Below, in pieces: positions 1 through 30,469 of a stretch of 30,469 nucleotides of DNA. The notes beneath the pieces were generated by a model. The model saw only the letters and a list, made by a program, of their open reading frames with translations. It had not been told where the DNA came from and did not search any database. Origin of the DNA: a virus; IMG/VR virus record IMGVR_UViG_3300042889_000113, positions 1-30,469 of that record. The stretch is one strand, 5' to 3'. The number at the start of each line of letters is the position of its first letter. Within the stretch, counting starts at the first letter, position 1. The translations under genes and the position numbers were made by a program.

Positions 1-2
1 AC

Positions 3-161
3 GACTTCATAGAGGAGCATGGTGCATTTGGCCTGTTAGAGAAGAGACTTCATCAAACAAACATGAAGGAGTTTTTATCTGAGAATCCCACAGTTCTTCC
101 ACTTGGCCTCAATGTGGAGAATGCTTATACCGTGGTTGTTAGACGTTCTAAGGAAAAATGA
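3..161 (+). CDS. C-terminal end of an unknown phage protein (5' truncated by window)
   Basis: An open frame enters from the left edge and runs to a TGA at 159-161, giving about 52 residues. The visible part has an acidic start (DFIEEHGAFGLLEKR) and ends VVVRRSKEK. The stop is one base before the ATG of the next gene (163), so the two are almost certainly co-transcribed and probably translationally coupled. I do not recognise the family. Its position just before a putative ssDNA-binding protein and a primase-helicase suggests a role in replication or recombination, but that is context only. No start codon is visible, so full length is unknown. Confidence 0.6.
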   Translation, partial: DFIEEHGAFGLLEKRLHQTNMKEFLSENPTVLPLGLNVENAYTVVVRRSKEK

Positions 162-162
162 A

Positions 163-1047
163 ATGAGTGATCTCACTATTCTCAACCAAGACCTCCCCGA
201 CTTTCTGCAAACTGCAGGGGTTAGTGAGCTTACAAAACAACTCGCCGGTAAGTCTGGCGTTAAGCGCATCGTGCCTAAAAACGGAATCTTCCGTAAGACG
301 GTCGGCGGTGAAGAGATGGGCAAAGTCAAGGGCAACCTGAATGCCATCATCGTTAATGCGTCCCCTGCTGTGGGTCGTATCTTCTATGCAAAAGCATGGA
401 GCCCTGATGCTGAGCCGACTGCGCCCGACTGTTTCTCTAATGATGGTCGTACGCCCGATGAAGGTTCATCAAATAAACAAGCTGAGCGTTGCGATAACTG
501 CACCCAAAACACCAAAGGTTCAGGTATGGGCAACTCAAAGGCTTGCCGTTACTCACGTCGCATTGCGCTCGTGTTGGAAGAAGACTTCGGTACTTCACTC
601 GAAGGCGAAGTGTATCAAATGAACTTGGCATCCAAGTCGTTGTTTGGTGACGGACAAGGCGACAACTCGCACACATTTGAGAACTACTCTAAGTACTTAG
701 CCAACAACGGCAAGAGCTTGGACTACGTTATTACGCAGATCAGCTTTAATGAAGAGAACGATAACCAGTCAGTGTTGTTCACACCAACACGCTTCATCAA
801 ACAACCTGAGTATGCTGTGACTAGCGAAGTAGCTAAGAAGCCTGACGTGCTGAAGATGGTCGTTATGACACCATACCAAGCAGACATGGCGGGTAAGCAA
901 GCCAAGTTAGAAGCACCAAAAGCCGCCGCGCCTAAAGCTGAGTCTCCTATTGAGGAACCCACTAAGCGTGAAAAGAAAGCCGACCCTAAACCCACAACCA
1001 AGAAAGACCTTGACTCTGTGGTGAAGGCTTGGAGCGACGAGGAGTAA
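163..1047 (+). CDS. Putative phage ssDNA-binding protein with Cys cluster and acidic tail
   Basis: This 294-residue protein starts at the ATG at 163, preceded by AAGGAA. An in-frame ATG at 103 lies inside the upstream gene and has no comparable site. Residues 30-220 look globular and contain C90, C110, C113 and C128, a C-x19-C-x2-C-x14-C spacing that could bind one zinc. Residues 240-280 are a low-complexity Ala/Pro/Lys/Glu linker. The protein ends in an acidic amphipathic tail (DLDSVVKAWSDEE). A core, flexible linker and acidic tail is the layout of phage ssDNA-binding proteins such as T7 gp2.5 and T4 gp32, where the tail recruits replication partners. The primase-helicase two genes downstream fits. 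I cannot confirm an OB fold by eye, so the function is inferred. Confidence 0.55.
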   Translation: MSDLTILNQDLPDFLQTAGVSELTKQLAGKSGVKRIVPKNGIFRKTVGGEEMGKVKGNLNAIIVNASPAVGRIFYAKAWSPDAEPTAPDCFSNDGRTPDEGSSNKQAERCDNCTQNTKGSGMGNSKACRYSRRIALVLEEDFGTSLEGEVYQMNLASKSLFGDGQGDNSHTFENYSKYLANNGKSLDYVITQISFNEENDNQSVLFTPTRFIKQPEYAVTSEVAKKPDVLKMVVMTPYQADMAGKQAKLEAPKAAAPKAESPIEEPTKREKKADPKPTTKKDLDSVVKAWSDEE

Positions 1048-1049
1048 AT

Positions 1050-1319
1050 ATGTCCTATGGTTACAGCCAACGCTTAGTTGACTCCATTAAAAACGATGAT
1101 TCTAAGTCGTTGGGTGTGGCTTTAGGAAAGTTCATACTCCGTAACAATATTCCGGTCGCCGAAGTATCAGAAGCCCTAGGGGTAAGTCGAATGACGATTT
1201 ACAACTGGCTGATTAAAGATACCCACCCCGCAAAAGAAAACGGCGTTCGGATTATTGGATGGATGAGAGCCTACAAAAAAGCCCAAAGAAACACAAAAGA
1301 AAAAAATGTCCCACTTTGA
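1050..1319 (+). CDS. Small helix-turn-helix DNA-binding protein
   Basis: This 89-residue protein starts at the ATG at 1050, with GACGAGGAG just upstream. An in-frame ATG at 1029 is inside the preceding gene and is less likely. Residues 34-54 (IPVAEVSEALGVSRMTIYNWL) read as a classic helix-turn-helix: V-A-E-V-S-x-A-L-G-V-S-x-x-T-I-Y-N-W has the turn glycine and recognition-helix pattern of phage repressors and terminase-small-subunit-like HTHs. The C-terminus is Lys/Arg rich. It overlaps the next gene by 14 bases. A role in replication initiation, such as origin or site recognition for the primase, or in transcriptional control of this arm is plausible. The sequence does not decide between them. 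Confidence 0.7.
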   Translation: MSYGYSQRLVDSIKNDDSKSLGVALGKFILRNNIPVAEVSEALGVSRMTIYNWLIKDTHPAKENGVRIIGWMRAYKKAQRNTKEKNVPL

Positions 1320-4158
1320 TCTACTTGATACAGTACTGCCACCGGAAGGGCGCTACTGTGTGATGGGGATTGGTAAGTATCCTGACCAAAATTTTGTAGA
1401 TACTAAGGAAGAGGTTGAAGAGCTAGCGCAGCAGTTTGTTTCACGCAAGATTGACGTATTCTTTGGATGCGCCAAGTACGGCTCGTTGAACAACCGCACT
1501 CATGAAAATGCAAAATACTTCCGTGCTCTGTGGATGGACATTGACTGTGGCCCAACCAAAGGTGTACCCGATAAAAAAGGCATTATCAAGGGCTATCTCG
1601 ATCAGCAAACCGGACTCGATGAGTTCAAGAAGTTCTGCATTGCGGTCGGCTTACCAAGGCCAATACTAGTAAGTTCCGGTTACGGCATACATGCGTACTG
1701 GCTATTAGAAGAAACAGTGTCTCGCCGAGAGTGGGAGCCACTAGCCAACAGGCTTCGTGAATTGTGCGTTGAGCAGGGATTAATTGTGGACTCCTCAGTC
1801 TTTGAGGCTTCACGTATCCTGCGCATCCCCGGCACATTCAATTTCAAGCAGGAAGAACGCAAAGAGGTAACAGTACTAAATGAACTGACGCCTCGCATGA
1901 CATACCAAGAAGTTAAAGACTTGCTTGGTGCGCCTGAACCAAAAGACGATGTACCTGACTTTATCCCGCGCTCAATGAGCCCGATGATGGAAGCGCTTAT
2001 GGGTAACAAGGTCAAGCGGTTTAAGACGATCATGATGAAGGGTGAAGGTGGGTGCGCTCAACTTAACTACTGCTTTGAAAACCAAAATGATATTGAAGAA
2101 CCACTGTGGCGCTCCGCTCTTTCTATTGCAGCTTTCTGCGTAGATGGAGACAAGGCCGCACATAAACTGTCAAACAAGCATGAGGGCTACGATGCCGTAG
2201 AAGTTGACAATAAAGTTAACAACCTACGTAGCAAAGGTGGCCCCCACCACTGCGCGACATTTGCAAAACTTAATCCGCAAGGTTGTGAGGGTTGCATCCA
2301 TAGAGGCAAAATTAAATCGCCCATCATGCTCGGTGTTGAAATTGAACAAGCCGAAGCAGAAGATAACGAATACGCCGTCGAAGATAAAGACGGTGAGGTT
2401 GAGATACAGCATATACCAGAGTACCCATTTCCGTTCTTCCGTGGCAAGAAGGGTGGTGTTTACATCCGCCCCGAAAGCGAAGACGACGAAGCCGAGCCAA
2501 AACTTGTTTATGAGCATGACCTATACGTAGTCAAGCGCATGCGCGACCCCGAGCTTGGCGAGATAGCTTTGTTTCGTTTGCACTTACCGCACGATGGTGT
2601 CCGAGAGTTCAGCATCCCTACGATGGGTATCTCGTCACCCGATGAGTTGCGCAAACAGTTGGCACACAACGGCGTTGTAGCCCACAAGTCACAGTACGAA
2701 TTGCTTGCAAGGTATGTTGTTTTCTTTATAAAAAATTTGCAATACATTAAAAAGGCAGAGACCATGAGAACTCAGTTTGGTTGGGTCGAGGGGAACAGTA
2801 AGTTCATCCTTGGCGATAGAGAGATTACAAAAGACGGGGTGTTTTATAGCCCGCCGTCAAGCGTTACGAAAGATATTGCCGGAAAGCTAATCACCAAAGG
2901 CTCTATGGAGAAGTGGAAAGAAGCGTTCAACATGTACGCTAGGCCGGGGCTTGAACCCCATGCGTTTGCCGCGCTCACGGCATTTGGCTCACCACTGTTG
3001 AAATTTACAGGTCTTGAAGGTGCGATCATTAATGTGATTCACCCTGAGTCTGGTTCAGGTAAGTCGACAGCGTTGTTTATGTGCAACAGTGTGTATGGTG
3101 AACCCAAAGGGTTGACCTCTATGTACAAGGATACGTTCAATGCAAAGATGCACCAGCTCGGCGTGATGAACAATCTGCCCAATACCATTGACGAGATTAC
3201 CAACCTGAGTGGCATGGAGTTCTCTGACTTGGCGTACAGCATCAGCCAAGGCCGAGGCAAAAACAAAATGAACGGGCAGACCAACACGTTGCGTGTTAAC
3301 AACACTAGTTGGCAGGGTATGACTTTGTGCTCGGCAAACGCCAGCTTTTATGAAAAGCTAGGTGTGGCAAAGAATACGCCCGATGGCGAGTCCATGCGTC
3401 TGCTTGAGTACAAGATTGAACCCAACGGCATCATTGATGTGCAAGAGGGTAAGCAGATGTTTGACCACCAACTACGCGAGAACTTTGGGCATGCCGGTGA
3501 AATCTATATCCAATGGGTTGTCAATAACTTGGAAGAAGCAATAGCCTTGGTGCGTAAGATTCAGGCTCGGCTTGATAAGGAAGTACAGTTTAATCAGAAG
3601 GAGCGTTTCTGGTCAGGTGTGTCAGCGTGTAACATAGCTGGTGGTTTGATTGCGTCTCAATTGGAACTGCACAACTACGACATGAAAGCTGTGTACGACT
3701 GGCTCAAAGGCATGTTAGGTGAGATGCGGTTTGAGATACAAGCACCAAACTCAACACCCGTAACAATCCTTGGTGAGTTTGTTAACGCCCACATTATTAA
3801 TGCTTTAGTTGTAAACGGTGAGGTTGATGCTCGTAGTAACCTGCAGTCCATGCCTATGCTTGAGCCCCGTGGAGAGCTGCTCATACGCTACGAGCCAGAT
3901 ACCAAAGAACTTTTTATCGCGGCCAAACAATTTAAAGACTTCTGCGTCAAACAGCAGATTAACTACAAGACTACCTTGAAAGAGTTAGGTAACGCTAAGA
4001 TTTACTTAGAGGGTGTGAACAAGCGGATGTCCAAGGGCATGAAGGTTGTATCCCCCGCAGTTCGGGTGCTGAAGTTTGACGCATCAGCCGCCGAGTTTTT
4101 ACAGATGGATGCCTTTGTAGCTACAGATGAAAATCGAGACGGTGTCGTATCAGATTGA
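1306..4158 (+). CDS. Primase (AEP/PrimPol-type)-DUF927-like helicase fusion
   Basis: This 950-residue replication protein appears to carry primer synthesis and helicase functions in one chain. The N-terminal archaeo-eukaryotic primase core shows the three family motifs: LWMDIDCG with metal ligands D78 and D80, SGYGIHAYW with H129, and ASRILRIPGT with R170. A Cys/His cluster follows (H314/H315, C316, C327, C330). The C-terminal half is a superfamily-3-like ATPase resembling DUF927: Walker A PESGSGKST at 580-588 (K586), Walker B NTIDE at 626-630, a sensor-like LCSAN at 674-678 and a candidate arginine finger at R698. The core residues look intact. The start at 1306 overlaps the HTH gene by 14 bases. 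Such fusions typically prime and unwind at a replication origin; no DNA polymerase is visible in the window. Confidence 0.85.
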   Translation: MSHFDLLDTVLPPEGRYCVMGIGKYPDQNFVDTKEEVEELAQQFVSRKIDVFFGCAKYGSLNNRTHENAKYFRALWMDIDCGPTKGVPDKKGIIKGYLDQQTGLDEFKKFCIAVGLPRPILVSSGYGIHAYWLLEETVSRREWEPLANRLRELCVEQGLIVDSSVFEASRILRIPGTFNFKQEERKEVTVLNELTPRMTYQEVKDLLGAPEPKDDVPDFIPRSMSPMMEALMGNKVKRFKTIMMKGEGGCAQLNYCFENQNDIEEPLWRSALSIAAFCVDGDKAAHKLSNKHEGYDAVEVDNKVNNLRSKGGPHHCATFAKLNPQGCEGCIHRGKIKSPIMLGVEIEQAEAEDNEYAVEDKDGEVEIQHIPEYPFPFFRGKKGGVYIRPESEDDEAEPKLVYEHDLYVVKRMRDPELGEIALFRLHLPHDGVREFSIPTMGISSPDELRKQLAHNGVVAHKSQYELLARYVVFFIKNLQYIKKAETMRTQFGWVEGNSKFILGDREITKDGVFYSPPSSVTKDIAGKLITKGSMEKWKEAFNMYARPGLEPHAFAALTAFGSPLLKFTGLEGAIINVIHPESGSGKSTALFMCNSVYGEPKGLTSMYKDTFNAKMHQLGVMNNLPNTIDEITNLSGMEFSDLAYSISQGRGKNKMNGQTNTLRVNNTSWQGMTLCSANASFYEKLGVAKNTPDGESMRLLEYKIEPNGIIDVQEGKQMFDHQLRENFGHAGEIYIQWVVNNLEEAIALVRKIQARLDKEVQFNQKERFWSGVSACNIAGGLIASQLELHNYDMKAVYDWLKGMLGEMRFEIQAPNSTPVTILGEFVNAHIINALVVNGEVDARSNLQSMPMLEPRGELLIRYEPDTKELFIAAKQFKDFCVKQQINYKTTLKELGNAKIYLEGVNKRMSKGMKVVSPAVRVLKFDASAAEFLQMDAFVATDENRDGVVSD

Positions 4159-4321
4159 TTGGTCTAAATTCCGGCGCGGTTATTCTTTCTTTGTACCCTG
4201 CATTGACGAGAAAGCCGCCCGGGAAACAATCGCAACAATCTGTAGGCGGTTAAAGATACCTGTGGTTACGAAAGTAGTTATAGAAGAAGGCATAAAAGGT
4301 TTGCGGGTGTGGCGAGTTTGA
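4127..4321 (+). CDS. Small hypothetical phage protein (64 aa)
   Basis: The ATG at 4127 lies inside the 3' end of the primase-helicase gene (32-base overlap, different frame), and the frame runs to a TGA at 4319-4321. The protein begins MKIETVSYQIDWSKF and contains RRGYSFFVPCIDEK, then an alternating hydrophobic segment and a basic end (GLRVWRV). Balanced composition with many aromatic and charged residues, plus its place as the last gene before the terminator, support real coding. I know of small phage proteins with a similar 'YSFFVPCxD' stretch but no function. There is no strong Shine-Dalgarno, so expression is probably coupled to the upstream gene. Confidence 0.6.
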   Translation: MKIETVSYQIDWSKFRRGYSFFVPCIDEKAARETIATICRRLKIPVVTKVVIEEGIKGLRVWRV

Positions 4322-4385
4322 GCTACACTAAATTCGTTAGCTACTGCAGTTGCTGACATTGATTCCTTGGTTGCTACTCCCTTTT

Positions 4386-4414
4386 ATCCCCGGCTAATCA
4401 CTGGGGATTTTTTT
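4386..4414 (+). terminator. Rho-independent terminator ending the replication operon
   Basis: ATCCCC (4386-4391) and GGGGAT (4403-4408) form a six-pair stem around an 11-base loop, followed by a run of seven T on the + strand (4408-4414). The T run is on the + strand only, so it should stop rightward transcription from the replication genes. It sits at the convergence point and covers the stop codon of the leftward giant virion gene (4398-4400), so the same bases also encode that protein's last residues. Confidence 0.75.
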
Positions 4415-7400
4415 CGGCCCTACGTTTAGCCGCCATCTCTTCGGCTCGGCGATCTAAACGGTTCTCCAGAGTATCTGTAGCCTCTTCAATGATTGGCTTA
4501 TTTTGTTTTGTAACGTTTACGCCTGCGCGAGAAGTTGCACGTTGCTCTGCTCTCTTTTTTAACGACTCGTTAATTGTGTCTCTGTTGAGTCTGTAAGACG
4601 GGTATTTGTCGTTGAACTTAGCAACCTCAGTATCAATAATATCGTCAAACTTTTCATCCCCTTCGTCAGTATCTTTGCGACGTTGGAAATCAAGCTTGTT
4701 TAACAACAAGTTGCGCTGGTTATTAATTTTTTGCTCAATACCAGATAACTTAAACGCTGGGCCTTGAGTTGACGCAAGTATGTCAGGACGGAACCCAATA
4801 GCTTGACCGATCAACTCACCTGTTCTTACATCATCTTTACCGACTAGCTCAACACCACGACCCGTTTTCATGCCCTCATCTGCATACCTATTAGCAACTA
4901 CAAGGTTACGGGCTACGGCGGGTAGCATACGATCTAACATTTTTTGGTAGTCACCCATTGCGTAGGCATCATAAGCGTCGGCAAAACCAAGTAACAGGCT
5001 TGCGGTTGGGCCACCGAAGTGATCTAACATAAAAGCAATTGCGCTTTCTCTAGAAGTTTTAGTCTCTTTACTATCCCGGCCCCACAGGTCAGCCAATCCA
5101 ATACGGGAGCCAATTGCTAGTCCGGTAAGCGCATTTAGTGGGCCTTCTTTAATAAGATCGCTTACAGGTACGCCTCCAAGCGTAATGTCACCTAGCTTTT
5201 CAGGTAGTAATACTTCAAAGAACCAAGTTGGAAAACTAATACCTTTAAGTTCTTCAGGCCAATCTTCGTCCTCACTTAGCTGACTCCAAGCCCATCCAGC
5301 AAGTCCCAGTATGGGATTAATCAAGGCCATGTTTGCCGCACCCGCAAGGAGGAAAGAAGTACCCATCATGCCAAAGAATTTAGTGGCTGCTTCTTTCTTG
5401 CCCTCTTTGTTGAGGTAAGGGAGCATATTCTTAAAGTTGGTTAACAACAGCAAAGACATCTGCAGTGGGTACGTCTTAAACTGGAACGCAATCTTACCAA
5501 TACCTTGTTGCATAAACCGTGGACGGTTTGTAACGTCGTAGTTACCAAGTGCTTCGTTAGTAGAGTCAACTGCTTTCTGGACAGCAGTGTCGTAATCAAG
5601 CCCCTGCTTTTTACCTAATCTATACGCAGCTAGGTAGACGGCCTCGCGGCTTAAACGCTCAGTGTTGTGCATCAGAGCGCCGACCATCAAGTTTGCAAGA
5701 CGCTTACCTTTACCCACGACGCCTTCAAACTGCTCGGTGGACATGCTCTTGTAGCCCCACACCAAAGAGGCATAGGTTGACTCAGATACACCACGCGAAG
5801 TCATCTCACCGATTGCCTTGCGTTCGTCGGCAGGGAGGGACTTGTTGTTTGCAATACTTGGCGCGGAGATAGAGGTTGTGCCGTCTGGGTTGGGGCGGTA
5901 AATGCTGTATTGATTAACCAACGTAGTCATCTTTGCAAGCTCAGTAGCCGCACCTGTGGCGTTGTTGTAGTTACCAGCAAGTACGGGCAGGCCAGAAATG
6001 AATACGCTAGAAGGCTGAATCAACGCCGACGCAGCAGAAGACAAGTACCAGAAGTAAGACGCTTTGTTTGCTACACCAGCAACGGATTCACTTAATGAGC
6101 CATGAGCGCCGGATAGCGCCATGTTGATACGTTTCTCAGCTTCTTGCACAAACGGAGATAACTCTTCACGTTCACCAATTGAGCCACGCGCCTCTGATAA
6201 CGCGAGGCGAAGTTGCGGTGCATACTTTAAACGTGCCAACTGAATAGATTGCTTAGAAGCAGTAGTTGCAATATTGCGCTGTAGGTCTGTGCTAAAACCA
6301 GCCCGACCTTTACGATGGGTAAACTGCCTGCGGAAAGACTGCTCAGGCATTGTGGTCAGGTAGATTTGGTATACCGCATCTTTCAAACCTTCTTTAGATT
6401 CGGGCGAGCCCATATCTTTGGCATCGATTGCCGCAAAAACTTCTTTTAGCATTGCGCTAGCGTCTTGTGATGCGGCACGTAGCTCTTTTAGGTCGTTACC
6501 TTGTACAAACTCTTTATCGGCTATTAGCTCAGCTAGGGATTTACCTCGCTCTGCCGCCATTTGTTTAGCCGCTTCGTTACGCTCTGCGCGGGTCTCAAAC
6601 AGATAAAACTGACGGCTGTTACCGGAACCAATAGCTAAGAAGAAATCACCACGGCGCACCAACGGGAAGAAAGGCTTGATTCGTGACTCGGCTTCAAACG
6701 TCTTACGCAAGACAGCCATTAAGTTTTTCTTCTCTTCAGGGGACATGCCCTGCATGTTGTTTATCTGCTCGTCTAATATGTCGGAGTACAACTCAATGAT
6801 TGACTCGTAGTAGTCCCGCAACTGCTTGTACATGCGCTGGCCGACAGAGCCGAGTGCTTTGTAGTCGGCATCAAGTTGTTTGCTACGTATACGGGTGTTG
6901 GTATCAGATGGGTCTACCTCTGCTAGCGTAGTGCCGTACACAAAATCTGCAAACTGCTTGCGGCTAAGTTTAGGATCTTCTTTAAACCCACGATTCAATG
7001 AATCAATTACCCGCTCAGCGCCAACCAAGAACTGCTGAGACATACCCAACATACGCTGCAGTTGAGTGTTAGCTTTGTTTAGCGCAGGTATACCCACATC
7101 AGCGGCCCACTTAGCCAAGAAGTCAAACGTGGGTAAGCGCACAGTAGCTTCTAGCCTTGTATATCCTAGATCGCCAGTTACGTTAGCCAAAATTTGACGC
7201 ACCGCTTTAGGGTCGCGTGCCAACTGCATTAGTTCAACATTCTTAGCCGCGTCACCTTCATTAGACAAGCGCACTTTTTCTTTTGCAATCTTTACGTCTT
7301 TAGCAAGCTGTAAGGCAGAGCGCTTTACTTTAGAGTCGGCTTCTTCGTCAAACTCGGGAGGGGTGAACTTGCCCTTTTGCTGGAGCGAAGTCCTACCCAT

Positions 7401-10400
7401 TTCAACCGCTGTCAGCCTTGTGCCAAGCATCTTGTCAGTGATGTCGACCAGATCAGAGAACGCAGTAGCATCACCCTGCTTAATACCAAACAAGTCACGG
7501 ATGCTGCTAACAAACGTAGAGAAGAGAGTTGGCTCTTTGCGCATGCCTTTTACACGCATCAAGAACTTTTGAAACGCGGGGCTAGACATGCCGTAAGCCA
7601 AGAACTCATGGGGGTTCTTAAATATTTCGTACCTATCTTCATTAGGAAGATAAGTTTTGCCGACCATGTCATTAACATCTTCGTCAAGCATGTCAAGGTA
7701 CGCCAAGTCTTTGTATTCTTGCTCAGCACGCTTCATTATGCCGTCCATCTCGCGCATAAACTTTTGAAGGCTAGCGTTTCTAAAACCTTTTAGTAGACCT
7801 GCTTCAATACGACTAGCCGTTGCTGCGTGTAGCAATTCGTGTAGCACTGTTACGTTATTTATGCCTTGTTGGTCTCCGAAGCTACTACCACGCACGTATA
7901 CAGTACGTTCTTTCTGGCCCGGCGTATAAACAAAAAGTCCACGCGCTTCTTTTAGCTCTTCAAGGATATTGGCCGGGGTTGCATCACCCTTCTCAACAAC
8001 CACAAACTTAACGCCAACCATAAAGTTACGGATGCGCTGCGCAACAAAACGCTGGAACAAGTTGCCAGTCTTAATGATTTGCGCAATTGCTTGTGAGCCG
8101 GTGGTCAGAGTGCTAAACCCCGCATCGGGCTTACCTACCTTGGCCTCAGATGAACGAAGTATTTTTGGAATATCTTTGGGGTCGACTTCATCCTCAAGCA
8201 TCTGCTTGGCACGCTCACGTACCGCTTTTGGTACGTTTTGGTCATTTGCGGCGTCGCTAATATACAACGCTGAATTCCTAGCCGCGCCATCATCCGCAGT
8301 TGAGTTGTACCTTTCAAGCGCCGACTCCAACGCATCCATCTCTTCGCGCTCATCTTTACTTAGTTCAACAGTGCCATCTTCTGCCTTTTCAGCGGCTGGT
8401 CGGCCTTTACCTTTTGAAGCAAGTGCCTTGTCAAGTTCAGCTTGGAACTTAGCAACTTTTACAGGATCGTTTTTATCTTGCGCTTTAGCCAGATTGACAG
8501 CCGCAGTTGCTTGCTTCTTGTTTGCGTACGTTGTGGCTACTTCGCCGTCTGTAACAAGATCAAACCCACCGCTAGAATTGCTTTCAACTACGTGCCTTTG
8601 CTGAACAAACTTGGGGCCTCGTTTACCCTTAGTTACTGTTCCGGCTGCTGGTGGCGCTTGTTCTTTTTGCGTTGTTTCGACGGCTTCAATGGTTTCAGTG
8701 CCAAGATCGGCTCCTTTAGTTTCAGTGGGTGGGTTGAGTCTGTTAAGTTCTTCGTCCGTTATCGTTACGGTTTTAGTATTTACTCTATCCCCGTTGTCAT
8801 CAACACCATCAGGGTGGTTACTTACATCGACTTCAAGTTTATAAAACGTTGGTTGCCCACGTTTTTCTTCTACATCAACTACTTTTGCAGGCGCTCCGGC
8901 AAAAGCTGATTGAACTACTTCCGCGCCGGGGTAAAAATACGTCCAAGGTTTACCATCCTGTGTGGTAACAAGCCTGTCCTTTGGTGTTTCTTCTACTGCG
9001 GCTGGTGCAACTACTTCTGCTGCCTGCTCAACGGGTGTTTCAGCGGGTGTTTCAACAGGTGTTAATGGAGTTTGCTGTGTTCCTTCTCCAACAATAGCTC
9101 CTGTAGCATCCTGTCCAGCAGGTACCACTCCACTTGTGACAGGCTCAGCAACTCCTCCGGTGGGGAGTTCTGTACTGGGCTGCCCAGCCACGCTAACGCT
9201 TTCTCCACTTGGAGTACTGATAAGTTCAGCAACATTTGCTGTTCCTCCTGTTTCGTTCTGCGCAAGCTCATCTGCTTGTACCTCCTCTTGAACCAATCTT
9301 TGTGCGTCTATTACTGCTTGTTGTGGATCAACACCAGCGGCAATTAAATCTTGTGTAATTTGTTCAACACGGCCTTCAGGTATTTTAATAGACGCAGTCT
9401 TAGCTTCGGCCTTTAACTCTGCATCAACTTTGCGTGTGGCAATACCCTCGGCATTTTCTGCGGGTATACCCTGCTGTATATTAAGTTCTGTAAGTGTGGC
9501 AATCCGCTCGGCGCGTACTTGTTCAGGCGTAGTTGCTGTTGTTTGCGTAGCAGGTGGAGGGGGAGGCGCTGCTTCTTTCTCGCCAAACAACTCAGAGCTT
9601 AAATCTTTGCCCTTAGTAACTTTAGTGGCGGTCTTAGCTTCTTTGCCGAATAGTTCAGAGCTTAGGTCTTTGCCTTTAGCGCCACGGTTACGCGCACCTG
9701 TAGCTACTTCAGCAAGGCCACCGGGGAGGTCTGCTAAACCTTCGACAATTATGTCTAAGGGTTTGTTCTCGCCTGTCAGTGCTTGACCGCCAGCCTCGCC
9801 AGCCATACCGGAGCCAACCTGAACACCAGCCTCTTTTGCGCCAGCCGTGATTGCCGCTTTGCGAGTTACACCAGTTCCCGCTGTTTTAAGTGCGCGAATA
9901 AACCGACCAGCAAAACCAGCCGACAACGCATCAAACGCAGCAACGGGAATGCCCCGCTTTACGCCGTACTCACGGGCTTCGGAAATAAATTTAGGGTCTT
10001 CTAAAAGCTTCTGGACAGCCGCTACGTTTGAGGTGTCTACTTTTCTTTTCTCTAACAGTTCACCAATTGCCGAGCCAAACTCAGTGGCAAATGAAGTTGC
10101 GCCAGAAGCAACTGCAAGACCGGGGGGCCCGGCGGCAATACCTGCGCCTACGATAACAGGCACAGTTTGTAAGGTAGCAACGGCAGACTCGCCAATCAGG
10201 GAAGCTAGAGCTTTCCAGTTTTTTGGCTTGATAACCTCTTTGGCTACATCACTAAAATTTCCAGTTTCGTTAACTTCTTGTAAGCGCTCCAACCCCGCAG
10301 CTACGTTGCCGGAGGGTTTAATTTGCTTCTGTCGGCGGGTTAAATCACTGATGTTCTCAGCATATTCTTTAGCGGTAATCGCCCCAGACTGAAAAGCTAG

Positions 10401-10562
10401 ATCTCTTCTTGTTCTTTCCGCCTGAAGCAAGCCACGCTTGCCTACATTTGCGACTTCATCAGTAGCTGATGATTCAGCAAACAAATCCGCGCTTAAATCC
10501 CGACCCTGTTGAGAAGGAGCCGGTGCGGGGAATAACTCAGCGCTTAAATCACGACCGGCCAT
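4398..10562 (-). CDS. Giant ejection-type virion protein with HELLH metallopeptidase motif (2054 aa)
   Basis: This is the last and largest gene of the leftward virion operon. The start at 10562 has GAGGTGAT upstream. In order: an N-terminal segment with four copies of G(R/K)DLS(A/S)(E/D)LF at about residues 3, 20, 297 and 318; a hydrophobic Gly/Ala stretch (119-170); a Pro/Thr/Glu/Ala-rich linker (330-530); and a zincin-type motif VLHELLH at 906-912 with E986 in NPHEFLAYG as candidate third ligand. Long charged helical regions follow (1080-1480), then FRRQFTHRKGRAG near 1410, and a C-terminal region with QFKTYPLQM (1694-1702), hydrophobic segments and a basic helical tail. Size and layout match large phage internal virion proteins injected with DNA, similar to DarB-like or PLxRFG-type polyproteins. 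The peptidase may cleave wall peptide bonds or host proteins; which is unknown. Confidence 0.75.
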   Translation of the reverse strand: MAGRDLSAELFPAPAPSQQGRDLSADLFAESSATDEVANVGKRGLLQAERTRRDLAFQSGAITAKEYAENISDLTRRQKQIKPSGNVAAGLERLQEVNETGNFSDVAKEVIKPKNWKALASLIGESAVATLQTVPVIVGAGIAAGPPGLAVASGATSFATEFGSAIGELLEKRKVDTSNVAAVQKLLEDPKFISEAREYGVKRGIPVAAFDALSAGFAGRFIRALKTAGTGVTRKAAITAGAKEAGVQVGSGMAGEAGGQALTGENKPLDIIVEGLADLPGGLAEVATGARNRGAKGKDLSSELFGKEAKTATKVTKGKDLSSELFGEKEAAPPPPPATQTTATTPEQVRAERIATLTELNIQQGIPAENAEGIATRKVDAELKAEAKTASIKIPEGRVEQITQDLIAAGVDPQQAVIDAQRLVQEEVQADELAQNETGGTANVAELISTPSGESVSVAGQPSTELPTGGVAEPVTSGVVPAGQDATGAIVGEGTQQTPLTPVETPAETPVEQAAEVVAPAAVEETPKDRLVTTQDGKPWTYFYPGAEVVQSAFAGAPAKVVDVEEKRGQPTFYKLEVDVSNHPDGVDDNGDRVNTKTVTITDEELNRLNPPTETKGADLGTETIEAVETTQKEQAPPAAGTVTKGKRGPKFVQQRHVVESNSSGGFDLVTDGEVATTYANKKQATAAVNLAKAQDKNDPVKVAKFQAELDKALASKGKGRPAAEKAEDGTVELSKDEREEMDALESALERYNSTADDGAARNSALYISDAANDQNVPKAVRERAKQMLEDEVDPKDIPKILRSSEAKVGKPDAGFSTLTTGSQAIAQIIKTGNLFQRFVAQRIRNFMVGVKFVVVEKGDATPANILEELKEARGLFVYTPGQKERTVYVRGSSFGDQQGINNVTVLHELLHAATASRIEAGLLKGFRNASLQKFMREMDGIMKRAEQEYKDLAYLDMLDEDVNDMVGKTYLPNEDRYEIFKNPHEFLAYGMSSPAFQKFLMRVKGMRKEPTLFSTFVSSIRDLFGIKQGDATAFSDLVDITDKMLGTRLTAVEMGRTSLQQKGKFTPPEFDEEADSKVKRSALQLAKDVKIAKEKVRLSNEGDAAKNVELMQLARDPKAVRQILANVTGDLGYTRLEATVRLPTFDFLAKWAADVGIPALNKANTQLQRMLGMSQQFLVGAERVIDSLNRGFKEDPKLSRKQFADFVYGTTLAEVDPSDTNTRIRSKQLDADYKALGSVGQRMYKQLRDYYESIIELYSDILDEQINNMQGMSPEEKKNLMAVLRKTFEAESRIKPFFPLVRRGDFFLAIGSGNSRQFYLFETRAERNEAAKQMAAERGKSLAELIADKEFVQGNDLKELRAASQDASAMLKEVFAAIDAKDMGSPESKEGLKDAVYQIYLTTMPEQSFRRQFTHRKGRAGFSTDLQRNIATTASKQSIQLARLKYAPQLRLALSEARGSIGEREELSPFVQEAEKRINMALSGAHGSLSESVAGVANKASYFWYLSSAASALIQPSSVFISGLPVLAGNYNNATGAATELAKMTTLVNQYSIYRPNPDGTTSISAPSIANNKSLPADERKAIGEMTSRGVSESTYASLVWGYKSMSTEQFEGVVGKGKRLANLMVGALMHNTERLSREAVYLAAYRLGKKQGLDYDTAVQKAVDSTNEALGNYDVTNRPRFMQQGIGKIAFQFKTYPLQMSLLLLTNFKNMLPYLNKEGKKEAATKFFGMMGTSFLLAGAANMALINPILGLAGWAWSQLSEDEDWPEELKGISFPTWFFEVLLPEKLGDITLGGVPVSDLIKEGPLNALTGLAIGSRIGLADLWGRDSKETKTSRESAIAFMLDHFGGPTASLLLGFADAYDAYAMGDYQKMLDRMLPAVARNLVVANRYADEGMKTGRGVELVGKDDVRTGELIGQAIGFRPDILASTQGPAFKLSGIEQKINNQRNLLLNKLDFQRRKDTDEGDEKFDDIIDTEVAKFNDKYPSYRLNRDTINESLKKRAEQRATSRAGVNVTKQNKPIIEEATDTLENRLDRRAEEMAAKRRAEKNPQ
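9582..9674 (-). repeat. Internal repeat encoding GKDLSSELFG (two copies; related pair at the N-terminus)
   Basis: Bases 9645-9674 and 9582-9611 both encode GKDLSSELFG inside the 2054-aa protein. Two diverged copies (GRDLSAELF, GRDLSADLF) are encoded at 10530-10556 and 10479-10505. The copies flank low-complexity linkers, which suggests a short docking peptide repeated along an extended N-terminal region. Confidence 0.7.
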
Positions 10563-10573
10563 AGATCACCTCT

Positions 10574-12169
10574 TTATTTGATAGTGTAGCCTTTGGCCTT
10601 TAATGCGTCTATGACTTCTTGCTCTGTTCTTCCACTTGATGTAACTGTGGCTCTAACGTCTGCCATAGATACTGCTTTACCTGTAGTAGTTGGCTTAGGT
10701 GCAGCGGCGGCAGGTGCTGCGCTTGATTTTGCGGAAGCTGCTGCTGGCGTTTGATACAACGTACGTAGTCTAGCTTCTTCCGCTGCCAATAGACGATCCA
10801 TTTCGGTTGTATTTTTAGCGCGTCTGGCTGATTTATACGCACGGTCGCCGTCTTTAAATTCTTGTAATTTATTTATAACGTCGGCATCAATAGCACGTAG
10901 TGTAGGTGCAAGTTTAGTTTCAGCGTTAACGGCTCCAATTTCGCCAGTAGAGAATGAGGTTTTAAGTGCGCGTGCTGTTTCATCGCTAGCCATTTTACGC
11001 ACTCGCGCATCAAACGCTTCAGGGGCTTCGTTTGGTTTTGGTTTTAACGTTGATTTAAAGTAATCTACATTGTTCTGAAGAATCTGCTCTTGATATTTAA
11101 GACCGCCAGCGCCTTTATTGGGGCGATTAACAGCCTTATATACATCAGCGTCTAGCCTAGCCAGAGCTTGAGCTTTATTTAACCTGAACCTATTGGCATC
11201 GTTCTTTTCTTTACGCGCAGTTTCGGCTGCAGCTTGAGCACCGCGAATGTCACCCATACGCTCTTTACGTTGCGCGTCGGCTAAAGAAAACTGCATGTTC
11301 TCAATAGACCGTTGTTCATTTATGTCGGCACGCTGTACTTCGCCCATTTGTTGTGCAAATACAGGGAATGCTTTTGATGCACCACGGGCCAAAGTGTTAC
11401 CTTCTAGGATAGCTCCAGCGGCGGCTAGTAAAGCCAAACCTTGCCCTTGACTTACGTTCTTACTCCGTGCGTCTTCTCGCTCTTTAAGCCGCCTATTAGC
11501 GGGTGCATAAATGTCAGGCCCAGCGTTCCTTTTAGCAAAATCAAGGGAATCCTGACGAATTTTATTGAATTCATCTTGGCTTAGACCTTCATCTTTCATA
11601 CCCATAAGCTCTGCGCGTGACTGTTGAACGTTTCTAGCCGCAAAAGCTCTTTGGTTGTCTGTGCCACCATCATATTCCATAAGATTACCTTCAGCATCAG
11701 TACGTCGGCCTTGTGCGTCAGAGTAGCCAGTATCTGAAGTTTCACGTTGATAGTCTTCTTCGGTTTCACCACCTAAATTAAACGCAACAATACCACCCTC
11801 GGCGTAATCTTCTTCAGGTGTGTACATACCAGCCAAACCGCCGGATGCTGCTTGCATAGTAGGCTGTGGCATTGGGGCACGTTGTTGTGGCATTTGACCT
11901 GCGGGGGCACCCATAGGCATCATTGCACCCAGACCCTGCTGCATGGGGTTCGGGGCTAAATTTTGAGCAACAATAGAAGGGGAGGAAGTTGGCTGTTGTG
12001 CTTGACCCGCCATGTCCATCATGTCGGCTTCTTTAACCAGACGCAGTGCATTTAACGCAGTGTAAGAGTCTAACTTGGGATCAGGGCTTTGACCCATTAC
12101 CGCAGCACGAAGCATGTCGGGTTGTTTTCTATACCGTGCGGCATAGACAGATGCCATATCAATTGCCAT
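10574..12169 (-). CDS. Putative internal virion / DNA-ejection protein (531 aa)
   Basis: The start at 12169 has AAGGAA five bases upstream. The N-terminus is helical; residues 55-108 are Met/Gln/Pro rich and probably disordered. A motif pair GGLAGM (110-115) and YAEGGIVAFNLGG (122-134) follows. The rest (140-450) is highly charged and predicted helical (many Glu/Arg/Lys/Ala), with an Ala/Thr/Ser-rich stretch near 470-500 and a compact C-terminus (VSMADVRATV...VIDALKAKGYTIK) that could be a small DNA- or protein-binding fold. It lies between the 330-aa and 2054-aa proteins with gaps of 9 and 11 bases. Helix-rich, low-complexity proteins in this position are typical of podovirus ejection cores (T7 gp14-16, P22 gp7/16/20). 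I see no direct homology. Confidence 0.6.
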   Translation of the reverse strand: MAIDMASVYAARYRKQPDMLRAAVMGQSPDPKLDSYTALNALRLVKEADMMDMAGQAQQPTSSPSIVAQNLAPNPMQQGLGAMMPMGAPAGQMPQQRAPMPQPTMQAASGGLAGMYTPEEDYAEGGIVAFNLGGETEEDYQRETSDTGYSDAQGRRTDAEGNLMEYDGGTDNQRAFAARNVQQSRAELMGMKDEGLSQDEFNKIRQDSLDFAKRNAGPDIYAPANRRLKEREDARSKNVSQGQGLALLAAAGAILEGNTLARGASKAFPVFAQQMGEVQRADINEQRSIENMQFSLADAQRKERMGDIRGAQAAAETARKEKNDANRFRLNKAQALARLDADVYKAVNRPNKGAGGLKYQEQILQNNVDYFKSTLKPKPNEAPEAFDARVRKMASDETARALKTSFSTGEIGAVNAETKLAPTLRAIDADVINKLQEFKDGDRAYKSARRAKNTTEMDRLLAAEEARLRTLYQTPAAASAKSSAAPAAAAPKPTTTGKAVSMADVRATVTSSGRTEQEVIDALKAKGYTIK

Positions 12170-12178
12170 GATATTTCC

Positions 12179-13171
12179 TTAGACCAAGTTGTTCAAAGCA
12201 AGTGCGCCGAGACCGCCGCCGCTAGACATAGCCACACCACCGTTAGCCATAAGTTTACTAATACCAGCCGCGCCGAGACCCAACGATGTAATATTCTGCA
12301 TAGTTGAAGGGGGAGCTTGATAGATAGACGAGCCAGTCTGTGTCAATGGTACACCACGAATAATGTCTGACATGAACGACAGATTCTTGTATGGGTAGTT
12401 TTGTGCATTGAGGTAGTCTTGATACTTATTGTTTATGTCGCCCTGCATCTGTTGCTGTTGTTGCAAGCCGTACTGGTTCTGCATCTGGTTGATGCCCATG
12501 TTCTGCTGGTACTGGGTGTTGCCCAACTGCCCCAGAGTATTCGCCATCGAACCGGCTGTTTGCAGACCCTGTAAACCTAAACCCGCACCAAACTGACTTT
12601 GCTGGGCATTCAACTGGTTCTGGGCGTTGAACTGTTGCATTGCTTGGTTGTACGCATTGTTTAGTCCTTGAGACTGAATATCATTCATCTGCATACCAAG
12701 ATTGCGCTCGCGCTCGGCTCGCATGATTGCGTCTCTACCGCCACCAAAAGCACCGGCTTTAGTAGCTTGGCCTTGTTGCTGAGTACCTGCAATATCTGAC
12801 TGGCGCTGAGCTTCACGCTTTTGAATATCCACTACGTTCTGCATGTAGGGGTTCATTAATGCTTGCGCATTGGCAGAAGTGAAGTTAGCTGGGTTAAATG
12901 TGTACTGTGTGTTAAGAGCGCCAAGTCCTGCTAACCCAGCCATAGACGTAGCATCCCCCAACTGAGGGGCTGTTTGCATTAACGCAGCGTTATTAAAAGA
13001 CTGCTGTTGTAAAGGAGAGAACTGTGCTTGACGCTCCCCCTGATACTGCATGTAGGGGTTGTATTCTACGTCTGTAAGCGCTTTTGCTTGACCTAGTAGG
13101 TCTTGTGCGTATGGTGCGACTTCCGGCGCGAAGCCGTAGTTTGTTTGCGTAATTTGTGTTGGGGTAGCCAT
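12179..13171 (-). CDS. Gln-rich putative DNA-ejection/internal virion protein (330 aa)
   Basis: The start at 13171 has AAGGAA upstream, and the stop is 9 bases before the next start. Residues 1-110 are Pro/Gln/Asn/Ala rich with NPYMQ repeated at 38 and 107. Residues 112-165 form a charged helix with a Gly cluster (AGAFGGGRDAI, 139-149), a motif I associate with phage proteins of this type. Residues 165-255 are extremely Gln/Asn rich. The C-terminus has a Gly/Leu hydrophobic segment and ends with LMANGGVAMSSGGG (307-320), matching motifs in both flanking genes. Gln/Ala-rich helical proteins here probably form part of the ejected core, but no enzymatic motif is visible. Confidence 0.6.
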   Translation of the reverse strand: MATPTQITQTNYGFAPEVAPYAQDLLGQAKALTDVEYNPYMQYQGERQAQFSPLQQQSFNNAALMQTAPQLGDATSMAGLAGLGALNTQYTFNPANFTSANAQALMNPYMQNVVDIQKREAQRQSDIAGTQQQGQATKAGAFGGGRDAIMRAERERNLGMQMNDIQSQGLNNAYNQAMQQFNAQNQLNAQQSQFGAGLGLQGLQTAGSMANTLGQLGNTQYQQNMGINQMQNQYGLQQQQQMQGDINNKYQDYLNAQNYPYKNLSFMSDIIRGVPLTQTGSSIYQAPPSTMQNITSLGLGAAGISKLMANGGVAMSSGGGLGALALNNLV

Positions 13172-13180
13172 GTCTATTCC

Positions 13181-16102
13181 TTATGCGGGAAGATATTTTG
13201 CAGCACGGGTGTTTTTAGCCACTTTGCCCTTGCCAATTGAGCCTCGGCGGGCGGCTTGCACCCTGTCCATCATTGCGTATAACTTACGAGCACCAGCTTC
13301 AGTTGAGCCGTTGCCTAGTTCAGACACAATGCGTGCAGGTACTACAAATTCACCGTCGGCTAAACGTGCGGGACGCTTGTTACCAATCGTTGCAGGGATG
13401 GAATCAGACACGCCATCACCGGGGCCACGCAATAAACGACCGCCGTCAGAGTAACCACCTAAGTCAAACTGAGACATACCACCACGGGCCATAGCCATCA
13501 GACCACCACCTGCAACAACTTGCGCACCTTTTTCGTCAAACTTAGTACCACCGGATGAGTAGTAAAAACCATCATCGCGCAGGTAAGCTTGCTCCGTATT
13601 TCCCTGAGCGTCAAGAACATTAATAGACTTACCAGCAGCCGCATCGGTCTTAGTTGTTTCTTTACCCGCCGCAGCTTTTTCAGCCGCCAACACATACGGG
13701 GGTTTTACGTAAGCAGGGTTAAGTTCGTACTTGCCGTCTTTAAAGATGTATTTCTTGGTAGCCAAATTAACTGGGGCTTTGCCGACAGACTCAAAATACG
13801 GTTTTTGAATCTCACCAGTGGGGGTGTAAGGGGTTGGAGAGTAAGGGGTCTTGCCCATCAAATAGTCATACGCGGCTTTAGAACCACCTGATAACTTATT
13901 AAAGCTAGTGTTGAATTCATCAATTGTTTTTGGCGCAGTGGGTGTGTACCCTAAGCTACCGCCACCAGCAGTGTAGGCGCTTTTAAGTGCGTCGATACCA
14001 GTAAATCCGCCATATGGACGACCGGGAATATTAGGCGTCATTGTGCGAGACATGTCTGGGTTTGTAATGATGTCGCCGGGCGTAGCAATAGAGACTGTAT
14101 TGCCCAAATAATCTTTGCCAGTTTTGTTTCCAGAACCATAGTTGCCAAACGCGCCGTTGTCGTATGTTGTGGCAGTGTCTAATTTTTCATCACCGGGTAC
14201 AACACCTGTAGGTGCGCCCCAATTGCGCCCTTCTTTTTCGCCATAGCGTTTGTAGTGTGTGTATGCAATGTCTTTGACATCAAATTCTGGGTGTTTTTTA
14301 ATGTACTCTTGACCTTGCGCAGAAGTTATCCACCGAGCAACATCAGGGTTGTCTTTAATATATTGTGTGGCAGCAGAGAGGTCTTTGTCTGCTACTTGGA
14401 AACCGTGCGCCAACACCTGCTGGGCATCGCCAATGTCCATACTAGATGCTTTGAGCGCTGCGTCAATATCAGTTTGCGTTGCGTTGGGGTTGTCTTTTAA
14501 CCACTTTGCAGTGTTGTCGGCCATAGCTGACAAGCCCTTACCCTGTTGTATATAGTAACGCTCTGAGCCAGATATTTTTCCGCTTTCTACCAAAGCACCT
14601 AAAGCGCGGTCAACATCACCTTTGCTCATGCCAGAGCCTGTTATCGCAGCATTAATTTGCTCTGTGGTTGCAAATGGGTTTGCATCAATCCATTTTTGAG
14701 TGTTTTCCGCTATGTCCGTTTTGTTTGCCGTAGCGTATTTAACAGCGGCGGAGGGCTCAAATTCACGGCCTTCTTTTTGGCCAAAGTTAGTGAAGTGCGC
14801 TTGCGCAAACGCTTCTGGTGTCAAACCCAGAGGGTTTCGTGTGTACTCAGCAGCTACGTCGGGATTGACTTGGAAGTAGTAAGGGGTCGCGGCTGCGGCA
14901 TTTAGAGCTGGAAGTCCTCCACCAGTATTAACACCACTATCAGCGTTTCCTAGAGTTCGCCCCTCTGTCTGACCAAACTTATCGTAGTGCGTTTGCGCAA
15001 ACTGATCTTGCGTCATACCGTAGTTGTTGTTTGCAAAAGCGTCGGCAACATCTTTGTTTTGCGCAAAATAATTAACTCCCAAGCCAGCAGCTCCAGCCGT
15101 ATCAAAGCCTTTCCAAGTATTACCTACATCGGCTTCGCTAATTTTGTTCTGCGCAATTAAATCATTAACTTTGTTGTAATCTCCTGCCCCATACGCTTCT
15201 TCAAGTGCTAATTTAGTATCGCCACCAATGGCGTATCTAGCAATACCACCATCAGCCATACCAACAACGGGGCCTCCGCTTCGTGCAAAGTTAAATCGCT
15301 CGTTGGCCATACCCATCAAACCACCTCCCGCTGCTTTAGTAGGCACAGTCTCATAGGGGGTACCGGCAGTATATGTACCGCCATAAGGGTCAAAAGAATA
15401 TGGGCGAATCATGCCGGGTTTGGTAACCGTTGTAGGCATGTTAGATTTAATTGCTTGGTCGGCAAGGATTGGGCCAGCGGCAGCGGCTAAGTATTTAAAG
15501 TTATCTTTGTTTGCAAATCGCATTGGGTTTTCAGCAACAGATTTCGCACCCGCAGACAGTTTGTCAAAGGGAGACGCCGCAGCTACTCGCTCTGCCGCCT
15601 GTTGTTGGAGAGCTTGATTAGCAGCAGCTACATTACTTTGGATGCCTGCTTCTGAGACACCCGCATCTGCTAAGTTAAACGCCATGTCACCGGTAAGTCC
15701 AGCCCCAGCCCCAGCAGCTTGACTACCAAGCGCCGACGTACCTGCAGCGGTTAATCCTTGGGTTATACCAGCACCACCATAAGCACCAAGACCTGCGGCT
15801 AGACCTTTACCTAGATCGCCGGTACGAACAGTTTGAACGCCGCCAACAATGCCAGCAGCCATCATAGGATTGATTGCACCGCCGGAGAAAAAGGTCAAGC
15901 CCGCACCAATAATAGTCGGCAACAACTTATCTAAGAAGCCAGCTTCGGGTAAACCCGTATCGGGGTTGATTGTTAGTGAGCCGCCATTTTTCATGGCCAA
16001 AGCCTGTAGCCCCTGCACTTCACGTGGGGACATATGGATAAGCATCGAGTCAGGGCCGCGACCCTTTGATGCCATGTGGTCGGCGATAGCTGCAAGGCTC
16101 AT
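13181..16102 (-). CDS. Large putative virion/ejection protein with NPDVA-type repeats (973 aa)
   Basis: The start at 16102 has GAGAGG upstream. Residues 20-56 (HMSPREVQGLQAL...) are a conserved-looking head, followed by a Gly/Ala-rich hydrophobic region (60-140) that could insert in a membrane. Three copies of a 38-48-residue module with YF/YI..N.DVA and HY/HF..FGQ.EGR occur at 345-382, 409-447 and 580-627. A second repeat, N..KW...NP.AT...I.AA, occurs at about 467-502 and 530-565. GG motifs GGGLMGMA (259-266) and GGGLMAMARGG (865-875) bracket the body. The C-terminal domain (890-950) has GPGDGVSDSIPATI, LADGEFVVPA and GNGSTEAGARKLYAMMDRV, a signature I recognise from other phage virion proteins. 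Role inferred: a component injected with, or forming the channel for, DNA. Confidence 0.65.
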   Translation of the reverse strand: MSLAAIADHMASKGRGPDSMLIHMSPREVQGLQALAMKNGGSLTINPDTGLPEAGFLDKLLPTIIGAGLTFFSGGAINPMMAAGIVGGVQTVRTGDLGKGLAAGLGAYGGAGITQGLTAAGTSALGSQAAGAGAGLTGDMAFNLADAGVSEAGIQSNVAAANQALQQQAAERVAAASPFDKLSAGAKSVAENPMRFANKDNFKYLAAAAGPILADQAIKSNMPTTVTKPGMIRPYSFDPYGGTYTAGTPYETVPTKAAGGGLMGMANERFNFARSGGPVVGMADGGIARYAIGGDTKLALEEAYGAGDYNKVNDLIAQNKISEADVGNTWKGFDTAGAAGLGVNYFAQNKDVADAFANNNYGMTQDQFAQTHYDKFGQTEGRTLGNADSGVNTGGGLPALNAAAATPYYFQVNPDVAAEYTRNPLGLTPEAFAQAHFTNFGQKEGREFEPSAAVKYATANKTDIAENTQKWIDANPFATTEQINAAITGSGMSKGDVDRALGALVESGKISGSERYYIQQGKGLSAMADNTAKWLKDNPNATQTDIDAALKASSMDIGDAQQVLAHGFQVADKDLSAATQYIKDNPDVARWITSAQGQEYIKKHPEFDVKDIAYTHYKRYGEKEGRNWGAPTGVVPGDEKLDTATTYDNGAFGNYGSGNKTGKDYLGNTVSIATPGDIITNPDMSRTMTPNIPGRPYGGFTGIDALKSAYTAGGGSLGYTPTAPKTIDEFNTSFNKLSGGSKAAYDYLMGKTPYSPTPYTPTGEIQKPYFESVGKAPVNLATKKYIFKDGKYELNPAYVKPPYVLAAEKAAAGKETTKTDAAAGKSINVLDAQGNTEQAYLRDDGFYYSSGGTKFDEKGAQVVAGGGLMAMARGGMSQFDLGGYSDGGRLLRGPGDGVSDSIPATIGNKRPARLADGEFVVPARIVSELGNGSTEAGARKLYAMMDRVQAARRGSIGKGKVAKNTRAAKYLPA
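14222..15070 (-). repeat. Three degenerate protein modules (N-D-V-A ... G-x-x-E-G-R) in the 973-aa gene
   Basis: Coding repeats at 14957-15070, 14762-14878 and 14222-14365. Each has (Q/D)N(K/P)DVA near the start, then TH/AH(Y/F) and (F/Y)G(Q/E).EGR at the end. Between copies two and three lies a different pair of about 36 residues. They are diverged at DNA level, so they look like an old protein-domain duplication rather than a recent tandem repeat. Confidence 0.7.
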
Positions 16103-16136
16103 AGTTGCCTCTCGGTATGGGGGTTATTTGAGTTTA

Positions 16137-16790
16137 TCATGTTGGGAGCGCAGACACAAATGACATTGTGGCTACGACAGACTGGGTGGACGGTTTGGTG
16201 GGTGTACCCGAAGCGGCAAGGTGTTGAATACTTATAGCAGTATCAGGCACAGACCAGTAAATCTCAATGTAGTCATTTGCCGCCATACTTAAAAAATAGT
16301 TCCAGCCAACAATTGTGTGTCCATCTGTACCTGCGTGCCTATTTGGAATAGATACGAAGCCAGTTGACCCCGGTATATCTACCCCGGTTTGTTTCAACCA
16401 AATGTAAACATCTTTAAAAGCAGTGTCTGTGTTTTGGAACTGCGCACTGAATTGCAAGTTGTATATGCCAGCTGCAGCTACAGTAATCTTAGAGCTTGCA
16501 ATGGTGACACCGTTGGTAAAGTCAGTGGTGTTCAACGTCATTAACGTAGCTGTATTAGCCGTTGTTGTCTGGTCTTGGTCGCTTGAAAACGCGCCATAAG
16601 GTACACGTAGGCCAGACGTATTTGTGGACGCAGTTAACTGCCCTATGAGGTTATCCAACTGATTAAAGTATAAGCGCAATACATTGTTAAGCTGCTCCTG
16701 ATAGCGGGAGTTGTACTCCTTGGGGCCAAGGGGTAAGTTGGGTGCTGTGACCCTGTTTAGTTCGTATTCGGAAGTAACAACAAGAGTCAT
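16137..16790 (-). CDS. C1q/TNF-like jelly-roll virion protein (217 aa)
   Basis: The start at 16790 overlaps the upstream stop as ATGA, so it is translationally coupled to the 805-aa tail gene. Residues 1-50 (VTAPNLPLGPKEYNSRYQEQLNNVL...) look like an attachment peptide plus short helix. Residues 63-215 fit the C1q-like trimeric jelly roll: GAFSSDQDQT, then repeated beta strands with G-I-Y-N-L-Q-F-S-A at about 108-116, IPNRHAG, a W..FLSMAANDYIEIYW segment, and a final strand TMSFV. This fold is common in phage fibres and head decorations as a trimer-forming, often carbohydrate-binding tip. Next to a tail protein, a fibre or tail-associated trimer is the simplest reading. Confidence 0.65.
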   Translation of the reverse strand: MTLVVTSEYELNRVTAPNLPLGPKEYNSRYQEQLNNVLRLYFNQLDNLIGQLTASTNTSGLRVPYGAFSSDQDQTTTANTATLMTLNTTDFTNGVTIASSKITVAAAGIYNLQFSAQFQNTDTAFKDVYIWLKQTGVDIPGSTGFVSIPNRHAGTDGHTIVGWNYFLSMAANDYIEIYWSVPDTAISIQHLAASGTPTKPSTQSVVATMSFVSALPT

Positions 16791-19198
16791 CGTCTGCCGT
16801 CCGGTCTAATATCAATACGAGTTGCGCCAAGCTGCCACTGAGTGCCGAGGGTGTTGGATGATGCTTTAATAATTAACTGACGACCACGCAGGCGCGTATT
16901 AACCTGTCCTGTAAAGCCTTCAGTAATTGTGTACTGGACACCAGTAAGCTGATCTACGTTAGCCGCCACAGGCGTGCTTGTCCCAGAACCAGAGTTCTGC
17001 ATCGGATAGACAGTTAGCGTCAACTGCGGCACGGTGTTTTCATCTGACCCCGCAAAACTCAAGTCAGGGAGCATGCGCCAAATAAAGCCAAAGTTGTGGC
17101 CGTCACCGATGTCAAACTCAGACGATGAGATGTAGGCATTAATTGGTAGTGGCGTAGCGTTTTCTTCATCGTTAACGCCTTGCTCATGGCTGACAATCTT
17201 ACCTTCGCCGCCAGTGCCGTATGTAGCTGCAATGGGGTAGTTCTGCAGTCCAGAGTCTAGCCACGCAGTGCGTGCCATCGTGCCGTAGTACCACACATTC
17301 TCAAGATAGTTATACACCACGTACTTGTCAATCGTAGTGCTGTCGGCAGAGCAGTAGAACCACCATACCTCGTTAAAGCCTTCGTTGGTGCTACCAAACA
17401 CTTGGTAGTTCTGGGTCAAGTTGATGTCTTGATAAATGTATTTACGCAGATCACAATTAAGCGTTTGTATACGGCCATCGTACGCATAGAACTTGTCAAC
17501 GCCCATCCAGTACACAACACCAGAAGCTAGGGCTACTGAGTTAGGGCCAAGAATAGAAATGTTGTCACCCAAGAGCTGTGAACTCCACACAAACGGAGCG
17601 CCCAAGTATTGGAGCGAATACACCGAGGCATCTGTAAACACCACAATCTCTTGACGAGTCTGGATAACGGACACAATCTTTGAGCCGTGCGACAAGCGGA
17701 TACTACCTGCTTGGTTTGTAATTGCCGGTGTCCACATAGTGGGGTTTTCCTGATCCGACCAGCGAATCAGCATGGGGTCTTGCACCGTACTGCCTATATC
17801 GTTACAGCCAAATGCAAACACAAAACGACTAGCATCAGATACAAAAATGGAGTTTTGTATAGTAGGGACATCAGATGCGCCAGACAGTGAAGCCAAAGGA
17901 ACACCCCGCACGGACACAGACTGTGTGCCTGATTGAGTGCCGGATGTATTGATAACTGTAGACAGTGTGTAAGTCAAGCCAGTCGGCGTACCAGCAGTTG
18001 TTACAACACCAGAACCACCAGACGTAGTAGATAACGTGAATGTGGTTGAGCCGTTGGTAGCAATGATGTAATACGTTGTTGGGTTTACGTAACCTGTAAT
18101 TGTGCCCGTGCCACCAAGTGTTCCGCTAATGGTAATTGTCTGACCAATGTTTAGTGCAGGAGACATTGCAGTACAAGCAAACTGGCCTGCAATACCCGTA
18201 ATTGAAACTCCACTTAAGGTAGTAGTAGCACTCGATGCGGTAGCAGATGTGCGCAAAGTAAGCGTTGTAGTAGTTGGTACAGACGCTACGTAGTACGTGA
18301 TATTAGGAAATAAAGGTGTCGGCAAAGCACCCGTAGTTATCAACTGAATAGCATCGTTAACCAAGAAACCGTGCGCATCACCAAAAGTTAAAATCCCGGG
18401 GCTTGCAATGCTGACTGTAAATTCTTGACCGGGCAACTGAACGTTAGCGTTCCAGTAATAAATAGCGCCGCCAACAGTTGCAAAAATTAGGTCTTCACCA
18501 AAGTTAGACTGCGTCCAGAGCTGCAAAGGTGCGCCAGTAACTTTATTAGTACCCCAACCGCCAAGACCCCAGCCACCACCGCCCCAACCCACCGACGGTG
18601 TCTGTACCTCAGAAGCCACGTTAACTAAATAAGTTGCAACAACACTAGCGCCGCCGCCAGTGCCAGAGCCGTTGGACAGCGTGTTGCCGAACGCAGTGAT
18701 TGTGTATGTGTTAAGGTCAAGAACAGATACTTGATACTCTCTGTTTAAAAGCAAAGCTGTAATGGTGGAGTTGATACCCGTAGCACCGCTGAAGATTACA
18801 AAGTCGTTTGAGTTACATCCGTGCGCTGCGTCATACACAGTGATAGTAGATGACAGGTTTACCACCGTAAATGGGTTACCAGTTCCGCCAGAACCCAGCA
18901 TAGGGCGCACAACCTTGCGAACGGGCGTGATGTCAAAGAACACACCACCTTGATTAAGGTAGAACTTAAGACTAGTACCGGCACCAATTAAGTTCTGTCC
19001 AGCCAGTGTCACCCAATTCCACAGAGAACGGCACACACCTAGGAACGTATCCGCAGAGAACTGTATCCAGCCGCCAATCTTCTCTGGCGTACCTTGACGA
19101 AAGCGTACTTTGTCGCACTCATACCATCCACCCTCAGTGGTGTATCGAGTATTCTCCCGGTTGACGCCCGGCTTAAACAGTACTTTTTGTAACGGCAT
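16787..19198 (-). CDS. Large tail structural protein, possibly nozzle/stabilisation-type (803 aa)
   Basis: I place the start at the ATG at 19198 because AAAGG lies six bases upstream; a TTG at 19204 is the alternative. The N-terminus MPLQKVLFKPGVNRENTRY... with WYECDKVRFRQG and EKIGGW resembles the first strands of tail nozzle/stabilisation proteins (T7 gp12, P22 gp10). The body is beta-rich with repeated Thr/Ser/Gly strands. Residues 440-640 hold W-rich propeller-like blades (MLIRWSDQENPTMWTP, GVVYWMGVDKFYAYDG, NEVWWFYC). The Gly/Trp segment GWGGGGWGLGGWG near 206-218 is striking. Inserted Thr/Gly-rich strands at about 270-420 resemble Ig-like or fibre repeats. A virion role is well supported; the exact position (nozzle or hub) is inferred. 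Confidence 0.6.
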   Translation of the reverse strand: MPLQKVLFKPGVNRENTRYTTEGGWYECDKVRFRQGTPEKIGGWIQFSADTFLGVCRSLWNWVTLAGQNLIGAGTSLKFYLNQGGVFFDITPVRKVVRPMLGSGGTGNPFTVVNLSSTITVYDAAHGCNSNDFVIFSGATGINSTITALLLNREYQVSVLDLNTYTITAFGNTLSNGSGTGGGASVVATYLVNVASEVQTPSVGWGGGGWGLGGWGTNKVTGAPLQLWTQSNFGEDLIFATVGGAIYYWNANVQLPGQEFTVSIASPGILTFGDAHGFLVNDAIQLITTGALPTPLFPNITYYVASVPTTTTLTLRTSATASSATTTLSGVSITGIAGQFACTAMSPALNIGQTITISGTLGGTGTITGYVNPTTYYIIATNGSTTFTLSTTSGGSGVVTTAGTPTGLTYTLSTVINTSGTQSGTQSVSVRGVPLASLSGASDVPTIQNSIFVSDASRFVFAFGCNDIGSTVQDPMLIRWSDQENPTMWTPAITNQAGSIRLSHGSKIVSVIQTRQEIVVFTDASVYSLQYLGAPFVWSSQLLGDNISILGPNSVALASGVVYWMGVDKFYAYDGRIQTLNCDLRKYIYQDINLTQNYQVFGSTNEGFNEVWWFYCSADSTTIDKYVVYNYLENVWYYGTMARTAWLDSGLQNYPIAATYGTGGEGKIVSHEQGVNDEENATPLPINAYISSSEFDIGDGHNFGFIWRMLPDLSFAGSDENTVPQLTLTVYPMQNSGSGTSTPVAANVDQLTGVQYTITEGFTGQVNTRLRGRQLIIKASSNTLGTQWQLGATRIDIRPDGRR

Positions 19199-19207
19199 TG
19201 GCAACCT

Positions 19208-19645
19208 TTATTTACTGGCAACGCCTTTAGTCTTCTCAAAAGAACGCATACCGGCAATGCCCAAGATGCCTGATAATATCACCCAAAGCTGGTCTGCGTC
19301 TAGTACCGGAGGTGGATCCATACCGACGGGAACCCAGCCCATAGCTTGCAAATATTTCCATGCCCACTGGAACAGTGGATACAGTAGAAACTGATAGCCC
19401 ATAGCCGCCACACCGATCCATCCAATGGCAGGACGCCAGCCGGAAACGAACACACTGGATGACGCAGCTTCAATCTTATTGACTTCAATCTGGGCTAAGT
19501 CTGTAGCTTGGTCAATGCGCTTTTCTTCAAGATCAAGCTTACGTTGCTCAATCTCCATTTCCATTTTTTCTTTGTCGGTGGTAATCAGGTCGCCTGCAAC
19601 CTTACCAACAGCTTCAATAATTGATCCAACGGCAAGCAAGCTCAT
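19208..19645 (-). CDS. Holin, 3TM gene-transfer-release type
   Basis: I choose the start at 19645 (MSLLAVGSIIEAVGK), giving 145 residues, because GAAAGG lies just upstream and the ATG overlaps the lysozyme stop as ATGA; an in-frame ATG at 19675 has no such support. After an N-terminal hydrophobic segment comes a long charged coiled coil (about 25-60), then FVSGWRPAIGWIGVAAMGYQ, two further hydrophobic segments and a short basic end. This order, with the SGWRPAIGW motif, matches the GTA_holin_3TM family, which permeabilises the inner membrane so that the muramidase reaches the cell wall. Coupling to the lysozyme supports this. Confidence 0.8.
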   Translation of the reverse strand: MSLLAVGSIIEAVGKVAGDLITTDKEKMEMEIEQRKLDLEEKRIDQATDLAQIEVNKIEAASSSVFVSGWRPAIGWIGVAAMGYQFLLYPLFQWAWKYLQAMGWVPVGMDPPPVLDADQLWVILSGILGIAGMRSFEKTKGVASK

Positions 19646-20157
19646 TTCAAACCTTTCAATGTACGGTTCAGCCAACCCTTCAGGAACTTAACCTGCACGG
19701 GGTTCTTGTTGCAGATCTCTACGTACCGCGCAATCTTGGCTAAAGCGTACTGCTCTTTAAACCTTTGGCCGTCAGGTATCTGGTTAAGTTTCTCAACAGT
19801 CTTAGCCCCAATACCGCCGTCTGGCGTAGCACCAACAACCAACTGAGCCAGCTTGACCGCCATGCCCATGCCTGCGTTTACACCAAAGTTAAAGATGGTG
19901 TTGGCTACGTCTTGGTTGCTAATCTCGTTACCGCGCATCTTGTCCCAGAATTCAATGCGGTAGAACTCACGCACCATAGGTGTCAAAGAGCCGCCCATTT
20001 CTTTCTTATCTACCAGCGCCCAACCGGGCCACTGCGGGTTCTTGTTACGGGCAATGCCAGCGTAGGTCATGCCGCCCGTGTCGCCGGGGACTTCATGGAG
20101 GACGTAGCCACCCTCGTCTTGCATCATCAACTCAAAAGCAGGTTCAAACTGGGCCAT
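19642..20157 (-). CDS. Endolysin, GH108 N-acetylmuramidase with C-terminal PG-binding domain
   Basis: The start at 20157 (MAQFEPAFEL) has a strong AAGGAGA three bases upstream, giving 171 residues; a longer frame to 20202 lacks this. The glycoside-hydrolase-108 signature is clear: DEGGYV with catalytic Glu15, GDTGGMTYAGI (25-35), an EFWDKMRG segment near 69-76 and the FNFGVNAG motif (89-96). The C-terminal part (97-171) matches the peptidoglycan-binding PG_binding_3 domain usually fused to GH108, with VGATPDGGIGAKT. It cleaves the glycan backbone of murein. There is no obvious signal or SAR segment, so it needs the holin encoded immediately downstream (4-base overlap). Confidence 0.9.
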   Translation of the reverse strand: MAQFEPAFELMMQDEGGYVLHEVPGDTGGMTYAGIARNKNPQWPGWALVDKKEMGGSLTPMVREFYRIEFWDKMRGNEISNQDVANTIFNFGVNAGMGMAVKLAQLVVGATPDGGIGAKTVEKLNQIPDGQRFKEQYALAKIARYVEICNKNPVQVKFLKGWLNRTLKGLK

Positions 20158-20167
20158 TACTTCTCCT

Positions 20168-20779
20168 TTATTGCTTGCTTTTACTAAGCATGTTACTGGC
20201 AATCTGTAGCATTCCCATCGCCTTGGTTAAGTCCTTGGGTTCTTTATCCCAACCCACCGTAATCTGTCCAACAAACCTGCCCTGCTCTGGGGGCACACTG
20301 ACACGACATCCAAACTTCACACCTTTGTCGATGTACCAAAGCCCAATCTCACTCTGAGGTACGTTGTATTCACTGCAAGGAATCTCATTAGCCATTAAAG
20401 CTACCACATCGCGGTTGTTGGCTGAACTTTGTGTAAACAGCCCCACATCCAATCCTTCGTGCGTTCTTTCCCTGCCCTCGCGGGTGTATGCACGGTACAA
20501 AATCCTAGTACCAAACAGCGGGTTAACTTTAAAGATAGCGACTACCGTGGCGTTGGTGTTTTTAAACAGGTGCGCTGCAACATCTTCTGCCCTGTCTTCT
20601 GCAATAGCGGGTAGCTTCTTGTTTTCTTTATACGCTTCAAATAGGAACGCTTGGTTCTGCCAAATGAAATAACCAGAGAAAGCAAACACCGCCATGAGCA
20701 CCAAGGCAAACAACTTGAATGGGCTATCCACATAGGACAACACCTTACTTAAAACGTCTGCTGGCTTTTCTTCACTCAC
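20168..20779 (-). CDS. Single-pass membrane protein with extracytoplasmic sensor-like domain (possible lysis regulator)
   Basis: The GTG start at 20779 overlaps the stop of the 49-aa gene as GTGA and has GGAAGGA seven bases upstream. Residues 21-40 form one transmembrane segment after a short N-terminus; residues 45-203 would be periplasmic. That domain contains C135 and C158 (possible disulfide), FTQSSANNRDVVALMANEIPC and FVGQITVGWDKEP, which vaguely recall a GAF/PAS-like sensor. It lies directly before the muramidase gene. Membrane-anchored periplasmic proteins in this position can regulate holin timing, as T4 RI does, but no homology to RI is visible. It could also be a spanin-like or superinfection-exclusion protein. 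Function is unassigned. Confidence 0.55.
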   Translation of the reverse strand: MSEEKPADVLSKVLSYVDSPFKLFALVLMAVFAFSGYFIWQNQAFLFEAYKENKKLPAIAEDRAEDVAAHLFKNTNATVVAIFKVNPLFGTRILYRAYTREGRERTHEGLDVGLFTQSSANNRDVVALMANEIPCSEYNVPQSEIGLWYIDKGVKFGCRVSVPPEQGRFVGQITVGWDKEPKDLTKAMGMLQIASNMLSKSKQ

Positions 20780-20925
20780 AATCCAATCCTTCCAAGTAGC
20801 GCATTCACAATCTTGTCTGAAATAAAGTTTGGCAGTATCTTGATAAAGTCAAGGAACAAGTTAGCCGCCCACCACGCACCGACAATCTTGAACGCCATGT
20901 CTGCTTGCTTCTGGTATTCATTCAC
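20776..20925 (-). CDS. Small amphipathic/membrane-associated protein, 49 aa, GTG start
   Basis: This short frame reads VNEYQKQADMAFKIV..., then GAWWAANLFLDFIKILPNFI and ends LLGRIGL. The GTG at 20925 overlaps the upstream stop (TGA 20924-20922) as GTGA, with AGGTG six bases upstream. Its own TGA (20778-20776) overlaps the next GTG in the same way. The central Trp- and Phe-rich helix suggests membrane association. Without it the 142 bases between its neighbours would be an unexplained gap in an otherwise gapless operon. It may be a holin, antiholin or pinholin-like accessory; there is no family recognition. Confidence 0.65.
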   Translation of the reverse strand: MNEYQKQADMAFKIVGAWWAANLFLDFIKILPNFISDKIVNALLGRIGL

Positions 20926-21413
20926 CGACCACACCTGTTTTGAGCGCAATGGTCTAGCACCTCAAAGATTCCATAGGCAGAAAGCAAAAGGGCTAAAACT
21001 AGCCCTCCAATCAGCAACCCCAATTCTAGGTCTTCTTGGTCTGCTTTCTTTTTACGTTCAGCCGTTTCCTTTTCACGCCTAGCGTTGTGTGCGTCTTCCA
21101 CATCCATCGCCTGTGCGCGAGCTTTTATCTTGTTCCAAACGTCTACCTTGTTGGCTTGGAAGAACAGCATCTGTAATTCTTTTTCAAAAGCCGCCGCCTG
21201 ATCCAGCGCCATCTCAATCTGCAAGGCTGTACCCATGCTAGAGCCACCTTTTTTCTTAGCCTCTACAGCCGCCTTGGACGCAGTAGACTTGGCATCAAAA
21301 TACTTACCCAGCACAGGGCCGAGCGAAGCTACGTCATCAACGGTTTTTGAAGCCTGCTTGATGAGTTTGACAGCCGACTGTATGCCAGCTAGCGCTGTTA
21401 TCGGATCGATCAC
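20922..21413 (-). CDS. Coiled-coil protein with C-terminal transmembrane segment (163 aa)
   Basis: I prefer the GTG at 21413 (MIDPITALAGIQ...) over a TTG at 21425 because it overlaps the stop of the 30-aa gene as GTGA, the same junction used by the next two genes, and because 'DPITA' is a common start in phage proteins of this kind. Residues 5-30 are an amphipathic helix, 40-120 are long charged helices (Lys/Ala/Glu), 131-150 form a transmembrane segment (LGLLIGGLVLALLLSAYGIF), and the end carries two cysteines (DHCAQNRCGR). A membrane-anchored helical protein at the head of the lysis cassette could be a virion protein or a lysis accessory such as an i-spanin. Function is unknown. Confidence 0.6.
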   Translation of the reverse strand: MIDPITALAGIQSAVKLIKQASKTVDDVASLGPVLGKYFDAKSTASKAAVEAKKKGGSSMGTALQIEMALDQAAAFEKELQMLFFQANKVDVWNKIKARAQAMDVEDAHNARREKETAERKKKADQEDLELGLLIGGLVLALLLSAYGIFEVLDHCAQNRCGR

Positions 21414-21502
21414 GGGAATGCCCAAAGAATAATGTAGCTACAAGCAATGACGAAGCAGACTACACAGGCTGCGGCAATGAATGCTTCAGCCCAGTCCCAC
21501 AT
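21410..21502 (-). CDS. Tiny membrane peptide, 30 aa (MWDWAEAFIA...)
   Basis: The ATG at 21502 is three bases past the stop of the upstream gene (21505), and the frame ends at TGA 21412-21410, overlapping the next GTG start. The peptide begins MWDWAEAF, then one hydrophobic stretch (about residues 8-28, with two Cys and a Tyr) ending LWAFP. It would be a single-pass membrane micropeptide. No Shine-Dalgarno is obvious, so translation would depend on coupling. It fills an otherwise empty 80-base gap. Its place at the head of the lysis gene run suggests a holin accessory or small lysis effector; this is inferred. Confidence 0.5.
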   Translation of the reverse strand: MWDWAEAFIAAACVVCFVIACSYIILWAFP

Positions 21503-21504
21503 GG

Positions 21505-21711
21505 TCAGGCAGGAGCGCTAGGCTCTTCTGGTGGAGCTTCGGGGGCAACAAAACTGCCGTCTTCTTGCTTGACCCATCCGGCCTGCACCTCATCCTCGAC
21601 CTCTTGGCATTGGTTAATAATGCTTGGGTGAAAGCACTGGTCTAGTATAAAGCCCTCAACGGGGACAAGAATCTCTGCGACTACGTTGTTTTGAATGCGT
21701 GCTGTTTTCAT
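21505..21711 (-). CDS. Small acidic phage protein (68 aa)
   Basis: The ATG at 21711 (MKTARIQNNVVAEIL) has GGAG eight bases upstream; an upstream GTG at 21720 would overlap the previous gene by seven bases. The sequence is MKTARI...VVAEILVPVEGFILDQCFHPSIINQC, then an acidic region EVEDEV, GWVKQEDGSFVAP and a Pro/Glu/Ala tail. I have seen this type of small protein after tail-fibre genes in many phages. The short C-terminal 'GW...DGSFV.P' resembles fibre-tip or fibre-chaperone sequences, so a tail-fibre assembly role is possible but not shown. Confidence 0.65.
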   Translation of the reverse strand: MKTARIQNNVVAEILVPVEGFILDQCFHPSIINQCQEVEDEVQAGWVKQEDGSFVAPEAPPEEPSAPA

Positions 21712-21713
21712 TT

Positions 21714-22484
21714 TTACCACTCCACAATAACCATGCCTGCGCCGCTTGACTGACCACTAGTGCCCGTACCCGCACCCCCGCCGGGGTATCCCCCCGAACC
21801 AACATAGCCACCACCGCCGCCGTTAGCACCGGATTGATGAGCGGATCCGCCCCCACCAGTACCAATAAAATCAATAGAAAACTGACCTACCAGTCCTGTA
21901 GTGGGGGTGATCAGTGCAACTGCCGAGCCAGTGCTAATGTATTGCCCTCCGGAGCCAAGTAATCCAGCGCCACCTGAAGCAGTACTAGAAACGGTAGAGC
22001 TCATTGCACCACCACCAGAACCGCCAGATTGACCAAAAGCGCCATTAGTGCCACCGCCATCGCCAAACAAACTACCAACACCGCCGCCACCATTGCTTGC
22101 AGTCCCAATTCCACCAGAACTGTTAATGTCGCCCGATGTGCTGGTTCCAACCGCACCTCCATTTGCGCCGCCGCCTGTAACGGAAACATAAGAACCAAAA
22201 GATGATGTACCGCCTGACGTAGTAGTGCTACCAGCGCCTACAGTAACGGCAACGGTAGACACCCCGGACAGATCAAAAATGGTTTTCATGGCAAAGCCGC
22301 CACCACTACCGGAGTTTGCGCCTCCAGCGCTCCAAACACGGACTCGTACTTTGGCTACGCCCGGTGGAACTGTCCATGTATAAGACCCTGTGGTAGTGCC
22401 TCGACCACCATAAATTTGTACGTTACCAGAGCCAAACACCCCAGTGATTGGGTTAAATGCTGTTGATGTAAGAGCGATTGCCAT
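21714..22484 (-). CDS. Glycine-rich tail adhesin (256 aa)
   Basis: The ATG at 22484 overlaps the upstream TAA by one base, with GAGGA upstream. The N-terminal third (MAIALTSTAFN..., YTWTVPPGVAKVRVRVWSAGG) is a beta fold; residues 54-250 are mostly Gly/Ser/Thr with many GGG and SGG runs. The protein ends GMVIVEW, a hydrophobic terminal strand common in such adhesins. Glycine-rich stretches like this form polyglycine-II sandwiches with variable loops in distal tail-fibre adhesins (for example Salmonella phage S16 gp38), so this is probably a receptor-recognition protein. It directly follows the 543-aa fibre gene. Confidence 0.7.
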   Translation of the reverse strand: MAIALTSTAFNPITGVFGSGNVQIYGGRGTTTGSYTWTVPPGVAKVRVRVWSAGGANSGSGGGFAMKTIFDLSGVSTVAVTVGAGSTTTSGGTSSFGSYVSVTGGGANGGAVGTSTSGDINSSGGIGTASNGGGGVGSLFGDGGGTNGAFGQSGGSGGGAMSSTVSSTASGGAGLLGSGGQYISTGSAVALITPTTGLVGQFSIDFIGTGGGGSAHQSGANGGGGGYVGSGGYPGGGAGTGTSGQSSGAGMVIVEW

Positions 22485-24115
22485 TATTCAAGTCCTCTCA
22501 ATGTGACGTTGGTGCCGATCACGTTACCGCGTTGTGCGTTAATTGCTGACCTTGCTGTAAATGCTGTGCCTGTAGAGTCAAACAAAATGTTTGAAGGTAG
22601 CACTGGGTATGTGTTGAAAAGATTAGCCGAGCCGTTTGTTGCGACCATGCCGGTTGACCCTGCCGCCGCAGTGGTTAAAGATACACCCAACAAATAATAC
22701 CCGTTAGACGGTGTGTATGAAGTTGTGCCTGTAAGCAGGGTTACGCCGTTGGTGTATGAGGCAGACCAAGCCTGTCCAAGCGTTGAGAAGCTTGTTGTAG
22801 CCGCACCGTAGGTAAAAACACATTTAGAACCAAGCTGGGCGGCAACGCACACAGTTGCATTTTGTGTATTTGAATTTATTAAGGTGCTACTTCCAAGACT
22901 TGCTCCAGTGGCAGAGTAAGCGTTAAATCTGATAAACCCTGTGGAAACGTCTCTTCCTACAAAAATTACAGACCCGTTGGTAGAGCCAGAAATAGAAAAC
23001 TCATTAAGAGTGTAGGGGGAAGTTCCACCAATAACTTGAGTTACACTTGTTGGAGATGATCCAGCTGTACCAGCAAACCTGTATAAATAAAGTAGGTTTG
23101 AGTTATTTGTGTACGCAAGCCAAACAGAAGAGCCGGGATAATTTGAGTTTGTAGTTGCAGACCCGCTAGTGGCGGACATATAAGGGTAGTTTGATTGCCA
23201 AGTACCCGACAACGAGTTTGATGCTATAAGGTTTGAAGAGACCTGACCAATATAACGCCAATAACAAGTAGTATTGCCATTATCACCAACAAACATATAA
23301 ACAGAATTACCATCTGTTGCGGCGCAAGTAATATTATAAATACCGCTAAACGAACCTGTGTAAGTGCCAACAAGGCTATTAGATCCTAAAGCAATGTTTG
23401 CGCAGTTAGCTTGCGAAGAGCTAACGCCAGTAACATAAACTATTGAATAATAACTAGTGCTACAGCAAACCTTAAAGTATACGCCAGTATTAGCAATTTG
23501 TGATGCGTTATATGTAATACTATTGGAACTGTTTATTCTAGCGGTGGTAATATAATTAGTACTATTATCCAGATAAACAACAATATAACCTCCGCTGTTA
23601 TCTGCGCATATGCCAATTGCCCTAGAATCGTTAAGTGTAACGGTAGTAGAAATAGTTACATTTGATCCTTGCTGAACTCCAGAAGAATTGTAAATAGCCC
23701 CAACTAACGTGTTTAAAGACGTAAAGAAAATATATGCAACATTACCATTTGTCAGTGTTGCACACATAGTGCCCAGAGCGCTAGCGCGAGCGCTTTGCAG
23801 TGTGACAGGGGAGCCAATAATCTGACCAGCAGTTACAGTTGTGCCTGCATATGCAATTTGATCGGTAAACGGGCCGTAACTTGCGGCGCGTGAATCAGAA
23901 GTTTGAATAGGGCTTGTGTACGTTGTTGGGCCAATTGCAACATCTGTAATTCCCACACCTACAGTTGCGCCTTTAGGCCAGCCAACCAAGTTAGCGCCAT
24001 ATTGGTAAACGTAGTCGCCTGCGTTAAATCCAACGCTGGTGTACATGGGGGTTACAACTGACGTGCCCGGTGCTACGGGCAATGTTGAAGTAATAACGGG
24101 TGCTGAACGTGACAT
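22484..24115 (-). CDS. Tail fibre protein, beta-propeller/beta-helix-like repeats (543 aa)
   Basis: The start at 24115 has GAGGA upstream. The protein is almost entirely Ser/Thr/Asn/Gly/Tyr with few charges. Residues 100-470 repeat a roughly 50-60-residue pattern of N-G-N/S-V.YI/VFV, then short turns (for example TNGNVAYIFFTS, NSGGYIVVYLDNS, TDGNSVYMFVGDNG, NGSVIFVGRDVSTG), suggesting propeller blades or stacked strands. The N-terminal part (ITSTLPVAPGTSV...) could dock to the tail. The part encoded at about 23.2-23.7 kb looks more AT-rich than the flanking genes, a hint of exchange. Genes before and after it are also fibre-type. Confidence 0.65.
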   Translation of the reverse strand: MSRSAPVITSTLPVAPGTSVVTPMYTSVGFNAGDYVYQYGANLVGWPKGATVGVGITDVAIGPTTYTSPIQTSDSRAASYGPFTDQIAYAGTTVTAGQIIGSPVTLQSARASALGTMCATLTNGNVAYIFFTSLNTLVGAIYNSSGVQQGSNVTISTTVTLNDSRAIGICADNSGGYIVVYLDNSTNYITTARINSSNSITYNASQIANTGVYFKVCCSTSYYSIVYVTGVSSSQANCANIALGSNSLVGTYTGSFSGIYNITCAATDGNSVYMFVGDNGNTTCYWRYIGQVSSNLIASNSLSGTWQSNYPYMSATSGSATTNSNYPGSSVWLAYTNNSNLLYLYRFAGTAGSSPTSVTQVIGGTSPYTLNEFSISGSTNGSVIFVGRDVSTGFIRFNAYSATGASLGSSTLINSNTQNATVCVAAQLGSKCVFTYGAATTSFSTLGQAWSASYTNGVTLLTGTTSYTPSNGYYLLGVSLTTAAAGSTGMVATNGSANLFNTYPVLPSNILFDSTGTAFTARSAINAQRGNVIGTNVTLRGLE

Positions 24116-24118
24116 AGC

Positions 24119-24436
24119 TTATTCCTCGTATCCGTAAACTGAAACACTTACAGTGGCGGCACTTGCGTAAGCCACCACAATTTCACCTGTTTGGGCAACC
24201 AAACCACCACGCTCCAGTACGCCATTACCGGGCAACACTGTGTCGTACTCAATGTACTCTGCAATACTCGGTGTGGCTGTACCAGCAATAGCCAAACGAA
24301 CCGTGACAGGGGCTCCGCTTGTATTAACCATTGACACGTTAAACACCGCACGGCTAACTCCTGCTCCGGGCACTGTGTACACAGATGTCAGAGTTGCCGC
24401 TGTTGGGGCTGACTGTCCTAAAATTCCTGATGCCAT
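24119..24436 (-). CDS. Small beta-sandwich tail-fibre-associated protein (105 aa)
   Basis: The start at 24436 has AAGGAA upstream. The sequence (MASGILGQSAPTAATLTSVYTVPGAGVSRAV, then VSMVNTSGAPVTVRLA, IEYDTVLPGNGVLERGG and VVAYASAATVSVSVYGYEE) has the alternating pattern of one beta domain. Proteins of this type (ILGQ.AP.A.T.T.VYTVP) are common beside phage fibre genes and may be fibre connectors or caps. The stop is three bases before the 543-aa fibre start. Confidence 0.65.
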   Translation of the reverse strand: MASGILGQSAPTAATLTSVYTVPGAGVSRAVFNVSMVNTSGAPVTVRLAIAGTATPSIAEYIEYDTVLPGNGVLERGGLVAQTGEIVVAYASAATVSVSVYGYEE

Positions 24437-24445
24437 GATCTTTCC

Positions 24446-25642
24446 TTAGAATTGGGCCATGAAGTATGTTTTGGCGGTAGATGGGCCAGCTACGGCTGGA
24501 GCAGCGCTAGTCCATGCCCCAGCGCCATCAGAAGTCAACAAGTTACCTGCTGCTCCGGGGGCTGCAGTCCATGCTGGCGCGCCGCTTGAATTTGCCGTCA
24601 ATAACTGTCCAGTCGTGCCATTGGTTAAATACGCAGTTGTGCCTACTGAGGACTGATACACCACCGTATAGTTACCGCCACCAGCCAAGTTAGCTGCAGA
24701 GGACGAAGCTGGGCCCAGTGCCCAGCCAAGGTTTGAGCCGTCCCATAGAATAACAGAGCCTGCCACCGTAGGGGCTGCCAAGAACGTTGTCGCGCCTGCG
24801 CCTGTCTGGTAGGGGAATCTATTGACCCCGCCGCCTGCTAAGTTTGTAGCCGCGCCCGCTGTCAATGTAGACTGCGCCACGTATTGAGGAGCTGTAGCAC
24901 CAGCAGTAAGTACAAAGTTAGTTGTGCCAATCGGCAAGAATGTCGTTGTGCTGGCCGCGCTCTGATAAGGTAGTGAACCTGTTGCACCACCAGCAAGGTT
25001 AGTAGCCGTACCTACAGGAATAGTTGATGGTGCTACCCACTGAGGAGCTGAGCCTGTAGATGTCAGAACAAATGTGTTTGAGCCAATAGGCAGTTTGGTC
25101 AGTGATGTACCTGAAGCGTAGTACGGCAAATCACCAGCGGTATACGAGGCTTGGCCTGTACCGCCAGAAGTTGTAGGTAACGCAGTACCCAGTGCCAGCG
25201 TGGGCATGTAGTCCATCGCAACGCCAACGTCTGTACCATTGTTATAGAGCCAAGCTTTCCTGCCGTTGGGGATACTTACGCCGGTCTGACCAACAACCTT
25301 GACGGTAACCGCAAAACCACCTACTGAGTTGTTAAACACCAGATAGGGTTTGAAGATAGCTGGTACGTTAATTATTCCCGGAGCAGACAAGGTGGCCGTA
25401 ACGTTCAAAACAAACGCTCTGGCAACTTGATAAGCAGGATCATCAATCAGTGTATACGTAGCAACGTTAGCTGTGAAGTCGCCCGTAGCGCAGACAGCTG
25501 TACCAACAATCGCCTGCTCCAAACCCGATGCAGCAGAACTTGTGCTACCAAGGTTAGAGTTGGTAATAGAACCCCACACACCCGACTTATCGCCGGTGGT
25601 CATCAGCTCTATCTTTAGGTTAGCACTGTATAGACTTGGCAT
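24446..25642 (-). CDS. Tail fibre protein with three or four NLAGG-type repeats (398 aa)
   Basis: The start at 25642 has AAGGG upstream. Residues 1-145 form an N-terminal domain (MPSLYSANLKIELMTTGDKSGVWGS...), a common attachment domain in phage fibres. Residues 155-367 carry a repeat starting TSGGTG at 158 and NLAGG at 215, 268 and 318 (spacing about 50 residues), with (L/F)PYQ or LPYY, T..L/TTFL and APQ(W/Y)V in each unit. This G-G-T-G ... L-P-Y ... L-T pattern is typical of phage fibre shafts. The C-terminus ends KTYFMAQF. The repeats probably build an elongated trimeric shaft. Confidence 0.75.
   Translation of the reverse strand: MPSLYSANLKIELMTTGDKSGVWGSITNSNLGSTSSAASGLEQAIVGTAVCATGDFTANVATYTLIDDPAYQVARAFVLNVTATLSAPGIINVPAIFKPYLVFNNSVGGFAVTVKVVGQTGVSIPNGRKAWLYNNGTDVGVAMDYMPTLALGTALPTTSGGTGQASYTAGDLPYYASGTSLTKLPIGSNTFVLTSTGSAPQWVAPSTIPVGTATNLAGGATGSLPYQSAASTTTFLPIGTTNFVLTAGATAPQYVAQSTLTAGAATNLAGGGVNRFPYQTGAGATTFLAAPTVAGSVILWDGSNLGWALGPASSSAANLAGGGNYTVVYQSSVGTTAYLTNGTTGQLLTANSSGAPAWTAAPGAAGNLLTSDGAGAWTSAAPAVAGPSTAKTYFMAQF
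24542..25171 (-). repeat. Tail-fibre shaft repeats (about 50-residue units)
   Basis: Repeat units inside the 398-aa fibre gene, starting at residues 158, 215, 268 and 318. Each encodes a Gly-rich turn (TSGGTG or NLAGG), a PYQ/PYY motif and an L-T-x-x-G-x-A-P segment. DNA identity is moderate, so these can recombine and change fibre length. Confidence 0.65.
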
Positions 25643-25651
25643 GATCTACCC

Positions 25652-26086
25652 TTAATATGAACTGCGGATCAGCGCTGTTGTTGACGTATTGGCAGGCATT
25701 GTGATCGTGAAGTTGGATGACGTTTTGTCACTTCCAAAGTCTAACACCGCAATAGAGGGCTTGCCTACTACTGAGTCGTTATAGATCAATGCGCACCGTG
25801 CCGTAATTGTGCCAGTCCACGAGACGTTTGGGAAGCCCACATACGCTGTTGCATCAGATAAAGAGGACGAAACAGTTACCGGCGTTAGGATCGCTCCACC
25901 CGGTGAGTACGGTGCTGCGCCCGATGTTGCTGATACTTCGTTTAAACTCGAATACGCTGTGGTATCCGCATTCAGGTTGGCGTTCGCCGTGTACAAGGCA
26001 ATCTTGATAACGTCTGTGGTAAGCGCATGTATACCTTGGTACAACTCCGCTTTGAAACTTGTGGTTTGGGTCTGAACTATGCTCAT
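25652..26086 (-). CDS. Tail-region structural protein (144 aa)
   Basis: The ATG at 26086 overlaps the stop of the upstream adaptor gene as ATGA. Features: KAELYQGIHALTTDVIKIALYTANANLNADTTAYSS near the start, PYSPGGAILTPV, then ALIYNDSV and VLDFGSDKTSSNFTITMP near the end. I recognise this pattern (IALYT..A.L...T.AY....E, followed by LDFG.DK.S) as a recurrent small protein beside phage fibre and connector genes. It is probably a beta-sandwich virion or fibre-attachment protein. No catalytic residues are visible. Confidence 0.7.
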   Translation of the reverse strand: MSIVQTQTTSFKAELYQGIHALTTDVIKIALYTANANLNADTTAYSSLNEVSATSGAAPYSPGGAILTPVTVSSSLSDATAYVGFPNVSWTGTITARCALIYNDSVVGKPSIAVLDFGSDKTSSNFTITMPANTSTTALIRSSY

Positions 26087-26745
26087 TGCGGTGTGACCCT
26101 TGATTCAAAGCGGTAGGTATCTGTTTGCTGTTTGCCATCGCCCAAGTTCTTCAAGAGTGCCAATGCTTCCATATACTTTTGATTGTACAAAGCGGTCAAA
26201 TCTTGCTCACCCTTCATGTAGGTGTTAGCTTCAACCAGTGTCCCATACAACAGCACAGAGCTAAAGTTAGTACTCAGCCATGTAGTAGTCGCAGTAACAA
26301 TTGACTCAGGCATGATGAAATAACTAAGGTCTGTTACGAATGCAGCACTAGGGGTAGGCCCAAGAATAAACTGCAACGTAGTTACAGGCGAAGATGGGCC
26401 GTTGATTGCGTAGTACTTTGGAACCCCAGTAGTAGCTGGATTAGGGTACGCCTCTTGCATGAACGCGGGGTCTTTGTTAAGCAAGTAAACGTAGTTCCCA
26501 CTGCCATCAACTACAGCAAACGAATACACAGCCAAAAAGTCTGTGGGCGCATTAAACGTTTCCACATTTGGTGTTAGCGCTGTAGTCGATGTTTTACGTA
26601 AATTGGGTAGCGACACTGAGTTATAGATGCGCTGCTCCGCCTGCTGAATCATGGTGTTCATGTCAGTCGTGTCGAAGGTGTTCTGCGTGTAATCAGATAC
26701 CGCAGTCACCAATTGGGAGTAAGTCAGCGCACCTAGTGTTGCCAT
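26083..26745 (-). CDS. Putative head-tail adaptor protein (220 aa)
   Basis: The start at 26745 has TGAGG upstream. The N-terminus (YSQLVTAVSDYTQNTFDTTDMNTMIQQAEQRIYNSV...LPNLRK) resembles SU10-type phage adaptor proteins, with a helical DYTQN...AE.RIYN segment followed by beta strands (TFNAPTDFLAVYSF, PKYYAINGP) and a C-terminal helical hairpin (YMKGEQDLTALYNQKYMEALALLKNLG). Adaptors form a ring below the portal and above the nozzle. The neighbouring 230-aa protein is a second candidate connector, so both head-completion rings may be here. Confidence 0.65.
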   Translation of the reverse strand: MATLGALTYSQLVTAVSDYTQNTFDTTDMNTMIQQAEQRIYNSVSLPNLRKTSTTALTPNVETFNAPTDFLAVYSFAVVDGSGNYVYLLNKDPAFMQEAYPNPATTGVPKYYAINGPSSPVTTLQFILGPTPSAAFVTDLSYFIMPESIVTATTTWLSTNFSSVLLYGTLVEANTYMKGEQDLTALYNQKYMEALALLKNLGDGKQQTDTYRFESRVTPQ

Positions 26746-26752
26746 ATAAACC

Positions 26753-27025
26753 TCAAGCCATAGGGCCGCGAGACATCACGCCTTTGGTAGCGCACCCAGT
26801 ACCGCGCATCTTAATACCGCTGGTTTTAGGCTGCTCTCTGCCTTGTGAGTTGTTGTACATGCCAACACTCATGCGCGGCTGCATAGCTGCCAAACTTTCA
26901 AGGCCAGAATCTTTACCGGGGTTGGAAGAGATTGGCATTTTTTTGCCGGTCATGGTGTGAGGCTCCGCATAAACGTCGGCGTCACCAACTTCTTTACCCA
27001 TTATCTTTTTGCTGTATGTAGCCAT
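26753..27025 (-). CDS. Small basic phage protein with RGTGCATKG C-terminal motif (90 aa)
   Basis: I choose the ATG at 27025 (MATYSKKIMGKEVGDADVYAEPHTM) because GGAGG lies five bases upstream. Positively charged and probably disordered: PISSNPGKDSGLESLAAMQ, SVGMYNNSQ, then GIKMRGTGCATKGVMSRGPMA at the end. The terminal G-x-A-T-K-G matches motifs in other small proteins of this arm. It overlaps or abuts the 61-aa gene upstream. No function is known to me; with connector genes on both sides, an auxiliary virion role is likely. Confidence 0.6.
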   Translation of the reverse strand: MATYSKKIMGKEVGDADVYAEPHTMTGKKMPISSNPGKDSGLESLAAMQPRMSVGMYNNSQGREQPKTSGIKMRGTGCATKGVMSRGPMA

Positions 27026-27026
27026 A

Positions 27027-27212
27027 TTAGCCTCCACTTTGGTTGTTTACGCGTGCCATGTTGCGACCGACTTTCATCATCGCTTCGCTTTTCACGCCAG
27101 ATGCTTTTTTGCCGCCCTTATCAGTGCCTTTTGTAGGGCCGCTGTTTGCCATAACTTGCACATTGGTTTTACCCTTTTTTGCAACGCCGTCGGCTGATTT
27201 TGTGTATGCCAT
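27027..27212 (-). CDS. Small basic phage protein with ADGVAKKGKT motif (61 aa)
   Basis: The start at 27212 has AGGAG upstream. The protein begins MAYTKSADGVAKKGKTNVQ, then NSGPTKGTDKGGKKASGVK and EAMMKVGRNMARVNNQ. It is strongly basic, without hydrophobic segments. The N-terminal ADGVAKKGKT is the same motif that ends its neighbours. VGRN.AR..NQ is a phrase I associate with small phage proteins of this kind. The stop is two bases before the next start. Confidence 0.6.
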   Translation of the reverse strand: MAYTKSADGVAKKGKTNVQVMANSGPTKGTDKGGKKASGVKSEAMMKVGRNMARVNNQSGG

Positions 27213-27222
27213 GATTAGCTCC

Positions 27223-27606
27223 TTAAGATATGGTTACTGTACCAACAATTGCCCTAGAAACCAAGTAGTTTGGTGTTAGAACTGTATCAAAACTGCTGGC
27301 ACCACCAACTGGATTCCAGCCCCATTGAATATCTCGACTACCGCCTGTTAAATTGCCAGATGTGTTAACACCTGCAGTCACATACGTTGTGTCCCTACGC
27401 GGGTTGCGTACAGCTTGTGGGTCGTCTACTGGGTACATACCCAACTGCAACTGCGGCTGATCGGGATCCCAACAAGCGTTACACACAAGCAAATCGTACG
27501 TCTTGGTCTTAATGATTTCTTTGCGCAAAACAGTTAATTTGAACCTAAAGCCGCAGCGATCGCACATGGCGATACTGTTCTTACCGGATGCAAAACGATT
27601 GCCCAT
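27223..27606 (-). CDS. Zinc-knuckle protein with two CxxC pairs (127 aa)
   Basis: The start at 27606 lacks a strong Shine-Dalgarno. Residues 15-18 (CDRC) and 42-45 (CNAC) give two CxxC pairs separated by a basic beta-hairpin region (FRFKLTVLRKEIIKTKTYDLLVC), a zinc-ribbon layout. The segment DPDQPQLQLGMYPVDDPQAVRNPRRD that follows is a highly conserved-looking stretch I recall from phage genomes beside connector genes. The C-terminal part is Gly/Asn/Thr/Val rich and probably beta. The basic ribbon suggests nucleic-acid or protein binding in virion assembly. Function is unassigned. Confidence 0.7.
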   Translation of the reverse strand: MGNRFASGKNSIAMCDRCGFRFKLTVLRKEIIKTKTYDLLVCNACWDPDQPQLQLGMYPVDDPQAVRNPRRDTTYVTAGVNTSGNLTGGSRDIQWGWNPVGGASSFDTVLTPNYLVSRAIVGTVTIS

Positions 27607-27616
27607 TTACGTACCA

Positions 27617-28309
27617 CTAGCTTATAAACATCTGGCGCGGCACAAAACGTACAGCCGCCTTTTCACGATCTTCCGTGGACGCTAACTCCCAAGCCTCATC
27701 ATACTGCTGTTTTAGTACGGGTAAACGCTCGGCCCCATTGGGAACCTTTAAGGCTAAGTAATACGCCAAGCCCGCTACCATGCAGGGCAAGAACCGGAAC
27801 GGGACATCCATTGTGTTTACACCAGTCCCTGCGTCGTCAATACGGCGCAAACGCCAGTACACAAACGTATAGGTCTGCGAGTTGTCTGGAACGGGCCAAA
27901 CGGTAATCGTGGGGATTTCCTGACGGCGCTCAATCCACACTTGAATAGGACGGGCTTGCTGCAACTTGTTTGGGATCGTTGCGTAAGTAGAAACACTAAT
28001 ACGCGTAATGGTCAAGTCCGCTTGTGTTGATGCGTTTCCCGCACCTGTGCGAATCACATGTTCAATCAAGTCTACTGTATCTGCAGGTAGGTTGTATGTA
28101 GCGGTACCGGGAACGAGGGGGATCGTCCCTTGCTCAAACGTCCACATGTTCAAACCACGGTTAGCCCAGTCTGCAAACAAAAGGTTTAAAGACCTACGCG
28201 CAGTGCGCAAGTCGTAGCCTGTGCGCATCTCAGAACCAGCACGCTCAAACGCTTCCTCAACGATCTCCGTGAGGTCAAGATTAAATGCAGTGGTTCCTGA
28301 GATGGCCAT
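27617..28309 (-). CDS. Putative head-tail connector / tail tubular-type protein (230 aa)
   Basis: The ATG at 28309 overlaps the upstream TAA by one base. The N-terminal motif (LTEIVEEAFERAGSEMRTGYDLRTARRSLNLLFADWANRG) with NMWTFEQGTIPLVPGTATYNLP is the signature of a widespread class of short-tailed-phage connector proteins (T7 gp11/P22 gp4-like role). The middle is beta-rich (WIERRQEIPTITVWPVPDN), the end helical with LPVLKQQYDEAWELASTEDREK. Together with the 220-aa adaptor it would form the rings linking portal to tail. The family is recognised by pattern only. Confidence 0.65.
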   Translation of the reverse strand: MAISGTTAFNLDLTEIVEEAFERAGSEMRTGYDLRTARRSLNLLFADWANRGLNMWTFEQGTIPLVPGTATYNLPADTVDLIEHVIRTGAGNASTQADLTITRISVSTYATIPNKLQQARPIQVWIERRQEIPTITVWPVPDNSQTYTFVYWRLRRIDDAGTGVNTMDVPFRFLPCMVAGLAYYLALKVPNGAERLPVLKQQYDEAWELASTEDREKAAVRFVPRQMFIS

Positions 28310-28542
28310 TATCTAAATCCTGCTGTTTTCTTTGCTATCGTTTTTGGTTGCGCTACGAATTGTTTTCCGGCTTTTTTGCCAGCACGTTTAGCTTTAGTAG
28401 TTGCAGCGTACTCACTAGGGCTAAGACTCTTAATCGCAGCTTCTGGAAGGTACCGCTCACCTGTTTTACTAGACGGCTTTCCACTCTTGGTACGCCATTT
28501 CTGGTCGCCCCAATCTTTAAGGGATTGCTGCGGCGCTTTCAT
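28309..28542 (-). CDS. Small basic protein, QSLKDWGDQKWRTKSGK type (77 aa); candidate C-terminal half of a split protein
   Basis: I choose the ATG at 28542 (MKAPQQSLKDWGDQKWRTK), just beyond the upstream stop (TAG at 28546-28544); a GTG at 28563 is possible but would overlap that gene. The sequence is rich in Lys and Ser: KWRTKSGKPSSKTGERYLP, AIKSLSPSEYAATTKAKRAGKK and KQFVAQPKTIAKKTAGFR. This WRTKSGK ... ERYLP ... SPSEYAATT ... AKR series is a recurrent small basic phage protein. It reads like the second half of a bacterial protein whose first half resembles the preceding gene (28544-28831). It is probably nucleic-acid associated or a virion accessory; function is not known. Confidence 0.65.
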   Translation of the reverse strand: MKAPQQSLKDWGDQKWRTKSGKPSSKTGERYLPEAAIKSLSPSEYAATTKAKRAGKKAGKQFVAQPKTIAKKTAGFR

Positions 28543-28543
28543 A

Positions 28544-28831
28544 CTAGTCTTTGTACCCACCACCTGCGGCTTTATACCGTTTAGCCATGACCTGCGCTTT
28601 ACGCGCTGACCACTGACCCGCGCCAGTACCTACGATGGCAGCAGCTTTAACGCTGTTGAAAATCCGTTTACGTAAACCGGGCTTGGTATAGTTACCAGCT
28701 TCGTTCACTTTAGATTTTACTGCCCCACCCTCTTTGTACTGGGTAAAGTCAGTGTCATCCCTTCGGGCAGTCTTCTTACCCTTGGGCATCTTAGAGGGGG
28801 AGATGTCTCCCATACCACGGCTAGCCATCAT
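28544..28831 (-). CDS. Small basic protein, GQWSARKAQ type (95 aa); candidate N-terminal half of a split protein
   Basis: The start at 28831 overlaps the upstream stop as ATGA; a second ATG at 28828 is equally possible. MASRGMGDISPSKMPKGKKTARR is a basic head; QYKEGGAVKSKVNEAGNYTKPGLRKRIFNSVK leads to GTGAGQWSARKAQVMAKRYKAAGGGYKD at the end. The KPGLRKR ... GQWSARKAQ ... GGGYK core is one I recall in bacterial proteins (DUF5872-like), where it is followed by a second domain like that of the next gene. It carries a KEGG motif (G-G at residues 36-37), matching others in this arm. Confidence 0.65.
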   Translation of the reverse strand: MMASRGMGDISPSKMPKGKKTARRDDTDFTQYKEGGAVKSKVNEAGNYTKPGLRKRIFNSVKAAAIVGTGAGQWSARKAQVMAKRYKAAGGGYKD

Positions 28832-28905
28832 ACGAATTTACCCCGCGTTTTGCCTTTGGTGCAGCAGCCATCAGCACGACTAGAAACAGAGCCACCTTTA
28901 GCTTT
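28828..28905 (-). repeat. Duplicated C-terminal tail (copy A)
   Basis: This codes the last 25 residues of the 90-aa protein (AKGGSVSSRADG.., KGKTRGKFV). It matches copy B (29104-29181) at protein level, and the DNA is also similar (for example CCATCAGCACG...CTAGAA in both). Confidence 0.7.
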
Positions 28906-29100
28906 TTTGCTTACGGATGCGCCGTCAACGTCTTGCGGTACAGGCATGCCTTCACGAAAGACTGAATCTTTAGGCGCAGTCTTCTTAGGGGCTGGAGTCT
29001 TGGGCGCTGGCTTTTTAGCCGCTGGCTTTTTAGAAGCCGGTGCGCCTTCGGGATCCATGGGCGGTTGCCCCATTTCAGCAGTGTAGACTGGATCGGCCAT
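28828..29100 (-). CDS. H1-like Lys/Pro/Ala-rich protein with SSRADGCCTKGKTRG tail (90 aa)
   Basis: The start at 29100 is four bases from the upstream stop; there is no strong Shine-Dalgarno. An acidic start (MADPVYTAEMGQPPMDPEG) is followed by Lys/Pro/Ala repeats (KKPAAKKPAPKTPAPKK), a short linker (SVFREGMPVPQDVDG) and the tail KAKGGSVSSRADGCCTKGKTRGKFV. The tail is nearly identical to that of the next gene upstream. The composition resembles histone H1 tails, so nucleic-acid condensation or capsid packaging is possible. Confidence 0.6.
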   Translation of the reverse strand: MADPVYTAEMGQPPMDPEGAPASKKPAAKKPAPKTPAPKKTAPKDSVFREGMPVPQDVDGASVSKKAKGGSVSSRADGCCTKGKTRGKFV

Positions 29101-29103
29101 GGC

Positions 29104-29181
29104 TTAGCACATCTTCCCGCGAGTCTTACCTTTGGTGGCAATACCATCAGCACGGCTAGAAGCGGAGCCGCCATTTTTCAT
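29104..29181 (-). repeat. Duplicated C-terminal tail (copy B)
   Basis: This codes the last 25 residues of the 139-aa protein (KNGGSASSRADG.., KGKTRGKMC) and is the partner of copy A at 28828-28905. Both lie at the gene 3' end, so the tail, not the whole gene, looks like the unit that was copied or conserved. Confidence 0.7.
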
Positions 29182-29523
29182 ACCAAAAGCGGAGCGTAGG
29201 CGCTGGCTAACTGAACGTGTATCAGTTGTGCTACCAGACTTAGCGCGATCACGGCTCATCTTCATGCGCTCAGACAAAGACATTTTGGTCTCGTCAACAG
29301 GGGCTGCTTTAGCGGCGGGTTTAGACTCAGACTTAGCAGCGGGCTTAGCAGCGGCTTTAGGTTTGGGGGCAGCTTTAGGCGTAGCTTTTGCCGTTTCGGA
29401 AGTACCAGAATCGCCAAACTCTTTAGCGTTGGGGTTTGACAACATACCCTCTGTGCTTTTGTTTGCTGCTTCTTCGGCATCCATTTCAACCGCACTACCA
29501 TTTTCACCGTTATAACGTTTCAT
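29104..29523 (-). CDS. Lys/Ala-rich protein with SSRADGIATKGKTRGK tail (139 aa)
   Basis: The start at 29523 has AAGGAG upstream. MKRYNGENGSAVEMDAEEAANKS is a short acidic head, followed by an Ala/Lys/Pro-rich linker (about residues 49-75), a charged segment (KMSLSERMKMSRDRAKSGS) and the end SVSQRLRSAFGMKNGGSASSRADGIATKGKTRGKMC. The tail matches the downstream 28828-29100 gene, an evident duplication. It is probably disordered and basic. Virion or assembly accessory is the simplest reading. Function is not known. Confidence 0.6.
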   Translation of the reverse strand: MKRYNGENGSAVEMDAEEAANKSTEGMLSNPNAKEFGDSGTSETAKATPKAAPKPKAAAKPAAKSESKPAAKAAPVDETKMSLSERMKMSRDRAKSGSTTDTRSVSQRLRSAFGMKNGGSASSRADGIATKGKTRGKMC

Positions 29524-29533
29524 GTTTAGCTCC

Positions 29534-30052
29534 TTAGCAGGCTTTGCCGCCCATTTTCATCTTGACCATTGTGCCTTTGGTTTTACCCTTAGACGCAACA
29601 CCATTTGGTGTTTTACCGGTTTTTACAGCACTCATCTTAGACGGGGCCATGCCACCGTTTTTCATGCCAGCATGAGCCTTAGACGCTGATGCAGAAGCAT
29701 GCGCTTTTAGGGAAGAGGATATGCCGCCGTTTTTCATTGCGCCTTTACCGTCACCAATAAAAGCGGGTTTACCGTCTTTCATAGGCATGCCGCCATTAGC
29801 CATTTTCTTTGTAGCCATAGTATCACCACCTTTTTTCATTAATGACATCTTCCCATGAAGTGTCTTAGGTTTATTAACTTTTTGAAGGTCGGGACGGGCT
29901 GCATTTGAACCCTTACCAAACTTCATGCCCTTGCTCTTCTCACTAAACTCTTTTGCAACCCCTACGGGGATATTAGCTTGTTTTGCAAACGCTGGGTTAT
30001 TGGCCGCAGCATCCATAAATTTCTTTTGTTTTTCACTTACTGCTGGCATCAT
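29534..30052 (-). CDS. DUF3008-like N-terminus with Met/Lys/Gly-rich 'GG' repeats (172 aa)
   Basis: The start at 30052 overlaps the upstream stop as ATGA. Residues 1-45 (MMPAVSEKQKKFMDAAANNPAFAK..., PVGVAKEFSEKSKGMKFG) resemble the short DUF3008-type proteins found in phages and bacteria. The rest is low complexity: MKKGG, KKMANGGMPM, GAMKNGGISSS, AGMKNGGMAPSKMS, then GVASKGKTKGTMVKMKMGGKAC. It thus carries at least five GG motifs and the KGKT(R/K)G tag shared with other proteins of this arm. Likely disordered and basic. Confidence 0.65.
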   Translation of the reverse strand: MMPAVSEKQKKFMDAAANNPAFAKQANIPVGVAKEFSEKSKGMKFGKGSNAARPDLQKVNKPKTLHGKMSLMKKGGDTMATKKMANGGMPMKDGKPAFIGDGKGAMKNGGISSSLKAHASASASKAHAGMKNGGMAPSKMSAVKTGKTPNGVASKGKTKGTMVKMKMGGKAC

Positions 30053-30291
30053 CGCCCCGCTTGAATAAGCTGGTCAATTTTTGCTTCCAGCCTGTTAAAA
30101 CGTTGGTCAATGTGGTCAGTAATTCTTTGCACTTCTGCGTTAGTCGTGTAATCACGGGCTATCTCCTCACGGGTTTTGTTGAGCAGAATATCAAGGCGTT
30201 TGAGTTCATTAAACTTTTCCTTGGCGACGAAGGTCAGCAGCCCCGTAAACAGGGTTAACGCTGCTGTCCAGATAGTGTTGATGTCTAGCAT
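30049..30291 (-). CDS. Small membrane protein with coiled coil (80 aa)
   Basis: The ATG at 30291 overlaps the stop of the upstream gene (TAG 30287-30285). One transmembrane segment (IWTAALTLFTGLLTFVAKEKF, about residues 6-25) is followed by a charged helix (ELKRLDILLNKTREEIARDYTTNAEVQRITDHIDQRFNRLEAKIDQLIQ). This TM-plus-coil layout resembles small phage accessory membrane proteins such as holin- or Rz-like ones; its place beside head/connector genes, away from the lysis cassette, is unusual. Function is not known. Confidence 0.55.
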   Translation of the reverse strand: MLDINTIWTAALTLFTGLLTFVAKEKFNELKRLDILLNKTREEIARDYTTNAEVQRITDHIDQRFNRLEAKIDQLIQAGR

Positions 30292-30469
30292 TTCCACGCC
30301 CTAAGTGACTTGTTGATGCGTGAGTCTGGGTCTTTGGCGGTCTTTGGGGATGTCAGCTTCTTTTTCATCCCTTCCATCCTCGCACAGAAAGAGTCGCGCC
30401 GGGAGCCTCCTTCTGGCTGGGGCGGTTTCAAATTCATACCTTGCGCTTTGGCGGAGGCTCGTCCCTTGG
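30285..30469 (-). CDS. Partial small basic protein, PEGGSRRDSFCARM type (5' end beyond window)
   Basis: A frame on the - strand runs from the right edge to TAG at 30287-30285. Visible residues: KGRASAKAQGMNLKPPQPE, GGSRRDSFCARM, KKKLTSPKTAKDPDSRINKSLRAWKC. The GG-SRR-SFCARM ... SRIN(K)(S/A)LR-W-C pattern is one I recall in many phage genomes (DUF6321-like). A Met at 30437 could be a start, but AAGG is too close (one base), so the real start is probably outside. The last seven bases overlap the start of the next gene. Confidence 0.6.
   Translation of the reverse strand, partial: KGRASAKAQGMNLKPPQPEGGSRRDSFCARMEGMKKKLTSPKTAKDPDSRINKSLRAWKC

Follow-up and report, generated by a model that had tools for sequence, protein, structure and literature searches.

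The window analysed here is the whole stretch of 30,469 nucleotides of IMG/VR virus record IMGVR_UViG_3300042889_000113. Toward its right edge lies a run of small genes, several of which share a short peptide motif, hereafter the tag. The features of this region are as follows:

26083–26745, (-): second SU10-type adaptor gene
26756–26806, (-): divergent C-terminal motif RGTGCATKGVMSRGPMA of the 94-aa gene 26753–27037, kept in orthologues
27165–27194, (-): N-terminal motif form ADGVAKKGKT in the 61-aa gene 27027–27212
27617–28309, (-): SU10-type adaptor protein gene, bounding the tagged-gene cluster downstream
28828–29100, (-): tagged gene, 90 aa, with a Lys/Pro/Ala-rich body (MADPVYTAEMGQPPMDPEGAP...)
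28831–28890, (-): C-terminal tag SVSSRADGCCTKGKTRGKFV of the 90-aa gene 28828–29100
29104–29523, (-): tagged gene, 139 aa, body mostly disordered by prediction (mean pLDDT 60)
29107–29166, (-): C-terminal tag SASSRADGIATKGKTRGKMC of the 139-aa gene 29104–29523
29534–30052, (-): tagged gene, 172 aa, with a three-helix N-terminal domain (PHROG 16759), a disordered middle and the tag
29537–29605, (-): long-type tag NGVASKGKTKGTMVKMKMGGKAC, C-terminus of the 172-aa gene 29534–30052
30285–30469, (-): DUF6321 gene, running off the right edge and ending ...SLRAWKC without a tag

An earlier note had placed one motif in five of these genes. A six-frame search recovered four strong copies in the window, each within a gene that the note had named: three genes carry the consensus RADG[IVC][AC]x[KR]GKT[KR]G at or near the C-terminus, including RADGCCTKGKTRGKFV at the C-terminus of gene 28828–29100(-) and RADGIATKGKTRGKMC at that of gene 29104–29523(-), and a fourth carries the motif at its N-terminus. 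The fifth assignment did not hold: gene 26753–27037(-), which starts at GTG 27037 or ATG 27025, contains only GCATKG, within a different C-terminal motif, RGTGCATKGVMSRGPMA, that is probably at best a distant relative of the tag. Chance is excluded as the origin of the window copies, because resampling the window 100 times under a first-order Markov model gave 0 matches and residue-shuffled proteins gave 0.0004 expected matches per set of four, versus 4 observed. Structure prediction assigned the 172-aa protein a small N-terminal helical domain only, with disorder elsewhere, and the tag was unstructured in low-confidence single-protein models (pLDDT about 50). No family was found for the 90-aa gene, whose orthologues carry either the short or the long tag type, and no tRNA was found in the window.

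The second SU10-type adaptor gene (26083–26745) served to fetch relatives. In relatives we found 533 distinct copies of the tag in 530 unique proteins. The enrichment in related genomes on which the earlier note had staked its claim proved strong; in 1.35 Mb of related loci the motif occurred 282 times in sense ORFs versus 6 times in antisense ORFs, counts that come from overlapping loci and are not independent. The tag, about 16 residues long and borne by dozens of small, otherwise unrelated proteins encoded beside the capsid gene, is real and very common in a group of abundant freshwater bacterial viruses. Planktothrix phage Pag-Yong1 is a carrier, its protein UMO75986.1 terminating in RDGCAKRGRTKGRFI. 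A tblastn search of cultured phages with the tag and two tagged window genes, queries that are too short or too diverged for this purpose, returned no matches; the tag and its marine sister tag (see below) were not found described in the literature searched, and no relative of the tag or of the major capsid protein (MCP) was found in the PDB.

The proteins that carry the tag fall into 134 body clusters, 92 of them singletons, and this bears directly on whether the genes are ordinary duplication paralogues whose C-terminus happens to be best conserved. Some bodies are indeed real families with a common N-terminal domain, the largest component comprising 227 proteins. Against this stand the number of clusters and singletons, the alignment of 55 representatives with unrelated bodies, in which M1 and the tag columns were the only invariant positions, and the occurrence of one body both with and without the tag: the window's DUF6321 protein lacks it, whereas orthologues in relatives read ...SLRAWNC followed by KDGGYVTAADGCATKGKTKGRMV, so that tagged and untagged forms meet at one exact junction. 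Full-length paralogy is thus disfavoured and very unlikely, and the earlier proposal that the motif rather than the gene is retained was borne out across more than 130 body clusters. Short and long tag types are both present in 13 clusters. Searches with the 55-protein set found nothing in PHROG or PADLOC and a single weak match in Pfam (E=0.009), and in these comparisons none of the bodies matched a known effector. A few tagged bodies begin with hydrophobic glycine-rich helices.

The position of the tag was equally consistent. It lies at most 4 aa from the C-terminus in 332/530 proteins and is N-terminal in 23/530; in the related loci, 140 of the 282 copies end exactly 4 aa past the motif. 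Between the MCP and adaptor genes lie 246 of 258 copies, and in one family the motif is N-terminal and lies outside this gap. The motif is therefore mostly C-terminal and sits in the head/connector module, as the earlier note had supposed. Contigs selected by the tag carried one MCP family whenever upstream DNA sufficed, those without an MCP having little upstream DNA. In the reverse direction, of 34 contigs selected by the MCP and having 5 kb or more downstream, 30 carried the tag, and three of the other four had divergent forms (GHT or GGGIESKGKT), giving 33/34 with these included. The MCP, with matches to the capsid families PF25209 and PF10124, shows the strongest conservation among the head proteins of the tag-selected contigs, at a median identity of 85% compared with 61% for the portal and 38% for the scaffold. 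No tag was seen in cultured phages with an MCP 40–64% identical (CRP-902, Alcaligenes and Caulobacter phages, HTVC027P and DSL-LC04). The co-occurrence of tag and MCP could reflect plain vertical inheritance of both in one phage group. HMO-2011, suspected as the phage type from a common 84-aa gene, was rejected, its coat being different (P22-like) and the tag absent.

This gene order also accommodates a role on the outside of the particle, in which the tag would anchor proteins on the head exterior or the head-tail vertex for a decoration, cement or connector function. The tagged genes follow directly behind the MCP and decoration-type genes and precede the adaptor genes, and a capsid surface could be bound by small, basic, disordered proteins. 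However, the bodies vary freely, whereas proteins of a decoration layer should retain a folded body, and the candidate decoration genes directly behind the MCP are untagged, so that we consider an exterior anchor unlikely, if still worth keeping in mind. A signal acting outside the virion, at the host membrane, the nucleoid, a processing protease or a phage assembly site, would suit the few bodies with hydrophobic starts, but it accounts neither for the link with one MCP family nor for the MCP-adjacent position and appears improbable.

The composition of the tag invites two further readings. Because the signature GxxxxGKT fits nearly all copies, a nucleotide-binding Walker-A P-loop might be suspected. 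Yet the Lys is replaced by His or Arg in 10/533 natural copies (GHT in 7, GRT in 3), the Thr is never Ser and GKS is absent, the low-confidence models show a terminal, unstructured tag with no P-loop fold around the motif, and family searches matched no P-loop NTPase family; this reading is disfavoured and can be given hardly any credence. Alternatively, the tag could be a phosphate-binding peptide with affinity for DNA or RNA, serving to coat or condense the genome once packaged, with the bodies in an accessory role. Both tag and bodies are rich in Lys and Arg (the median pI of the bodies is 9.6), and the GxxxxGKT string would fit phosphate binding as well. An unspecific basic peptide, however, needs neither the Thr and two Gly that are invariant in 533/533 copies nor a fixed C-terminal distance and a tie to one MCP family, which makes a general nucleic-acid-binding role rather unlikely.

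Codon evidence bears on the age of the tag. Copies share a codon identity of 0.49 within genomes versus 0.46 between genomes, so the suggestion that the motif had been copied fails for any recent event, and recent copying or gene conversion was rejected. A DNA-level element such as a recombination site or terminator was likewise rejected, because synonymous positions of the tag vary near background and its codon usage, also near background, fits the MCP codon bias. This codon evidence indicates that the tag is old and maintained at the protein level. The bodies gave a dN/dS of 0.165 in pairs preselected at 60–97% identity, which indicates purifying selection although bodies differ between relatives, and which, within that preselection, weakens the view of the bodies as neutral spacers.

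Taken together, the most likely reading of the sequences is a capsid-targeting (cargo-loading) tag by which a variable repertoire of accessory proteins, basic and disordered, would be brought into the head. In its specific form, to which we give about an even chance, a modular, mostly C-terminal tag would dock these accessory proteins on a conserved head surface as internal head proteins. The phages are podovirus-like, and the tagged proteins form a small, fast-changing, basic and largely disordered set encoded between the MCP and the head-tail adaptor genes. Docking would most plausibly occur on the interior of the MCP shell; the MCP gene adjoins the tagged genes and co-occurs with them nearly always, and we infer the MCP to be the partner. 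The docked proteins would be built into the procapsid and so be present in the virion, and some may perhaps enter the host along with the DNA.

Known systems offer partial parallels. The P22 scaffolding protein docks on coat protein through a basic coat-binding C-terminus and can carry fused cargo into the shell; its coat-binding segment is a helix-turn-helix of one protein, whereas no helix is predicted for our tag, which the scaffold gene does not carry. In T4, the internal proteins IPI, IPII and IPIII carry a capsid-targeting sequence (CTS) on divergent small head proteins (PMC9026906), and the likeness lies in a short segment common to several divergent head-region proteins, with variable bodies and a conserved targeting part. 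The T4 CTS, an N-terminal segment of 10 aa, has core affinity and is removed by the gp21 protease; the present tag differs in sequence and is mostly C-terminal (332/530 versus 23/530), unlike an N-terminal propeptide. Core binding as in T4 is less likely here because the putative scaffold is poorly conserved (38%). Encapsulin cargo-loading (targeting) peptides are C-terminal, on cargo of HK97-fold shells (PMC8346489), and thus resemble the tag as short C-terminal peptides on unrelated proteins, although no sequence similarity to them was recognised. The encapsulin partner is an HK97-fold shell, and the corresponding shell for the tag would be a phage MCP. Encapsulin cargo consists of folded enzymes, in contrast to the small, basic, disordered tagged proteins, many different ones per phage group, and these phages have terminase, portal and tail genes, unlike an encapsulin nanocompartment.

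In its marine sister form the tag reads RGGGAAxRGxxFKG[VI]x-COOH; this form is strictly terminal (78/78) and accompanies the same MCP family as the freshwater tag. Among cultured phages, Pelagibacter phage HTVC023P is a carrier of the marine tag. A broader and decidedly tentative proposal is that the two are versions of a single cargo-loading code, in which one short peptide, recognised by one widespread capsid lineage, would load interchangeable, fast-evolving small proteins into virions for host delivery, any accessory protein being swappable if so labelled. A short label on more than 100 body clusters points to otherwise unannotatable 'dark' phage proteins, probably virion components, and provides a sequence rule for finding them in metagenomes. 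If its role is indeed capsid loading, an abundant environmental capsid lineage would have a compact encapsidation peptide, and a list of tagged genes would make it testable which proteins such phages bring into cells.

DUF6321 (PF19846) may, like the tag, be a terminal module of this gene cluster, because it is itself C-terminal in several PHROG families with different bodies. It is a 72-residue domain with a sequence unlike that of the tag, and it can be followed by the tag.

Four strong copies of the tag RADG[IVC][AC]x[KR]GKT[KR]G were observed in the window, a 30,469-base virus fragment from IMG/VR, where none is expected by chance. An earlier note had counted the motif in five small genes; four strong copies stood, whereas the 94-aa gene carries a divergent motif. 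The tag-gene region occupies the right-hand 4 kb on the minus strand, and genes for a major capsid protein (MCP), portal or terminase were not recognised anywhere in the 30,469-base window.

Genes of the tag region, in order from the right end of the window
Right end, cut by the edge, minus strand: DUF6321 (PF19846) gene, untagged
Next, minus strand: 82-aa gene
Next, within the right-hand 4 kb, minus strand: 172-, 139- and 90-aa tagged genes, in this order
Next, minus strand: 95- and 84-aa genes
Next, minus strand: SU10-type adaptor gene, then 127-aa gene
27027–27212, minus strand: 61-aa gene with N-terminal motif
Next, minus strand: 94-aa gene with divergent motif, then second adaptor gene
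26756–26806, minus strand: RG[TN]G[AC]ATKGxxxRGP[MQ][AG], motif at the C-terminus of the adaptor-flanking 94-aa gene, strongly conserved in orthologues and probably no more than distantly related to the tag

The 61-aa gene (27027–27212, minus strand) has a second conserved motif at its C-terminus, GRNMAR[VA]NNQ, present both in the window copy and in the relative L151, whose counterpart (L151:7817–8008) bears this motif without the N-terminal tag.

The tag is a real module. In loci of relatives retrieved by two scans, it occurred 282 times in sense ORFs versus 6 times in antisense; the Gly-x4-Gly-Lys-Thr spacing was invariant, and in 140 copies the protein ended exactly four residues past the motif. 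In a later, wider set, 530 proteins bore the tag, in 533 copies distinct at the DNA level. With the tag masked, their bodies formed 134 clusters, and 92 of these had a single member. When 55 unrelated representatives were aligned, Met1 and the tag columns were the only invariant positions, which supports the earlier proposal that the motif, not the gene, is kept. At the thresholds used, none of these representatives hit a PHROG or PADLOC family, the sole match being a weak one to Pfam Nnf1 (E=0.009). With a median pI of 9.6 the bodies are basic, and disorder-prone residues abound in them. Nine of the 530 start with a hydrophobic helix rich in glycine, such as LAGLAALGALGYMLSKG (for example L203:1180–1935, L274:7522–7944 and L332:13082–13993, all loci of relatives), and this helix could insert into membranes.

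At synonymous positions of the tag, variation was nearly at the genome-wide level, indicating that the conserved entity is the peptide; a DNA or RNA element as the conserved unit was ruled out by this near-background variation together with a bias resembling the one in the MCP gene. For pairs of different tagged genes, codon identity was 0.49 when both lay in one genome and 0.46 when they lay in two. The tags are therefore old, and the recent copying that had been entertained is not borne out. The bodies showed a dN/dS of about 0.17 among orthologues of 60–97% identity, which, with the caveat that this set was preselected on identity, indicates working proteins while they last.

Tags are also gained, lost and exchanged. 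DUF6321 orthologues end either in ...RAWNC, as in the untagged window copy, or in ...RAWNC followed at the same junction by KDGGYVTAADGCATKGKTKGRMV and similar sequences. Short tags (ending RGKMC and the like) and long tags (ending GTMVKMxxGGxxC) were both found within 13 body clusters, one being the family of the 90-aa window gene.

In 28 large contigs, tag copies lay close together, spanning a few kilobases apart from rare weak outliers; in one contig, of 74 kb, there was a second group near the opposite end. The search of related contigs proposed earlier yielded both the sense-strand enrichment and a defined location: where MCP and adaptor were both present (111 distinct loci), the gap between them (median 3.7 kb) held 246 of 258 copies, the remainder belonging mostly to the N-terminal 61-aa family. 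From terminase and portal, the gene order runs through a GroES-like gene, the putative scaffold and two genes without a known function to the MCP, then decoration-type genes, DUF6321, tagged genes and adaptors, the scaffold and decoration labels following gene position alone. Among 84,980 bacterial and archaeal genomes, only four tag loci were confirmed (L160–L163), of which at least L161, a binned phage or a prophage, lies on a Chitinophagales MAG contig where the phage MCP is present as well.

Among 83 loci chosen by tag alone, including four from bacterial or archaeal genomes, all MCPs (present in 42) belonged to one family. The other 41 had less than 3.2 kb of upstream DNA, except L167, which had 4.5 kb and an MCP elsewhere on its contig. 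Conversely, 30 of 34 MCP-picked loci with at least 5 kb downstream carried the tag; three exceptions had divergent forms (KGHT twice, GGGIESKGKT once), and it was truly absent from one, L333. In cultured phages, whose MCPs are more distantly related, Pag-Yong1 (MCP identity 71%, tag with GRT) and HTVC023P (MCP identity 64%, marine tag) are tagged; no tag was seen in the MCP relatives HTVC027P, DSL-LC04, CRP-902, an Alcaligenes phage and a Caulobacter phage. Vertical inheritance alone could produce this tag–MCP tie.

Because the short terminal peptide stays constant while the bodies change, its partner must be constant too, and it should occur in all carriers and match the tag in conservation. 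In tag-picked loci, conservation was best for the MCP (85%, versus 61% for portal and 38% for scaffold); the putative scaffold fits badly, and only the MCP fits among the head proteins compared, making docking on the MCP shell the simplest model. The tag would dock proteins on the shell during assembly, and these would form an internal head protein set, exchangeable while the label is kept. The N-terminal capsid-targeting sequence of T4 and the C-terminal cargo-loading peptides of encapsulins do the job proposed here for the tag. Decoration of the outside of the head by the tagged proteins, nucleic acid binding by the tag, and a role outside the virion are possible but less likely alternatives. 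The tag pattern is strong, surprising and easy to test; its function is what we infer. Short capsid-targeting labels are already known as a kind of device; the tag as a family was absent from the sequence libraries searched and its description from the literature searched, and its sequence, C-terminal form, cargo breadth and capsid lineage appear new.

Scanning with the terminal motif of HTVC023P gp51, RGGGAAxRGxxFKG[VI]x, retrieved 78 proteins on 73 contigs (handles L367–L446; 50 unique, 18 body clusters). Although the pattern required no stop codon, all 78 ended exactly two residues past FKG. The MCP family of the tagged phages was present at 60–78% identity in 8 of the 13 IMG/VR contigs with this sister tag that were tested; in the other five, the tag lay within about 5 kb of a contig end. 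In one marine contig protein with the sister tag, the N-terminal domain matches its counterpart in the 172-aa window protein at 55% identity. Near a hydrophobic C-terminus, both tags have G-x-A-x-[KR]-G-x2-3-[KR]-G in common, and we infer that the freshwater-type and sister tags are homologous. The sister-tag contigs are probably marine phages, judging from the cultured relative and from marine sequences which we take them to resemble.

Other repeats lie elsewhere in the window. Four copies of G[KR]DLS[AS][DE]LF lie in the N-terminal part of a 2054-aa protein (4398–10562, minus strand), and three large proteins at 10574–16102 (minus strand) contain repeated [YM]A[DEN]GG[IV]-type motifs. One of these, of 973 aa, has a terminal PGDGVSDSIPATIGNKRPARLADGEFVVPARIVSELGNG domain, and proteins of the relatives L152 and L158 have a similar C-terminal end (AxKYLPA).
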